From Maribacter caenipelagi (GTDB lineage Bacteria; Bacteroidota; Bacteroidia; Flavobacteriales; Flavobacteriaceae): a stretch of DNA of 64,000 nt. The notes below the pieces were generated by a model. It saw only the letters and a list, made by a program, of their open reading frames with translations. It was not told the DNA's origin and did no database searches. This document shows, piece after piece, positions 1 to 64,000 of this stretch. The DNA lies in the NCBI RefSeq assembly GCF_004364175.1, contig NZ_SNZW01000011.1, forward strand, positions 124,001 to 188,000. The letters run 5' to 3'. The position numbers and the translations under genes are program-made. Every line of letters begins with the position of its first letter. The stretch's first letter is position 1.

Positions 1-660
1 AAAACCAAAGCTGAAGATTGGATCTTTGAAAAGGGAACCATAGCAACGGCTTTTCCAATAACAAGCACTTCTTCAAAAATAATTTCTTTTGATATAACCA
101 ATGACCTAGTATCACTATCTGAAAATTTTAATCTGGGTGAAAAATTATCTCCATTTCAAAATACCGGAGTCTTCATAAAAGGAAAAGTATATACTACTAA
201 ATCAATGGCTAGTTATATTGGTAAAAGATCAGTCTTAGCAGATATTTTACAGAAAGAAAAAATACCTGAAGAATTTTATATTCCTGAACAGGATTACGAT
301 AAATGGTATTATTTAAAAGGTGCAAAGAAAGAAACCCGTACTTCTAAATCTGGTTTTGCTTATCATTATAATGAAGGTAGTATGATTTTTCCGGATGCGT
401 TAGACAATGCTTCAAGAACAATCATTACAGGTGAAGGTGGTAAAAGTGCATCGCGCTTTAAACATGTTATCAACACCAAAGAAGGGTTGCGTAGATTAAC
501 TCCTGTAGAATTGGAACGTTTAAATATGTTCCCCGATAATCATACGTTACTCGAAGGCATATCAAATACTAAAAGAGCATTTTTTATGGGCAATGCCTTG
601 GTTGTAGGTGTGGTTAGAAAAATAGGTGAAGTACTTTCAGAAAAAATAAAATCTGCTTAA
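1..660 (+). CDS. DNA (cytosine-5-)-methyltransferase, C-terminal part (cut by window edge)
   Basis: The reading frame is open from base 1, so the gene starts upstream and only the last 219 residues are seen. The tail carries the motif IX-like stretch RRLTPVELERLNMFPD and a motif X-like KRAFFMGNALVVGVVRKI, the usual end of C5 cytosine methyltransferases, which move a methyl group from SAM to cytosine. The part before motif IX would be the target-recognition region, so no sequence specificity can be read. The catalytic PC motif lies outside the window. No restriction endonuclease is recognisable downstream, so it may be an orphan enzyme or part of a restriction-modification system lying to the left. 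An internal Met at 205 is not the real start. Confidence 0.85.
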   Translation, partial: KTKAEDWIFEKGTIATAFPITSTSSKIISFDITNDLVSLSENFNLGEKLSPFQNTGVFIKGKVYTTKSMASYIGKRSVLADILQKEKIPEEFYIPEQDYDKWYYLKGAKKETRTSKSGFAYHYNEGSMIFPDALDNASRTIITGEGGKSASRFKHVINTKEGLRRLTPVELERLNMFPDNHTLLEGISNTKRAFFMGNALVVGVVRKIGEVLSEKIKSA

Positions 661-810
661 TATAACTTTCTCTTCTTTAGATTTATAGAACATTTTTTGC
701 TTTTGTTTTGTTTTAAAAAATAGTTATATAAAATCTGTCTTTAAGCACAACATATTGTTAATCAACGTTTAAAATTAGGAATTGTCCTTTTTTTTGTTAT
801 TTTATTAGGT

Positions 811-1185
811 ATGGTAAAAGTAGAAAAGTCAGAAAACGTAGAATTTTTAGAAAAGTCAATTCAACATTTAGAAGCCACCGGTTTTGAGAATATTAAAGCT
901 GATATGGAGGGTTATGAAACTCCGAAATCATACGCAAGAAAAGGTATGGAAGACAACGTTACACCAGACATAGTGGCTATCAAAAATGGAAGAAAGTATT
1001 ATTTTGATATAAGCCTAAAATCACCAAAGACAAGATTACTGAAATCTAAATGGTTGTTTTTAGATACCTTAAGTAGAATGAACTCTAACAGATTTAGGAT
1101 TATTACTACTAAAGGTCATTATAAGTTTACCGATAATATGCTTGAGGATATTAACTTAAGTAATAAAACACCCATCAAAATTTAA
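811..1185 (+). CDS. hypothetical protein, 124 aa
   Basis: A small, charged, soluble protein with no signal peptide or membrane segment. I do not recognise the family. The middle holds TPDIVAIKNGRKYYFDISLKS, which resembles the PD...D/E-x-K arrangement of restriction-like nuclease folds, but the spacing of the last acidic residue and lysine (DISLK) is not canonical, so this is only a hint. It lies 150 bp downstream of the cytosine methyltransferase in the same direction and ends at a strong terminator. A functional link to the methyltransferase is possible but unproven. The start at 811 is the first ATG after a T-rich stretch. Confidence 0.6.
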   Translation: MVKVEKSENVEFLEKSIQHLEATGFENIKADMEGYETPKSYARKGMEDNVTPDIVAIKNGRKYYFDISLKSPKTRLLKSKWLFLDTLSRMNSNRFRIITTKGHYKFTDNMLEDINLSNKTPIKI

Positions 1186-1206
1186 AAATTAAAATAATTT
1201 ATACAA

Positions 1207-1242
1207 AAGAAAGTCCGCTATTTGCGGACTTTCTTATTTTTT
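1207..1242. terminator. bidirectional intrinsic terminator
   Basis: A perfect 12-bp inverted repeat (1207-1218 and 1224-1235, AAGAAAGTCCGC and its complement) with loop TATTT is followed by ATTTTTT on the plus strand and TTTTG on the minus strand. It separates the convergent genes at 811-1185 and 1234-1677 and overlaps the stop codon of the latter. Confidence 0.85.
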
Positions 1243-1677
1243 GATCATTTCTATATGCGGTATACCGTCTTCCAAATACTCTTTTCCTGTTGCATTAAAT
1301 CCTAAATCAGTATAGAATTTGGTAAGATATTTTTGAGCTGAAATTTTAATTTTATTTTCACTAAAACGGTCTTCTATAGCTTTAATAGAAGCTTCCATAA
1401 TTACTTTGCCATAACCAAATTTTCTATATTCCTTATGTACTGCTACTCTACCAATACTTGCTTGGTCAAAATAATCGCCTGGTTTAAAAATTCGCGTATA
1501 AGCTACTACTGTGTTGTCTTTAAATCCGATTACATGAATAGCTTTTTCATCTTTACCATCTAAATCTAGATAAACACAATCTTGTTCTACAACAAAAATA
1601 TCGCTTCGCAATTGTAGCACATTATATAGTTCTTTACTATCGAACTCTTCAAAACCAATTACCTTTATATCTAACAT
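1234..1677 (-). CDS. GNAT family N-acetyltransferase, ElaA-like
   Basis: A 147-residue protein with the ElaA-type start (ELYNVLQLRSDIFVVEQDCVYLDLDGKDEKAIHVIGF) and a GNAT acetyl-CoA-binding core around residues 72-100 (IGRVAVHKEYRKFGYGKVIMEAS). The final strands include KISAQKYLTKFYTDLGF, typical of the family. It is a cytosolic acyl-CoA-dependent acetyltransferase whose natural acceptor is not known for the family. Length is normal and the ATG start is clear. It converges with the 124-aa gene at a shared terminator and appears to be transcribed alone. Confidence 0.88.
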   Translation of the reverse strand: MLDIKVIGFEEFDSKELYNVLQLRSDIFVVEQDCVYLDLDGKDEKAIHVIGFKDNTVVAYTRIFKPGDYFDQASIGRVAVHKEYRKFGYGKVIMEASIKAIEDRFSENKIKISAQKYLTKFYTDLGFNATGKEYLEDGIPHIEMIKK

Positions 1678-1786
1678 GAATTTGCTTAATTAACTAGATA
1701 TGTTCATATCTATAACTATCTAAATATTTGATTATTAAGTATTTGTAATAACTATTTAGGGTTATCAACATAGTTGTAATAACTAT

Positions 1787-2218
1787 CTATTGAAGCGGAA
1801 TCTTTTCAATTCTACGTTCATGTCTACCACCTTCGAAAGAAGTATTTAAAAATGTAGAAACCATCTCAAGTGCTTGAGGTAAAGAAATATACCTTGCCGG
1901 TAAACTCAAAATATTGGCATCGTTATGTTCTCTAGCTAATTTAGTTATCTCTTTTGTCCAACATAGAGCAGCTCTCACATTTTGTTGCTTATTAGCGGTC
2001 ATACAAGCCCCATTACCGCTACCACAGATTATAATTCCATAATCTGCAATACCATTTTCAACATCAAGAGCCACAGGGTGTGCAAAGTCAGGATAATCAA
2101 CACTATCAGTACCATCTGTACCATAGTTAATAACTTCAATATGTATAGATTTAAGTAAACCTATAATAGCTAACTTGTATTCAGTACCAGCATGGTCGTT
2201 ACCAATAGCTATTTTCAT
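1787..2218 (-). CDS. rpiB: ribose 5-phosphate isomerase B
   Basis: This 143-residue enzyme interconverts ribose 5-phosphate and ribulose 5-phosphate in the non-oxidative pentose phosphate pathway. The RpiB signatures are present: GNDHAG at residues 6-11, the catalytic-type cysteine C65 in IIICGSGNG, ANKQQNVRAALCW, and REHNDANILSLPAR with H98. Length matches the LacAB/RpiB family. The gene is monocistronic on the minus strand, with a TAnnTTTG-type box about 55 bp upstream of its ATG. Confidence 0.95.
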   Translation of the reverse strand: MKIAIGNDHAGTEYKLAIIGLLKSIHIEVINYGTDGTDSVDYPDFAHPVALDVENGIADYGIIICGSGNGACMTANKQQNVRAALCWTKEITKLAREHNDANILSLPARYISLPQALEMVSTFLNTSFEGGRHERRIEKIPLQ

Positions 2219-2865
2219 ATACTTTATATTTAAAGGTTAATAGTTCAAGGTTTATATCCAGTGGGGGTGGAACAAAACTATGCTAAAGGTACAATAATCA
2301 GGCATTCACAACAAAAAACTAAGGGTTCACAACAATTCTTGTTAGACTAGAAATTAAAATTGTTAATTAGTATGTTATAAGCGAGATTACTTAATGCATA
2401 AATTGTTTAGAAAAAGTTGCTAAAAAATTAGGTTATTAAAGTTAACATCTGCTTACACTTTTAATCCTCTGAAGACGAATTTAAATATTAGAAACTATTA
2501 GAGGATTTTCATCAAATTAATACCCCTAGTTAACATTAAAATTACATTTAGTTATTAATAAATTCATGTTAATAGCACTTATAAACCGTGTTTAATAACT
2601 TCTCAAAATACTGATTTTCAATTATAGTTTCATAAAACATATTGTCAACAAGTATTAGTATCTCATAAAGGCAAATAAAATTGAAATAACTTATTCTAGA
2701 TATTAACAAGCTATAATAATCATTAATATTTAATTTAATTTAAAAGAAAAAATGCCTAATATGATATATATGTTAATAACAACTCGTTTTCTTAACTTTT
2801 GAATAAGAAGTTGAATAACAGCTAGTGGATTATAATTCGTAATTTTCCAACAAATAAAAAGTTTA
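2219..2865. other. gene-free intergenic region between rpiB and rnr
   Basis: This AT-rich 647-bp interval between divergent genes holds no credible reading frame, tRNA or obvious RNA gene. The only recognisable element is the rpiB promoter-like box at 2273-2280; the remainder must contain the rnr promoter, which I cannot place. Confidence 0.6.
2273..2280 (-). promoter_or_regulatory. candidate rpiB -7 box (TAnnTTTG)
   Basis: On the minus strand the sequence reads TAGTTTTG, matching the Bacteroidota -7 consensus TAnnTTTG, about 55 bp before the rpiB ATG. No good -33 TTTG/TTG box is seen at the usual distance, so the call rests on one half of the promoter. Confidence 0.4.
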
Positions 2866-5058
2866 ATGTCGAAGAAGAATAAGAAGGCGAAGAATCATAG
2901 AAAGAACGAAATTACAAGAGGAATTTTTACCGTTCTTGAAAAGGAGCCGAATAAAAGTTTCAACTATAAGCAGATTGCTGCTAAAATAAATATTACAGAT
3001 GCTCAAGATAGAAACACCCTTATTAAAAGGTTAACTGAGCTTAAAGAGAAAAAAAGAATACAAGAAGTAGATAGAGGTCAGTACAAAGTTTTAGAAGATA
3101 CTAAAAGCTATCATGAAGGTACTGTAGATGTTACAGGAAAAGGTAATGCATATATTGTTGTCGAAGGTATGGACGATGATATTTTTATACCGGCCAATAA
3201 ATTAAACAAAGCATTTCATAAAGATAAAGTAGAAGTATATATCTACCCTCGAAATAAGAGTAAAAAGCTTGAGGGTGAAATAGTTAAAGTACTTGAAAGA
3301 TATAAAACAACATTCGTTGGTATTGTTGATATGCAAAAAACTTTTGCATTCGTAAGACCTTCAGATTTTAGAATGTACACCGATATTTTTGTTTCAAAAG
3401 ATAAATTAAATGGAGCAAACGATGGTGAAAAGGTTTTAGTAGAAATCACCGATTGGCCCGATGATGTAGATTCTCCTTTTGGTAAAGTTACCGATGTATT
3501 AGGTATACCGGGTGAACATGATACTGAAATTCATTCCATTTTAGCAGAGTATGGTTTACCATATTCTTTTCCTGCAGATGTACAGAACTTTGCAGATGGG
3601 CTAGATACTAGCATTAAAGAAGAAGAAATAGAAAAGCGTAGAGATATACGAGATGTTCTTACGTTTACTATAGATCCAAAAGATGCAAAAGATTTTGATG
3701 ATGCATTATCTTTTCAAAAATTAGAAAATGGTAATTATGAAATAGGAATACATATTGCCGACGTTTCTCACTACTTACAAAAAGATACCATTTTAGATGA
3801 TGAAGCTTATGAAAGAGCAACATCGGTTTATTTAGTAGATCGTGTAGTACCTATGTTACCAGAAGTACTTTCTAACAATGCTTGTTCATTAAGACCTAAT
3901 GAAGAAAAATATACTTTTTCTGCTATTTTCGAATTAGATAATAATTCAATAATAAGAAATCAGTGGTTTGGAAGAACTGTAATTGATTCTAATGAACGTT
4001 TTGCATATGAAGAGGCTCAGTATATCATAGAGAACGGTAACGGAAATATTCCTGAAGATATATCGATACGAGAAACTGCATATAGCGTTTCTAATGATGT
4101 TGTAGAGGCTACATTAGAAATGGATAGACTCGCTAAAATTATGCGTGCTAAGCGTATGGATCAAGGTGCGCTTTCTTTTGATAAAGTTGAAGTTCGTTTT
4201 AATCTTGATGAGAATAGCGAACCTATTGGAGTTTATTTTAAAGAATCTAAAGAAGCTAATAAACTTATCGAAGAGTTTATGTTATTGGCAAATAGAAAAG
4301 TGGCTGAATTTATTGGTAAACAAAAACCTAAAAAGACATTTGTCTATAGAATACATGATGATCCAGATCCAGATAAATTAATGGCTTTAAATGGTATCGT
4401 TTCTAAATTCGGACATAAGTTAGATTTTAAGGATAAGAAATCTATCAGTTCTTCTTTGAACCAATTATTACAAGATGTAAAGGGAAAAAAGGAGCAAAAT
4501 ATGGTAGATACGCTTACCATACGTAGTATGAGTAAAGCGATTTATACTATAGATAATATTGGTCATTATGGTTTAGCTTTTGATTATTATACCCATTTTA
4601 CTTCTCCTATTAGAAGATATCCAGATGTAATGGTGCATAGATTGTTACAGCATTATTTAGATGGTGGTAATTCTGCAAATGCAGAAGAATTTGAAAAGAA
4701 ATGTAAGCATTCTTCTGATATGGAATATTTAGCGTCAAGTGCTGAACGTGACTCTATTAAATATATGCAGATTAAATTCATGCAGGATCATAGAGATGAA
4801 GAATTTCGCGGAGTTATCAGTGGTGTTACCGAGTGGGGAATCTATGTTGAGATTATAGCCAACAAATGTGAAGGCATGATACGTATTAGAGACATCAAAG
4901 GAGATTATTATATCTTTGATGAGAAGCAATATGCTATCGTAGGTGAACGTACCAAGAAGAAATATACTTTGGGCGATGAGATTACGGTTATGGTAAAAAG
5001 TACAGATTTAGTTAAAAGACATTTAGATTTTGCTTTAATTCCAGATAACAATAATTAA
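2866..5058 (+). CDS. rnr: ribonuclease R (RNB-family 3'-5' exoribonuclease)
   Basis: A 730-residue processive exoribonuclease that degrades structured RNA in mRNA and rRNA turnover. In order it has an N-terminal winged-helix RNase R domain (about 14-75, with IAAKINITDAQDRNTLIKRL), cold-shock-like RNA-binding domains (about 80-220), the RNB catalytic domain with metal-binding aspartates in TIDPKDAKDFDDA (around residue 267), the later HYGLAFDYYTHFTSPIRRYPD motif, and a C-terminal S1 domain (about 640-725, FRGVISGVTEWGIYVEI). The lysine-rich N-terminus is usual. Length fits the family. It is followed by a hairpin and then a rightward head-GIN gene. Confidence 0.95.
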   Translation: MSKKNKKAKNHRKNEITRGIFTVLEKEPNKSFNYKQIAAKINITDAQDRNTLIKRLTELKEKKRIQEVDRGQYKVLEDTKSYHEGTVDVTGKGNAYIVVEGMDDDIFIPANKLNKAFHKDKVEVYIYPRNKSKKLEGEIVKVLERYKTTFVGIVDMQKTFAFVRPSDFRMYTDIFVSKDKLNGANDGEKVLVEITDWPDDVDSPFGKVTDVLGIPGEHDTEIHSILAEYGLPYSFPADVQNFADGLDTSIKEEEIEKRRDIRDVLTFTIDPKDAKDFDDALSFQKLENGNYEIGIHIADVSHYLQKDTILDDEAYERATSVYLVDRVVPMLPEVLSNNACSLRPNEEKYTFSAIFELDNNSIIRNQWFGRTVIDSNERFAYEEAQYIIENGNGNIPEDISIRETAYSVSNDVVEATLEMDRLAKIMRAKRMDQGALSFDKVEVRFNLDENSEPIGVYFKESKEANKLIEEFMLLANRKVAEFIGKQKPKKTFVYRIHDDPDPDKLMALNGIVSKFGHKLDFKDKKSISSSLNQLLQDVKGKKEQNMVDTLTIRSMSKAIYTIDNIGHYGLAFDYYTHFTSPIRRYPDVMVHRLLQHYLDGGNSANAEEFEKKCKHSSDMEYLASSAERDSIKYMQIKFMQDHRDEEFRGVISGVTEWGIYVEIIANKCEGMIRIRDIKGDYYIFDEKQYAIVGERTKKKYTLGDEITVMVKSTDLVKRHLDFALIPDNNN

Positions 5059-5091
5059 TTTGGAATAGATTTTGGTATAAGAAGCCTGAAT

Positions 5092-5125
5092 TAAGAATAC
5101 ATTTCAAATATAAAATGTATTCTTA
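5092..5125 (+). terminator. AT-rich 13-bp hairpin after rnr
   Basis: A perfect inverted repeat (arms 5092-5104 and 5113-5125, TAAGAATACATTT and its complement, 8-nt loop) lies between rnr and the head-GIN gene. It lacks a clean T-run, so it may be a weak terminator, an mRNA 3'-end stabiliser, or a leader structure of the next gene, whose ATG is 20 bp downstream. Confidence 0.45.
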
Positions 5126-5145
5126 TATAAATTACATAGAAAAGA

Positions 5146-5826
5146 ATGAAACAAGTTTTAGTTATAATGTTTCTCTTAGGATGTCTTTTGGTTACTGGCC
5201 AAGATAATGAGATTACCCAAAACTTAGAACCTTTTAAAGAGTTAAAAGGTTTTGATGGTTTATCTATTAATCTTATTAAATCTTCAGAAAACAAAGTTAT
5301 CATAACTGGTGAAAATACAAGTAAGGTAGCTATTGTTAATAACGATGGTATTTTAAAAATACGAATGCAAATAGGTAAGATTTTTAGCGGCTATAAAACT
5401 TTTATAGATTTATATTATGCTTCAGATTTATTGGTTATTGATGTAAATGAAGACGCGAGAATTGTTACTGAAGATATTATTCAGCAAGATATTCTCGAAC
5501 TAAAAGCTCAAGAAGGAGGTGAATTAATTGTAAGTGCAGAGGTAGAGCAAATGTTAATCAAGTCAGTCTCTGGCGGAATTATTAGAACAGCTGGTTCTTC
5601 AAATCTACAAGACGTTCAGATAAATACTGGTGGTATTTATGAAGGTAAAGGATTTGTTACCAATTTTTCTACTATAAATGTAAACGCTGGTTCTAGAGCC
5701 GAGATAAATGCAAAGGATTATGTGAAGGCTACAGTTAAAGCTGGTGGTGAAGTTTTAGTATTCGGTAATCCAAAGAAACTTGAAGAGAAAACGGTATTTG
5801 GCGGTACCATTAAAAGAATGCAATAG
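5146..5826 (+). CDS. head GIN domain (DUF2807) secreted protein
   Basis: A 226-residue protein with an N-terminal signal peptide (MKQVLVIMFLLGCLLVTGQ) followed by a repetitive beta-rich domain. The features EPFKELKGFDGLSINLIKS at the start and repeated glycine-bearing strands (VSGGIIRTAGSS, NTGGIYEGKG, KAGGEVLVFGNPK) are typical of the DUF2807 auto-transporter adhesin head GIN family, which forms a right-handed beta-helix-like stack. It is probably periplasmic or outer-membrane associated; its molecular role is unknown. It ends 3 bp before the LysE-type exporter gene, so the two are very likely cotranscribed. Confidence 0.85.
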   Translation: MKQVLVIMFLLGCLLVTGQDNEITQNLEPFKELKGFDGLSINLIKSSENKVIITGENTSKVAIVNNDGILKIRMQIGKIFSGYKTFIDLYYASDLLVIDVNEDARIVTEDIIQQDILELKAQEGGELIVSAEVEQMLIKSVSGGIIRTAGSSNLQDVQINTGGIYEGKGFVTNFSTINVNAGSRAEINAKDYVKATVKAGGEVLVFGNPKKLEEKTVFGGTIKRMQ

Positions 5827-5829
5827 TAC

Positions 5830-6510
5830 ATGTTAGAAGATATTCAGGCAGCAATTCCTTTAGGCTTTTTCCTAAGCTTTATGGTTGGGCCGGTTTTCTT
5901 TGTGCTTTTACAAACAAGTGCTGTAAAAGGATTTAGAGCTGCAATTACTTTTGATTTAGGCGTTTTACTCGCAGATGTTCTTTTTATACTTGTGGCGTAT
6001 TTTAGTAGTTTTCAATTACTTGAAAATTTAAGTAATCAACCTGGTCTATATGTATTTGGAGGAGTTATTCTATTGATATACGGACTGGTAACTTTTTTCA
6101 AAGTCGATAAAAAAGTGATACCAGATGAGTCTAAGAAGATTCGTAAGTCTGATTTCTTCGGACTTTTTATTAAAGGTTTTCTACTTAATTTTATTAATAT
6201 CGGAGTTCTTGTTTTCTGGTTAGGAATTATTATAATTTTTGGTCCTTCCTTAGATAATCAACCAAATCGCTTTTTTATTTTTTTTGCTACAGTACTACTC
6301 TCCTATTTTGTAACAGATATTTTTAAAATACTTTTAGCTAAACAGTTGAAACGAAAATTGACTGCAAAAAGGATAATTATTGTAAAAAAGATAATAGGAA
6401 TTATATTAGTTATATGTGGTATTGTTTTGATAGTAAAAGGATTTCTTCCTAAGGATCAATTCAATATAGAACAGGAATTAGAGCGGTTTGAAACAAATAT
6501 AACAGAATAA
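5830..6510 (+). CDS. LysE family translocator
   Basis: A 226-residue inner-membrane protein with about six hydrophobic segments. The N-terminal AAIPLGFFLSFMVGPVFFVLLQTSAVKGFRAAITFDLGVLLADVLFILVAYFSS matches the LysE/RhtB family, which exports amino acids or related small molecules by proton antiport. The substrate cannot be read from sequence. The ATG follows the head-GIN stop codon by three bases, implying an operon, and a strong terminator closes the unit. The charged C-terminal tail after the last helix is short. Confidence 0.88.
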   Translation: MLEDIQAAIPLGFFLSFMVGPVFFVLLQTSAVKGFRAAITFDLGVLLADVLFILVAYFSSFQLLENLSNQPGLYVFGGVILLIYGLVTFFKVDKKVIPDESKKIRKSDFFGLFIKGFLLNFINIGVLVFWLGIIIIFGPSLDNQPNRFFIFFATVLLSYFVTDIFKILLAKQLKRKLTAKRIIIVKKIIGIILVICGIVLIVKGFLPKDQFNIEQELERFETNITE

Positions 6511-6539
6511 AAAAAGCCGGTTATTGACCGGCTTTTTTT
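6511..6539 (+). terminator. intrinsic terminator after the LysE gene
   Basis: An 11-bp perfect stem AAAAAGCCGGT (6511-6521) pairs with 6527-6537 around a 5-nt loop, ending in a run of seven Ts. It starts at the first base after the stop codon. The A-run on the other side lets it also serve the converging OmpH-like gene. Confidence 0.88.
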
Positions 6540-6557
6540 ATGAATAAAATTAAAGTT

Positions 6558-7064
6558 TTATTTCTTGTACTTATCGTTAAGTAATTTAACTATTTCATCA
6601 GTAAGGTCATTAGCGTCCTTTCCATAAAGAACACTGCCACCATCTCCACCACCTAAAATATAAGAGTATCCATTTGTTTGACCATAAGCTTTAATTTCTT
6701 CTTTAACTTTTGATACAAGGCTGTCCATTTCGGTTTGACCTTCTATCTGCAATTGTTGATCTTGTTGTTGAAGTTGTTGACCGATCATCTGACCTTTTTG
6801 TTGCATTGCTGCATATTCTTCTTGAGCTTTTGCTTGAGACATTGATTGTGCTTTAGATTGAAAAGCTTGTGCTTCTAATTGGAAAGCTTGAGAAATACTA
6901 TCTCTAGTTTTAGCTAAGGCATCTGCCTTTACTTTGAATTTAGATTCCACATCAATTTTTTGTTGATATTCATCCATCAATTTTACGTTATCCACGTAAC
7001 CAATTTTTTCTTGTTGGCAAGATGCTAATAATGCGATAGCGAAAATTACAATTAGGTTTTTCAT
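6558..7064 (-). CDS. OmpH/Skp-family lipoprotein chaperone
   Basis: A 168-residue protein with a lipoprotein signal peptide (lipobox LLASC, lipidated Cys16) followed by KIGYVDNVKLMDEYQ, the usual OmpH start, then a long glutamine- and alanine-rich coiled coil (about 35-125), and a C-terminal globular patch YSYILGGGDGGSVLYGKDANDLTDEIVKLLNDKYKK. Skp/OmpH proteins hold unfolded outer-membrane proteins in the periplasm with their coiled-coil arms. Here the lipid anchor differs from classical soluble Skp, which is common in flavobacteria. It is transcribed alone. Confidence 0.88.
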   Translation of the reverse strand: MKNLIVIFAIALLASCQQEKIGYVDNVKLMDEYQQKIDVESKFKVKADALAKTRDSISQAFQLEAQAFQSKAQSMSQAKAQEEYAAMQQKGQMIGQQLQQQDQQLQIEGQTEMDSLVSKVKEEIKAYGQTNGYSYILGGGDGGSVLYGKDANDLTDEIVKLLNDKYKK

Positions 7065-7135
7065 TTTTTCATTTTTATGTGGTGTAAAAGTAATAAAGCT
7101 TTTAGAATGAAAATATTTTTAAATAGAGATAAATT

Positions 7136-7165
7136 AACAGATATCTATATAAATAGATATTTGTT
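7136..7165. promoter_or_regulatory. hyphenated palindrome upstream of the OmpH-like gene
   Basis: Arms 7136-7148 and 7153-7165 form a 13-position inverted repeat with one G-T mismatch around a 4-nt centre; the core ATATCTAT/ATAGATAT is perfect. It lies about 72 bp upstream of the OmpH-like ATG, so it could be an operator or a weak terminator of the methyltransferase transcript, whose stop is at 7303. Confidence 0.35.
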
Positions 7166-7302
7166 ATTGTATTTTTTATAAATATTGATTTTACTTATTA
7201 TAAAGACAAGTTTTAAGTAGTATTTAAGCTATTATTATGTTTTATTTGATATTGTATATAGGTTTTATTAAATAATGCTTTAAATCTCTTTTAAATAGGT
7301 TT

Positions 7303-8139
7303 TTACTCTTTTTTAAGCACATAAATTAGGGAAGAATACTCACTTGATGACTTTGCCTTCATATTTGAGATAAAACCTCTGTAAAACGCTTTGAAATAAT
7401 TTGATGAACCAGATTTATATTTTTCTGATAAAAGTGATACATAGTAAGAATCAAAATACATTGGAATCGTTTTGACTACTTTTATTTTTTTATTTTTAAA
7501 AATATTTTTAATCGCATTTTGAGAAAAATGCCATAGATGTCTTGGTGTATCATAAGCTGCCCAAAACTCTTTGTAGTATTGAGCATCGTATGATTTGTAA
7601 TTTGGAACGGCAATTATAAGTGTACCATTGTTATTTAAAAGAGATCTTATTTTATTTATTTGTTCGTCTAAATTTGGTAAATGTTCTAGTACATGCCATA
7701 AGGTAATAACATCAAATTTTTTATTATTTAAATCATCTAGCGATTTATATATTTCTAAATTTTTATCTAATGCTTTCTTTCTTGCATTATCATTTAGCTC
7801 TACTCCTACAGTATTCCAATCTTTTTTATTGGCATTAAAAAGAAACTCGCCAGTACCGCATCCTATATCTAGTAATTTTTTTTCACCAACATTAAGTCCT
7901 TTAATTAATTTTACTTTTTTATTTAGGGTATATTTTTTAACCAATTGATAAATATTTTCAACGATACCATTGCTAGAATCTGAGTGTGAAATATAATTAT
8001 TAGGGTCATAGTATTTTCCTAAATCTTTAGGTACTGGTTTGGTTACAAGTATATCTAATTTAGGATTATACTCTAATTCAAATGGTTCTTGAGTTACTAA
8101 ATAATCTTTGGTTAATATTTTAGAAATTTGATTTGGCAT
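7303..8139 (-). CDS. class I SAM-dependent methyltransferase
   Basis: A 278-residue protein whose core is a Rossmann-fold methyltransferase: motif I LLDIGCGTGEF at residues 89-99, the acidic end of strand 2 (VGVELND), motif IV FDVITLWHVLEHLPN, and the post-motif LLNNNGTLIIAVPNYKSYDAQYYKEFWAAYDTPRHLWHFS. The last segment is typical of small-molecule, glycan or quinone type methyltransferases of the Methyltransf_11/23 families. The substrate is unknown. It lies 63 bp downstream of mnmG on the same strand, with a parS-like palindrome in the gap. Confidence 0.85.
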   Translation of the reverse strand: MPNQISKILTKDYLVTQEPFELEYNPKLDILVTKPVPKDLGKYYDPNNYISHSDSSNGIVENIYQLVKKYTLNKKVKLIKGLNVGEKKLLDIGCGTGEFLFNANKKDWNTVGVELNDNARKKALDKNLEIYKSLDDLNNKKFDVITLWHVLEHLPNLDEQINKIRSLLNNNGTLIIAVPNYKSYDAQYYKEFWAAYDTPRHLWHFSQNAIKNIFKNKKIKVVKTIPMYFDSYYVSLLSEKYKSGSSNYFKAFYRGFISNMKAKSSSEYSSLIYVLKKE

Positions 8140-8179
8140 TTTGAACTAAAGATGGTTTATAAGTGATGTTTATTTTCAT

Positions 8180-8195
8180 TGTTCCACGTGGAACA
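8180..8195. promoter_or_regulatory. parS-like centromere site 1
   Basis: TGTTCCACGTGGAACA is a perfect 16-bp palindrome (extended by two further paired bases on each side, 8178-8197) matching the ParB-binding parS consensus TGTTnCACGTGnAACA. It is intergenic, 8 bp downstream of the mnmG stop. An identical site lies at 10081-10096. Confidence 0.85.
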
Positions 8196-8202
8196 ATTTG
8201 CC

Positions 8203-10071
8203 CTACCTTCCAAGATAAACTAAAAGAACACTGATGTCACTCGGAGTAACTCCACTGATTCTTGAAGCTTGAGAAATGGTAACCGGTTGAATTTTTGTCA
8301 TTTTTTCTCTTGCTTCAAAAGATAAAGATTTCAATTTTGAGTAATCAAAATTGGCAGGAATTTTTACCGCTTCTAATCGGTGAAGTTTGTCTGCATTAAC
8401 TTTTTCCTTAGCTATATAACCAGAATATTTAATCTGTACTTCTGCTTGTTCAAGAATTTCTCCATCGAAATTATTCTCTTTTATATAATTAGATACCGCA
8501 TCTAATTGAAGCATGTGATCCATAGTTACATTGGGTCTGGAAAATGCTTTATACATTTTATCAGATTGTTTTACTAAAGATGAATCAACACTTTCGAAAA
8601 TTGGATTTATGTCTTTTGGTAATACACTAGTTTCTTTAAAGAAATTAACAAGGGCTTCAGATTGTTCTAGTTTTTGTTCCATTCTTTTCATTCTAGAATC
8701 TGTTGACAAACCTATGGAATGACTTAAAGGTGTTAATCTTAAATCTGCATTATCTTGTCTTAGTAGTGTTCTATATTCTGCACGAGAAGTAAACATGCGA
8801 TATGGTTCTTCTGTTCCTTTTGTAATTAGGTCGTCAATTAAAACGCCAATGTATGCTTCGTCTCTTTTAAGTATTAACGGATTTTCTTCTTTAAGTTTTA
8901 AATGTGCATTTATACCAGCCATTAAACCTTGCGATGCTGCTTCTTCATATCCAGTGGTTCCGTTTATTTGTCCGGCGAAATATAAATTTTCAACTAGTTT
9001 AGTTTCTAAGGTATGTTTTAATTGTGTCGGTGGAAAGTAGTCGTATTCTATTGCATAACCCGGTCTAAAGAATTTTACTTTTTCAAAACCTACAACAGAA
9101 CGCAAAGCTTTAAATTGCACATCTTCTGGTAATGAAGTTGAAAATCCGTTCACATATACTTCTACAGTTTCCCATCCTTCAGGTTCAATAAACATTTGAT
9201 GACTGTCTTTATCTGAAAATCTGTTTATTTTATCTTCAATGGATGGACAGTATCTAGGACCTAAACTTTTTATTCTACCGTTGAACATTGGTGATCTATC
9301 AAAACCTTCACGTAACAAATCATGTACTAGAGCACTCGTATGTGTCATGTGACAATCGCGTTGATGTGCTAATGGTTTTGTATTTGTATATGAGAATTTT
9401 TCAGGTATTGCATCACCCGGTTGAACTATCATTTTTGAATAATCAAGAGATCTACCATCAACTCTTGGAGGAGTTCCTGTTTTCATTCTTCCACTTTCAA
9501 ATCCTAATTCAAGTAATTGTTCCGTTATTCCGGTTGCAGCTTTTTCTCCTGCTCTACCTCCACCGAATTGTTTTTCACCAATATGGATGAGTCCATTTAA
9601 AAAAGTTCCGTTGGTTAATACCACTGCTTTAGATTTAATATCAATGCCCAAAGAAGTTTTTACACCAACAACTTTATGATTTTCTACTAACAATCCTGAA
9701 ACCATTTCTTGGTAAAAATCCACATTGGGAGTACGTTCTAACATTAAACGCCACTCTTCAGCAAAACGCATTCTATCGTTCTGAGTTCTCGGACTCCACA
9801 TTGCAGGTCCTTTAGATTTATTTAACATCTTAAATTGAATTGCAGATTTGTCTGAAACAATTCCGCTGTATCCACCAAGAGCATCTATCTCTCTTACAAT
9901 TTGTCCTTTTGCAATTCCTCCCATAGCTGGGTTGCAAGACATTTGACCAATGTTCTGCAAATTCATAGTTACTAATAGGGTTTTTGAACCCAAATTTGCA
10001 GCTGCCGCTGCCGCTTCTGCACCGGCGTGTCCTCCGCCAACTACAATTACATCATATTCTTCTCCAAACAT
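8203..10071 (-). CDS. mnmG: tRNA uridine-5-carboxymethylaminomethyl(34) synthesis enzyme MnmG
   Basis: A 622-residue FAD- and NADH-dependent enzyme that, with MnmE, places the (carboxymethyl)aminomethyl group on U34 of tRNAs reading split codon boxes. It has the N-terminal dinucleotide-binding VIVVGGGHAGAEAAAAAA, the family signature GQMSCNPAMGGIAKGQIVREIDALGG, the second cysteine region RYCPSIEDKINRF, TSRAEYRTLLRQDNADLRLT and the C-terminal MnmE-binding helical domain ending ASRISGVTPSDISVLLVYL. Length matches the family (about 620-630). It is the third gene of the DUF4175-ybeY-mnmG operon, 5 bp after ybeY, and is flanked by two parS-like sites. Confidence 0.97.
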   Translation of the reverse strand: MFGEEYDVIVVGGGHAGAEAAAAAANLGSKTLLVTMNLQNIGQMSCNPAMGGIAKGQIVREIDALGGYSGIVSDKSAIQFKMLNKSKGPAMWSPRTQNDRMRFAEEWRLMLERTPNVDFYQEMVSGLLVENHKVVGVKTSLGIDIKSKAVVLTNGTFLNGLIHIGEKQFGGGRAGEKAATGITEQLLELGFESGRMKTGTPPRVDGRSLDYSKMIVQPGDAIPEKFSYTNTKPLAHQRDCHMTHTSALVHDLLREGFDRSPMFNGRIKSLGPRYCPSIEDKINRFSDKDSHQMFIEPEGWETVEVYVNGFSTSLPEDVQFKALRSVVGFEKVKFFRPGYAIEYDYFPPTQLKHTLETKLVENLYFAGQINGTTGYEEAASQGLMAGINAHLKLKEENPLILKRDEAYIGVLIDDLITKGTEEPYRMFTSRAEYRTLLRQDNADLRLTPLSHSIGLSTDSRMKRMEQKLEQSEALVNFFKETSVLPKDINPIFESVDSSLVKQSDKMYKAFSRPNVTMDHMLQLDAVSNYIKENNFDGEILEQAEVQIKYSGYIAKEKVNADKLHRLEAVKIPANFDYSKLKSLSFEAREKMTKIQPVTISQASRISGVTPSDISVLLVYLGR

Positions 10072-10076
10072 ATCTT

Positions 10077-10496
10077 CTATTGTTCCACGTGGAACAGCTT
10101 TAATTTTTCTTCTTCTTTAGCGCGCATTTCGGCAGTAGCTGTATCCGATTTATCCGAATAACCCATAAGATGTAAAACCCCATGAATCATTACGCGTTTT
10201 AATTCATTATCAAATGAAACATTAAACTCTTCTGCGTTTTCTTTTACGCGGTCTATTGAAATGTATAGGTCGCCTGAAACGTTTTTTCCTGACACATAAT
10301 CAAAAGTGATAATGTCTGTTAGATAATCGTGTTGTAAGTAATCTTGATTTATTTTAAGCAAGTAGTCATCACTACAAAAAATATAGTTAAGTTCAATTAT
10401 AGAAAACCCTTCGGTATCACAAGATTCTGTAATCCATGAATTGAAGTTGTTTTCTGCTACAAGTTTAAAGTCAGTTAGGTAATTATAATTAATCAT
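10077..10496 (-). CDS. ybeY: endoribonuclease YbeY (rRNA maturation factor)
   Basis: A 139-residue metal-dependent endoribonuclease acting in 16S rRNA 3'-end maturation and ribosome quality control. The core motif is MIHGVLHLMGYSDKSD, close to HGxLHLxGYDH, but the third metal-ligand histidine is not in its usual place, as I recall for other Bacteroidota members. Upstream is TDIITFDYVSGKNVSGDLYISIDRV, the usual preceding strand. The start codon overlaps the end of the DUF4175 gene by 8 bp, implying translational coupling. The last codons, FHVEQ, are encoded by a parS-like palindrome. Confidence 0.93.
   Translation of the reverse strand: MINYNYLTDFKLVAENNFNSWITESCDTEGFSIIELNYIFCSDDYLLKINQDYLQHDYLTDIITFDYVSGKNVSGDLYISIDRVKENAEEFNVSFDNELKRVMIHGVLHLMGYSDKSDTATAEMRAKEEEKLKLFHVEQ
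10081..10096. promoter_or_regulatory. parS-like centromere site 2, inside the ybeY 3' end
   Basis: The same perfect 16-bp palindrome TGTTCCACGTGGAACA lies within the ybeY coding sequence, where it encodes the final FHVEQ just before the stop, 10 bp upstream of the mnmG start. The two identical sites are 1,901 bp apart and bracket mnmG. Confidence 0.85.
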
Positions 10497-13400
10497 TTGC
10501 TTTGAAGTACTCTTTAACCTTAGATTGAAAATTTTGCCGCAAAGGTAAGCTTTGCCTATTTAAAATTTCAACTTCATTATGATAATTATCTAATAATGAG
10601 GGTTTAGTAGTAATAGGATTTGTGAAGTCTTTGGTATTTCTATTACTTTCTCGCTCAGATTTCTCTCCTTGTTTAAGTGCTGCGTTTTCCAATTTCAACA
10701 ATTCATACTGTATAGTATTGACTTTGTTGATAGTACGTTGTGTTACTCCATTTTCTAAAAGATCATTTTCAAAATCTTCCATCTGTTTGATTAATTTTTG
10801 ACCTAGTTTTTGGTCATCGGAATTAATCATGTTTTCAAGTTGTTTTTCTAATTCCTGTCTTAATTTTTGCTGATTTTGATAGATTTCATAAATTTCTTTT
10901 AGCTCACTTTCACTCATTGACCCTTGCCTTTGCCCGTTTGTACCGTTAGAGCCATTATTTCCTTGACCGTTTTCTCCACCCTGTCCATTTTCACTATTTT
11001 TTCCGTTTTTTCCTTCTCCATTTTTCCCATTTTCACCGTTATTTCCATTCTCTCCTTCTTTTCCGTTAGCCCCTTGTTTACCACGTTCGCCTTGTTTTCC
11101 ACCTTCTCCACTTTTACCTTCTTTTCCTTCACTCCCAGACTGACCTTGTTGTCCCATTTTTTCACCTAACTCTTGTTGACCTTTGATGATATCCGGCAAT
11201 TGAAAACCACCTTCACTTTCTCCAGAACCTTTTCCCATTTGCATACTCGAATTCATATTATCCATTACTTCGGCGAGAAAATCTGCAAGACTATTTGCTG
11301 CAGTTAAAACATATTTTTGATGAGAAATACCTTGAAACATTTGACCATCTGCCATAGTTTCTAAAGATTTATCAATGTTGTAATACACTTCGGTAATTTG
11401 TTCATTTACAAATTCTGAAAGTTCAGCTTGGCGAAGTGATAATGCAAAAAGACTATCATCTACATGTTCAAACAAACCCTTCAATTCATTTTGATCACGC
11501 ACGGTTTCAGAATACTGGGTTGCATCTTGGTCTTCTCTAGCTGTTAGTCGGTCATATAAAGTTTCTTGTTTGAAAGAAAATATGATAAGATTATCAAGAA
11601 TTTGTCTCAGCATTTCTGCATCTTCAGTTACAGATGAACCACCGCCTCCACCAGAAGATGATTCGCTAAGTTGTTCACTCATTTCCTTCATCTTTTCTGC
11701 AGCAGATTTTTGCTTCTTATTCGCATCAGTACTGTTTGGTTTATTCTTGTCGTTTATTGCATTTTTTTCTAGTTGTTCCAATGCATTTTTTTGGTCTTTT
11801 TTTATGCCTTCTTTTTTACTTTTTTCTAAATTAATATCAATCGGTTTTTTGAGCTTTTCATTGTCTTTTTTAAGGTCATCCATTTCAGCTGAAATCTCAT
11901 CGAATTTTTTATTTAATTCTTTCTGTTTTTGAGCGGTATTATTTTCCTCATTTTGTTGAGAAAGTTCTTCTTGTTTTTTAGCTAACTCTTCTAAATCACG
12001 TGCAATTTGAGATGCCTTTTCAGTTACATAATACCGTTTGGTCAATTCTAGTAATTGCTCAAGACTACGCTGACTGTTTTGTTGTTTTTTACCAAGTTCC
12101 TCTAATTTTTTGGTAAGCTCTTCTTTTTTAATCTTATCAGCTACCTTGTTAAGCTCTTCAAGGAGTTGCTGGTTTTTCTTTGCTTGTTCTTCTTGGCGTT
12201 GTAATCGCTCTTGTAACAATTGGTTTAATTTATCATCTTTATTTTCCTTATTTAGATTTTCTTTTAATTCTTTGCTGAATTTTTGCATCAGCTGTTCTTG
12301 CTGTTCTTGTTTTTTTAGATAGTCTTTTATCTGATTTTTATCATTAAAATTTAGACTGTTTTTTTCTTTCTGATTTTGATTAATCTCTTCTAAGGATTCC
12401 TTCTGTTCTTTAGATTGTTGTAATGATTTATCAAGGTCTCTTATGAGAGATTGTTGGGACTCTAAATCTTTGTTTTTTAGTTGATTTTCATTTAGTAATA
12501 CCTGCTGGTATATTTGGCTTTTTATCGTCTTGCCATTATGTATTGCATCGTTATCCGTAACCTCAAAATAAAAGCCATAACTTTTGCCTGCTTCAAGTTC
12601 TAAACCAGATGGGAAAGTGTAATAGAATTGTTCGTAATTAGAAGTAGATTTTAATAGGTTAACCGTATTCTTATTTTCCTCTTCTCCTACTTGAAAATAC
12701 ACTACATCTATTTTTCGTAAACCATAATCATCACTTGCATTACCAGTGTAGTAAGAAACATTCGGATTTAAACTATCCAGAACTTGATTAACCTTTATTG
12801 AAGGGTATGCATCTTTAATTACTTTAAAATTATAGGTTAGACGTTCGTAATCTTGTACGTTTTTGTTGTTAGTGGTTAGTTCATAATTCAAATCAGTATA
12901 GATTCGTTTTTCTAATTGAAAGATATTTTTTTCTTTATTTAACGGTATTACCGTATCTTTTGTAGAAAGATTAATCTTATCGGTATTTTCTCCATTTATC
13001 TTCCACTGTATTTTGGTTCCTTCCGGTATTACAGCGTTTCCCGTGCTTTTAATAGTATCATTTTGTTTGTTCAGGTACGATGGATATGTAAGATTCATGG
13101 TGAAATCTAAAATAGAAGGTGTCTCTAAAGCTGTTAAGGTATAATCTCTAGAACTTACTTCATTTGCTTTGAATTTAAAGTTCGTTGTGGATATCGGTGG
13201 GGTGAATACATATTCATACAAACCATTGTTTTTTTGTAAAAGAATCTGTTTGCCATCTATTTCAATATATACGTTCTCTGGTTTTACTTCCCCATTAGTA
13301 GCAACTTGTATAGTAAAGGTTTCATCTTGTAACGTTTTCAAATCTTTTGAAAATATTTCGAATTGGAACGGTGCTGGTTTTTCATAAGCCATTTCATAAT

Positions 13401-13950
13401 TAACTACGCGTTCGTAACTGCCAAAAAAAGTATTCCAGTTACCGGAAATGAATAAAAGTGCTATTATGGCTATCGGAATTATAGCATATTTCGAATATTT
13501 CAAAGAATCTCTAAAATCTATTGCGTTTGAAAATGGAATATGATCTAATTGTTTTGATCTTTGGTTTATGCTGGCAAGTAATAATTCTGATTGTTGCGGG
13601 TCGTTTGCTAGATCTAATAAATTGGTAAGCTTATCTCCTACTTCAGGAAAATGTTTTCCGATTATTTGAGCGGCACCTTTTGGTCCGATACCTTGTTTTA
13701 GTTTAAATAAGTAGAAAATGGGAGTTAAAATGTATTTAAAAAGAAGAAATAGCTCAACTGCTATAAAAATTCCGAAAAGTATCATTCTTCCTGTGGTATT
13801 CAGCCATAGAAAATATTCTACTCCTAAAATCAATAAGAAAAACAGTAATCCGAAGGCAAAGAATAATAAGATACCTTTCAGTAGAACTTGAGAGTAGTGC
13901 TTTTGTATAAACTGATTTAATCGGTCTAAAATGTGCTGATAGTCTTGCAA
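10489..13950 (-). CDS. DUF4175 family large membrane protein with collagen-like tract
   Basis: A 1,153-residue protein. The N-terminus has two hydrophobic helices (about 26-50 and 55-82) and a third at about 153-170. A beta-rich extracytoplasmic region follows (about 180-490), then a very long lysine-, glutamine- and glutamate-rich coiled coil (about 500-760), a helical region, and a low-complexity tract at 933-1010 containing 16 uninterrupted Gly-X-Y triplets. The last 140 residues are again helical. The architecture matches DUF4175, a Bacteroidota family of unknown function. It is the first gene of the operon with ybeY and mnmG and overlaps ybeY by 8 bp. A structural role in the envelope is a guess. 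Confidence 0.88.
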   Translation of the reverse strand: MQDYQHILDRLNQFIQKHYSQVLLKGILLFFAFGLLFFLLILGVEYFLWLNTTGRMILFGIFIAVELFLLFKYILTPIFYLFKLKQGIGPKGAAQIIGKHFPEVGDKLTNLLDLANDPQQSELLLASINQRSKQLDHIPFSNAIDFRDSLKYSKYAIIPIAIIALLFISGNWNTFFGSYERVVNYEMAYEKPAPFQFEIFSKDLKTLQDETFTIQVATNGEVKPENVYIEIDGKQILLQKNNGLYEYVFTPPISTTNFKFKANEVSSRDYTLTALETPSILDFTMNLTYPSYLNKQNDTIKSTGNAVIPEGTKIQWKINGENTDKINLSTKDTVIPLNKEKNIFQLEKRIYTDLNYELTTNNKNVQDYERLTYNFKVIKDAYPSIKVNQVLDSLNPNVSYYTGNASDDYGLRKIDVVYFQVGEEENKNTVNLLKSTSNYEQFYYTFPSGLELEAGKSYGFYFEVTDNDAIHNGKTIKSQIYQQVLLNENQLKNKDLESQQSLIRDLDKSLQQSKEQKESLEEINQNQKEKNSLNFNDKNQIKDYLKKQEQQEQLMQKFSKELKENLNKENKDDKLNQLLQERLQRQEEQAKKNQQLLEELNKVADKIKKEELTKKLEELGKKQQNSQRSLEQLLELTKRYYVTEKASQIARDLEELAKKQEELSQQNEENNTAQKQKELNKKFDEISAEMDDLKKDNEKLKKPIDINLEKSKKEGIKKDQKNALEQLEKNAINDKNKPNSTDANKKQKSAAEKMKEMSEQLSESSSGGGGGSSVTEDAEMLRQILDNLIIFSFKQETLYDRLTAREDQDATQYSETVRDQNELKGLFEHVDDSLFALSLRQAELSEFVNEQITEVYYNIDKSLETMADGQMFQGISHQKYVLTAANSLADFLAEVMDNMNSSMQMGKGSGESEGGFQLPDIIKGQQELGEKMGQQGQSGSEGKEGKSGEGGKQGERGKQGANGKEGENGNNGENGKNGEGKNGKNSENGQGGENGQGNNGSNGTNGQRQGSMSESELKEIYEIYQNQQKLRQELEKQLENMINSDDQKLGQKLIKQMEDFENDLLENGVTQRTINKVNTIQYELLKLENAALKQGEKSERESNRNTKDFTNPITTKPSLLDNYHNEVEILNRQSLPLRQNFQSKVKEYFKAND

Positions 13951-14116
13951 TTGTTCTTTTTTATACCAAGATAACGGTTATCACCAATGTTTGTTGGGAA
14001 ATATTTGTTAAATCAAAACTCTGACCTGTTGATAACTACATAATTAAACGGTACTATTTAGCTGTTATTTGTAAAATTCCTATTTCGCATTTTTAAATTA
14101 AAAAGTTAGGGATGTG

Positions 14117-14124
14117 TATCTTTG
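14117..14124 (+). promoter_or_regulatory. candidate gltX -7 box (TATCTTTG)
   Basis: TATCTTTG matches TAnnTTTG and ends 18 bp before the gltX ATG, giving a short leader. No clear -33 box is visible. Confidence 0.5.
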
Positions 14125-14142
14125 TAGCCTTATAAAAATACT

Positions 14143-15651
14143 ATGTCGAAAAAAGTTCGTGTTCGTTTTGCCCCTAGTCCTACTGGACCATTACATATTG
14201 GTGGTGTTCGTACCGCCCTATTTAATTATTTATTTGCCAAAAAACATGGCGGTGATTTTATTCTGAGAATAGAAGATACCGACCAGAATAGATATGTTGA
14301 AGGTGCTGAGCAATATATAATTGATTCTTTGAATTGGTGTGGAATTCCTTTTGACGAAGGTATTGGTAAAGACGGTGGTTTTGGTCCCTATAGACAGAGC
14401 GAGCGAAAATCATTGTATAAAAAATACGCCGATGAGTTAGTTGAAAAAGGTAAGGCATATTATGCTTTTGATACTTCTGAAAGTTTAGATGATCATAGAA
14501 AAGAGCATGAAAAACAAGGCAAAACCTTTATTTATAATTGGCACAATAGATTAAAGCTTGATAATTCACTTTCATTAATGCCAGAAGAGGTAAAAGCCAA
14601 GTTAGATAATGGTGATGATTATGTAATTCGTTTTTTAACTCCACCAGACGAAACGTTACATCTACAAGATCTAATACGTGGCTCAATAAAAATAGACACT
14701 AATGTTTTAGACGATAAGGTATTGTTTAAAAGTGACGGTATGCCAACATATCATTTGGCAAATATTGTTGATGACCATTTAATGGAAATTACTCACGTTA
14801 TTCGTGGTGAAGAATGGTTGCCTTCTATGGCGTTACACAAACAATTGTATGATGCATTTGGTTGGGATTCTCCAGAATTTGCACATTTACCTTTGATTAT
14901 GAAACCTGTAGGAAAAGGAAAGTTGAGTAAACGTGATGGTGAAAAAATGGGCTTTCCGGTTTTTCCGCTTTCTTGGAATGAATCTGTAGGGTATAAAGAA
15001 TCAGGATATTTTCCTGAAGCAGTTATAAATTTCTTGGCTTTATTAGGATGGAACCCAGGAACGGAACAAGAATTGTTTTCTTTAGATGAATTGGTAGAAA
15101 CGTTCAGTTTAGACCGTGTAAACAAATCTGGAGCGCGATTTGATCCTGAAAAGACCAAATGGTACAACCAACACTATCTTCAGGAAACTGCTGATAATGA
15201 GTTGGCTAAACTATTCTTACCAATAGTTAAAGGACATGCTTCTAATGATGACAAACTAGATTTAGAGTATGTGACCAAAGTAGTTACGCTAATAAAAGAA
15301 CGTGCAGTTTTTGTTTCAGATTTTTGGGACTTGAGTGATTACTTCTTTGTTGCTCCGGCAGAATACAATGAGAAAGCAGCCAAAAAACAATGGAAAGAAG
15401 ATACCGCTTCAATCATGAACGATCTTATTACTGTGTTAAAATCCATAGATGATTTTTCTTCTGAAAATAGTGAAACCATTGTAAAAGCATGGATTAGCGA
15501 AAAAGAATTGTCTTTCGGAAAAGTGATGCCCCCATTGCGTCTATTCTTGGTTGGCGATATGAAAGGTCCTCATATTTTTGATATTATGGCGATGATCGGT
15601 AAAGAAGAAAGTATTTCTAGAATAGAAACAGCTTTAACCAAATTGGGATAA
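14143..15651 (+). CDS. gltX: glutamate--tRNA ligase
   Basis: A 502-residue class I aminoacyl-tRNA synthetase that charges tRNA-Glu. The HIGH-type motif is in RFAPSPTGPLHIGGVRTALFNYL near residues 8-30, IEDTDQNRY follows, and the KMSKS equivalent KLSKRDG lies at about 260-266. The C-terminal helical anticodon-binding domain ends with SFGKVMPPLRLFLVGDMKGPHIFDIMAMIGKEES. Length is normal. A separate glnS is present in this window, so this should be a discriminating enzyme, although the sequence alone does not prove it. It is transcribed alone from a TATCTTTG box. Confidence 0.97.
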   Translation: MSKKVRVRFAPSPTGPLHIGGVRTALFNYLFAKKHGGDFILRIEDTDQNRYVEGAEQYIIDSLNWCGIPFDEGIGKDGGFGPYRQSERKSLYKKYADELVEKGKAYYAFDTSESLDDHRKEHEKQGKTFIYNWHNRLKLDNSLSLMPEEVKAKLDNGDDYVIRFLTPPDETLHLQDLIRGSIKIDTNVLDDKVLFKSDGMPTYHLANIVDDHLMEITHVIRGEEWLPSMALHKQLYDAFGWDSPEFAHLPLIMKPVGKGKLSKRDGEKMGFPVFPLSWNESVGYKESGYFPEAVINFLALLGWNPGTEQELFSLDELVETFSLDRVNKSGARFDPEKTKWYNQHYLQETADNELAKLFLPIVKGHASNDDKLDLEYVTKVVTLIKERAVFVSDFWDLSDYFFVAPAEYNEKAAKKQWKEDTASIMNDLITVLKSIDDFSSENSETIVKAWISEKELSFGKVMPPLRLFLVGDMKGPHIFDIMAMIGKEESISRIETALTKLG

Positions 15652-15658
15652 AATAGAG

Positions 15659-15696
15659 TTTTCAGGAAAATAATAATAATTTTATTTTCCTGAAAA
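15659..15696. terminator. bidirectional hairpin between gltX and the ACT gene
   Basis: A perfect 15-bp inverted repeat (15659-15673 and 15682-15696) surrounds an 8-nt AT loop. On the minus strand it covers the last four codons (FSGK) and stop of the ACT protein; on the plus strand it follows gltX by 8 bp. There is no long T-run outside the stem, but the AT-rich arms give U-rich 3' ends. Confidence 0.6.
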
Positions 15697-16077
15697 TTCA
15701 CTTAAGATTTCCATTGCCTTTTCGGTGTCTTTGATAGGAACAAAAATATGATCATGATAATACGCCGCAACCACATTGCAACTGATATTGTTTTTGGTCA
15801 ATTTAGTAGAAACAGCGGCAGTTAATCCAACAGCTTCTAGTGCCGAGTGAACGTTAAGTGTAATCCAAGATGCAACAAATTCGTATTTAAAATTTAATTC
15901 ATCGGCTTTAGCCTGTTCTAAGATTATGGTTATACCTTCTTTTTCTTTGAACTCGAATAAAATAATGTCCCTGGAAACATGCTGAATATCCTTTACAGAT
16001 ATAAAAACATAATTCCCTTTGTTCAAACTAGGTTTTAAACTCCTTAAAAGTATATTTAAATCGGTTTCTCCTGCCAT
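15682..16077 (-). CDS. ACT domain-containing protein (COG3602-like)
   Basis: A 131-residue protein with two ACT-like halves: GETDLNILLRSLKPSLNKGNYVFISVKD at the start and WITLNVHSALEAVGLTAAVSTKLTKNNISCNVVAAYYHDHIFVPIKDTEKAMEILSEF at the end. ACT domains usually bind amino acids as regulatory modules; here the protein is free-standing and the ligand is unknown. Proteins of this type are often annotated simply as ACT-domain or DUF2241 proteins. It ends in a hairpin shared with gltX and is separated by 112 bp from the upstream rlmF. Confidence 0.85.
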   Translation of the reverse strand: MAGETDLNILLRSLKPSLNKGNYVFISVKDIQHVSRDIILFEFKEKEGITIILEQAKADELNFKYEFVASWITLNVHSALEAVGLTAAVSTKLTKNNISCNVVAAYYHDHIFVPIKDTEKAMEILSEFSGK

Positions 16078-16111
16078 TTTAGCGTTTTTGCTGAATTTTC
16101 AAAAAAATTTC

Positions 16112-16124
16112 GACCCTTCGGGTC
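16112..16124 (-). terminator. candidate rlmF terminator
   Basis: On the minus strand GACCC-GAA-GGGTC forms a short GC hairpin followed by GAAATTTTTTTG, 66 bp past the rlmF stop. The stem is only five strong pairs plus flanking weak ones. Confidence 0.45.
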
Positions 16125-16189
16125 AATTTACCAAAGAGAACGGCTTAAAATACCTCCTTTGATGATTAAAAAAGGTCCGTGGCAAAATT

Positions 16190-17161
16190 TTATACGCTTA
16201 CCCATCTATCTTCTGCCCAAGTTTTCATTTCTGCGGCTGATAAAAATGTCCAAGCAATTATTCTACTTAGTTTATTACCCTGCCCCATTGGTGTAGTTTT
16301 GTGCTCCACAACTCCTACTTTTTCTAATCTATCATAAAACGCACGTAGGTTAGATTGCTTTGATACTAAAGTTGAAAACCAGGCACAATTTTTAGAATAT
16401 TGAGCACTTTCATTAATCATATTAAGTACGAAACGTTTTTCACCCCCGTCTGTCCATAGTTCTCCACCTTGACCGCTAAAATTCAGCTCGGGTTTCTTGA
16501 CCCTTTTTTTCTTTAGATTACTTAATTTTCTAAGTGTTCCGGCTTCTGCTTCTGCTTGTGTAGCGTGAAATGGAGGGTTACAAATAGCTAAATCAATCTT
16601 TTCTTCAGCATTTAAAATTCCAGAAAATATATGTTCTGGTTTAGGTTGGTGTCTAAATTCGACTTTACCATGAAGCGAAGGATTGGATGTCACAATTTTT
16701 TGTGCAACTTCAATTGCCCTTGGGTCTATATCGGTTCCTATAAACGACCATCCGTAAGCACTATTTCCTATTATTGGGTATACACAATTTGCTCCTACTC
16801 CAATATCCAGGCATTTAATTTTATCGCCTTTAACCAAATTTCCATCGTTACTGGCTGCCAAGATATCAGCAATGTGGTGAATATAATCTGCTCTTCCTGG
16901 TATCGGAGGGCACAAGAAACCATCTGGTATATCCCAAAAATCTAAGCCATATTGAGAAATTAAAATTGCTTTATTTAGAGCTTTAACAGCTATCGGATTA
17001 AAGAAGTCTATTGTAAAATTGCCGTATTTATTTTTAGTTACAAACGGCTTTAAATCGGTATTTACCAATTTAAGCGCCTTCAAATCGTAACGACCGGTAT
17101 GTTTGTTTCGTGGGTGTAAAGTTGGTTTTTCTATACCTTCTTTTTTCTTTTGGTCTGCCAT
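16190..17161 (-). CDS. rlmF: 23S rRNA (adenine(1618)-N(6))-methyltransferase RlmF
   Basis: A 323-residue SAM-dependent enzyme that methylates N6 of A1618 in 23S rRNA. The N-terminal LHPRNKHTGRYDLKAL and FDFFNP-like start, FWDIPDGFLCPPIPGRADYIHHIADIL, SAM motif I CLDIGVGANCVYPIIG (117-132) and the catalytic CNPPFH (194-199) identify the family. GQGGELWTDGGEKRFV is also characteristic. Length matches the E. coli enzyme closely. It is followed on the same strand by the ACT gene and preceded by the PepSY gene at 54 bp, so partial cotranscription is possible. Confidence 0.95.
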   Translation of the reverse strand: MADQKKKEGIEKPTLHPRNKHTGRYDLKALKLVNTDLKPFVTKNKYGNFTIDFFNPIAVKALNKAILISQYGLDFWDIPDGFLCPPIPGRADYIHHIADILAASNDGNLVKGDKIKCLDIGVGANCVYPIIGNSAYGWSFIGTDIDPRAIEVAQKIVTSNPSLHGKVEFRHQPKPEHIFSGILNAEEKIDLAICNPPFHATQAEAEAGTLRKLSNLKKKRVKKPELNFSGQGGELWTDGGEKRFVLNMINESAQYSKNCAWFSTLVSKQSNLRAFYDRLEKVGVVEHKTTPMGQGNKLSRIIAWTFLSAAEMKTWAEDRWVSV

Positions 17162-17215
17162 AATTTTTGAGCCTTATTAAGACTCCAAAGCTAACCTTAA
17201 TTTTTAAGCAGTTGT

Positions 17216-17782
17216 TTAATTTTTTCGCATACGCTTCGGTCCGTACCACAACCAAAAGCCGGTAATCGTAAAAAGTAGAAGGGCCAAGCCCATTATAGTA
17301 GTATAGATTACTTTAATTTGCTTATTACTAGTGCCTATATAATCGTCTAAAATTGAACCATCGTGTATTTGTTCTATAAGGTCGGAATATCTGCGTTCTA
17401 CATGAAGTAATTTGCCGGTTGCCCCATCTAATTGCAAACCCCAAAGGTGATTTACATAGACAAATTTGACCATACCTTTTTCTTTTCTAATATCAATTCG
17501 ATCTATTTCTGTTGATAATTCTTCAGATACGGTTTGTAAAAGGTAAGTATTGGCGAGAGTGTGTAAACTATCAATAGGTAACCAATGTTTTAAAACGGTT
17601 GAAGTGCCCTCATATGATTTTGATAAAATTACTCCATCACTATGTTTTTTCCAACCCAAAAGTAGTCCGGTTATAGAGATAATGAAGAAGAAAATAAATA
17701 ATGCCGCACCTGTAGCTCTATGAATTTTTCGAAAAATCCGTAACCATTTGGCTTGACTTTGTCTTTTTGTTTGGTTCGCCAT
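17216..17782 (-). CDS. PepSY-associated TM (PepSY domain) membrane protein
   Basis: A 188-residue inner-membrane protein with an N-terminal helix (RATGAALFIFFFIISITGLLLGWKKHSD, about 24-50), a periplasmic PepSY-like domain including IDRIDIRKEKGMVKFVYVNHLWGLQLDGATGKLLHVERRYSDLIEQIHDGS, and a C-terminal helix (VIYTTIMGLALLLFTITGFWLWYGPKRMRKN). This is the short form of the PepSY-TM family, some members of which are found with iron-uptake or flavin-reductase systems. No such partner lies next door. The role is therefore not assignable. Confidence 0.82.
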   Translation of the reverse strand: MANQTKRQSQAKWLRIFRKIHRATGAALFIFFFIISITGLLLGWKKHSDGVILSKSYEGTSTVLKHWLPIDSLHTLANTYLLQTVSEELSTEIDRIDIRKEKGMVKFVYVNHLWGLQLDGATGKLLHVERRYSDLIEQIHDGSILDDYIGTSNKQIKVIYTTIMGLALLLFTITGFWLWYGPKRMRKN

Positions 17783-20384
<2,602 letters not shown>

Positions 20385-20407
20385 CATATACCATTGATAT
20401 ATTGAAA

Positions 20408-20439
20408 AAGGCAGCTCATTTGAGCTGCCTTCTTTTTTT
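20408..20439. terminator. intrinsic terminator between katG and the VOC gene
   Basis: An 11-bp repeat AAGGCAGCTCA (20408-20418) pairs with 20421-20431, followed by CTTTTTTT; the other side has AAAAA, so it can act in both directions for these convergent genes. Confidence 0.88.
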
Positions 20440-20448
20440 AAACACTTG

Positions 20449-20811
20449 TCATTTGTTTAATGACGCTCCAAACGTTAGTAAGTTACTGTCAGGGTCTAAA
20501 AGAGCGAACTCCTTTTGCCCCCAAGGCTTCGCCTCTAATATTCCGTTTGGATGAATAGGAACTTTATTGTTTAATAACGATTGGTATAACACCTCTATTT
20601 CATTAGTTCGAATATATACTTGCCCATAATTTTCTTTTGGATCTAGGGTTTCGAATAAAAAGAAATGTATTTCAATGCCATCTTTTTCTATCATTAAATA
20701 GTCAGGATAATCAATAGTCCCCACTTTTTTAAACCCGAGAGAAGAAATATAATAGTCCATAGTTTTATTCCTGTTTCGCATCGGTAATTTCGGATTTATT
20801 GATAAAAGCAT
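20449..20811 (-). CDS. VOC family (glyoxalase/bleomycin resistance-like) protein
   Basis: A 120-residue protein with the paired beta-alpha-beta-beta-beta modules of the vicinal oxygen chelate fold: LPMRNRNKTMDYYISSLGFKKVGTIDYPDYLMIEKDGIEIHFFLFE in the first half and VYIRTNEIEVLYQSLLNNKVPIHPNGILEAKPWGQKEFALLDPDSNLLTFG in the second. The pattern is closest to the bleomycin resistance protein type, which sequesters ligands rather than catalysing. Substrate unknown. It is a single-gene unit converging with katG. Confidence 0.85.
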   Translation of the reverse strand: MLLSINPKLPMRNRNKTMDYYISSLGFKKVGTIDYPDYLMIEKDGIEIHFFLFETLDPKENYGQVYIRTNEIEVLYQSLLNNKVPIHPNGILEAKPWGQKEFALLDPDSNLLTFGASLNK

Positions 20812-20900
20812 AGTTTGCGTTTTAAGATTAGGACTAAATTAATCAATCGAAACCAGAGTTATGAGTGTTAGAAAATCATTTGTAAAGGTTAAACGGAAAA

Positions 20901-20952
20901 GGTAATTACCAAATAAATTACAGAATAAGTATTTATAGGTGCTATTCTGTAA
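20901..20952. promoter_or_regulatory. two dyad elements upstream of the SPFH gene
   Basis: GGTAATTACC at 20901-20910 is a perfect 10-bp palindrome. Just downstream, TTACAGAATA (20918-20927) and its exact complement (20943-20952) form a 10-bp inverted repeat with a 15-bp spacer. Both lie 75-127 bp before the SPFH ATG and could be operator sites. Confidence 0.4.
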
Positions 20953-21027
20953 CAAATATGAAATAAAGGTTACTAATTGTTTGAAGGCTTTTAGTATCTT
21001 CCAACATTAACTTTAAAATAAAAAATC

Positions 21028-21960
21028 ATGGGCTCATTTATTTGGATTCCGATTGCGTTTTTAGTGATTGCCACTATCCTATCGGGTGTATTTATTGTAA
21101 AACAACAAACAGCTGTTTTAATAGAAACTTTCGGAAAATTTACTAGTGTAAGACAATCTGGTATTCAGTTTAAAATTCCTTTTGTACAACGAATAGCCGC
21201 AAGAATAGGTTTGAAAATTCAACAATTAGATGTTATTATAGAAACAAAAACGCTCGACGATGTATTTGTTAAACTTAAGGTGTCCGTTCAATATGTTGTA
21301 ATTAAGGAAAAGGTATATGATGCTTATTACAAATTGGAATATCCGCATGAGCAGATTACTTCTTATGTATTTGATGTTGTACGTGCCGAAGTACCTAAGA
21401 TGAAATTAGATGATGTCTTTGTAAAGAAGGATGATATTGCAATTGCTGTAAAGTCAGAATTACAAGAGGCAATGTTAGATTATGGTTTTGACATCATTAA
21501 GACCTTGGTAACAGATATTGATCCAGATGCTCAGGTAAAAGAAGCTATGAACCGTATTAATGCTTCTGAACGTCAAAAAACTGCTGCGCAGTTTGAAGGT
21601 GATGCAGCCCGTATCTTAATTGTTGAAAAAGCAAAAGCCGAGGCAGAAAGTAAAAGATTACAAGGTCAAGGTATTGCGGATCAGAGAAGAGAAATCGCTA
21701 GAGGTCTAGAAGAGTCTGTTGAGGTATTAAATAAAGTAGGTATTAATTCTCAAGAAGCCTCTGCCCTAATTGTAGTAACACAACATTATGATACGCTACA
21801 AAGTATAGGTGAAGAAACGAATACCAATCTGATATTGTTACCTAACTCGCCACAAGCTGGTAGTGACATGCTAAATAATATGGTTGCTAGTTTTACGGCA
21901 AGTAACATGATTGGTGAAAGTATGAAACAAACCAACAAGCCTAAGCCAAAAGATAAATAG
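21028..21960 (+). CDS. SPFH/Band 7 domain membrane protein
   Basis: A 310-residue protein with an N-terminal membrane anchor (about 4-24) followed by a Band 7 domain: QQTAVLIETFGKFTSVRQSGIQFKIPFVQRIAARIGLKIQQLDVIIETKTLDDVFVKLKVSVQYVV. A charged helical coiled-coil region follows (INASERQKTAAQFEGDAARILIVEKAKAEAESKRLQGQGIADQRREIARGLEESV). Such stomatin/flotillin-like proteins oligomerise in membrane microdomains and often scaffold proteases; no NfeD-like partner is adjacent. It is transcribed alone, bounded by a terminator. Confidence 0.9.
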   Translation: MGSFIWIPIAFLVIATILSGVFIVKQQTAVLIETFGKFTSVRQSGIQFKIPFVQRIAARIGLKIQQLDVIIETKTLDDVFVKLKVSVQYVVIKEKVYDAYYKLEYPHEQITSYVFDVVRAEVPKMKLDDVFVKKDDIAIAVKSELQEAMLDYGFDIIKTLVTDIDPDAQVKEAMNRINASERQKTAAQFEGDAARILIVEKAKAEAESKRLQGQGIADQRREIARGLEESVEVLNKVGINSQEASALIVVTQHYDTLQSIGEETNTNLILLPNSPQAGSDMLNNMVASFTASNMIGESMKQTNKPKPKDK

Positions 21961-21985
21961 GCTTAATTATTTTAATGAGAATTTC

Positions 21986-22017
21986 AAACCCAGAAACTAA
22001 AAGCTTCTGGGTTTTTT
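21986..22017 (+). terminator. intrinsic terminator after the SPFH gene
   Basis: AAACCCAGAA (21986-21995) pairs with TTCTGGGTTT (22005-22014), 9-nt loop, with a run of Ts extending to 22017. It lies 25 bp after the stop codon. Confidence 0.85.
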
Positions 22018-22141
22018 GTTTCCTTTGGGTTTAGAAGCCAATCAATTTAAAGTTAAGAGCAATCATATTAAGATTATTTAATATCAAGGACTTTTAGAGC
22101 GTTTCCCGCAGGTTATAATACCAATAAGGTCTATAAAAACG

Positions 22142-22178
22142 AAAACGCCTGTAGACAGCTTGTCTACAGGCGTTTTTT
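22142..22178. terminator. strong 16-bp hairpin terminator after glnS
   Basis: A perfect 16-bp stem (22142-22157 and 22161-22176, AAAACGCCTGTAGACA and its complement) closes over a 3-nt loop and has T-tracts on both strands. It most simply terminates glnS (minus strand), 59 bp past its stop, but would also stop a plus-strand transcript. Confidence 0.85.
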
Positions 22179-22235
22179 AATAAGAATTTTAAATATATTT
22201 TATTGAATACAATAAGCGAATCTTATACTTCTAAT

Positions 22236-23912
22236 TTATTTGATTTTGGCCCAAGAATCGCGTAAACCAACAGTTCTATTAAATACTAAATTATCGGCAG
22301 TGGTATCTGGATCAACACAAAAATATCCGATGCGTTGAAACTGAAAACGATCACCTGGTTTAGCATCCTTTAAAGCTGGTTCCACATAACCTGTAATAAC
22401 GGTTAAAGAATCAGGATTTATAAAATCCATGAAATCTTTGTCCTTATGTGTATCCGGACTTTCATCTGTAAAAAGACGATCGTATAACCTTATTTCTGTT
22501 TTAACAGCATGCTCGATAGATACCCAGTGCAATGTTCCTTTTACTTTACGCAAGCTTTCTTCGGTACCGCTACCACTTTTACTTTTTGGGTCGTAAGTAC
22601 ATTGTACCTCTGTTATATTCCCATCGGTATCTTTAGTACAGCTTTCCGCTTTAATAATGTATCCGTTTTTAAGTCGTACCTCATGACCAAGTTTTAAACG
22701 GAAGAATTTCTTATTTGCCGCCTCTCTAAAATCTTCTTGTTCTATATATAACTCTCTTGAAAATGGCACTTGTCGTGTACCAGCATTTTCATCTTCCGGA
22801 GAATTTTCTGCTTCTAACCATTCCGTTTCTCCTTCGGGATAATTTGTAATTACCAATTTCAACGGATTCAAAACACCCATAACTCTATGAGTTGTTTTGT
22901 TTAGATCTTCTCTGATGTTGAATTCCAGCAAAGAAACATCAATAAGGTTGTCTCTTTTCGCTATACCTATGGTATCTACGAAATTGCGGATAGAATCTGG
23001 AGTATATCCTCTTCTTCGTAATCCTGATATTGTAGGCATTCTTGGATCATCCCAACCATTTACAACTCCTTGTTCAACTAATTGCGCCAGTTTTCGCTTA
23101 CTAACTACGGTATGGCTTAGGTTACGACGAGCAAACTCACGTTGTTTCGGACGCACTTTTTTAGGATCATATACTTGATCTAAGAACCAATTATATAATT
23201 CTCTGTGCATTGCGAATTCTAACGTACAGAATGAATGTGATACTTGTTCTATATAATCACTTTCACCATGTGTCCAATCATACATCGGATAAATACACCA
23301 ATCGGTATTTGTTCTGTGGTGTGCTTTATGAAGAATTCGGTACATTATTGGATCTCTCATTAACATATTAGAGGAAGCCATATCTATTTTGGCTCTTAAT
23401 ACATGAGTTCCTTCTTTAAAGTCTCCATTTTTCATTTTTTCGAAGAGCTCTAAATTCTCTTCGATAGATCTATTCCTATTCGGACTATCCGTTCCTGGTT
23501 CTGTAGGTGTGCCTTTTTGGATGGCCATGTCTTCCGAAGACTGATTATCTACATAAGCTTTGCCCTTTTTAATCAATTCAATTGCCCAATCGTATAATTG
23601 TTGGAAATAATCAGAGGCATACCGTTCGGTATCCCATTTAAAACCTAACCACTCTACATCTTTTTTGATGGCATCTACAAATTCCTGCTCTTCTTTTGCA
23701 GGGTTGGTATCATCAAACCTCAGATTTACAGGTGCATCGTATCTAAGACCTAAACCAAAGTTTAAGCAAATAGAACTTGCATGCCCAATATGTAGGTAAC
23801 CATTAGGCTCTGGAGGAAAACGAAAACGTAATTCGTCTTTGGTATAACCATTTACCAAGTCCTCTTCAACAATTTGTTCAATAAAATTCAAAGACTTTGA
23901 TGTCTCGCTCAT
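22236..23912 (-). CDS. glnS: glutamine--tRNA ligase
   Basis: A 558-residue class I synthetase charging tRNA-Gln. It has RFPPEPNGYLHIGHASSICLNFGLG (HIGH motif) near residues 28-50, the acceptor-binding YDWTHGESDYIEQVSHSFCTLEF, the KMSKS equivalent HTVVSKRKLAQLVEQG, and a C-terminal beta-barrel anticodon-binding region. Length is within the family norm. Its presence means Gln-tRNA is made directly and not only by transamidation. The start at 23912 is the ATG that yields MSETSKSLNFIEQIVEEDL. A TAnnTTTG-type box lies 20 bp upstream. Confidence 0.97.
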   Translation of the reverse strand: MSETSKSLNFIEQIVEEDLVNGYTKDELRFRFPPEPNGYLHIGHASSICLNFGLGLRYDAPVNLRFDDTNPAKEEQEFVDAIKKDVEWLGFKWDTERYASDYFQQLYDWAIELIKKGKAYVDNQSSEDMAIQKGTPTEPGTDSPNRNRSIEENLELFEKMKNGDFKEGTHVLRAKIDMASSNMLMRDPIMYRILHKAHHRTNTDWCIYPMYDWTHGESDYIEQVSHSFCTLEFAMHRELYNWFLDQVYDPKKVRPKQREFARRNLSHTVVSKRKLAQLVEQGVVNGWDDPRMPTISGLRRRGYTPDSIRNFVDTIGIAKRDNLIDVSLLEFNIREDLNKTTHRVMGVLNPLKLVITNYPEGETEWLEAENSPEDENAGTRQVPFSRELYIEQEDFREAANKKFFRLKLGHEVRLKNGYIIKAESCTKDTDGNITEVQCTYDPKSKSGSGTEESLRKVKGTLHWVSIEHAVKTEIRLYDRLFTDESPDTHKDKDFMDFINPDSLTVITGYVEPALKDAKPGDRFQFQRIGYFCVDPDTTADNLVFNRTVGLRDSWAKIK

Positions 23913-23931
23913 GTCATTATTTTTCAGGGTA

Positions 23932-23939
23932 CAAAAGTA
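23932..23939 (-). promoter_or_regulatory. candidate glnS -7 box (TACTTTTG)
   Basis: On the minus strand TACTTTTG matches TAnnTTTG, ending 20 bp before the glnS ATG. No -33 element is obvious. Confidence 0.45.
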
Positions 23940-24137
23940 GCAAAATTGCCTTAATTGGCAGGTTTAAAAAAGATACACATTAGATAAAAGGAGTTTCACA
24001 ACAGAAATCTTCCTTCCGACAACATAAAATTCCCATTCATCGTATTAAATAACATATTTGTCTAAGAAATGTTCGGAATGTAAAAAACTTATTAACGAAC
24101 TTTTCAACCGTAGTGGCCCCCAAAACTACAAATACTT

Positions 24138-26384
24138 ATGAAAACTTTGAACAAACTTACCGTATTTACAGCACTATCCATGCTATTTTGCGCTTTTCAA
24201 TTATCTGCGCAAGCAATAGTAATTAACGCTCCAGAACCTGCAGACAATCCAAATCTGTCAGGAAGTACTCCGTGGTCTGCCGTATGTGCAGGAAATGGTG
24301 GATTCAACGAATATTTTGTCAACATCACTTGGATAGGTACCGCCAATGCAGGCAATGAGTTTATTCTCGAATTGTCTGATGCCAGTGGTAGCTTTTCAAA
24401 TCCTCAAACATTGCAAACGATTACCGATCAAAATGCCGTTAAAGATTTTGATACTAGTTTCGCAATACCTACCGATACTCGTGGCGAAGGGTATAAGATG
24501 AGGGTTAGAAGTACAGATCCTGTAAAAGTGGGTAGCGAATCTGAGGCATTCAATATGTATTATATGGATGTGACTTCTAATCTTAATATTAGTGAATTGG
24601 GTGACGGAGTGCCACCGGGTACCGTTTGTAGTACTGGTGCTATCACGTTGCAAGTTGATAATATTGCCAACCCAGAAACCTATCAGTATATTTGGTTTCG
24701 TAGTGGAACAGAATTAACAAGCGAAACTGGGCATACATTAAACGTAACGCAATCGGGTATGTACAACGTATATATTAATTACGGACCAAGATGTACAGGT
24801 TCTGGTAACACAGATTCTAATATTGTAGATGTTACTATTGGTGGTTCAGGAACTGGTATTGCAGTTACCGCCCCAAGCAAAACCTCTTTATGTAGTACCG
24901 ATACAGAATTGTTAAGTATTGATCAAACCGATGCTTCATGGAGCTATCAGTGGTTTAAAGATGATGTCGAGATTGTTGGTGCAACAGCAACCACATATAA
25001 CGTAAATGCTGCAAGTGCAGGTTTCGAAGGAGACTATGCAGTAGAGATTTCTGGAACAGGTATCTGTAATGAAAGATCAGCAGTGGTATCTATTACCAAT
25101 GCAGAATTATATACAGTTTCGGTAGTGAATGAAATCAATATGGTTTTATTACCTACTCAAAGCGAAGTATTATCAGTGAGTACAACAGCGATTACGCCAA
25201 GTTATAAATGGTTTAGAAATGCTGTTGAAATTCCAGGTGAAACAAATAGTACACTTACAATTACTGAAGATGGCGAGTATTTTGCAGAGGTTACACAAAC
25301 AGGCGGTGCTTGTTCGGTGTCTTCTAAAAACTCTCAAGTAACTACAGTGGTTTCTCCTGCTTCTTTCGAAATGACCATAAATTATACCGAAGCGTATACA
25401 TCTTGTGAAACCACAAGCACTACTTTGGGTGTTGAGCTTATAAACGCAGTTGCTGCAGATGGTACTAAAACAGATGTTACTAGTGCTTTACTTGATGGAT
25501 TTACCTATGAATGGAGTAAAGATGGTGCAGCAATAGCCGGTGCAACTAGCAACAGTATTAGTTTGGCTTCAAATGCTGAAAATGGTGATTACGATTTAAA
25601 TGCGACCGTTGGTAGTTTTGATATAGATTCTAATTTGTTACCGGTTCAATTATTGACTAACGAAACGGTAAGTATTACAAGCTCTGGAACTGTCTTCTGT
25701 AGCGGCGGCGAAACCATTACATTGAGTACAACCACCGACTTGAATTCTGCTTCATATCAATGGCAACTAGACGGTGCATCTATAAATACTACGGATGCTG
25801 TATTGACGGTTTCTACTGCAGGTACCTATACCTTGGCGATAGATAGAGATGGTTGTTCTTTAATCTCTAACGAGATTGTGGTAACACCATTAGATGAAAA
25901 CTTGATTACACTTGATCAGGGTACAGAAATAGTAATGCCAGAAGGTACTACTAGATTGGTAACAGCAAGTGGAGGTACAGGCTACAGATGGTTAGATGCC
26001 AATGCGGTAGAAGTAAGCAACTCTGATAGTGTAAACTTTACCGAAGCCGGTAGTTATACCCTTATAGCTTCTATAGATAATTGTGAGATTGTTAGACAGA
26101 TAGAAGTTACCTATTTAGACACCTTTAAAGTGCCTAATGTAATTACCGTGAATGGAGATGGTATTAATGATCAATGGATTATACCAAACTCTTATTCTAA
26201 TAAAGCCGATGTTAATGTAATTATCTACAATGAACAGGGTCAAGAAATTGTAAACGAATTCGATTATAAAAATAACTGGCCGCAGTCAACTACTGCGTTC
26301 ACCAAACAAAACATGGTATTCTATTATAAAATTAGAAATGCCAGTGAAGTACTTAAACAAGGTACGATCACAGTAATACGTTAA
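24138..26384 (+). CDS. secreted multi-Ig-like protein with T9SS type B sorting domain
   Basis: A 748-residue exported protein. A signal peptide (MKTLNKLTVFTALSMLFCAFQLSAQA) is followed by several Ig/PKD-like beta-sandwich modules, recognisable by repeated YQWFKDDVEIVGAT-type, YKWFRNAVEIPGET-type and YEWSKDGAAIAGAT-type strands. The last about 90 residues (from VPNVITVNGDGINDQWIIPNSY, around 662) form a gliding-motility-associated type B C-terminal domain that targets cargo to the type IX secretion system. It sits 7 bp before the PorP/SprF-SPOR gene, so they are an operon. By position and architecture it may play the part of SprC of the F. johnsoniae sprCDBF operon; this is inference. Confidence 0.88.
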   Translation: MKTLNKLTVFTALSMLFCAFQLSAQAIVINAPEPADNPNLSGSTPWSAVCAGNGGFNEYFVNITWIGTANAGNEFILELSDASGSFSNPQTLQTITDQNAVKDFDTSFAIPTDTRGEGYKMRVRSTDPVKVGSESEAFNMYYMDVTSNLNISELGDGVPPGTVCSTGAITLQVDNIANPETYQYIWFRSGTELTSETGHTLNVTQSGMYNVYINYGPRCTGSGNTDSNIVDVTIGGSGTGIAVTAPSKTSLCSTDTELLSIDQTDASWSYQWFKDDVEIVGATATTYNVNAASAGFEGDYAVEISGTGICNERSAVVSITNAELYTVSVVNEINMVLLPTQSEVLSVSTTAITPSYKWFRNAVEIPGETNSTLTITEDGEYFAEVTQTGGACSVSSKNSQVTTVVSPASFEMTINYTEAYTSCETTSTTLGVELINAVAADGTKTDVTSALLDGFTYEWSKDGAAIAGATSNSISLASNAENGDYDLNATVGSFDIDSNLLPVQLLTNETVSITSSGTVFCSGGETITLSTTTDLNSASYQWQLDGASINTTDAVLTVSTAGTYTLAIDRDGCSLISNEIVVTPLDENLITLDQGTEIVMPEGTTRLVTASGGTGYRWLDANAVEVSNSDSVNFTEAGSYTLIASIDNCEIVRQIEVTYLDTFKVPNVITVNGDGINDQWIIPNSYSNKADVNVIIYNEQGQEIVNEFDYKNNWPQSTTAFTKQNMVFYYKIRNASEVLKQGTITVIR

Positions 26385-26391
26385 GCTCACC

Positions 26392-28569
26392 ATGCTAAAG
26401 AAAAGTGTTTTATATCTATTGTTATTTGTGTTAGCTATCATGAAGGTTAGCGGGCAAGAGGAAAATCCGTTTGTATCATACGATGTTCCTGCCCAGAACC
26501 TTTTGAAGTATAACCGATTCTTAATCAACCCAACGTTTTCAACGGTTAGGGAAGACAAGTCTTATATTAATTTATTACACCGAAACCAATCGGTACAATT
26601 TGATGATAACAATCAAAACTATTTCTTAAGCTATAGTGGACGTATTAATGATAAAACAGGATTAGGTCTTAGTCTATATTCTCAAAGAGAAGGTATCTTA
26701 AGCAATTTTGGTGTTCTGGCAAATTATGCCTACGGTATTAAACTGAACGACAAGAGTAACTTTACTTTTGGTGCAAACGTTTCTTACTACCAGAGTGGGT
26801 TTGATAACGGTAGAGCATCTACTGTAGAAGAGGATCCTTTTCTAGCCGGATTGCAAGATCAGAACCTATTATCATTTCAGCCTGGTTTTAACCTTTCGTA
26901 CGGTAAGTTCGATGTTGGTGTTTTTGCGGAAAACCTTTTTGATTACAACTTAAAGACAAGCGAATCGGTAACTGAATTTAAAGACAAAACCTATTCTGGT
27001 CACCTACAATATACCCATCAGTTTGAAAAGCAAGATGGTATTTTTGAACAAGGTCGGTTAATGCCTTTGGCAAGAGTTAGAAAAGTAGGCGAAGAAGATG
27101 TTACCCTTGGTGGTAGTTTAATTCTTGACCTTCCAAAATTAGGATGGATACAGGGTGGATATGATAGTTTTTATGGCGCAGCTGCAGGTGTTGGTTTTAA
27201 CCTTAACCAAAGAATTTCTTTAGGCTATACTATGGAAAAAGGATTGTCTAACAACTTTGATAATTTCGGAGTTACGCATGAGATATCATTTGCTTACTCA
27301 TTCTCTCCGAATCTTACCGAAGATAGGGTTATGTTAGAAGATGACTTTGAAGATGATTTAGTACAGAATGATGAGGAGCCTGAAAATATTGCAACCAATG
27401 AGGAAATAGAGGAGTTGAAGATGAAATTGGCAGAAAACGATGCCATCATCGAAGAACTAATGTTTCGTCAAGACTCATTAGAAGCTATTCGTCAATCTGA
27501 TTTAGAAAGACGTTTTGCTATGGTAATGCGTATGGTTCGTAATGAAACAAACGGAGAAAGACCAGACTTAGAGAATAAAGCTAAAGAGCTTTTCCTTGAT
27601 GAGAATAACAACACTGAAGTGGCTTCTAATTACAATCCGAGTAATTCAGGTGAGGCAGTTGCAAGTAATCAACCTGCTAGTCAAACACAACAGGATAGGG
27701 TAGCAGTGTTAACAAACGAAAGAAAAGACCCTGTTGCAAAGAGGCAAGAAGTTGCAGAAACAAATACAGATACTAATTCTTCTGATGATAACAGATTTAA
27801 TGAACAAGTACAGCCAAAAGATGCTGTCGTTGCCAATAGACCGCGAAATACAACAAGAACAAAATTGAATGCTACTAAAGAAGCGGCTCAAGATGGTGTT
27901 AAGGTTGGTAGATTTAAAAACTTACCAGATGTTACGGACGGCTACTATGTAGTTGCCAATGTATACAAAGGTGGTCAGTATATGAACAATTTTCTTGATG
28001 ACTTAAATGCTAAAGGTATTAATGCTGATTATATTGATAATCCGAATACAGGTTTAAAGTATGTTTACCTTCAACGTTATGAAACATTTGAAGATGCTGT
28101 TGCTGCACACGATTCTAAACTGAACGGTACATATGATGGTGCCATGTGGATCATGAATGTAGATAATAGATACACTAATGAGGCTTACGCTAGCAATGTA
28201 AACAAGATCAAAGAAAAATCTTCGAAGTACGATTCTAATGTTCTTACTTCTAATGAGGTCGTAAGAGATAATGTAGATGCTAGAGAAGCTGATTCTAAGT
28301 CTTATGTTATTGAGGGTGCCGGTTCTGGGTATTACCTTATTGCAAATGTATTTGCGAACCCTACTAATGCGAATAAGTTTGTATCGCTTTTAAATTCATT
28401 CGGATTAAGTGCGAGTTACTTCATCAACCCTAAGAACAATTATAGATACGTTTACCTTAAAAAACACGACTCTTGGACCAATGCTTTGATATCTTATTAC
28501 TCTAAGCTAAACGACGCCTATGATGAGAAGATGTGGATTATGAGGGTCAATCATGAACTGCTCGTGTAA
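26392..28569 (+). CDS. PorP/SprF-family outer-membrane protein fused to two SPOR-like repeats
   Basis: A 725-residue protein. After a signal peptide ending near VSGQ come NPFVSYDVPAQNLLKYNRFLINPTFSTVRE and a beta-barrel of about 280 residues with the PorP/SprF pattern (GLGLSLYSQREGILSNFGVLANYAYGI, LGGSLILDLPKLGWIQGGYD). Then follows an acidic coiled-coil linker (about 320-400), a disordered stretch, and two homologous SPOR-like repeats at about 505-592 and 636-721 (GYYVVANVYKGG... / GYYLIANVFANP...). PorP/SprF proteins help T9SS cargo reach the surface; the repeats may bind peptidoglycan or partner proteins. It is cotranscribed with the preceding Ig-like protein and may correspond to SprD by position. 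Confidence 0.85.
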   Translation: MLKKSVLYLLLFVLAIMKVSGQEENPFVSYDVPAQNLLKYNRFLINPTFSTVREDKSYINLLHRNQSVQFDDNNQNYFLSYSGRINDKTGLGLSLYSQREGILSNFGVLANYAYGIKLNDKSNFTFGANVSYYQSGFDNGRASTVEEDPFLAGLQDQNLLSFQPGFNLSYGKFDVGVFAENLFDYNLKTSESVTEFKDKTYSGHLQYTHQFEKQDGIFEQGRLMPLARVRKVGEEDVTLGGSLILDLPKLGWIQGGYDSFYGAAAGVGFNLNQRISLGYTMEKGLSNNFDNFGVTHEISFAYSFSPNLTEDRVMLEDDFEDDLVQNDEEPENIATNEEIEELKMKLAENDAIIEELMFRQDSLEAIRQSDLERRFAMVMRMVRNETNGERPDLENKAKELFLDENNNTEVASNYNPSNSGEAVASNQPASQTQQDRVAVLTNERKDPVAKRQEVAETNTDTNSSDDNRFNEQVQPKDAVVANRPRNTTRTKLNATKEAAQDGVKVGRFKNLPDVTDGYYVVANVYKGGQYMNNFLDDLNAKGINADYIDNPNTGLKYVYLQRYETFEDAVAAHDSKLNGTYDGAMWIMNVDNRYTNEAYASNVNKIKEKSSKYDSNVLTSNEVVRDNVDAREADSKSYVIEGAGSGYYLIANVFANPTNANKFVSLLNSFGLSASYFINPKNNYRYVYLKKHDSWTNALISYYSKLNDAYDEKMWIMRVNHELLV

Positions 28570-28698
28570 CACGGCTTTATGTTTGCAAAGGTTTCGGACT
28601 TCATCAATTACATGCAGGAACTATAAACCAATCATTATATTTTATTGTTTCTTTTAAATCTATCCATGTATTTTCATATGATCTAATAAGTAGAAAAG

Positions 28699-28739
28699 TT
28701 TTGGTAAAATGCCAAAATTAAAATACAACTTGGTATTTT
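28699..28739 (+). terminator. weak tandem hairpins after the PorP-SPOR gene
   Basis: TTTTGG/CCAAAA (28699-28704, 28712-28717) and AAAATAC/GTATTTT (28720-28726, 28733-28739) form two consecutive AT-rich hairpins about 130 bp past the stop. They could end the upstream operon, but are weak. Confidence 0.3.
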
Positions 28740-30465
28740 AAATAATTTAAAAATTTTTCAAGGGATAATATTCTAACTTTTGATCACTCTTTTTTCAATT
28801 CTTATTTCTTGAAAAGTGCTTGAATTTAAACTTATAAGTGTAATCAATTCCATCTAATTTTTATCAAACGAAGTGGAATCAAATTAGAAATTTATAAAGG
28901 CAATATGTCTTTTTCAAATATGATTTTTAAACGGTAATCTTTTTAATTATTTTTTGATTGTGTAACAAGATGTTCGCCTTTAAAATCAATCATAATTTGA
29001 ATTTATAAGGTGTAAATTTACATTGGTAAAAAAAGCACTTTTAATTATTTGGTAGAAGTCATTTCGAATGCAAACCGCTGGATAGTGATTTTTACTTTGT
29101 CATTCTTTCATGTGTGGATTAATTTTTTCTTTTTCAACACTTCAGATACAGCTTTACTTTGAATTTTATAAGAAGTGCTATTAATATTCCTTTCATTCGT
29201 ATTGAGCGAATGAAAGTGTAATTCGTATCTTGATTTTGAAGATTAAGAATATTCAAAACTATAATTTATGGGTTGGTTATGGATTCTTAATTTCATTTAA
29301 CCCAAATCTTTAATTACAGTATCACTTATTTTTATAGTTTATTATTTGATACTTACAAGTGAAGTTTTTTTTATCCAATTTTATGTTCAGAAAACAGTTG
29401 TGTAATTACTTCTCTAGTTTCTTCTTCCTCTAAATAAATTTTTTCACGAAGGGCAATTTCATTTCATTCTCTCTTGTTTTCCATTAGTGATATAAAATGT
29501 CTTTCTTTATTTTTTCTGTGTTTGTTTTTTTACTGCTATCATCATATGCGGACTAAAAGGTAAAATGTAGCTGTCGTTTTCTGTAATTTGCACTAGTACT
29601 ATTAAGTTCTTTCTCTTTTAAAATATAGCATGTTTAAGATGATGGAAACAAGTCTCAAGATTATCCTAAATGAACCGAAACCCTTTTTTTTAATTTCTTA
29701 GGGCAGTTTTAGACTATGAATAGTTGTTTCGTGACAAGTTCTACTAATGAACCAGATGATTTTTTTTATGCAAGCTACTTAGCATACTTTTCCCTTTCCC
29801 CACTAACATCAATAATTGTTATAAATGTTATAAAGAGGGGTTTTTCAATGAGCGATTTGATACTTCAAACTCCAATATACCGACACCCTTTTCAACTCAG
29901 ATTTCCTCAGATACTTTAGAAAAGAGCGATGTAATATTTCTAGAGATTAATTATTTACTTTTCTTTTCAATGCTACAAATTTCATCACACTTGAATTTGA
30001 TAACTATAATTCATAAAATGACGGTTTAACTATTTTTAATCAACTGTTATGTTTCAAATTTGATTACAAAAAGCGGATAGTATTATTTGTGTACTAACGA
30101 CTTTTGGGTAGTATGAACTCATTTGTAGCATGGTCTTTCTTGAAAGATTTGGAAATATGTGGAATTAATATAACAGCTTTTTAAAAGTAAAAATATTCTT
30201 TTTCAACAGGCTATTAGATTTCCGTTTTTTGTTTATGACACCTCGTATATTAAGCTTGATAAAGAGTTTAAGAGCTATTTAAACATAGAACTGAACTAAT
30301 CTCAATTACTTGTAACTTATTTTTTAGAGTCGCTTATGGCGCCTTAAACAGACTTTGTGTTTCTTAATGCTAAGTCCATCATAGTAAAATCAAAAAAAGA
30401 AGTTCTAAAAACACACTATAGAATAGTTTATTATAGTGCTAAATCAATTTTATGTTTATAATCAA

Positions 30466-30480
30466 CCGTATTTAATACGG
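30466..30480. promoter_or_regulatory. 15-bp palindrome CCGTATTTAATACGG upstream of sprB
   Basis: Perfect 7-bp arms with a single central base, about 430 bp before the sprB start, in otherwise very AT-rich DNA. It resembles a protein-binding dyad more than a terminator because it has no T-run. Confidence 0.3.
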
Positions 30481-30902
30481 GTTATATTTTATAAACAGTA
30501 CCTCAAAAATTGACTAATTGCGTGTTGGTTTTGTCTTCGAAACCATCATTTTGTAACCTATAATTATTAAAACTTTCACAAAAGAATAGCAATAATTACA
30601 AGAAGAATTCAACTCAATTTTTGATGAAATTCATTGAATTTAACGTCAAGATTTAAGCTGTTATTCAATAAATGTTGACTACTAAATTCTCTCAAATCGC
30701 CGCAAATTTAAAATTATAAAAGCAACGCCATTACTTGCGTAATCGTTTAAATACGCTCTTTTCTCAAAAGTTCAAACCCATTCTATTCGCTGTTTCACAA
30801 CAGAAAACATCGTTACCACAACAATAAATTCTTTAGCTAACTAGTATGGTTAATATTTGTTATTGGAGAATTCCGCAAGGAACGATGCGAAATTGATATT
30901 GA

Positions 30903-33900
30903 ATGATTGGAAGACTTCAACAAATTTACAAAATGACCAGACTGACTCAATTTTTAGATTTTACCAAACACACTTCTCTCATGGGAAAACAGTACTCAAA
31001 ATGTTTATTTTTCATTTTATTCTTAGCGCTAGGTTTACAAACTGCCGTCTCTCAAGTTAAAAATGATTTTGACGTTCGTTATGAGGCGGATATTCGAGGC
31101 GAACTTACCTTTATTGCGAACAATATTGTAAACAGGTATATTCCTGAAAGCACACGTAGACAATGGGTCTTTAGAAATGGAAGATGGAGACGTGAAACCA
31201 TTACTATTCCCGCAGTGACACCCAATGAACCTCTAAACGATACCGGTAATTCATCAGATTACAATGACAATTACAGCATGCAATATATTGATGTTGATAA
31301 TGATAACAGTACTTTCAGTTCTAGTAGTGCAAACCTAGAAATTCCGGATGTTGATTGTTCTTTGGTTCGTTATGCCGGCTTATATTGGTCAGCCGTTTAT
31401 GTAAATGCAGACAGGAGTAATATTGATGAAATTAAATTTATGACACCTGGAGGTGCATATCAAGATATCACCGCAGATGAGATTATTTTTGATGGTAATG
31501 GTGATGCTGATTTTGGTTATTACAGTCCGTATGCCGCCTATAAGGATGTAACCTCAATTGTATCGGGATTAGCAAATCCTAACGGAGATTATTTTGTTGC
31601 TAATGTAAGAGCTAGTACCGGCAATAATATTTCAGGTGGTATTTCAGGTGGATGGAAAATGGTTATTGTTTATGAAAACCCTAATTTGCCTGGAGATAAA
31701 TTTATAACCACTTTTGATGGTTATGCAGGTGTTAAATCAGGAGAAAGTATTGATATTCCAGTAAACGGATTTACAACTCTACCAGCTCCTTTTCCTGTGT
31801 ATGCAAACATGGGTGTAGCTGCTTTAGAAGGGGACAATAGAATTGGTGGTGATGCTTTGCAAATTAATGCGAACGGTTCGTTTACCACGTTAGCAAATGG
31901 TCAAAACCCAGCGAACAATTTTTTCAACTCTAGTATTACTCAATTTGATACTCAATATACTAATAGAAATCCTAACAGTATAAATACTTTAGGATGGGAT
32001 GTTGATCTTTTTGAAATACCAAATGGTGGCGCCAGTAATACGATTATACCTAACGGAGCAACTAGTGCTATTTTAAGAGCAAGTTCTTCACAAGATAAAT
32101 ATGATATTTTCTTTACTTCTTTTGATGTAGATATTATTGCCCCAAATATTGTATTGGAAAAAAGAGTACAAACACCAGGTGGTTTAGATATAACAGGGCA
32201 GGGAGTAAATTTAGGGCAAACGTTAGATTATGTTTTAACCTTTGAAAACATCGGTAACGACGATGGTGTTAATTATACGATTAGGGATGTTTTACCAGTT
32301 AACGTTTCTCCACCGGATGGACGTAGCTTTTTTAATGCTACTGATTTTTCTTTTCCTGCACCAATATGTACAGGAACACCTAGAACATGTTATGAAATTA
32401 CTTATGCATATGATCCAGCGAGTAGAGAAATTGTTTTCAATATTCCAGATGTTTATGTTGAAGACGAAGATGGTGAGTATTCTATTATTTTTCGAGTTCA
32501 AGTTGCCGAAAATTGTTTTGACTTTATCAACGCTTGTTCAGATTTAATTGAAAACCTTGCTTATAGTTCATATAGAGGAGAAAATAATTCTGCACAGGTT
32601 ACTGATGACCCTAGTGTTACCGATTTTAATTCATGTGGTTTTATAATACCAGGTGCGACCAATTTTCTTTTAGATGATTTATCTGATTGTAATTTTGAAA
32701 GGACGATAGAGCTTTGTGGTACTAGTGCAATTTTAAATGCTGGTGATGGTTTTGATACTTATGTGTGGTATCGCGATACAAACAGTAATGGCGAAATTGA
32801 TGCTACTGATATTGAAATTAATGACGGTGATCCAGATAATGACCCAAGTACTCAAGTTGTAACACTTGTAGGTCAATATATTGTAGATAAAATTGTTGCT
32901 GATCCTTGTAAAGGTTTTAAAGAAATTATTACTGTAGAACCATTTGGTTCTGGTAGTTTACCAAACCCGGTAACAGAATATTTTAATGAGGTAAATGGAG
33001 ATACTGATCCAAGTAATGATATTCCTGGTGAAATAGTTTTCTGTAGTGATGACAACTCTTACTTACCAAAAATTTTCTTGTGTGGTATTAATGATTCGCA
33101 ACCATTGGCAGTAAACATAGTTGATGCACAAAGCGTGGCTTGGGAACGTTTGGTTGAAGGTAGTTGTGGCGTAGATGTTGGTGAAGATTGTGCCAATAGA
33201 GCACTTACGTGTACATGGACAGAAGTAGGTACTGGTAGCAATTATTTATTGAACGCACCAGGTGAATATAGATTATCTGTTGTTTATCAAAACGGTTGTA
33301 CAAGCCGCTTTTTCTTTAAAGGGTTTCAGAACAACTTAGATATAGAATTTAATAATAGAGATATTGTTTGTGATACCGATGGTAACATTACCATTACAAA
33401 TCTAGGAAGTGGATATGGATATCAGTTGGTAGACAATGATACTAATAACGTTATTGTACCATTTAGTTCAAACAACGGACCTAGTTTTGATTTTGGTTCT
33501 GGTGAAAATGGTTCTTATAGAGTAGAGGTTACTCAACTTGATACTAGCGGCAACCCTATTCAAGATGCTTGTGTTTTTACTACTCCGGTAATTGGGGTAC
33601 GTGAGCGTGCGATTACATATAATGTTAGTGTAACACCTGAAACGTGTTTTAATTTAGGAACAGTTAATCTACAGATTACAGATGCAGATCCACCATATGC
33701 TTTTGAGATTAGAAGAGATGATGGTGCAAACGGCGGACTAGGTACTCTTATAGACAGCCAAAATGGTCATGCAGATAATAACTACACTTTTACAGATGTA
33801 AGTGCTGGTGATTATATAGCTTATATTTCTACAGATGATGGTTGTTCTTATAGTGAAGCAGTAACTGTTATTAATGAAAATGACCTTGATCTTACTGCAA

Positions 33901-36900
33901 GGGTTTCTCAACATATTACTTGTAGAGAAGGTAATATTTTAATGGATTCTGAGGGCGGTAAAACACCACATACCTACGCCATTTGGGAACACATAGACCC
34001 TTCTGGTACAACCGTAACATCTTATCCTAATTACTCGGATATACCTCCTACAAACTTTCAGAGCAGTCAAATATTTGACATTTTTGACCCAGGAGATTAC
34101 ACCTTCGTAGTTTTAGATAGAAATGGTTGTTATAGTGAATCAAATACCGTTACTATAGAATTTAGACCTGCCGCCGAATTTGCCGCAACTACGGTTAACG
34201 ATGTTTTATGTTTTAACGAATCTACAGGTAGAATACAGTTTAATTTAATAGATGACAATGGGTATCAACTAACATTTTTCCTGTTTGACTCAGATGATCA
34301 ACCTTTAGGTGAAAATACAACGGGTCTTTTTCCAAACTTGGCAGATGGTGATTATAGAGTTGTAATCAATCAAAGAAAAGGTAGTGCGTCATGTGATTAT
34401 GAAGAGAATTATTCAATTTCAGCACCAGCTTCGGCAGTAAGCGGAACATCTATTTTAATTCAAGATTATACCTGTTTACAAGATGGTATTATAGAAGCTC
34501 AAAATGTAACCGGAGGTACTGCACCTTATGAATATAGTATTGATGGAATCAACTTCATTCCAGATACGACCGTAAATGCACATCGTTTTGAAAACCTAAC
34601 AGATGGCACTTATAATCTTGTAATTAGAGATGCCAACGGGTGTACTCTAAGTACAGACGAAATTGTGATAGACAGACCTAATCCTCCAACGGATTTAACT
34701 TTTACAGAATCACAAATTACCTGTCCGGCACAAACCGTTAATTTAACGGTGAATACTATTAATGGTACTGCACCTTATGTGTATTCAATTATAGCACCAG
34801 CTACAATTGCACCAACGAGTACTTCAGGTAACGAAGCTGCTTTTGATGGTTTAGCTCCTGACACCTATACGGTTAGAGTTACAGATGCCGACGGTTGTTT
34901 TTATGATGAAAATTATACAATAAATGCGATTAACCCAATTACTGCAAACGGTCAAACTACACAACCAATTAGTTGTTTTGGTGCTGCAGATGGCGTTATC
35001 CGTTTTAATGTAAACTTCCAAGCAGGTCAAAATTTCACGTATACCATTACCGGTCCTGCAGGAGTTGTTAGAACCGGGGGTACCGAAGCTTTAATTGATA
35101 ATATCAACAATTTGGCTCCTGGCATATATACCATAGCTATTGTTGACACTGATACTAACTGTACATATAGTGCTTCACATGAATTGGAAGGTCCGGCTTC
35201 GGCATTGACTATTTCTAGTTTAACAGAAATACAACCTAGTTGTACATCACAGGGTAGTGTAAGTGTTCTTGCCGATGGCGGATGGGGAAGCTATGTTTAT
35301 GAACTGAATAATCCAGATAATTCTGTATTTGGTTCTAATTCAACGGGTTCTTTCAATGGCTTATCACAAACTGGAACTTATAACGGTACTATTACCGATG
35401 CTAATAACTGTAGTATTCCATTTACTTTCGATTTAAACCCAGCAACTGCTCCAGTTTTAGAAATAACACCAAATCAAGATTGTTTTGACGATGCTGTATT
35501 ATTGACATTGACCGCTAGTGTTTCTTCTGGTGGAGATGGAACTTTTCAATATAGCTTGAATGGTGGTCCTTTTAGTAGTACAAACGTATTCGCAAACCTT
35601 TCTGCGGGAACATACACTATCGATGTTAGAGATGGTAATAATTGTACAGATACAGAAAGTATTACAATTGACCCGGCGTTAACAGTAAATGCAAGCGCAG
35701 GTAATATTACCGCTTGTGGTACCGATACGGATATTACTGTTTCTGCAGCTGGTGGAGATGGTAATTATGTGTACGCTGTAGTGGCTGACGGAGTTATACC
35801 AACCGCTGGTGATTTTAATGTAAATAACACAGTTACGGTTACCGGAATTGGTGACTATGATGTGTACGTAAGAGACAATAGCGGAAACGCTGATTTCTGT
35901 GAATCTTCATATGAGATTACAATAGACCAAGATGCTCCTGTAGCCGCAACAGAAACTGTTGTAGATGTTACTTGTTTTGGCGGAAATAATGGTAGTATCT
36001 CTTTAGCCCCAAGTGGTGGTGAAGCTCCATATACCTTTAGTATCAATGGCGGTATTTTCGGTACAGAAAGTTCTTTTAATAATCTTACTGCGGGCACGTA
36101 TGATGTTAGGGTAAGAGACGCGAATAATTGTGAAGCGATATTATCACTTCCTGTAGACGAGTTACCTGAAATTATTGCGGAAAGTGTACAAACCGAAGAT
36201 TATACTTGTAATCAATTAGCAGAAATTACTGTGGGTAGCGTAACACCTACAACAGGTGGTTCTGGTTCGTATCAATATAGTCTAAATGGTGGTGCTTGGA
36301 CGGCGGCTACGGCGGGCGGTACAGTTTTTACCGATTTAACGGATAATACATATCAGGTTCAAGTTAGAGACGCAAACAATATCAATTGTGTTGTAGCTCT
36401 TCCTGAAATTATAATTGCTCCTTTACCAATACTACCTTCATTAAGTAGCAGTGTTGCTTATAGTTGTGATGGAACGGGAATTATCACCATACTTCCAAAC
36501 GATGCAGCTTATACGTATAGCATTGACGGTAATACCCCTCAAATAGGTGACAATGTATTTAATAATGTTTTAGTTGGTCAGCATACAATAACCGTAGACT
36601 ATGGTAGTGATTGTACTACAGACATTATTGTAACTGTTGAAGATGGCTTTGCTTTTGAAGCATCTTTATTAACCTCTAAAGATTTAGATTGTAATGCAGA
36701 TAACTCTGGTTCGATAACTTTTGAAGTAGATAATTATGGTGCAAGCGGATTCGAATACAGCTTAGATAATTTTGCTAGTATTTTAGGTAGTACTACGGTA
36801 TCACCTCAAACAATATCTGGACTTGCAGCGGGTAGCTATCGAGTATATGTTAGAGATGCAGCTAGTACTTTACCAGGTTGTATAACATTTTTTGACCACA

Positions 36901-39900
36901 TTATTAACGAACCAACATTAGTTGTTGCTGATGCTGCTCGTACACAAGATTTTACATGTAACAATGGTGGTGCAGAAATTACAGCTAGTGCTATAGGTGG
37001 TACTCCAGGATATGAATATCAATTAGAAGAAGATGTAATCGGAATTGTAACTCCATACCAAACAAATACTGTATTTAGTGGTTTACCGGCCGGTACATAT
37101 AATGTTCGTGTAATGGATGCGAATGGATGTATCGATTTAATCGACACACCTATTGTTATTTCAGCCCCAGAAATACCTGCTTTCACTTTACAAGAAACAC
37201 TGTGTTATAGTGGTAGCAATGATGCAACTATTGTTGTAGATGTTACAGCAGGAAATGGTGATTACCAATTTAGAATCAACGGTGGTTCTTTTGTAACTCC
37301 GACTCCACTAGATGCAACAACGTATACTTTTACAGGTCTTTCAAATGGTACATATACTATAGAAGTAACAGATGCTTTTGGTTGTGATGCTCCGGCTCAA
37401 ACGGTAACCATCGATCAACAAGTTACGGTCAGCGCAAGCGCGGGCAGTATTACCGCATGTGGTACGGATACCGACATCGATATAACCGCTGCAGGTGGTG
37501 ATGGGAATTATGTTTATGCGGTAGTAGCTGACGGAGTTATTCCAACAGCTGGCGATTATGCAGCAACGAATCTGGTTACCGTTACCGGTGCTGGAGATTA
37601 CGATGTTTATGTTCTTGACAATAATGGTGGCACCGACGGGTGTCCTGCAATGTATGATATTTCTATTGCTCAAGATGCTCCTGTAGCCGCAACACCAACT
37701 GTTGTAGATGTTACTTGTTTTGGCGGAAATAACGGTAGTATCTCTTTGGCCCCAAGTGGTGGCGAAGCCCCATATACCTATAGTATCAATGGCGGTATTT
37801 TCGGTACAGAAAGTTCTTTTAATAATCTTACCGCGGGCACTTATGATGTAAGGGTAAGAGATGCGAATAATTGTGAGGCGACATTATCACTTCCTGTTGA
37901 CGAATTGCCTGAAATTATTGCGGAAAGTGTACAAACCGAAGATTATACTTGTAATCAATTAGCAGAGATCACTGTTGGTGGTGTAACCCCTACAACGGGT
38001 GGTTCTGGTTCTTATCAATATAGCTTAAACGGTGGTACTTGGACAGCGGCTACTGCCGGCGGAACAGTTTTTACCGATTTATCCGATGGCACATTTACTG
38101 TTCGCGTAAGAGATGCAAACAATATTGCATGTGTAATAAGCCTTCTGAATATCATTATTGCTCCATTGCCAACGGCACCTTTATTAAGTAGTTCTGTTGA
38201 TTACAGTTGTGATGGAACAGGGACAATAACCATACTTCCGAATGATGCAACATACACGTATAGCATTGATGGAAATACTCCTCAAATCGGTGACAATGTA
38301 TTTAATAATGTATTAGTTGGCCAACATACGATTACCGTAGACTATGGTAGTGATTGTACCACAGATATTATTGTAGATGTTCAAGATGGCAATGCTTTTG
38401 AAGCTGCAATTTTATCTTACGAAGATTTAGATTGTAATGCCGATAATTCTGGTACCATAACTTTTGAAGTTGAGAATTTTGGAGCAGGTGGTTATGAGTA
38501 TAGCTATGATAGTGCTTTTGCAACTATTGAAGGTAGCGATACTGCTGCAATGCACCAAATAACAGGTTTAGCTGCCGGTACTTATACCATCTATGTTAGA
38601 GATGTAGACAACCCAATTGCCGGTTGTACTGAAATGTTGACTCAAATTATTAATGAGCCTGCAGTTTTAACGGTTTCTAATACACCAACACAACCTACAT
38701 GTATTGATGATGGTGCTGTAAATATTACGGTTACAGGTGGTGCTGCTGCATATTCTTATGTAATTCAATTACCAGATGCTTCATTCACGCCAGTACAAAA
38801 CACAGGAATATTTACCGGTCTTGATCAATTAGGTTTACATACGATTACGGTTACCGATGCAAACGGATGTACTGATATTGATACCTTTACTTTGGTAGCA
38901 CCGGTTATTCCAGTAGCTAGTATTTTACCAACTTCAGATGTATGTTTTGATTCTTCTGTAACTGGTTCGGCAACTATTGAAGTTGGTGCAACTGGCGGAG
39001 TTGCTCCATATTCATATAAAATGAATACAGGTGTATTTGCAAACTCAAACACTTTTACAAATCTAACACCAGGAAGCTACACTTTTGAAATTAGAGATGC
39101 GAATGGTTGTACAGACACCATGACTTTTGATATTGAAGCCCAATTAACGGGTAATCTTGCTTTAACCAAAGACTTAGATTGTTCTGTATCGCCAGAGGCA
39201 ACTATGAATTTAGTGACCAATGGTGGTTATGCTCCTTACACGTATGAATTGGAAGTTAATGGTGGAGGGTTTGCTGTTTTTGCAGGAACATTCCCGTATT
39301 CAACTTCAACTATAGGCACCTATAGATTTAGAGTAACAGATGATCAAGGTTGTACTGCTGTTTCTAATTTGGTTACTGTAACGGCAACTGTAAATCCTGT
39401 TGCAACGGAAACCATTACCAATCCTACTTGTTTTGGTGACACTAACGGCATTGTTGAAATTAACGTTGATCCTAATTTTGGATCTTCGCCATATGAAATT
39501 AGTTTTGACGGTAGTGCTTTTACAAGTCAAAGAGTATACACAGGTTTAGCGGCTGGGACATATACGTATATCGTAAGAGATTCTAAAGAATGTACTTACA
39601 ATGGTAGTGTAGATGTTATTGACCCTGTATTGTTCGATGCAAATGTTGTGGCTACCGATGTTAGTTGTGGAGGTGTTGGCATTGGTGATGTTCCTGGTAG
39701 TATTGAAATTACAATTACAAGTGGTGGTGCACCGAACTTTACATATACACTTTACGATAACCTTAATAACCTAGCGACAACAACTAGTCCTAACCCATTA
39801 GTAAACACAACCGATACTGTAGTTAATTTCGGTGGTTTGGCGTTTGGTGATTACTATGTTCGTGTATTAGATGCGAATGGTTGTGAATATTACGAAAACC

Positions 39901-42900
39901 CGGTAAGAGTTCTTTCTAACCCATATATTGCTGTTGATGCGGTAATACCTGCTGTTAGTTGTGTAACCGGTGGTACAGTTGAACTTACGGCTAGCGGAGG
40001 TTCTGGAAATTATAATTTCACGATTTATGGTTCAGGTAGAACACCAGATGCTGAGGCGCCAGGAGCTACTGCTGATGAGGAAGTGGCAACGTATAACGGA
40101 CTTAATCCTGGTCAGAATTATGTATTCCAGGTGATTGACGTAACAACAGGTTGTTCAAGTTATATTGATGCTGACATTCCTAATTTATCAACTATAGATG
40201 TAGTACCAACTCCAACGGTAACCGATGTTGCCTGTTTTGGTGATACTAATGGGTCAATTGCTTTTCAATTTGAGGGTTATGATACTTCGGTTACTACCAT
40301 TAACTATGAAATAAGAGAAAGTATAAGCAACATACCATTAGGTGCTGCATATTCAGGTAGTGTAACGGGTCCAAACGGTCCTGGTCCAACAGCTTTAGAA
40401 ACAGTATCAAGTATTCCTCCTGGAGATTATGTATTATTCTTCCAAGAAGCAGCTACGCCAGAGTGTACAAATACTTTTGAGTTTAGAATATTAGAGCCTA
40501 ACCCGGTTACCTTGACTTTGGCAGACCAAAATAATGGCTACTGTTCAGAAGACGCTAATGTTACTGTTATTGCAGGTGGTGGTAATGGTTCTTATACCTA
40601 TGCCTACGTTGAAAATGGCGTTCCTCCTGTTGCTGGTGATTATGTTACTAGTAACTATGCAGAATTAGACCCTTCGGTTAATACCGAATGGGATATTTAT
40701 GTAATGGACGGAAATGGCTGTTCTACAGCTTTACCGATAGATGTTACTATTGCAGATGATCCAACCCCAGCTATTTCTGGTGTGGTAATCAACCAATGTA
40801 CTGCAGATGAAGGTGAATTTATTATAGAAATTACGTTAGATGGTGAAGGGTCTCAACCGTATACACTAAGTGTAAACAGTGGTTCATACCAGTCTTCTAC
40901 GTTAACGACCGCAGGTACAACGCATCAGTTTACTGATCTTGGTTCTGGCAATTATACCGTTCAGGTTCGTGACTTTAATGGATGTGGAAATTTAGAAAAC
41001 ATTGAAATTTTCCCACCAACTTCTATTACCGCAGAGGTAACTACTCAACCCTCATGTACTGAAGGTGATGGTGAAATTATAATTACCGCATATGGTGGTT
41101 CTACATTCTATGAATATGAATTATTTGATAATGGAGGAGTTAGCGTAGCTGGCGGACCTCAACTATCACCAATTTTTACAGGATTAGATTCAGGTGTATA
41201 TACAGCTCATGTTTATGATACTGTTTTAGGTGGATGTACTGCCCAAACCGATGTTGAATTAGAATTAGCAACCCCGGTATTATTTACTACAGATATAACA
41301 CCTGTTACCTGTTTTGGAGATACTGATGGGTCAATAGTCGTTCTGTTAGATGCCACTATGGACAACCCTCCATATGTATTTCAATTATTTATAGAAACGG
41401 CACCTTCAGTTTTAGTACCTGTTGGTGTTCCGCAAACAACTTCTACATTTAGTAATCTTGCTGCAAATGATAATTATGTAGTTAGAGCAACTTCTTCTCG
41501 TGGTTGTGTGTTAGAAGTAGATAGTCCGGTAGCTACTCCGTTGCAAATAACAAATGTAACTGCTGACGTGGTTGAATTTGGTTGTACCGTAGGTAATAAC
41601 CCTAACAATGCAACGGTAACTGTAGATACTGCAGCAATTACAGGTGGTAGTACTACTTATGTTACCTATGAGTTTATAGATAGTAGTTCTGCTATTGTTC
41701 AATCGGGTACATCAAATGTATTAACGGTTACAGATAGAACAGGGGAGACCTATACTATTAATGTGTATGATGATAATGGTTGTTCAGGTAGTACAACAGC
41801 TACAGTTCTTCCTTTTGATGAAATGATAGGAGCAACAGCTGCGGTAACGACAACAGTTACGTGTGCGCCAGGTAGCGACGGAGTAATTACGGTTACAGCA
41901 ACTTCTTCTGCTAGTGATACTACGAAATATGAATATAGTATCAATAACGGTTCAACTTATGTTTCTACCAATGTCTTTGGCGGATTATCTGCTGGAAACT
42001 ACAATTTCTTAGTAAGACACACTGATACGGGTTGTATCGTAACTGCTTCAGCTATAATTGAAGAGCCAAATACGTTTAATATCGATGTCGCTAAAACGAG
42101 CGATGTAATTTGTTTTGGCACAAATACTGGCGAAGTTACTTTTGAATTGGTCGATGCTACGTATAACACAGGATTCGATTGGGAAATTTTCCGTACTGAT
42201 AACACTTCTGTTGTTAGTGGTTCAGAAGCTGCAAATGGTCCAACATCGATTATTAATTTAGGTGTAGGTGAATACTATGTTTCTATTTCACAAACCAATA
42301 ATCCATTCTGTACTAATGTTGAATTTTTCAATATTGCAGGTCCTGATGCTGATATTACAGGAGATACTATAGTAACTGATATTACTTGTGCTTTAGGAGA
42401 TGGTTCAATTACGATTACTGACGTTGTCGGTGGTTGGGGTGGCTATAATTACTTTGTTGATACGGTAGCACCAACATTACCAACTGATTTCATTGCAGAT
42501 GCTTCTTTCGCAGGATTAGGAGCGGGTACATACCAAGCATGGGTTCGTGACGCAGAAGGTTGTGAGCGATTAATTCAAGATAACATTGTTTTGGATGTTC
42601 CAGAACTGATTGATGCCGATTTACTTGTTACTGTTGAGAATTGTACAAACTTACAAGGCGTATTAACGGTAAGCAACGTAGTTGGCGGACAAGGAAGTAA
42701 CTATACCTACCAATTGAGATTAAACGGTAGTGATTTCCGTGCTCCACAGAATACCACAGTTTTCTCTGGTTTAGGTGCTGGTGAATACGAAGTAATTGTT
42801 TCGGATCAATGGGGTTGTACGTTTACAACTGATTCTAGATTATTGTATGAGCAGTTGAGCGCTACTACTTCAGTTGATAAAGCAATTGACTGCACAAGTA

Positions 42901-45900
42901 TACCAGGCGGTACAATTACTATAAACGTAACTGGTGGTTCAACAAACCTTGAGTTTATAATGACACCTCCAGCAGGTGTTGCAGTAACTCAGTTGAATGA
43001 CCCAACATTTACAGGATTAACTGTTGATGGTCTTTACAGTTTCTTAGTTAGAGATTTAGATACTACAAATCCTGTTTGTGAGTACCCAGTAACGCAAGAA
43101 TTAGCTCCTGCCATACAGCCAGTATTTACAGATTCTCATATAGACATTACATGTTTTGGATCTAATGACGGTTCAATTACATTGACACAAGTGGAAAACG
43201 GAGTAAATCCGCTAACATTTGCCATATCTCCTGTAGCAGGAACATTTAACCCAAGCAACAATACGTTTGAAGGCTTGCCTCCAAATACGTATGTGGTAAC
43301 TGCAACAGGAACCAATGGTTGTAGTGCTGTTTCAGGTAATATTGTAATAGATGAACCTACATTAATTTCGAACATCAATACTTCGGTAGTAGAATTCGGT
43401 TGTACCGTGGGTAATAATCCTAACAACGCTACAATTACCGTTGACGAGGCTGCCATTACAGGTGGTAGCGGTAACTATGTAATCTATGAATTTTTAGATA
43501 GCAGTTCAACTATTGTACAATCTGGTGCGTCTAACGTATTAATTGTTACAAATAGAGCAGGTGACACCTATACTATTAATGTATATGACGATAAAGGATG
43601 TGCTGGTAACACAACGGCTACCGTACTTCCTTATGATGAAATGACAGGAGCAACAGCTGCCGTAACGACAACAGTTACGTGTGCCCCAGGTAGTGATGGT
43701 GTAATTACGGTTACAGCAACATCTTCTGCTAGTGATGCTACTAAATATGAGTATAGTATCGATAACGGTTCAACTTATGTTCCTACCAATGTCTTTGGCG
43801 GATTATCTGCTGGAAACCATAACTTCTTAATAAGACATACAGACACAGGTTGTTTCGTAACAGCTTCAGCTATAATTGAAGAACCAAATACGTTTACTAT
43901 TGATGTTGTTAAGACAAATGATGTAATTTGTTTTGGAACGAATACTGGTGAAGTAACTGTTGAATTAATTGACGCTGCATATAGCACAGGATTCGATTGG
44001 GAAATTTTCCGTACCGATAATACTTCTGTTGTTAGTGGTTCAGAATTAGCAAACGGTCCTACACCAATAATTAACTTAGGTGTTGGTGAATACTATGTAT
44101 CAATATCACAATCTAATAATCCTTTCTGTACCAATGTTGAATATTTCAATATTGCAGGTCCTGATGCTGATATTACTGGAAATACTGTAATAACAAATAT
44201 TACATGTAACCCTGGTAATGATGGTTCAATTACAATCATTGACGTAGTTGGTGGTTGGGGTGGCTATACATACTATGTAGGTGTAGGTATTCCTGCAACT
44301 GTAGATTTCGTGGCAGGTGCTACTTTCGATTCGCTTACAGCAGGTACTTACCAGGCATGGGCACGAGATTCTGAAGGTTGTGAGCGATTAATTCAAGATA
44401 ATATTGTTCTTGATGTTCCAGACCCAATAGCGGCAATATTAGAAGTAAACATAGAGAACTGCACAAACTTACAAGGAGAAATTGAAGTGAGTATGCCTAC
44501 TGGCGGACAAGGAAGTAACTATACATACCAATTAAGATTAAACGGTACTGATTTCCGTGCACCACAAAACACGAGAGTATTCACAGGTCTTGGTGCTGGT
44601 AGTTATGACGTAACGATTATAGACCAATGGGGTTGTCCTTTTACAACCAATGCGGTGGTGCTTTATGAGCAAATGGATGTTTCTACGACAGTAGATAAGT
44701 CTATTGATTGTTCATCAATACCTGGTGGTGAAATCACAGTGAATGTTAATGGTGGTTCTACTAACCTTGAGTTTGAAATGACGACTCCGTTAGGTAGCGT
44801 TGTAACTCAAACAACAGGTGTATTTACAAACTTAACTGAGGCAGGACCATATCGTTTCATCGTAAGAGATTTAGATACAACTAACCCTGTTTGTGAAAGA
44901 GAAGTGACTCAAACATTAGATGCGCCGGTTGATCCAGTATTATTAGATGCAACTATTGTAAACGTAAGTTGTTTCGGTGGTTCAGATGGTAATATTAGCG
45001 CTAACATTGATCCTGCTACGAATACAAACCCTGAATATCAATATGAATTATATGATATCGCTGATTTGGTTAATCCGATAGCATCTCAAACAAATCCTTT
45101 ATTTACAGGATTAACAGAAGGTGATTATCAAGTACGGGTTATTTCTAGTAGAGGTTGTGAAGACATCAAGAATGAAACTATCACAGAACCATTAGCATTA
45201 ACGGTAAGTGCGACGGCAACAGAATTTAGTTGTTCAGCAGATAATAGTGTTAATACGGCAACAATAACGGCAACAGCTGGCGCAGGTACTGGTACCGCAC
45301 CATATTTGTACAGTATAGACAATGTAATCTTTCAAACATCGAATACATTCAATGTTAGCGATACAGGAAGTGCACAAACTATTAATGTATATGTAAAAGA
45401 TGCCAAAGGTTGTGACACGTTCGATACGGTTACAATTCAACCTATCAACACGTTTACAGCTTCTATTGCACAAGATATAGCTATTAATTGTGCTGTTAAT
45501 GAAACAATTACAATTACCGTTGCCGATAATGGACTGGCACATAACTATGGTTATGAGTTGTTACCGATTGGAAATACAACGGCTACATTAGTAAGCTCTA
45601 CCGCAACAACAGCTACGTTCGATTTAACCACTGTAGGCTCTTACGTATTTAGAGTTACAGATTTAGATACGGGCTGTTTTGTAAATACCGCTAGTTATCC
45701 GGTTGCTCCGTTCGATTTAATTACGGCAACAGCTACACCTGTATCAGAGGTTACATGTTTTGGTGATGCTAACGGAAGTTTAGAAATTGATATCGATGGC
45801 TATACGGGTAATTACACTTACGAGGTATTTACCACGGCAGGAGTTTCTGTTATAGCATCGACTGCAACCGACACCAGTGTTAACCCAAGAACGATTACAG

Positions 45901-48257
45901 GATTATCTGGTGGCAGCTACTATGTTACCATTACGGAAACCGATGTTCCTTTATGTTCAGAAGACACGAATATGGTGACTATTGTATCTCCGGATATTGC
46001 TTTAAGTGGAACTGTTACTCCTTTAGCAGAAGCAACCTGTACAGATGATCAAGGTGAAATTAGAGTAGAAGTTGAAGGTGGATATAAGCCATATGATATT
46101 GTATTGACCAATACCTTAACAGGAGATGTGTATACAATGGATGACGTTAATGAAGGACTTTTCACAGATTTAGCTGCGGGGGATTTTACAGTAAGCATTA
46201 CCGATGATGCCGGATGTGTAGTAAATTATACAGAAACATTGGCAGCTGCAACTCCAATAGTTGCCAACGCCACTCCGCTTGTAACAGACTTAGCTTGTTA
46301 CGGTGATACAGGAGCTGTAGTTACTGCAAATGTAACTGGTGGCGGTAGTGGTAATTACGAATATCAGTTGAATTATTATGATGAAACCGGTACTACAATA
46401 ACAAATACAACTGGAGCACAAACTAATCCTAATTTTAGAGATTTAGGTGCAGGTTTCTATAGTGTTACCGTAATTGACGGATGGAATTGTGATACAACAA
46501 CCAATGTAGTTGAGGTAAGAGAGCCAACTGAAGTACAGGCTAGCTTAATTAGAACAGACGCATTAACCTGTGAGTCTGGCGCGGCGTTCGAGCTTAGCGC
46601 AACAGGTGGTAGTGGAACATATGAGTATAGTGTTGACAATATCAACTTCTTACCAATGACAAGCAACCCAATTGGATTACCGGAAACTGGTGAGTATGGT
46701 GCAGGTAGATATCAATTCTATGTTCGTGACGCTGTAAATGGTTGTGAGTCTGCAATTTCTAATGCTATTACAGAAAGTGAGATTCCACCATTATTATTAA
46801 CGGTAAACGAAACTGCTGCAGTATTAAATTGTACCAGCGAAAGCACGGCTATTATTTATGCAACTGCTGATGGCGGATTAGGAAACTACCAATATGAATT
46901 ATTTACAGATAGTTCTTTAAGCGTAGCCTCTAGAATTGCTGGTCCACAATCTCAAGGAGTGTTTAGAGATTTAGGTGCAGGTACTTATTATGTTACTGTA
47001 ATTAGTGATGATTGTGAAACAACACCAGAAACAGTTGTTATTGATGAGCCAACGCCGCTTTCTTATACAGACAATGTTATTGATATTACCTGTGAAGGTG
47101 AAGATAACGGCGAGATTTCGGTAACGTTATCTGGTGGAGCTGGCGGTTATCAATATGCGATTTCTCCGAACTTAAATCAATTTTATGCTGAAGGTATATT
47201 TACCGAATTGACTCCGGGAGAGTATACAATCATTGCACAAGACCAAAATGGTTGTTTCGAATACTTGACATACACTATTTCAGAGCCGTCAAGTTTAGAA
47301 GTAACGGCAGAGACTACACCAGAAATTTGTGTTGATAGCCAAGATGGTTCTATCATCCTTGAAATAACAGGAGGTACGGCACCATATAGCACAGCGTTAA
47401 ATTCGAATAGCGATGAAGATTTTGTACTGAACAGAACAGAATTTTATGATATGGCTGCAGGTAATTACTTAATTGTAATTAAAGATGCAAATGGTTGTGA
47501 TACCAACGTAGTTGTTGACATTGAAACCGGAGTAAACCTTAACGCTACCGTAGTACCAGTTTATGAATGTTCGGGCGATACTCCAGATAACTATGTAAAT
47601 ATAACACTTGAAGACGATGGTGTAATTGGTGATGTACTTTATGCGATTGACTCTGTTGATCCAGCTGATTTTCAATTGAATCCTGATTTTAGAAATTCAG
47701 CTCCAGGTAATCATTATATAACCATTGCCCATTCTAATGGATGTTTACAAACAGTTGATTTCGTAATTGAAGCATTTGAACCTTTAACTCTTGTTTTAGA
47801 GCAAAATAACATGAACGAAATAACAGCTATAGCAGAAGGTGGTCGAGAAGACTATACTTTCTTCTTCGATGGTTATGACAATGGCGATAATAATACGTTC
47901 TATATCACAAGAACAGATACCTATGAGGTACGTGTTGTTGATGAGAACGGATGTTCTACGGTTGCAAACATATTCATGGAGTTTATAGACATTGAATTGC
48001 CTAATTTCTTTACGCCTGACGGAGACGGACAGAACGATTTATGGATCCCAAGAAACATTGAACAATACCCTCAAATACTAATAAAAATATTTGATCGTTA
48101 TGGTAGAGTGGTTTCCGAACAAGCAGTTGATTCTGAAGGTTGGGACGGAACATACTTAGACAACGAATTGCCAACCGGAGACTACTGGTATGTAGTGAAA
48201 CTGAACGGCGATCGAGATGAAAGAGAATTTGTTGGACACTTTACTTTATACCGTTAA
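30903..48257 (+). CDS. sprB: giant SprB-type gliding adhesin with T9SS type B sorting domain
   Basis: A single uninterrupted frame of 5,784 codons, about 600 kDa. The likely signal peptide is at residues 27-51 (MGKQYSKCLFFILFLALGLQTAVSQ); starts at 30903, 30933 and 30981 are all possible. An N-terminal adhesin-like region (to about 415) is followed by a DUF11-like module (LEKRVQTPGGLDITGQGVNLGQTLDYVLTFENIG), and from about residue 900 dozens of SprB repeats of 70-95 residues, typically ...TCFGxxxGSI...GG..PYTYSINGG...F.NLTAGTYDVRVRDANNC; the CFG motif alone occurs eleven times. The last 88 residues (NFFTPDGDGQNDLWIPRNI...GHFTLYR) are a type B sorting domain. SprB of F. johnsoniae is the mobile surface adhesin that drives gliding. 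The partner sprF-like gene follows by 14 bp. Confidence 0.92.
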   Translation: MIGRLQQIYKMTRLTQFLDFTKHTSLMGKQYSKCLFFILFLALGLQTAVSQVKNDFDVRYEADIRGELTFIANNIVNRYIPESTRRQWVFRNGRWRRETITIPAVTPNEPLNDTGNSSDYNDNYSMQYIDVDNDNSTFSSSSANLEIPDVDCSLVRYAGLYWSAVYVNADRSNIDEIKFMTPGGAYQDITADEIIFDGNGDADFGYYSPYAAYKDVTSIVSGLANPNGDYFVANVRASTGNNISGGISGGWKMVIVYENPNLPGDKFITTFDGYAGVKSGESIDIPVNGFTTLPAPFPVYANMGVAALEGDNRIGGDALQINANGSFTTLANGQNPANNFFNSSITQFDTQYTNRNPNSINTLGWDVDLFEIPNGGASNTIIPNGATSAILRASSSQDKYDIFFTSFDVDIIAPNIVLEKRVQTPGGLDITGQGVNLGQTLDYVLTFENIGNDDGVNYTIRDVLPVNVSPPDGRSFFNATDFSFPAPICTGTPRTCYEITYAYDPASREIVFNIPDVYVEDEDGEYSIIFRVQVAENCFDFINACSDLIENLAYSSYRGENNSAQVTDDPSVTDFNSCGFIIPGATNFLLDDLSDCNFERTIELCGTSAILNAGDGFDTYVWYRDTNSNGEIDATDIEINDGDPDNDPSTQVVTLVGQYIVDKIVADPCKGFKEIITVEPFGSGSLPNPVTEYFNEVNGDTDPSNDIPGEIVFCSDDNSYLPKIFLCGINDSQPLAVNIVDAQSVAWERLVEGSCGVDVGEDCANRALTCTWTEVGTGSNYLLNAPGEYRLSVVYQNGCTSRFFFKGFQNNLDIEFNNRDIVCDTDGNITITNLGSGYGYQLVDNDTNNVIVPFSSNNGPSFDFGSGENGSYRVEVTQLDTSGNPIQDACVFTTPVIGVRERAITYNVSVTPETCFNLGTVNLQITDADPPYAFEIRRDDGANGGLGTLIDSQNGHADNNYTFTDVSAGDYIAYISTDDGCSYSEAVTVINENDLDLTARVSQHITCREGNILMDSEGGKTPHTYAIWEHIDPSGTTVTSYPNYSDIPPTNFQSSQIFDIFDPGDYTFVVLDRNGCYSESNTVTIEFRPAAEFAATTVNDVLCFNESTGRIQFNLIDDNGYQLTFFLFDSDDQPLGENTTGLFPNLADGDYRVVINQRKGSASCDYEENYSISAPASAVSGTSILIQDYTCLQDGIIEAQNVTGGTAPYEYSIDGINFIPDTTVNAHRFENLTDGTYNLVIRDANGCTLSTDEIVIDRPNPPTDLTFTESQITCPAQTVNLTVNTINGTAPYVYSIIAPATIAPTSTSGNEAAFDGLAPDTYTVRVTDADGCFYDENYTINAINPITANGQTTQPISCFGAADGVIRFNVNFQAGQNFTYTITGPAGVVRTGGTEALIDNINNLAPGIYTIAIVDTDTNCTYSASHELEGPASALTISSLTEIQPSCTSQGSVSVLADGGWGSYVYELNNPDNSVFGSNSTGSFNGLSQTGTYNGTITDANNCSIPFTFDLNPATAPVLEITPNQDCFDDAVLLTLTASVSSGGDGTFQYSLNGGPFSSTNVFANLSAGTYTIDVRDGNNCTDTESITIDPALTVNASAGNITACGTDTDITVSAAGGDGNYVYAVVADGVIPTAGDFNVNNTVTVTGIGDYDVYVRDNSGNADFCESSYEITIDQDAPVAATETVVDVTCFGGNNGSISLAPSGGEAPYTFSINGGIFGTESSFNNLTAGTYDVRVRDANNCEAILSLPVDELPEIIAESVQTEDYTCNQLAEITVGSVTPTTGGSGSYQYSLNGGAWTAATAGGTVFTDLTDNTYQVQVRDANNINCVVALPEIIIAPLPILPSLSSSVAYSCDGTGIITILPNDAAYTYSIDGNTPQIGDNVFNNVLVGQHTITVDYGSDCTTDIIVTVEDGFAFEASLLTSKDLDCNADNSGSITFEVDNYGASGFEYSLDNFASILGSTTVSPQTISGLAAGSYRVYVRDAASTLPGCITFFDHIINEPTLVVADAARTQDFTCNNGGAEITASAIGGTPGYEYQLEEDVIGIVTPYQTNTVFSGLPAGTYNVRVMDANGCIDLIDTPIVISAPEIPAFTLQETLCYSGSNDATIVVDVTAGNGDYQFRINGGSFVTPTPLDATTYTFTGLSNGTYTIEVTDAFGCDAPAQTVTIDQQVTVSASAGSITACGTDTDIDITAAGGDGNYVYAVVADGVIPTAGDYAATNLVTVTGAGDYDVYVLDNNGGTDGCPAMYDISIAQDAPVAATPTVVDVTCFGGNNGSISLAPSGGEAPYTYSINGGIFGTESSFNNLTAGTYDVRVRDANNCEATLSLPVDELPEIIAESVQTEDYTCNQLAEITVGGVTPTTGGSGSYQYSLNGGTWTAATAGGTVFTDLSDGTFTVRVRDANNIACVISLLNIIIAPLPTAPLLSSSVDYSCDGTGTITILPNDATYTYSIDGNTPQIGDNVFNNVLVGQHTITVDYGSDCTTDIIVDVQDGNAFEAAILSYEDLDCNADNSGTITFEVENFGAGGYEYSYDSAFATIEGSDTAAMHQITGLAAGTYTIYVRDVDNPIAGCTEMLTQIINEPAVLTVSNTPTQPTCIDDGAVNITVTGGAAAYSYVIQLPDASFTPVQNTGIFTGLDQLGLHTITVTDANGCTDIDTFTLVAPVIPVASILPTSDVCFDSSVTGSATIEVGATGGVAPYSYKMNTGVFANSNTFTNLTPGSYTFEIRDANGCTDTMTFDIEAQLTGNLALTKDLDCSVSPEATMNLVTNGGYAPYTYELEVNGGGFAVFAGTFPYSTSTIGTYRFRVTDDQGCTAVSNLVTVTATVNPVATETITNPTCFGDTNGIVEINVDPNFGSSPYEISFDGSAFTSQRVYTGLAAGTYTYIVRDSKECTYNGSVDVIDPVLFDANVVATDVSCGGVGIGDVPGSIEITITSGGAPNFTYTLYDNLNNLATTTSPNPLVNTTDTVVNFGGLAFGDYYVRVLDANGCEYYENPVRVLSNPYIAVDAVIPAVSCVTGGTVELTASGGSGNYNFTIYGSGRTPDAEAPGATADEEVATYNGLNPGQNYVFQVIDVTTGCSSYIDADIPNLSTIDVVPTPTVTDVACFGDTNGSIAFQFEGYDTSVTTINYEIRESISNIPLGAAYSGSVTGPNGPGPTALETVSSIPPGDYVLFFQEAATPECTNTFEFRILEPNPVTLTLADQNNGYCSEDANVTVIAGGGNGSYTYAYVENGVPPVAGDYVTSNYAELDPSVNTEWDIYVMDGNGCSTALPIDVTIADDPTPAISGVVINQCTADEGEFIIEITLDGEGSQPYTLSVNSGSYQSSTLTTAGTTHQFTDLGSGNYTVQVRDFNGCGNLENIEIFPPTSITAEVTTQPSCTEGDGEIIITAYGGSTFYEYELFDNGGVSVAGGPQLSPIFTGLDSGVYTAHVYDTVLGGCTAQTDVELELATPVLFTTDITPVTCFGDTDGSIVVLLDATMDNPPYVFQLFIETAPSVLVPVGVPQTTSTFSNLAANDNYVVRATSSRGCVLEVDSPVATPLQITNVTADVVEFGCTVGNNPNNATVTVDTAAITGGSTTYVTYEFIDSSSAIVQSGTSNVLTVTDRTGETYTINVYDDNGCSGSTTATVLPFDEMIGATAAVTTTVTCAPGSDGVITVTATSSASDTTKYEYSINNGSTYVSTNVFGGLSAGNYNFLVRHTDTGCIVTASAIIEEPNTFNIDVAKTSDVICFGTNTGEVTFELVDATYNTGFDWEIFRTDNTSVVSGSEAANGPTSIINLGVGEYYVSISQTNNPFCTNVEFFNIAGPDADITGDTIVTDITCALGDGSITITDVVGGWGGYNYFVDTVAPTLPTDFIADASFAGLGAGTYQAWVRDAEGCERLIQDNIVLDVPELIDADLLVTVENCTNLQGVLTVSNVVGGQGSNYTYQLRLNGSDFRAPQNTTVFSGLGAGEYEVIVSDQWGCTFTTDSRLLYEQLSATTSVDKAIDCTSIPGGTITINVTGGSTNLEFIMTPPAGVAVTQLNDPTFTGLTVDGLYSFLVRDLDTTNPVCEYPVTQELAPAIQPVFTDSHIDITCFGSNDGSITLTQVENGVNPLTFAISPVAGTFNPSNNTFEGLPPNTYVVTATGTNGCSAVSGNIVIDEPTLISNINTSVVEFGCTVGNNPNNATITVDEAAITGGSGNYVIYEFLDSSSTIVQSGASNVLIVTNRAGDTYTINVYDDKGCAGNTTATVLPYDEMTGATAAVTTTVTCAPGSDGVITVTATSSASDATKYEYSIDNGSTYVPTNVFGGLSAGNHNFLIRHTDTGCFVTASAIIEEPNTFTIDVVKTNDVICFGTNTGEVTVELIDAAYSTGFDWEIFRTDNTSVVSGSELANGPTPIINLGVGEYYVSISQSNNPFCTNVEYFNIAGPDADITGNTVITNITCNPGNDGSITIIDVVGGWGGYTYYVGVGIPATVDFVAGATFDSLTAGTYQAWARDSEGCERLIQDNIVLDVPDPIAAILEVNIENCTNLQGEIEVSMPTGGQGSNYTYQLRLNGTDFRAPQNTRVFTGLGAGSYDVTIIDQWGCPFTTNAVVLYEQMDVSTTVDKSIDCSSIPGGEITVNVNGGSTNLEFEMTTPLGSVVTQTTGVFTNLTEAGPYRFIVRDLDTTNPVCEREVTQTLDAPVDPVLLDATIVNVSCFGGSDGNISANIDPATNTNPEYQYELYDIADLVNPIASQTNPLFTGLTEGDYQVRVISSRGCEDIKNETITEPLALTVSATATEFSCSADNSVNTATITATAGAGTGTAPYLYSIDNVIFQTSNTFNVSDTGSAQTINVYVKDAKGCDTFDTVTIQPINTFTASIAQDIAINCAVNETITITVADNGLAHNYGYELLPIGNTTATLVSSTATTATFDLTTVGSYVFRVTDLDTGCFVNTASYPVAPFDLITATATPVSEVTCFGDANGSLEIDIDGYTGNYTYEVFTTAGVSVIASTATDTSVNPRTITGLSGGSYYVTITETDVPLCSEDTNMVTIVSPDIALSGTVTPLAEATCTDDQGEIRVEVEGGYKPYDIVLTNTLTGDVYTMDDVNEGLFTDLAAGDFTVSITDDAGCVVNYTETLAAATPIVANATPLVTDLACYGDTGAVVTANVTGGGSGNYEYQLNYYDETGTTITNTTGAQTNPNFRDLGAGFYSVTVIDGWNCDTTTNVVEVREPTEVQASLIRTDALTCESGAAFELSATGGSGTYEYSVDNINFLPMTSNPIGLPETGEYGAGRYQFYVRDAVNGCESAISNAITESEIPPLLLTVNETAAVLNCTSESTAIIYATADGGLGNYQYELFTDSSLSVASRIAGPQSQGVFRDLGAGTYYVTVISDDCETTPETVVIDEPTPLSYTDNVIDITCEGEDNGEISVTLSGGAGGYQYAISPNLNQFYAEGIFTELTPGEYTIIAQDQNGCFEYLTYTISEPSSLEVTAETTPEICVDSQDGSIILEITGGTAPYSTALNSNSDEDFVLNRTEFYDMAAGNYLIVIKDANGCDTNVVVDIETGVNLNATVVPVYECSGDTPDNYVNITLEDDGVIGDVLYAIDSVDPADFQLNPDFRNSAPGNHYITIAHSNGCLQTVDFVIEAFEPLTLVLEQNNMNEITAIAEGGREDYTFFFDGYDNGDNNTFYITRTDTYEVRVVDENGCSTVANIFMEFIDIELPNFFTPDGDGQNDLWIPRNIEQYPQILIKIFDRYGRVVSEQAVDSEGWDGTYLDNELPTGDYWYVVKLNGDRDEREFVGHFTLYR
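35691..36914 (+). repeat. segmental duplication A inside sprB, copy 1
   Basis: This stretch of several SprB repeats recurs at 37434-38660 with a constant offset of 1,743 bp (1,746 near the end, after a 3-bp insertion). The middle part, from about 35931, is nearly identical at DNA level, while the edges have diverged more. Confidence 0.85.
37434..38660 (+). repeat. segmental duplication A inside sprB, copy 2
   Basis: Second copy of the unit at 35691-36914. It starts about 520 bp after the first copy ends. Reading frame is preserved, and most differences seen are single-base changes, many of them silent. Confidence 0.85.
41574..43090 (+). repeat. segmental duplication B inside sprB, copy 1
   Basis: A block of about 500 codons beginning EFGCTVGNNPNNAT and ending near VRDLDTTNPVCE recurs at 43392-44905 with an offset of 1,818 bp, drifting to 1,815 after a 3-bp indel. 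Confidence 0.85.
43392..44905 (+). repeat. segmental duplication B inside sprB, copy 2
   Basis: Second copy of the block at 41574-43090, placed almost in tandem. Protein identity is high over the whole length, including distinctive strings such as DWEIFRTDNTSVVSGSE and GGQGSNYTYQLRLNG. Confidence 0.85.
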
Positions 48258-48271
48258 AAACTTAACCTAAA

Positions 48272-49225
48272 ATGATGATGCGGAACAGTCTATTGACACT
48301 GGTATTATTTATAAGCGTCTTCTCCCTAAGAGGGCAGGAGCTTACTATACCTCAATTATCTCAATATCTTGCCGATAACCCCTTTGTAATGTCCCCAACT
48401 TACGCAGGTATTGGTGACCATGTTAAAATAAGACTTAACGGTCTTACGCAATGGGTAGGTATTAAAGATGCACCCGATACCCAATCTCTTGCTGCAGATA
48501 TGCGAATTGGAGAGAAATCTGGTATTGGTATGTTATTGTATAACGATAGTAATGGTGAAACAAAGCAACAGGGAGCACGGTTCTCATTTGCCCATCACCT
48601 TACATTGGACCGTTATGATGATGAGTTTTTATCATTCGGTATATCTTATAATTTTAACCAGTTTAGAATTGACAACACAAACCCAGAGTTAGTAGCCGAT
48701 CCTGCATATGTTGGTGATAAAGCTACCACAAATCATAATTTTGATATTGGGGCACTTTACAGGTATGACAAATTTTATTTCAGTATCAATGCATCTAATG
48801 TTTTAGATAAAGACTTAAGTAATTTCAACGCATTATACGAGCCTAATAGATTAAGAAACTATTACGTGTATACAGGTTATAGATACATGAAAAAAAGAAC
48901 CAGTAAGATGGAAATTGAGCCTTCTGTGTTGTTTCAATTGTTTGAGAGTGATGGGCGTTCTGTTACCGATTTAAACTTGAAATTCAGATTTTACGATTTT
49001 GAAGATTATTTCTACGCAGGTATCAACTATCGTTTCTTGAACGACCAAATTGGTAATCCGCTTTATATCGCTCCTATTGCAGGTTTAAAGAAAAGTAACT
49101 TTTACTTCGGATATTCTTATCAAGTAATTCTGAACGAACTTCTTGGGTATAGTTCTGGTACGCATGTAATTACCTTAGGGGTAGATTTATTTCAAGGTAT
49201 CAGTAATTGTCGGTGTACTTACTAA
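48272..49225 (+). CDS. sprF: PorP/SprF family type IX secretion system membrane protein
   Basis: A 317-residue outer-membrane beta-barrel protein with a signal peptide (NSLLTLVLFISVFSLRGQ) and the family opening ELTIPQLSQYLADNPFVMSPTYAGIGDHVKIRLNGLTQWVGIKDAPDTQSL. The ending ELLGYSSGTHVITLGVDLFQGISNCRCTY is also family-like. SprF of F. johnsoniae is needed for SprB to reach the cell surface; such genes usually stand directly behind the adhesin they serve. Here the gene starts 14 bp after the giant adhesin, so an operon and a dedicated-partner role are likely. Three ATGs in a row (48272, 48275, 48278) make the exact start uncertain by two codons. Confidence 0.9.
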   Translation: MMMRNSLLTLVLFISVFSLRGQELTIPQLSQYLADNPFVMSPTYAGIGDHVKIRLNGLTQWVGIKDAPDTQSLAADMRIGEKSGIGMLLYNDSNGETKQQGARFSFAHHLTLDRYDDEFLSFGISYNFNQFRIDNTNPELVADPAYVGDKATTNHNFDIGALYRYDKFYFSINASNVLDKDLSNFNALYEPNRLRNYYVYTGYRYMKKRTSKMEIEPSVLFQLFESDGRSVTDLNLKFRFYDFEDYFYAGINYRFLNDQIGNPLYIAPIAGLKKSNFYFGYSYQVILNELLGYSSGTHVITLGVDLFQGISNCRCTY

Positions 49226-49269
49226 TCCTTCATGGATAATCATTAAATTTGATGTCCAGAATATAAAGA

Positions 49270-49641
49270 ATGGGTAAAGTACAGTTAGAGAATATAAAAG
49301 CATATGCCCACCACGGGTGTTTGCCTCAAGAAACTAATATTGGTAGTGATTATTTGGTCAACGTTTCTGTAGAGACAAATCTATTGATTGCCTCAGTTTC
49401 CGACGAGCTAAAAGATACTGTTGATTATGTTCATATCAACAAGATAGTCAAGCAAGAGATGGCAACACCTTCTAAGTTGTTGGAGCATGTAGCCAAAAGA
49501 ATAATCGACCGTATTTTTATGGAACTGCCAACCGTAGACTCAGCTATGGTATCCGTTTCTAAAATCAATCCGCCCATAAATGGGGACGTAGAAAAGGTAA
49601 CCGTATCATTGAATTTACAAAGAGGACAATCTGTTCAGTAA
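49270..49641 (+). CDS. folB: dihydroneopterin aldolase
   Basis: A 123-residue enzyme that cleaves dihydroneopterin to hydroxymethyl-dihydropterin and glycolaldehyde in folate synthesis. Family features are the opening KVQLENIKAYAHHGCLPQETNIGSDYLVNVSVET, DTVDYVHINKIVKQEM, LLEHVAKRIIDRI and the late lysine in VSVSKINPPINGDVEKVTVSL. Length is typical of this octamer-forming family. It starts 44 bp after the sprF-like gene and may be read through from it, and is followed by tRNA-Cys. Confidence 0.94.
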   Translation: MGKVQLENIKAYAHHGCLPQETNIGSDYLVNVSVETNLLIASVSDELKDTVDYVHINKIVKQEMATPSKLLEHVAKRIIDRIFMELPTVDSAMVSVSKINPPINGDVEKVTVSLNLQRGQSVQ

Positions 49642-49706
49642 TCCATCCGACCTTAAAAAAATATAATTTCTTGGCTGTTAATGCAGCTTAAATTGGGAAT
49701 AATGTT

Positions 49707-49714
49707 TATTTTTG
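49707..49714 (+). promoter_or_regulatory. candidate tRNA-Cys -7 box (TATTTTTG)
   Basis: TATTTTTG matches TAnnTTTG and ends 15 bp before the mature tRNA 5' end. A -33 box is not clear at the standard distance. Confidence 0.5.
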
Positions 49715-49729
49715 CTCTCGCTAAAAAAT

Positions 49730-49803
49730 GGCATCGTGGCCGAGTGGCTAGGCACAGCTCTGCAAAAGCTTGTACAGCGGTTCGAATCCGCTCGATGCCT
49801 CCA
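49730..49803 (+). tRNA. tRNA-Cys (GCA)
   Basis: A full 74-nt cloverleaf including encoded CCA. The acceptor GGCATCG pairs with CGATGCC, the T-arm is AGCGG-TTCGAAT-CCGCT, and the anticodon loop CTGCAAA places GCA at 49762-49764. The discriminator is T73, the cysteine identity base. The variable loop is short (GTAC). The top anticodon-stem pair 27-43 is a C-T mismatch; the other four pairs are normal. Confidence 0.96.
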
Positions 49804-49830
49804 AAACCCTCCTATTAGGAGGGTTTTTTT
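49804..49830 (+). terminator. intrinsic terminator after tRNA-Cys
   Basis: AAACCCTCCT (49804-49813) pairs with AGGAGGGTTT (49817-49826) over a 3-nt loop, ending in TTTTTTT. It begins directly after the encoded CCA. Confidence 0.9.
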
Positions 49831-49852
49831 GTTTACTTTACTTTTCTGTTAC

Positions 49853-50251
49853 TTAAGGTTGAAGTAGAAATACTAGTAGAATTGTAGGTATAAAGTAAAC
49901 AGCAATAGTTTTAGCACCTTCATAGTCTTTGGCAATTCGCTGACCGAATAAAAGCATAAGCAATGTTATACTTGATAAGATTGCTCCAAATAATGCAATG
50001 CTAGTTTCTCCTGTGCTAAAAATATGATAGACACCTACCAAACATAGTAAACCGGCAACAACTTCTGTAACCAAAATAATACCTACCAATAAAGGCACTA
50101 TATTTTTGAAAGGAGTTTTAGAGAAGTGATCTTTTAACCAAGATATATTACCGTTCCAATCGGTTATTTTATCAAATCCGCTTTGTAAAAAGGTGATGAT
50201 TAAAAATAAGAGCAACAAAATTTCAGTGGCATTGTTCAATACTGTATTCAT
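49853..50251 (-). CDS. DoxX-like small membrane protein
   Basis: A 132-residue integral membrane protein with four hydrophobic helices (about 10-27, 50-75, 83-105 and 113-131). The first loop, FLQSGFDKITDWNGNISWLKDHFSKTPFKNIVPLLVGIILVTEVVAGLLCLVGVY, has the DoxX-family pattern of a phenylalanine-glycine-lysine-containing first helix followed by a second helix with a glutamate. DoxX relatives are often linked to oxidative stress or quinone metabolism but function here is unknown. It follows holB by 6 bp on the same strand, so it is probably cotranscribed. Confidence 0.78.
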   Translation of the reverse strand: MNTVLNNATEILLLLFLIITFLQSGFDKITDWNGNISWLKDHFSKTPFKNIVPLLVGIILVTEVVAGLLCLVGVYHIFSTGETSIALFGAILSSITLLMLLFGQRIAKDYEGAKTIAVYFIPTILLVFLLQP

Positions 50252-50257
50252 GGTGGT

Positions 50258-51418
50258 TTATTTAAGTTCAGACTTTTTTCTATGAAGTAGTCGGGTTAGT
50301 TTAATTGAAAGGTCGGTAAATATTATTTTCGAATTTCCATTTCTTTCTACATGGTAAATAGCATCTTCTAACTCTTTAGTAATATCTATAATGTTGTTTT
50401 CATGTACAAAAGGTGCAAATTTCTTCAGCTGAAATCCTTCGGCATGTATTTTAAGATAAGCAAGTTCTTCTGCACCATAATTAATCATGAGCGCCTGTCT
50501 CATGACCGTAATACAGTAGCTTAGAAAGTTCTTCTGTGTTTCTCTACCGGTTTTTGCAACCTCTTCGCTCCATAATAACAATTCATGAATGGCAGCTTTA
50601 TTACCTTTTGCCTTAAAAGCAGTTCGAACCCATTGTACAAACCAGTTTTCAAAAACCAGATCTTCAGAATCTTTATTTAAAAGATCAAGAGCTTTATTGT
50701 AATTACCGTTCGCTTCATGAGCCAAGAGCATTGCCTCTGCCTTGCTTGCTCCTTTCTCACTCAAGGCGGTGGCGATGGCATCTTCTGCCAAAGGAGGAAA
50801 ATGAACGACCTGACATCTAGATTTTATAGTCTGTATGATTTGCTCTTCGTCTTCACAAAGCAGTAAGAAGATAGTTTTATCGGGCGGTTCTTCTATTAGT
50901 TTCAATAATTTGTTAGAAGCTGCCGTGTTCATCTTTTCAGCCATCCAAATTAACATCACTTTATAGCCGCCTTCATAAGACTTTAATGATAATTTTTTTA
51001 CAATATCCTGGGCTTCATCTACCCCTATTTGACCTTGTTTCTTTTCAATTTCAATATGGCGGTACCAGTCAAAGAGATTTCCATAGGGCTGTTCTAGTAT
51101 AAACTCTCGCCATTCTTTCATATAATGGTTGCTTACAGCGTGAGATTTTACCTTATCAGAATTAGAGACAGGAAAAGCAAAATGAACATCTGGGTGGGCA
51201 AACGACTTGAACTTTAAATTGCATGCCTCATTACCACCATTATTTTCTCCATTCTGGTTTGAACATATAATATATTGAGCATATGCCAATGCCATTGGTA
51301 AAAGGCCACACCCCTCTGGACCCACAAATAACTGTGCATGCGGTATTCTACCTGCATCTGCACTTGATGCCAGGTGTTTTTTAATATGTGAAAGTCCTAA
51401 AATTTCATTGAATAACAT
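50258..51418 (-). CDS. holB: DNA polymerase III subunit delta'
   Basis: A 386-residue clamp-loader subunit of the AAA+ type. It begins FNEILGLSHIKKHLASSADAGRIPHAQLFVGPEGCGLLPMALAYA; the P-loop lysine is replaced by leucine, consistent with a delta' subunit that does not hydrolyse ATP. The sensor region IWMAEKMNTAASNKLLKLIEEPPDKTIFLLLCEDEEQIIQTIKSRCQVVHF keeps the SRC motif that delta' supplies in trans to a neighbouring subunit. The C-terminal helical collar domain is present. Length is somewhat greater than in E. coli (334 aa). Confidence 0.92.
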   Translation of the reverse strand: MLFNEILGLSHIKKHLASSADAGRIPHAQLFVGPEGCGLLPMALAYAQYIICSNQNGENNGGNEACNLKFKSFAHPDVHFAFPVSNSDKVKSHAVSNHYMKEWREFILEQPYGNLFDWYRHIEIEKKQGQIGVDEAQDIVKKLSLKSYEGGYKVMLIWMAEKMNTAASNKLLKLIEEPPDKTIFLLLCEDEEQIIQTIKSRCQVVHFPPLAEDAIATALSEKGASKAEAMLLAHEANGNYNKALDLLNKDSEDLVFENWFVQWVRTAFKAKGNKAAIHELLLWSEEVAKTGRETQKNFLSYCITVMRQALMINYGAEELAYLKIHAEGFQLKKFAPFVHENNIIDITKELEDAIYHVERNGNSKIIFTDLSIKLTRLLHRKKSELK

Positions 51419-51511
51419 AGATTCAAATATAGTTGTTTAAAGCACAACAAATTTAATGGTATTGGGTGTAAATTATCCTATTTAGCACTTTATCACAAGG
51501 CATTTAATCTT

Positions 51512-51519
51512 TACATTTG
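51512..51519 (+). promoter_or_regulatory. candidate pgk -7 box (TACATTTG)
   Basis: TACATTTG matches TAnnTTTG and ends 23 bp before the pgk ATG. No clear -33 element at 17-23 bp upstream. Confidence 0.5.
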
Positions 51520-51542
51520 TTACCTAACAAAAGTAATATCAC

Positions 51543-52733
51543 ATGAAAGTATTGAATGACTTTAATTTTGAAGATAAAAAAGCGTTAATTAGAGTGGACT
51601 TCAATGTTCCATTAAATGACAAATTCGAAGTAACGGATAACACTAGAATTCAAGCAGCTAAGCCAACAATTATTAAAGTGTTGGAAGATGGCGGTAGCGC
51701 TGTGCTTATGAGTCATTTAGGAAGACCAAAAGGGGAACGCAATTCAGATCTATCCCTAAGTCATATCGTAGATGCTGTTTCTGATATTATCGGAGTTACC
51801 GTTAAGTTTGTTGGTGACTGTGTTGGTGACGATGCTGAAAAAGCAGTAGCAGAATTACAGAACGGAGAGGTACTTTTAATAGAGAACCTTAGATTTCATA
51901 GTGAGGAAGAAAAAGGTGATGAAGACTTCGCAGAAAAACTTTCTAAATTAGGAGATATATATGTTAATGATGCTTTTGGTACGGCTCACCGTGCTCATGC
52001 ATCTACTACTGTAATAGCTAAGTTTTTTACAGGCGCTAAGTGTTTTGGTTATTTATTGGCCAAAGAAATAGAGGCTATCGATAAGGTAATGGCTACAGGT
52101 GAAAAACCTGTATTGGCAATTCTTGGTGGAGCTAAAGTTTCTTCTAAGATTACTATCATCGAAAATATTCTTGATAAAATCGATGATTTGATCATTGGTG
52201 GCGGCATGACATATACTTTTATTAAGGCTCAAGGTGGTAAAGTAGGAGATTCTATTTGTGAAGATGACAAAATGGAACTTGCCATGGAAATTCTTAAACA
52301 GGCAAAGGAGAAAAATGTTAATGTACACATACCTGTAGACGTTATTGCTGCAGATGCTTTTGATGCGAATGCAAATACACAAGTGGTAGATGTTGACAAA
52401 ATACCAGATGGCTGGCAAGGACTAGATGCCGGACCAGATACACTACAAAACTTCAAAAAAGTAATTCTAGCTTCTAAAACAATTCTTTGGAACGGACCAA
52501 TTGGCGTTTTTGAAATGGAGAAATTTGCTGGCGGTACTATAGCAGTTGGTAATTATATTGCAGAAGCTACAAAAGAAGGTTCTTTTTCATTAGTTGGTGG
52601 TGGAGATTCTGTTGCCGCAGTGAAACAATTCGGCTTTGAAAACAAAGTTAGTTATGTATCAACAGGCGGAGGTGCAATGCTAGAAAGTTTAGAAGGTAAA
52701 ACATTACCAGGGATCGCCGCTATATTAGACTAA
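51543..52733 (+). CDS. pgk: phosphoglycerate kinase
   Basis: A 396-residue glycolytic enzyme transferring phosphate from 1,3-bisphosphoglycerate to ADP. Signatures are [13 protein letters not shown] at about 13-25, the substrate-binding [61 protein letters not shown] and the nucleotide-loop [15 protein letters not shown]. Length matches the family. It is transcribed alone, with a promoter-like box just upstream, and diverges from holB. Confidence 0.97.
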
Positions 52734-52852
52734 TAAAGGGGTTATCGATAAACGGCATATAACGAAAATTTGTGCATTTTAAGAGAAATTATTTTATTCT
52801 CATTAAAAAATGTACGATTTTCGTTTGTTCCGTTAACGTAATTTACCCCATT

Positions 52853-54481
52853 ATGAATAAAATAACCTATAACTGTTTTTATTTACTAGGATTAGCTTTG
52901 ATGCCGGTCTTAGGATCTGCACAGCAAGAAAATTCAGTTTCTACTGTTTCAGATTCATTAAACAGTACTTCTATAATTGTTAATGATTCACTCACCGAAG
53001 CGGTTCCGTTAGAACAATTAGATGTTGTTAAAAATTCTAAAACCGAAAGTTTGGTTTTATATAAACCAACAGAATCCTCTTCTTATAATCTTCAGGATAA
53101 TCTATTGGCAGCCAAGTATGATAGTCTTTGGATGAAAGAACTAATAGATACAGCTCCGCTTTTTAATGAAATGTACCAAGAGGTATTAGAATTGGATACC
53201 ATTTCTACCTTCGTTTTAGATTTACCAACGGATACCTTAAAGATGCGTTTGGCAAAATTGAATGCAAAAACACCTTTTAACGTAGAATACAATACATCTT
53301 TAGAAAGCGTTATTAAATCATTTCTAACTAGAAAAAGAGATTTGATGGAGCGTATGCTTACCGTTAGTCAATTTTACTTTCCATTATTTGAGCAAGAGCT
53401 AGACAATAAGAACATTCCATTAGAAATGAAATACTTGTCAATTGTAGAATCTGCATTAAATCCGAAAGCACGTTCTAGAGTTGGGGCAACCGGTCTGTGG
53501 CAATTTATGTACGGTACGGGTAAGGAAATGAAATTAAACATCAACAGTTATGTTGATGAGCGTAGTGATCCTATAAAATCTACTGCTGCTGCCGCTAATT
53601 ACTTAAACAGATTACATAGAATTTATGATGATTGGGATTTAGCGCTAGCTGCTTATAATTCTGGTCCGGGTAACGTAAACAAAGCTATTCGTAGAAGTGG
53701 TGGTCAAAGAAATTATTGGAACATAAGAAGGAACCTACCTAGGGAAACAGCTGGTTACGTACCTGCTTTTCAAGCAACGATGTATATTTTTGAATATGCC
53801 GAGGAACACGGATTAAAAACTAAAAGAGCGGAAAGAGCTTATTTTGAAACGGATACAATTCATGTCAAGCACATGATTACCTTCGATCAGATTACAGAAC
53901 TTACAGGCATCAATAAGGATGAATTAAAGGTATTTAACCCTCAATATAAATTAGATGTAATCCCCTTTGTTGAAGGTAGACCACATGCTTTAAGATTACC
54001 TGTTCATAAAATGGGGAAATTTGTAGCGAACGAGGAAGCTATATATGCTCATGTTGAGAAAGAATTAAAGAGTAAGGAGAGTCCTATTGCGCAAATAACA
54101 AAGCAGGCAGAGGAGAACAGTATAAGGTATAGAGTTAGAGATGGCGATTTTCTTGGAAAAATTGCTGAACGTTATGGAGTTCGTGTTAGCCAGTTGAAAC
54201 AATGGAACGGGTTACGAAGTAATAATTTACGAATCGGACAACGATTAACAATTTATCCAAAACATAACACAGGTTCTTCTGTAAAACCGAAAGAAACTCC
54301 GTCTAGAACAGCTGTTGCAAGTAATTCTAAAACGCATGAAGTTAGAAGTGGAGACTCATTATGGACAATTTCTAGAAAATATCCGGGTGTAACTATAGAT
54401 AATTTACGAAAGTGGAACGGTATTAGTGGTAATAATTTAAAACCAGGCACAAAACTTAAATTGTGCGACTGTTCATCGTAA
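52853..54481 (+). CDS. LysM-containing lytic transglycosylase (MltD-like)
   Basis: From the ATG at 52853 the protein is 542 residues with a clean signal peptide (MNKITYNCFYLLGLALMPVLGSAQQ); an upstream in-frame ATG at 52772 would add 27 residues before it and is less likely. The catalytic SLT domain (about 165-320) has E199 in IVESALNPKARSRVGATGLWQFM and ALAAYNSGPGNVNKAIRR. Two LysM peptidoglycan-binding domains follow at about 423-468 (YRVRDGDFLGKIAERYG) and 493-539 (HEVRSGDSLWTISRKYP). It cleaves glycan strands between MurNAc and GlcNAc in the periplasm. The DUF4837 gene follows by 12 bp. Confidence 0.92.
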   Translation: MNKITYNCFYLLGLALMPVLGSAQQENSVSTVSDSLNSTSIIVNDSLTEAVPLEQLDVVKNSKTESLVLYKPTESSSYNLQDNLLAAKYDSLWMKELIDTAPLFNEMYQEVLELDTISTFVLDLPTDTLKMRLAKLNAKTPFNVEYNTSLESVIKSFLTRKRDLMERMLTVSQFYFPLFEQELDNKNIPLEMKYLSIVESALNPKARSRVGATGLWQFMYGTGKEMKLNINSYVDERSDPIKSTAAAANYLNRLHRIYDDWDLALAAYNSGPGNVNKAIRRSGGQRNYWNIRRNLPRETAGYVPAFQATMYIFEYAEEHGLKTKRAERAYFETDTIHVKHMITFDQITELTGINKDELKVFNPQYKLDVIPFVEGRPHALRLPVHKMGKFVANEEAIYAHVEKELKSKESPIAQITKQAEENSIRYRVRDGDFLGKIAERYGVRVSQLKQWNGLRSNNLRIGQRLTIYPKHNTGSSVKPKETPSRTAVASNSKTHEVRSGDSLWTISRKYPGVTIDNLRKWNGISGNNLKPGTKLKLCDCSS

Positions 54482-54493
54482 ACCAAAACACCA

Positions 54494-55498
54494 ATGAAAA
54501 AAAGAATTTTATTTTGTTTTTTAGCAATTTTAGGATTGTCAATTGCCTGTAAAGAAGACGGCAAAGCAGATTACTTACCAGAATCGGTAGGTGCCATGAA
54601 TACCTTAACGGTAGTTATAGATAATGATTTGTGGAACAGTAGTGTTGGCGATGCCATTCGTGAAAACTATACTGCCGCTGCACAAGGATTAACTTGGGAC
54701 GAGGCACTTTTTAGTGTTACCCAGATTCCTCAACAAATATTTTCTGGTTCAATTCGTAACACTAGCTCTGTGCTTTATGTTATGGAAGATACCTTGAACG
54801 TTGCCCACATGAAATCTAACATGTATTCGAAACCACAGAAAGTGGGCGTAATTAAAGGGCAAAATAAAGAGGAGATCATTGCAAATATCAAAAAGACGGC
54901 ACCAGAATTTATAGCTGATTTTAAAGCACTTGAAATTGCAAAAGCTCAAAAACGATTCGAAAAATCATTGAATAAGGAAAAGGCGCTAGACGATAAATTT
55001 GATATTTCGATGAAAATACCTTCCGTATATAGAGTAGGTAGAGAAGAAGATAACTTTGTGTGGATAGATCGTCAAATTCAAAAAGGGAATATGAATATCA
55101 TCGCATACACCATGCCTTGGGATAGTTTTCAGAACGATTCTACCTTTGTTCAAGATATTATTAAAATGCGTGATTCTATTGGGGCACTTTACATTGGAGG
55201 AGAGGATATACCTGGTAAACAAAATCATATGATTACAGAAAAGGCTTTTTCTCCATACGTCTTTCCTGCCGAGGTTTCCGGTAAAAAAGCAGCTGAGGTA
55301 AGGGGAATTTGGGAAATGTCGGCTTACCCAATGGCAGGTCCATTTTTGACCTATATAATAAGCGATAAAGAGAACAACCGTAAATTGATTCTTGAAGGTT
55401 TTGTTTTTGCTCCCGCAACCAAGAAAAGAGATTACATGTTCGAGCTAGAAGCGATTATGAAATCAGTGCGGTTCAATGTTAACAAACAAAACAAATAA
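54494..55498 (+). CDS. DUF4837 family lipoprotein
   Basis: A 334-residue protein with a lipoprotein signal (ILGLSIAC, lipidated Cys19) and the DUF4837 pattern: PESVGAMNTLTVVIDNDLWNSSVGDAIRENYTAAAQGLTWDEALFSVTQIPQQIFSG near the start, FVWIDRQIQKGNMNIIAYTMPWDS in the middle and AEVRGIWEMSAYPMAGPFLTYIISDKENNRKLILEGFVFAP near the end. The family is widespread in Bacteroidota and has no known function. It is in an operon with the upstream lytic transglycosylase, which suggests a role in the cell envelope, and is closed by a terminator. Confidence 0.88.
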   Translation: MKKRILFCFLAILGLSIACKEDGKADYLPESVGAMNTLTVVIDNDLWNSSVGDAIRENYTAAAQGLTWDEALFSVTQIPQQIFSGSIRNTSSVLYVMEDTLNVAHMKSNMYSKPQKVGVIKGQNKEEIIANIKKTAPEFIADFKALEIAKAQKRFEKSLNKEKALDDKFDISMKIPSVYRVGREEDNFVWIDRQIQKGNMNIIAYTMPWDSFQNDSTFVQDIIKMRDSIGALYIGGEDIPGKQNHMITEKAFSPYVFPAEVSGKKAAEVRGIWEMSAYPMAGPFLTYIISDKENNRKLILEGFVFAPATKKRDYMFELEAIMKSVRFNVNKQNK

Positions 55499-55525
55499 CT
55501 AATTCTATATAGTTTTATACAAAAT

Positions 55526-55555
55526 AAAAGGCTCAGGAATTTCCTGAGCCTTTTT
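55526..55555 (+). terminator. intrinsic terminator after the DUF4837 gene
   Basis: AAAAGGCTCAGG (55526-55537) pairs with CCTGAGCCTTTT (55543-55554), followed by one more T. It lies 28 bp past the stop. Confidence 0.88.
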
Positions 55556-55607
55556 ATATGAGTTAGGTTTATGTTTAATGACAAACCGTGCCTTAATGAC
55601 TTGTCTA

Positions 55608-55790
55608 TTATAAGTTGCTGAAAGAAAATCCGGTAGAAACTCTAAAAATTAAAGCGTAAAAAGTATAAGCTATCAATAAAAAACACAACCACGAAAATAT
55701 TTTAAAGTAATGTTCCAAAAGGAAACTTTTCCAATTTTTAAAGGCTTCAATGTAAATTTCTTTTACTAGTGTAATTTTTTCCATGTTCAA
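55608..55790 (-). CDS. small single-span membrane protein (possibly DUF6747)
   Basis: A 60-residue frame whose product has a charged N-terminus (MNMEKITLVKEIYIEAFKNWKSFLLEHYFK) and one hydrophobic helix (IFSWLCFLLIAYTFYALIFRV). The start could be the ATG at 55784 (two codons later). The composition is protein-like, and I recall similar short flavobacterial proteins annotated as DUF6747, but this is from memory. It stands alone between two terminators, with no partner gene. Function unknown. Confidence 0.55.
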   Translation of the reverse strand: MNMEKITLVKEIYIEAFKNWKSFLLEHYFKIFSWLCFLLIAYTFYALIFRVSTGFSFSNL

Positions 55791-56105
55791 TGATTTAGGA
55801 GTTCATGCTAGTAAAGATGTTCAATCTTAATGCCTTTATTGAAAAGTTTAGGTAAAAGGACCAATTATTCTATAAAACGTAATAGATTAAAAGCTATATC
55901 TATCAACAGTAAAAATGACAGATAAACTGCATGTTTTAAACATTTTAGAAAATCGACAAAGAGTATAAAATCATAGATAAATAGAGAGCGGTTGGGGTTG
56001 ATAGAAGAAAAAGCATTTAACTTTAGATACTTACAAAAAGTTAAACGTATTATAATAAAAAAGACCCGCTATCTAGCAGGTCTTTTTTATTGATGTCATT
56101 TAATA
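55791..56105. other. intergenic region
   Basis: 315 bp with no coding potential, between the small membrane protein gene and the PorE-like gene. Apart from the terminator at 56057-56088 I see nothing in it. Confidence 0.6.
56057..56088 (-). terminator. intrinsic terminator after the PorE-like gene
   Basis: AAAAAAGACC (56057-56066) pairs with GGTCTTTTTT (56079-56088), with an inner GCTA/TAGC stem. On the minus strand it ends in TTTTTTATTAT, 17 bp past the stop codon at 56106. Confidence 0.87.
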
Positions 56106-58619
56106 TTACATGTCTACTATAATAAACTCTGATCTACGGTTAAGGTAGTGTTGTTCTTCTGTACAACGAACTGTACCATCACATTCATTAATTAGCTGTT
56201 CTTCTCCATAACCAATGGCACTTTCAATTCTACTTGGGTCTATACCTTGGGCAATGATATAGTCTCTTGTTGATTTAGCACGCTTGTCAGATAAATATTT
56301 GTTATAAACTGCTGCACCTCTTGAATCGGTATGGGATTCAATTTTAATGACCATATTAGGTGAATCGTTCATTACAGCTACTAGTTTATCAAGTTCTTCA
56401 GCGGCGTCTGTACGTATGTATGATTTATCGAAGTTAAAGTGAATCATTTCTGTCTTAAGCTTCTTAATGCCATTCTCAACAGCGATCATATCATTAAGTT
56501 TTCTCATCGACACATCTACATTAACAATTTCATTGTCTTTCGTTGCAGCTTCTCTGGTATCTTCAAAGTATGAACCTTTGGTTGTCTTTAAAACATACCT
56601 AGTATCAGCATCTAAATCTTCAAAAATGAAGTTTCCGTTTTCATCGGTTTCCATTTCTTTAAGTTTAATGTTGTTCTCATCAAGTAATTCAATAAATGCA
56701 TTTGGCATTAAATCGCCCGTTATTAAATCGGTTACAATACCCGATATAGCATTTATACTGGGTGGTGTTTCTTCTAATTGTAAGGTTTTAAAAGAATAGA
56801 TATCATCATCTCCCTTACCACCATCTCGGTTAGATGCAAAGTATCCTTTCTGAGTCTCTTCGTCTACAATGAAAGAAAAATCATCTTTCTTACTATTAAT
56901 AGGTTTACCCACATTGCGTACTTCTAAAAAGCCAGCCTCTTCGTCAAAGGCAACTTCAAAAACATCTAATCCTCCTAAACCTATATGGCCATCAGATGAG
57001 AAGTATAGTTTCTTGTTATTAATAAAAGGAAACATTTCTTTATGTTCCGTATTAATTTCAGGACCAAGGTTTCTTGGTGAAGAGAAAGAACCGTCTTCAA
57101 GCACGTCTACAACAAAAATATCTGTTTCCCCTATACTACCTGGCATATCAGATACAAAGTATAATTGCTTTCCGTCAGGACTTAGTGCTGGGTGACCAGT
57201 AGAGTAATTATCACCGTTGAAGGAAACTTCTTCAGCTTCTAACCACTCATCATTAACTTTCTTAGAGCGATAAATTTTAAGATGATTTATACCGTTTTTA
57301 TCACGCTTTAGTTTTTTACCATAATTATTTCTGGTAAAATACATTGTTTCATTATCTGGGGAGAAAGCAACAGAAGCTTCGTGATATTTTGTATTTATCT
57401 TTTTAGAAAACTTAATGGCATCTTTAAAATCTTGTGACTCTTCATTTACCTTGGCAACAAATAGATCTAAGTAAGGTTGGTTGTTCCACTTATATTTTCT
57501 GGTAGTAAATATAGAAGAATCTTTAGCAGATGCATAAACCATTTCATCACCACCATAATACATAGGTGAAAATTCTGAATACTTTGAGTTTATGTTCAGG
57601 TTGTCGACATCAAATTTTTCTTCCATTCTTAGAAGTCCGTCCAATACAATTTCATTTTGTTTAGTATCTGGCGCAAACTTTTCACCAGTTAGTTTTCTAT
57701 TATATAATTTTAATAGACGTTTTGATCTTTTGTAATTTCCAATACCTTTAAGAGAGTGAGCATATTTAAATAAGTAGTCAGAACTCATATCAGACTCATA
57801 TTTAGTATATAATATGTTGTACCATTTATAAGCGTTTTCCATATCTGTATTGAAGTAATGCGCATCTCCCGCTTTCTTCAATATTTCATAGGTATAAGCT
57901 TTTTCTCCTTTAGATAAAGCTTGCTCATAAATTTTGGCAGCTTCGGCATACCACATTTTGTCAAAATACTCATCAGCTCTTTTTATAAGTATTGATTTAA
58001 CCGTTGGGTCATTTTGTTTTGATGCGGTTAACATGTCATAAGAAACATCTTCTACTGGTATGGATTCTGTGTCTAAAAAAGTTTCTGGAGTTAATACTGA
58101 TTCTGCTATTGTTTCTGTCTCTGATACGGTCTGTAATTCAGTTACTGAATCTGATTCAGTATATAAGTTACTATTAATCATTTTTAATATCCAAACTTCA
58201 TCATCATATCGATTATCAAATTGTGTAGAATAATCGTTTAACGCCTCTTCCCAAGAAGTATAATGATTTAAATAAAGATAGTATAGTTGGTTTTGAGGAT
58301 TTTGAAAAGACCCTGAACTAAACCCTTTTCTATTAAGTTTTTTAATTTGAGACTTTAGATTTTTGTCTTTAGAAAAAGTACCGGCTATAACGTAATATCC
58401 ATTTTCGGTTTCTTCAATATCATGAAAAGCCCTGTAAGGAATAGACAATGCATCTGCCGCCCTTTGGAATGATTTTTTGTCATCAGCTTCTATTTCGGAA
58501 ACTACCACATTATCGCTATTATTTGACACCTCAGATACAAGTTCATCCTGAAAGCCTTGAGCTTGAGCAAAAACGATAAATACCAGAAACAATAGATTTA
58601 ATACACTTCTCATAGACAT
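56106..58619 (-). CDS. PorE-like OmpA-family protein with N-terminal SPOR-like domain
   Basis: An 837-residue envelope protein. In order: signal peptide (to about 21), a SPOR-like domain at 73-146 (GYYVIAGTFSKDKNLKSQIKKLNRKG...YDDEVWILKM), TPR-like helices (207-312), a PD40/WD40-like beta-propeller (345-610, with ASVAFSPDNETMYFT, HPALSPDGKQLYFVSD, YFASNRDGGKGDDDIYSF), a carboxypeptidase-regulatory-like fold (623-705, ISGIVTDLITGDLMPNAFIELL), and an OmpA peptidoglycan-binding domain (725-835, IHFNFDKSYIRTDAAEELDKLV, ESHTDSRGAAVYNKYLSDKRA). The TPR-propeller-CRD-OmpA order is that of PorE, a T9SS component of P. gingivalis linking the machinery to the wall. Whether this is the main PorE or an adhesin-specific paralogue cannot be decided here. 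Confidence 0.88.
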   Translation of the reverse strand: MSMRSVLNLLFLVFIVFAQAQGFQDELVSEVSNNSDNVVVSEIEADDKKSFQRAADALSIPYRAFHDIEETENGYYVIAGTFSKDKNLKSQIKKLNRKGFSSGSFQNPQNQLYYLYLNHYTSWEEALNDYSTQFDNRYDDEVWILKMINSNLYTESDSVTELQTVSETETIAESVLTPETFLDTESIPVEDVSYDMLTASKQNDPTVKSILIKRADEYFDKMWYAEAAKIYEQALSKGEKAYTYEILKKAGDAHYFNTDMENAYKWYNILYTKYESDMSSDYLFKYAHSLKGIGNYKRSKRLLKLYNRKLTGEKFAPDTKQNEIVLDGLLRMEEKFDVDNLNINSKYSEFSPMYYGGDEMVYASAKDSSIFTTRKYKWNNQPYLDLFVAKVNEESQDFKDAIKFSKKINTKYHEASVAFSPDNETMYFTRNNYGKKLKRDKNGINHLKIYRSKKVNDEWLEAEEVSFNGDNYSTGHPALSPDGKQLYFVSDMPGSIGETDIFVVDVLEDGSFSSPRNLGPEINTEHKEMFPFINNKKLYFSSDGHIGLGGLDVFEVAFDEEAGFLEVRNVGKPINSKKDDFSFIVDEETQKGYFASNRDGGKGDDDIYSFKTLQLEETPPSINAISGIVTDLITGDLMPNAFIELLDENNIKLKEMETDENGNFIFEDLDADTRYVLKTTKGSYFEDTREAATKDNEIVNVDVSMRKLNDMIAVENGIKKLKTEMIHFNFDKSYIRTDAAEELDKLVAVMNDSPNMVIKIESHTDSRGAAVYNKYLSDKRAKSTRDYIIAQGIDPSRIESAIGYGEEQLINECDGTVRCTEEQHYLNRRSEFIIVDM

Positions 58620-58944
58620 AATTCTTTGTTGAACGTTACATTCAACTGGGGTTTTAAGTATAGTACCAACGGTTAGTTATGGGTTTTTAGTACTATATGC
58701 CTAACGAAATTAGCTGTAAAGCGATATTCTGAATATTAATTGTTGTGAAAGAGGGTTTTTATGTCGTGTATGAATAGTATTTAGTAGCCTCTTAACCAAT
58801 GAGATCCGGATAAACGGACGATTTTTACGATATAGAGCATATTCCTACTACGGAAGGATATTTAAATTCTAATACTATTATGAGAAACAAAAAAAGCTCT
58901 GATATTCAGAGCTTTATAAATTATATGAAAGGCTAAAATATTGC
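58620..58944. other. intergenic region between the PorE-like gene and tatA
   Basis: 325 bp without coding potential. It holds the tatA terminator (58893-58915) and presumably the promoter of the PorE-like gene, which I cannot place. Confidence 0.6.
58886..58915 (-). terminator. intrinsic terminator after tatA
   Basis: AAAGCTCTGA (58893-58902) pairs with TCAGAGCTTT (58906-58915) over a 3-nt loop; on the minus strand it runs into TTTTTTTG. It is 30 bp past the tatA stop. Confidence 0.87.
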
Positions 58945-59130
58945 TTAGTCCTTTTTCTTTTCTTCTAATTGTTCATCCTCTTTAGAGGCATCTTTAAATT
59001 CTTTTATTCCACTACCCAAACCTCTCATTAGTTCCGGAATTTTTTTACCTCCGAATAATAGTAGAATTACGACTACCACTAATATAATCTGTGGAGCGCC
59101 TATGGCCAAAAAAGTAGATAATAATGTCAT
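58945..59130 (-). CDS. tatA: Sec-independent protein translocase subunit TatA/TatE
   Basis: A 61-residue protein from the ATG at 59130; an upstream TTG at 59157 would add nine residues and is unlikely. It has the single TatA transmembrane helix ([23 protein letters not shown]), the FGxKKxPEL hinge, the amphipathic helix [14 protein letters not shown] and a charged tail. TatA oligomerises to pass folded twin-arginine proteins across the inner membrane. No tatC is adjacent. A 22-bp perfect palindrome lies 49-70 bp upstream of the start. Confidence 0.93.
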
Positions 59131-59178
59131 AAGACTATGATTTAAAATGGATTTCAAAGATACTAAAAAGTTATTAGT

Positions 59179-59200
59179 TTGCTGTTAATATTAACAGCAA
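59179..59200. promoter_or_regulatory. 22-bp perfect palindrome upstream of tatA
   Basis: TTGCTGTTAAT followed directly by its exact reverse complement, no spacer. It begins 49 bp upstream of the tatA ATG, in the expected promoter region, and has no T-run, so a dimeric regulator binding site is the simplest reading. Confidence 0.5.
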
Positions 59201-59595
59201 GTGTATATTTCTTTAATTCAAAATTTTTAAATCTGTAATATACAGATAGGTATATAATTTTTTAAGAGTATTAATCTGTATATCCTTTATCCAGTTTTAG
59301 AGTTTACCACTTCAAAACATATAGTATTAACCGATTTCAAACATAAGTAGTGATTTATACTAGTTTGATTTTTATAAAGCTTGTAAATTATTTGTCAATT
59401 AGGGTACGTTCTAATGAATTTAGATAGTTACAAAGATTATTAAGACCATCTTAATTATCTTAATTATGGAGTAAAACGGAAATTTGGATTATTTTATGAA
59501 TAGAAAATATTTATAATAAGGTAATTAAATTAAGTTTGGGCAACTCTTTAATTAATTATTCATTTTAAAGAAGGTCTAAAATAAAATTCTAAGTT

Positions 59596-59603
59596 TATCT
59601 TTG
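59596..59603 (+). promoter_or_regulatory. TATCTTTG box abutting the M23 peptidase start
   Basis: TATCTTTG matches TAnnTTTG exactly but ends only 5 bp before the ATG at 59609, so transcription would begin at or next to the start codon. Confidence 0.45.
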
Positions 59604-59608
59604 TTAAG

Positions 59609-60481
59609 ATGGCCAAAAAGAAAGTCAAAAAAAGAAAGGAAATAAAAAGGAAACTTCTTCATAAGTACCGTTTGGTTATATTGAACGAAAATACTTTTGA
59701 AGAGAAGATTTCCTTTAAGTTGAGTAGACTTAATGTTTTTGTGACGGGATCTCTTTTTATGATTACCTTAATCGGACTTACAACTCTTCTTATAGCCTTT
59801 ACGCCACTACGAGAATATATACCTGGCTATTCTTCAACAAGATTAAAGAAAGAAGCCACAGAACTTACGTATAAGACCGACTCTTTAATTAGAACCTTAA
59901 ACTATACCAATAAGTATTTAGATAATATTCGTATGGTTTTAAAGGGTGATATTGAAAACACTGTAGTTAATAGAGATTCTCTTTTTCAGCAGTTTAAATT
60001 AGATCCAGCATCTGTAGATTTAAATCCTATTAAAGAAGATTCGTTATTGCGGGCAGAGGTCGCTCTTGAAGATAAGTACAACTTATTCGAGCGAACAATA
60101 GATAAGAAAAATTTAGTGCTGTTTACTCCCGTTTCAGGTTCTGTTACAATGGGTTTCAACCCTAATGAAAAACACTACGCAGTTGATATTACAGCAGTAA
60201 GCGATAGTCCGGTAAAAGCAATTGCAAACGGTACAGTAATTTTTTCTGAATGGACGGCAGATACTGGTTATGTCATTATAATTGAGCACGAAGGCGGATT
60301 GTTAAGTGTATACAAGCATAATGGTTCATTATCTAAATATCAAGGTAATATCGTTAGAGGTGGCGAAGTAATCGCTGCAGTGGGTAATACCGGCGAACTT
60401 ACCACTGGACCACATCTACATTTTGAACTTTGGGACAACGGAACACCTATTGACCCTTTAAATTATATCGACTTTAATTAA
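59609..60481 (+). CDS. M23 family metallopeptidase (murein endopeptidase)
   Basis: A 290-residue protein with a very basic cytoplasmic N-terminus (KKKVKKRKEIKRKLLHKYR), one transmembrane helix (about 43-64) and a periplasmic helical region. The C-terminal LytM domain (about 172-288) keeps every zinc and catalytic residue: H189 and D193 (HYAVD), H237 (YKHNG), H269 and H271 (PHLHFELW). It should cut peptidoglycan cross-bridges. No other start is possible because the next Met is residue 51. It heads a rightward cluster with the GH3 gene 6 bp behind. Confidence 0.93.
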   Translation: MAKKKVKKRKEIKRKLLHKYRLVILNENTFEEKISFKLSRLNVFVTGSLFMITLIGLTTLLIAFTPLREYIPGYSSTRLKKEATELTYKTDSLIRTLNYTNKYLDNIRMVLKGDIENTVVNRDSLFQQFKLDPASVDLNPIKEDSLLRAEVALEDKYNLFERTIDKKNLVLFTPVSGSVTMGFNPNEKHYAVDITAVSDSPVKAIANGTVIFSEWTADTGYVIIIEHEGGLLSVYKHNGSLSKYQGNIVRGGEVIAAVGNTGELTTGPHLHFELWDNGTPIDPLNYIDFN

Positions 60482-60487
60482 AACGAA

Positions 60488-61993
60488 ATGTCACTAAAGA
60501 CTATTGCTGCCAAGATATTTGCGCATCGTATCGCGAAAAGAACCGAAAAATGGGTCAGTAATCCTATTGAGACACAAGAAAATGTTTTTAGAGAACTTAT
60601 TGCCAAAGGAAGTAAGACAAAGTTTGGTCAAGATCATAACTTAAAGACGATTAAAGCTCATAGCGATTTTATAGCTCAGGTTCCTATTAGAGATTACGAA
60701 GAACTTAAAGAGTATGTGAATTTAGCAGTTGCTGGTCAAGAAGATATTCTTTGGCCAGGTAAACCATTATATTTCGCAAAAACTTCGGGTACCACTTCTG
60801 GAGCTAAATATATACCCATTACTGAAGGTAGTATTAAAGAACAAGTAAAAGCATCTAGAAACGCTATTCTTAATTACATACATGAAACTGGTAAGGCGGA
60901 CTTCGTAACTGGTAAAATGATATTTTTACAAGGTAGCCCCGTTTTAACAGAGAAAAACGGAGTGAAATTAGGTAGGCTTTCTGGAATTTCGGCGCATTAT
61001 GTCCCTAATTATCTGCAGAAGAATAGAATGCCCAGTTGGGAAACTAATTGTATTGAAGATTGGGAAACCAAAGTAAATGCCATTGTAGAAGAAACCAAGA
61101 ATGAAGACATGACGGTTATCGCTGGCATACCGTCTTGGGTGCAAATGTATTTCGAGAAATTAAAGGAAAATACCAATGAGTATGTAGGTGACTTGTTCAA
61201 GAATTTTGAGCTTTTCATTTATGGCGGTGTAAACTATGAACCCTATAGAAAGAAATTCGAAACTCTAATTGGTAGAAAAGTTGCGAGCATTGAGTTGTTT
61301 CCGGCAAGTGAAGGATTTTTTGCTTATCAGAACTCTCAAAAGGAAAATGGAATGCTTCTGCTTTTAGATGCTGGTATATTTTATGAATTTGTTCGGTCGG
61401 ATGAATTTTTTGATGAGCACCCTAAAAGGATCACCCTAAAAGATGTTGAGATAGGAGTAGATTATGTTATGATTATTACTACCAATGCAGGATTATGGGC
61501 ATATAACCTTGGTGATACCATTCGGTTTATTTCAACGTATCCTTTTAAAATAGTGGTATCTGGTCGTATAAAACATTTTATTTCTGCTTTTGGTGAACAT
61601 GTTATTGCCAAAGAAGTAGAAGAAGCTATGTTGGCAGCTACAAAGGCAACCGATGCAAGTGTCAGTGAATTTACGGTGGCACCTCAAATTACTCCGAAAG
61701 AAAATGAATTGCCATATCATGAATGGTTTATAGAGTTTGAAAAACAACCTTCTAATATGAACCTTTTTATTAAAGAATTAGATTCGGCACTACAAAAACA
61801 AAATAGCTATTATTATGATCTAATTGTAGGTAAAGTGCTGCAGACTTTGAAAATTACTCCAGTAAAAAGTGGAGGCTTTTTAGAGTATATGAAATCTATT
61901 GGTAAGCTTGGTGGTCAGAACAAAGTGCAACGTTTATCTAACGACCGAAAAGTGGCAGATGGGTTGTCAAAATATAAAGCAGAAAACAACTAG
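60488..61993 (+). CDS. GH3 auxin-responsive promoter family protein
   Basis: A 501-residue protein of the GH3 branch of the ANL adenylate-forming superfamily. The ATP-binding loop TSGTTSGAKYIPIT lies at 99-112, followed by KMIFLQGSPVLTEKNGVKLGRLSGISAHYVPNY and IELFPASEGFFAYQ, typical of bacterial members. Plant GH3 enzymes join amino acids to hormones; the bacterial substrate is unknown and may be an acyl-amide conjugate. The C-terminal swinging domain (VSGRIKHFISAFGEHVIAKEVEEAM) is complete. It lies 6 bp after the M23 gene and 46 bp before the DUF6909-like gene. Confidence 0.93.
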   Translation: MSLKTIAAKIFAHRIAKRTEKWVSNPIETQENVFRELIAKGSKTKFGQDHNLKTIKAHSDFIAQVPIRDYEELKEYVNLAVAGQEDILWPGKPLYFAKTSGTTSGAKYIPITEGSIKEQVKASRNAILNYIHETGKADFVTGKMIFLQGSPVLTEKNGVKLGRLSGISAHYVPNYLQKNRMPSWETNCIEDWETKVNAIVEETKNEDMTVIAGIPSWVQMYFEKLKENTNEYVGDLFKNFELFIYGGVNYEPYRKKFETLIGRKVASIELFPASEGFFAYQNSQKENGMLLLLDAGIFYEFVRSDEFFDEHPKRITLKDVEIGVDYVMIITTNAGLWAYNLGDTIRFISTYPFKIVVSGRIKHFISAFGEHVIAKEVEEAMLAATKATDASVSEFTVAPQITPKENELPYHEWFIEFEKQPSNMNLFIKELDSALQKQNSYYYDLIVGKVLQTLKITPVKSGGFLEYMKSIGKLGGQNKVQRLSNDRKVADGLSKYKAENN

Positions 61994-62039
61994 CTTTTAA
62001 ATAACAAATTATAAATCGTAATTTCGTTTGAAATCATCA

Positions 62040-63722
62040 ATGGGAAAAGCAATTACAACAACTAGAGCGCAAGAGTCTACAAACGCAATAGAACGCATGT
62101 ATATTACTATGCGCCATCTTTTTAATAGAGGTTTTTATAAACCAAACGGCGTTTCTGGTGAAGCATTAAAAAATGCATTACTACAATTAAGACCAGAAAT
62201 ATATGGTTCTGTAGCAGAAGAGAAAGCGGAGCTAAACGGACTTATTTATGTTTTAGAAAGATTGCCAGAAGGTATAGAACAATGCTCATTTATTAATCTA
62301 ACTTCTGACGAGGGATATGGAATTTCTCATATAGACCCAATAGTACCACCAAAAAGAAGAAGAAACTGCTACCGTATAGACGATGAGCAGATGAATATTG
62401 AGATAACCAGAGGACGTTCAGACATTTATGATATTCTTACGCACCTTACATTTTTATTTATTGAATCTGAAAAAATATGTAAGCGTGTTTTAATTACGGA
62501 TACAGAAAAAACCATAAGAGATTGGACAAAACTTGAAGCTGCTGTTCAAAAAGAGGAATTAACCCAGGCTGAGCGAGAAATTGCACTTATTCATACAGCA
62601 AATATATTAGGTAGGTCTTTTGAAGAAATTTTAGAAGTATATAAGAAGTTCAGTACCGAAAGTAATCCAGATAGATTTCTGAATGTTATTTATTGGTTAG
62701 GTAAGTTAGCCTTAGACGAAGAAATCTCAGGCGAAAAAAGAGCGGTTACATTTAGTGCTTTGCTCAGAGAACGATTAGGGCATCACATTCACGGAGAACG
62801 TTGGGCAAATAACATTAAGGAGGTTTTAACCAAAAACAACCTAATGCATAGACCAATTCATATTATCTCTGCAAACATGCATAGTGTTATGAATTCATTA
62901 TTTGCAAAAGCGGCTTTAAAAACTGAATTTCCGAATACAGATTCATTAGAAATTTTTGAAGCACTTAGTAGTTCTGGTAATGCGGCACTAAGGAAGAAAG
63001 TTACGGACTTGGCTGAAAAGAATGGTATGATCATTATGGATGATACCTCTGGCACCAATATAGATGTACAGATATTTGATACTGCTAAAATTAAAATCAA
63101 CAATTGCTCGTATGAATTTTCTGAGGAAGATGTTGATAAAAAACCTGTTATATTTGTAATGGATTACGCATTCGGCGAGCAGGCTTATGAAACGATTGAT
63201 GAATTGTTGAAACCTTACACTACAAAAAAGAACAATGTGTCTTTAATAAATGTTGATTCTGTTTCCATAATGGGGAAAGCGGGTATTTTGGAAGGTGGAA
63301 AAGGAGATTTAATGATTCCTTCTGCACATATTTTTGAAGGAACAGCAGACAATTATCCGTTTAAAAATGAATTGTGTGCCAAAGACTTTGAAGGTTATGG
63401 TTTAAAGGTTTTTGAAGGAACTATGGTAACGGTTTTAGGAACCTCACTTCAGAATAAGGACATTTTAAAATTCTTTCACAAATCAACTTGGAATGTAATT
63501 GGATTAGAGATGGAAGGTGTGCATTATCAGAAAGCAATTCAGTCGGCCTCTAAAATAAGAAAGAGTATAGGTGAAGATGTTAAAGTGCGTTATGCATATT
63601 ATGCTTCAGATAACCCGTTAGAAACAGGAAGTACATTGGCATCAGGTGGATTAGGTACTACAGGAGTAAAACCTACATACTTAATTACTGATAAAATTTT
63701 AAAGCAAATATTTACTACATAA
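62040..63722 (+). CDS. DUF6909-like conserved protein
   Basis: A 560-residue soluble protein from the ATG at 62040; an in-frame TTG at 62028 is an unlikely start. I recall flavobacterial proteins of this kind annotated as DUF6909, but the function is unknown. Visible features are an N-terminal helical part (ERMYITMRHLFNRGFYKPNGVSGEALKNALLQLRPEIYGS), SDIYDILTHLTFLFIESEKI, and a C-terminal alpha/beta part with VIFVMDYAFGEQAYETIDELL, AGILEGGKGDLMIPSAHIFEGTADNYPF, VIGLEMEGVHYQKAI and GSTLASGGLGTTGVKPTYLITDKIL. The later part resembles a nucleoside-phosphorylase-like fold (LEMEG). Its stop codon abuts the ATG of the next gene. Confidence 0.82.
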   Translation: MGKAITTTRAQESTNAIERMYITMRHLFNRGFYKPNGVSGEALKNALLQLRPEIYGSVAEEKAELNGLIYVLERLPEGIEQCSFINLTSDEGYGISHIDPIVPPKRRRNCYRIDDEQMNIEITRGRSDIYDILTHLTFLFIESEKICKRVLITDTEKTIRDWTKLEAAVQKEELTQAEREIALIHTANILGRSFEEILEVYKKFSTESNPDRFLNVIYWLGKLALDEEISGEKRAVTFSALLRERLGHHIHGERWANNIKEVLTKNNLMHRPIHIISANMHSVMNSLFAKAALKTEFPNTDSLEIFEALSSSGNAALRKKVTDLAEKNGMIIMDDTSGTNIDVQIFDTAKIKINNCSYEFSEEDVDKKPVIFVMDYAFGEQAYETIDELLKPYTTKKNNVSLINVDSVSIMGKAGILEGGKGDLMIPSAHIFEGTADNYPFKNELCAKDFEGYGLKVFEGTMVTVLGTSLQNKDILKFFHKSTWNVIGLEMEGVHYQKAIQSASKIRKSIGEDVKVRYAYYASDNPLETGSTLASGGLGTTGVKPTYLITDKILKQIFTT

Positions 63723-64000
63723 ATGGCAAGCAATCAAACACCATCTACACAAACCAATTCTGATGAAATTGATTTGGGGCAATTATTTCAATTAATAGGA
63801 AGGGGCTTCAATGCTATTTTTCGTTGGATTTTAAGAGTTTTTCTGTATCTAAAGAAGAACATGCTTTTACTTATTGGTCTTGTCGTTGTAGGACTAGCAA
63901 TAGGTTATGGTTTAAATAAAATTATATCAAAAAAGTATAAAACCGAGGTGATTGTAAAACCTCAAATTGAAAGTAAAAACTACTTGTATGATGTTGTAAA
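63723..64000 (+). CDS. Wzz-like chain-length determinant protein, N-terminal part (cut by window edge)
   Basis: The frame starts at the ATG immediately after the preceding stop (TAAATG) and runs off the window; 92 codons are seen. The product has DEIDLGQLFQLIGRGFNAIFRWILRVFLYLKKN, then a transmembrane helix (MLLLIGLVVVGLAIGYGLNKII) and the start of a periplasmic domain (KKYKTEVIVKPQIESKNYLYDVV). This is the usual N-terminus of the Wzz/FepE family, which sets polysaccharide chain length in the inner membrane. Direct abutment implies cotranscription with the DUF6909-like gene. The C-terminal half is not visible, so the call is tentative. Confidence 0.7.
   Translation, partial: MASNQTPSTQTNSDEIDLGQLFQLIGRGFNAIFRWILRVFLYLKKNMLLLIGLVVVGLAIGYGLNKIISKKYKTEVIVKPQIESKNYLYDVV

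What the first reader, a model, noticed from the sequence alone, without database searches (positions are those of the whole stretch)
8178..10096. Two identical parS-like sites bracket mnmG, one of them inside ybeY
TGTTCCACGTGGAACA occurs twice, perfectly, 1,901 bp apart, and fits the ParB consensus TGTTnCACGTGnAACA. No other copy was seen in the 64 kb. One copy doubles as the C-terminal codons (FHVEQ) of ybeY, so the protein tail may be dictated by the centromere site. The pair suggests a ParB loading zone and a position near the replication origin.
Basis: partly seen in the sequence, partly recalled or inferred. Interest (0 to 1): 0.72.

Follow-up and report, generated by a model that had tools for sequence, protein, structure and literature searches.

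The report
Paired ParB-type centromere sites around mnmG
Two identical copies of the DNA tag that bacteria use as a chromosome 'handle' sit at the two ends of one gene near the replication origin, an arrangement found in most relatives examined, and where the tag overlaps a neighbouring gene it spells the end of that protein.

Summary
TGTTCCACGTGGAACA occurs at 8180-8195 and 10081-10096, 1,901 bp apart; these are the only copies in the assembled 4.28 Mb genome (next best: one site with 2 mismatches). They fit the ParB site (parS). The genome (a Maribacter relative, Flavobacteriaceae) encodes a ParA-like ATPase beside a ParB carrying the parS-type residues R173 and G201. Of 199 family genomes, 186 have the site (<=1 mismatch), 131 exactly two. 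In 71 of 80 MnmG loci one copy lies just before mnmG and one just after; the same geometry recurs in 4 of 4 fetched genomes of another class. GC skew (3 genomes, a fourth noisy) and rrn direction (18 of 18 in 8 genomes) put the origin near this locus, not at dnaA. The YbeY tail is a by-product: of 77 loci, 38 of 38 with the site in one frame have FH(V/M)(E/K), 3 of 3 in another have V(S/P)RET, and 0 of 36 without overlap have either. No SMC-ScpAB over cut-off was found in 9 genomes, so 'loading zone' should mean ParB itself. ParB binding is inferred. An origin near mnmG is in print for two Flavobacteriaceae; my searches found no report of the conserved pair.

The parts
8180..8195 (.). parS-type site 1 (TGTTCCACGTGGAACA), intergenic, 7 bp from the mnmG stop codon
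   Evidence: geometry; a downstream site (<=2 mismatches) in 73 of 80 MnmG loci
10081..10096 (.). parS-type site 2 (TGTTCCACGTGGAACA), inside the 3' end of ybeY, 9 bp from the mnmG start codon
   Evidence: an upstream site (<=2 mismatches, within about 210 bp) in 76 of 80 MnmG loci
8203..10071 (-). mnmG (gidA), the gene bracketed by the two sites
   Evidence: NCBIfam TIGR00136, 833.7 bits over cut-off 524.85
10077..10496 (-). ybeY, rRNA maturation RNase; its last five codons overlap site 2
   Evidence: TIGR00043, 107.4 bits over cut-off 45
10080..10094 (-). FHVEQ tail codons of YbeY, overlapping parS site 2
   Evidence: codons TTC CAC GTG GAA, whose joint synonymous frequency in 14 CDS of the window is about 0.6%
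7303..8139 (-). SAM-dependent methyltransferase-like gene downstream of mnmG; neighbour only, not part of the module
   Evidence: weak NCBIfam methyltransferase matches, all below cut-off

Best explanation
The two 16-mers are the chromosome's parS centromere sites. A ParB dimer (gene on another contig, beside a ParA-like gene) binds each palindrome, loads there as a CTP-dependent clamp and slides onto flanking DNA; ParA then moves this origin-proximal complex into the daughter cell halves after replication. The pair sits in the two short segments at the ends of mnmG and has been kept there in most of the family sampled. Where a site overlaps the end of ybeY, the centromere sequence sets the protein tail and not the reverse. 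Shown here: the sequence, genome-wide uniqueness, conservation, origin proximity, the frame-independence of the tail, and a ParB of parS class. Inferred from the known ParABS family: binding, clamp loading, segregation.
For: Uniqueness in the genome. Own ParB with a ParA-like gene adjacent. ParB matches solved ParB/Spo0J chains at E down to 1.4e-51. Residues R173 and G201 present (alignment; meaning from PMC7383237 passages). 186 of 199 family genomes have the site with <=1 mismatch, 131 of 199 exactly two; the reversed control hits 4 of 199 (tallied). 71 of 80 loci have a site on both sides of mnmG; conservation is confined to the 16 bp. GC skew left/right of the sites: own -0.024/+0.060, G143 -0.018/+0.030, G199 -0.070/+0.043. 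rrn genes co-directional in 18 of 18 with the sites as origin, against 3 of 18 with dnaA as origin. Tails: 38 of 38, 3 of 3, 0 of 36. Same parS-mnmG-parS geometry in 4 of 4 fetched genomes of another class.
Against: No binding data. The local cumulative skew minimum is broad and not at the sites (own: low plateau 64-110 kb against sites at 132-134 kb; G143 36 kb away; G199 13 kb away); sampled windows include exceptions in G143 and G199, and G175 is noisy. 13 of 199 family genomes lack a site at <=1 mismatch and 12 of those 13 encode ParB, so ParB does not always come with this exact site; some of the 13 have variant sites (list cut). L102 (Capnocytophaga) and L115 (Saprospiraceae) have no site beside mnmG. 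One of the six contact residues shared by ParB and Noc, S172, is K here. Relatives share ancestry, so counts are not independent.
Confidence: 0.93

Rival explanations
1. The palindromes are RNA hairpins (terminator or processing signals) at the ends of the mnmG message.
For: Perfect palindromes flank the gene and would be transcribed if mnmG and ybeY form one unit. Symmetric letters at the two N positions are in excess over independence: 126 of 179 sites against about 104 expected, chi-square 17.2 (counts, test); a protein dimer reading two half-sites would favour symmetry too.
Against: 53 of 179 sites are asymmetric, and of these the RNA-breaking C/A form (37: 15 upstream, 22 downstream, on the mnmG sense strand) outnumbers the RNA-compatible T/G form (16). 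CACGTG hardly varies, though its outer pairs could covary in an RNA. Copies lie at varied distances and number up to 12 upstream in Flavobacterium. The genome has only two copies.
Confidence: 0.02
2. An operator for a transcription factor that controls mnmG/ybeY, unrelated to ParB.
For: The upstream copy ends 9 bp before the mnmG ATG, and 11 bp before it in the other class.
Against: It does not explain the downstream copy, the match to the parS consensus, the skew and rrn evidence, or the upstream clusters. A parS-class ParB is present. A local effect of ParB on mnmG is possible in addition: a paper title in the listing (PMC5521831, not read) speaks of repression of promoters adjacent to parS3 and parS4 in Pseudomonas aeruginosa.
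Confidence: 0.03
3. Conserved protein tails: FHVEQ is selected in YbeY and the DNA match is a by-product.
For: One copy is coding.
Against: The 16-mer is read in another frame as V(S/P)RET in 3 loci, and lies after the ybeY stop in 35 of the other 36 loci, where no FHVE-type tail exists. No FHVE-type tail was seen without the 16-mer, although about 99% of synonymous spellings would break it at this genome's usage. The second copy is non-coding.
Confidence: 0.01
4. A recombination repeat: two identical sites are the edges of a mobile cassette carrying mnmG.
For: Identical sites bracket one gene.
Against: The gene order around mnmG (methyltransferase, mnmG, ybeY, a long ORF, gltX-like) is shared with G143 and G199. 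The two copies often differ from each other within a genome.
Confidence: 0.01

Closest known systems
Chromosomal parS / ParABS (Spo0J/ParB family)
   Same: 16-bp palindrome fitting TGTTNCACGTGNAACA, origin-proximal, with a ParA-like gene beside parB in the genome and a ParB carrying R173/G201.
   Different: Two sites bracketing mnmG; parB lies 18-33% and dnaA 24-49% of the chromosome away from the sites in 8 relatives; no SMC-ScpAB over cut-off.
Bacteroidota origins placed near mnmG or away from dnaA (Mariniflexile PMC11278836; Algorimicrobium PMC12843772; Prevotella PMC4755523)
   Different: The passages read do not mention parS sites. In PMC11278836 a figure legend labels oriC and ter the other way round from its text.
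parS clusters marking origins in gut bacteria, two Bacteroidetes among them (PMC10197239)
   Same: Passages read: parS clusters plus skew define the origin; no known condensin homologue found in the two Bacteroidetes.
   Different: Gut species, not Flavobacteriaceae; no mnmG or ybeY arrangement in the passages read.
Noc / NBS nucleoid occlusion system
   Same: Paralogous DNA-binding protein; TIGR04285 matches the own ParB at 237 bits.
   Different: Below that model's cut-off of 315; residues are R173/G201, not Q173/R201 as in Noc.

Membership tests
parS (ParABS centromere) | 16-bp palindrome matching TGTTNCACGTGNAACA | tested here: met
   Two exact matches; consensus form TGTTNCACGTGAAACA also stated in PMC7022226 (passage)
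parS (ParABS centromere) | Located in the origin-proximal part of the chromosome | tested here: met
   Skew sign change and rrn direction 18 of 18 in 8 relatives; for the own genome only skew of the first 400 kb of contig C1
parS (ParABS centromere) | A cognate ParB with parS-type specificity residues in the same genome | tested here: met
   L004 1243-2151, TIGR00180 170.2 bits over cut-off 58.45; R173, Y179, K184, G201 by alignment
parS (ParABS centromere) | ParA ATPase encoded with ParB | tested here: met
   Adjacent ORF L004 2154-2933 with KGGVGKTT near its start; best NCBIfam matches are ParA-type but below their cut-offs
parS (ParABS centromere) | ParB binds the site and spreads from it | not testable with these tools
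   Needs ChIP-seq or in vitro binding
ParB-SMC loading system | Smc and ScpA present to be loaded at parS | tested here: not met
   No TIGR02168 match over cut-off in own or 8 relatives, only weak ones of at most 28.8 bits against 567; no PF02616 match in 9 of 9. Controls over cut-off in 10 of 14 and 9 of 14. Mks/Muk-type condensins not tested
Noc/NBS | Noc residues Q173/R201 and a score over the Noc cut-off | tested here: not met
   R and G at those positions; 237 bits against cut-off 315

The most novel reading that the evidence does not exclude
parS-mnmG-parS is an ancient module of the phylum, kept with similar geometry (in the own genome and the four fetched genomes of another class the first site ends 9-11 bp before the mnmG start and the second begins 3-11 bp after its stop) because the pairing itself works: two ParB entry points about 1.9 kb apart act without SMC-ScpAB, either by clamping and bridging the DNA between them or by coupling ParB occupancy near the origin to mnmG expression. 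Of the classical origin-cluster genes located here (mnmG, parB, dnaA), mnmG alone is still at the origin.
Probability: 0.15. Interest if true: 0.65.

Novelty: new member of a known kind. Interest (0 to 1): 0.42.

Why it matters
It gives a one-pattern way to mark the replication origin region in a large environmental family in which several single-contig assemblies start at dnaA, far from the origin. It names a two-site ParABS system, apparently without SMC-ScpAB, that could be tested cleanly by deleting one or both sites. It also offers a natural example of a chromosome-level DNA element writing a protein's C-terminus, in two different reading frames in different lineages.

Tried and rejected
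Pinpointing oriC: DnaA-box scans (TTATCCACA with <=1 mismatch, and TTWTNCACA; the box is the E. coli one) gave no convincing cluster near the sites in own, G143 or G199. The divergent AT-rich gap between rpiB-like and rnr-like genes (window 2219-2865) is also present in G143 and G199 and is only a lead: it has 0, 1 and 2 boxes, and of 113 sequences searched rnr was found in 15 and the divergent pair in these three alone (many of the 113 are too short to reach it).

dnaA as an origin marker: rejected in the relatives tested.

Independence of the two N positions: I first took them to vary independently; one search shows they do not (symmetric forms in excess), so that argument is not used.

RNA hairpin, operator, cassette and protein-tail explanations: rejected for the reasons given under the rivals.

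Literature: 9 of 10 paper searches used. Those pairing parS/ParB with Flavobacterium, Flavobacteriia, gidA or YbeY listed 4, 11, 3, 20 (of 39) and 2 papers; no listed title concerns an mnmG-bracketing parS pair. Livny et al. 2007, the parS survey, is not held, so prior mention there cannot be excluded.

Full report
Observation. The 16-mer TGTTCCACGTGGAACA occurs exactly at 8180-8195 and 10081-10096 and nowhere else in the window with up to 3 mismatches; dinucleotide shuffles give 0.18 such places on average, and 2 of 100 shuffles reach two. In the whole 4.28 Mb, 20-contig genome these are the only places with up to 1 mismatch; one other has 2 mismatches, and the reversed control has none. The window is contig C1:124001-188000. 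The best named match by MnmG is Maribacter litoralis (95% identity), lineage Flavobacteriaceae.

Anatomy. mnmG (8203-10071, - strand; TIGR00136) is bracketed: 9 bp separate the upper site from its start codon and 7 bp separate the lower site from its stop. The upper site lies within the last codons of ybeY (10077-10496; TIGR00043), read as F-H-V-E-Q. The lower site is intergenic, between mnmG and a methyltransferase-like gene.

The binding protein. The genome has a 302-aa ParB next to a ParA-like ATPase on contig C5. ParB matches solved ParB/Spo0J chains at E down to 1.4e-51. Counting from the contact residues named in PMC7383237 (passages read), the alignment gives R173, Y179, K184 and G201, with K where the paper has S172. 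That paper reports R173 and G201 as conserved in all ParB orthologues it compared and changed to Q and R in Noc. So the protein is of parS class; binding is inferred. A second ParB-domain ORF (616 aa, L005) matches the PRTRC ParB model below its cut-off, and one search shows no site near it.

Conservation. With up to 1 mismatch, 186 of 199 family genomes carry the site: 13 have none, 39 one, 131 two, 12 three, 1 four and 3 five (tallied); the reversed control hits once in each of 4 genomes. Of the 13 without, 12 encode ParB and the 13th is 76% complete; some of the 13 have variant sites, such as a pair 1,895 bp apart in G095 (list cut). Of 80 MnmG loci, with up to 2 mismatches from TGTTNCACGTGNAACA, 76 have a site within about 210 bp upstream, 73 within about 200 bp downstream and 71 both; the median spacing is 1,922 bp. 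Nine fail one or both: L102 and L115 have neither; L103 has no upstream site; L104, L108, L113, L114 and L116 no downstream site; and L107, which has only 42 bp before mnmG, was scored as lacking the upstream site because my script skipped the first bases, although one search shows one there (72 of 80 if it is counted). Flavobacterium loci have up to 12 upstream copies. Conservation is confined to the 16 bp. At the two N positions the counts over 179 sites are C/G 100, C/A 37, T/A 26, T/G 16. Symmetric forms exceed independence (126 against about 104), but among the asymmetric ones the form that would break an RNA stem (C/A) is commoner than the one that would not (T/G).

Deeper conservation. 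In a phylum sample 111 of 148 genomes have an exact TGTTNCACGTGNAACA; the reversed control hits 2. The list of places was cut. Two listed genomes of another family of the same order have their sites 1,932-1,933 bp apart. Of 13 listed genomes of other orders of the same class, 8 have one site and 5 have two or three within 35-705 bp. In family f15, outside the class, 9 of the 10 listed two-site genomes have them 1,896-1,904 bp apart; 6 more listed f15 genomes have one site, and f15 also holds genomes with none (G256, G314). I fetched 4 of those 9: in 4 of 4, mnmG (51-52% identity) lies between the sites, the first ending 11 bp before the start codon and the second beginning 3-11 bp after the stop. 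ybeY was not found within those 3.4-kb stretches. mnmG, not ybeY, is therefore the constant partner in what I saw. Shared ancestry and recurrence cannot be told apart here.

Origin. dnaA is on another contig in the own genome and 24-49% of the chromosome away from the sites in 8 relatives; parB is 18-33% away. Seven of the eight are single contigs and the eighth is recorded as a complete chromosome; five lengths are rounded to 100 kb. GC skew turns from negative to positive around the sites: means left/right are -0.024/+0.060 (own, first 400 kb of C1), -0.018/+0.030 (G143, 380 kb) and -0.070/+0.043 (G199, 380 kb). Of the 20-kb samples over the chromosomes most but not all follow (exceptions at 2.20 and 3.30 Mb in G143, and at 0, 0.64, 1.28 and 1.76 Mb among others in G199), and G175 is noisy. 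The opposite switch falls between 3.96 and 4.18 Mb in G143 (antipode of the sites 4.21) and around 0.6-0.9 Mb in G199 (antipode 0.82). Independently, 18 of 18 16S genes in the 8 genomes run away from the sites, against 3 of 18 if dnaA were the origin (pieces of broken 16S genes in G199 and G023 counted once each). The local skew minimum is not at the sites: own plateau 64-110 kb, G143 36 kb away, G199 13 kb away. I could not pinpoint oriC. That oriC is near mnmG and not dnaA has been stated for Mariniflexile (PMC11278836, whose figure legend labels the two the other way round from its text) and near mnmG for Algorimicrobium (PMC12843772); [quoted passage not shown] I read passages of each.

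YbeY tail. YbeY was found upstream of mnmG in 77 of 80 loci. In 38 the site overlaps the gene end in one frame, and 38 of 38 tails hold FH(V/M)(E/K); the M variant (L051, L081) follows a CACATG core. In 3 the site is read in another frame, and 3 of 3 tails hold V(S/P)RET. In 36 there is no overlap (in 35 of them a site follows the stop; L103 has none), and 0 of 36 tails have either motif. Since sites were picked by likeness, the agreement of codons inside them is partly by construction; the free part of the test is that no FHVE-type tail was seen in other codons, although TTC, CAC, GTG and GAA together are only about 0.6% of synonymous choices in 14 CDS of this window. The DNA element sets the tail; the FHVE-type tail is absent in 39 of the 77, so it is probably dispensable (inference).

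Mechanism. Best-supported: a two-site ParABS centromere near the origin. ParB loading, sliding and ParA-driven separation are inferred from the family. Smc (TIGR02168) has no match over cut-off in own or 8 relatives, only weak partial matches of at most 28.8 bits, and ScpA (PF02616) none in 9 of 9; the controls ring over cut-off in 10 and 9 of 14. So the sites probably do not serve to load SMC-ScpAB. PMC10197239 (passages) reports no known condensin homologue in two gut Bacteroidetes. Muk/Mks-type condensins were not tested here.

Verdict. Real, non-random, functional-looking, and a member of a known kind. The parts that go beyond textbook parS are the deeply conserved bracketing of mnmG, the separation of parB and dnaA from the origin, and the imprint on YbeY in two reading frames.

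Noticed in passing
window 2219-2865: Divergent AT-rich gap between an rpiB-like and an rnr-like gene about 5 kb beyond mnmG; a comparable gap sits near the sites in G143 and G199. A possible oriC, but few DnaA boxes.
   Followed up: partly
window 28570-30960: About 2.4 kb AT-rich stretch with little coding, just before a 5,784-aa repetitive ORF (30903-48257).
   Followed up: no
L057 4812-5938; L063; L065: These Flavobacterium loci carry 12, 7 and 6 parS-like sites upstream of mnmG (up to 2 mismatches), in L057 partly as an array with about 117-bp spacing and mostly a CACATG core.
   Followed up: no
L051 (Kordia), L081 (uncultured Flavobacteriaceae), upstream of mnmG: Several sites with core CACATG in place of CACGTG, and the YbeY tail changes from FHVE to FHME with it; this may mark a shift in ParB preference. 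Another Kordia locus (L094) keeps CACGTG.
   Followed up: partly
G131, G123, G284; L102: Family genomes (G131 and G123 single contigs, with ParB; G284 not tested for ParB) and a Capnocytophaga locus with no or only weak consensus sites. Either lost or altered centromere sequences.
   Followed up: partly
L005 1342-3192 (contig C1 about 602 kb): A 616-aa ParB-domain protein resembling PRTRC-system ParB (below cut-off), possibly from an integrated element.
   Followed up: partly
own genome and 8 relatives: No SMC over cut-off and no ScpA in 9 Flavobacteriaceae genomes that have ParB; what organises chromosome arms there is open.
   Followed up: partly
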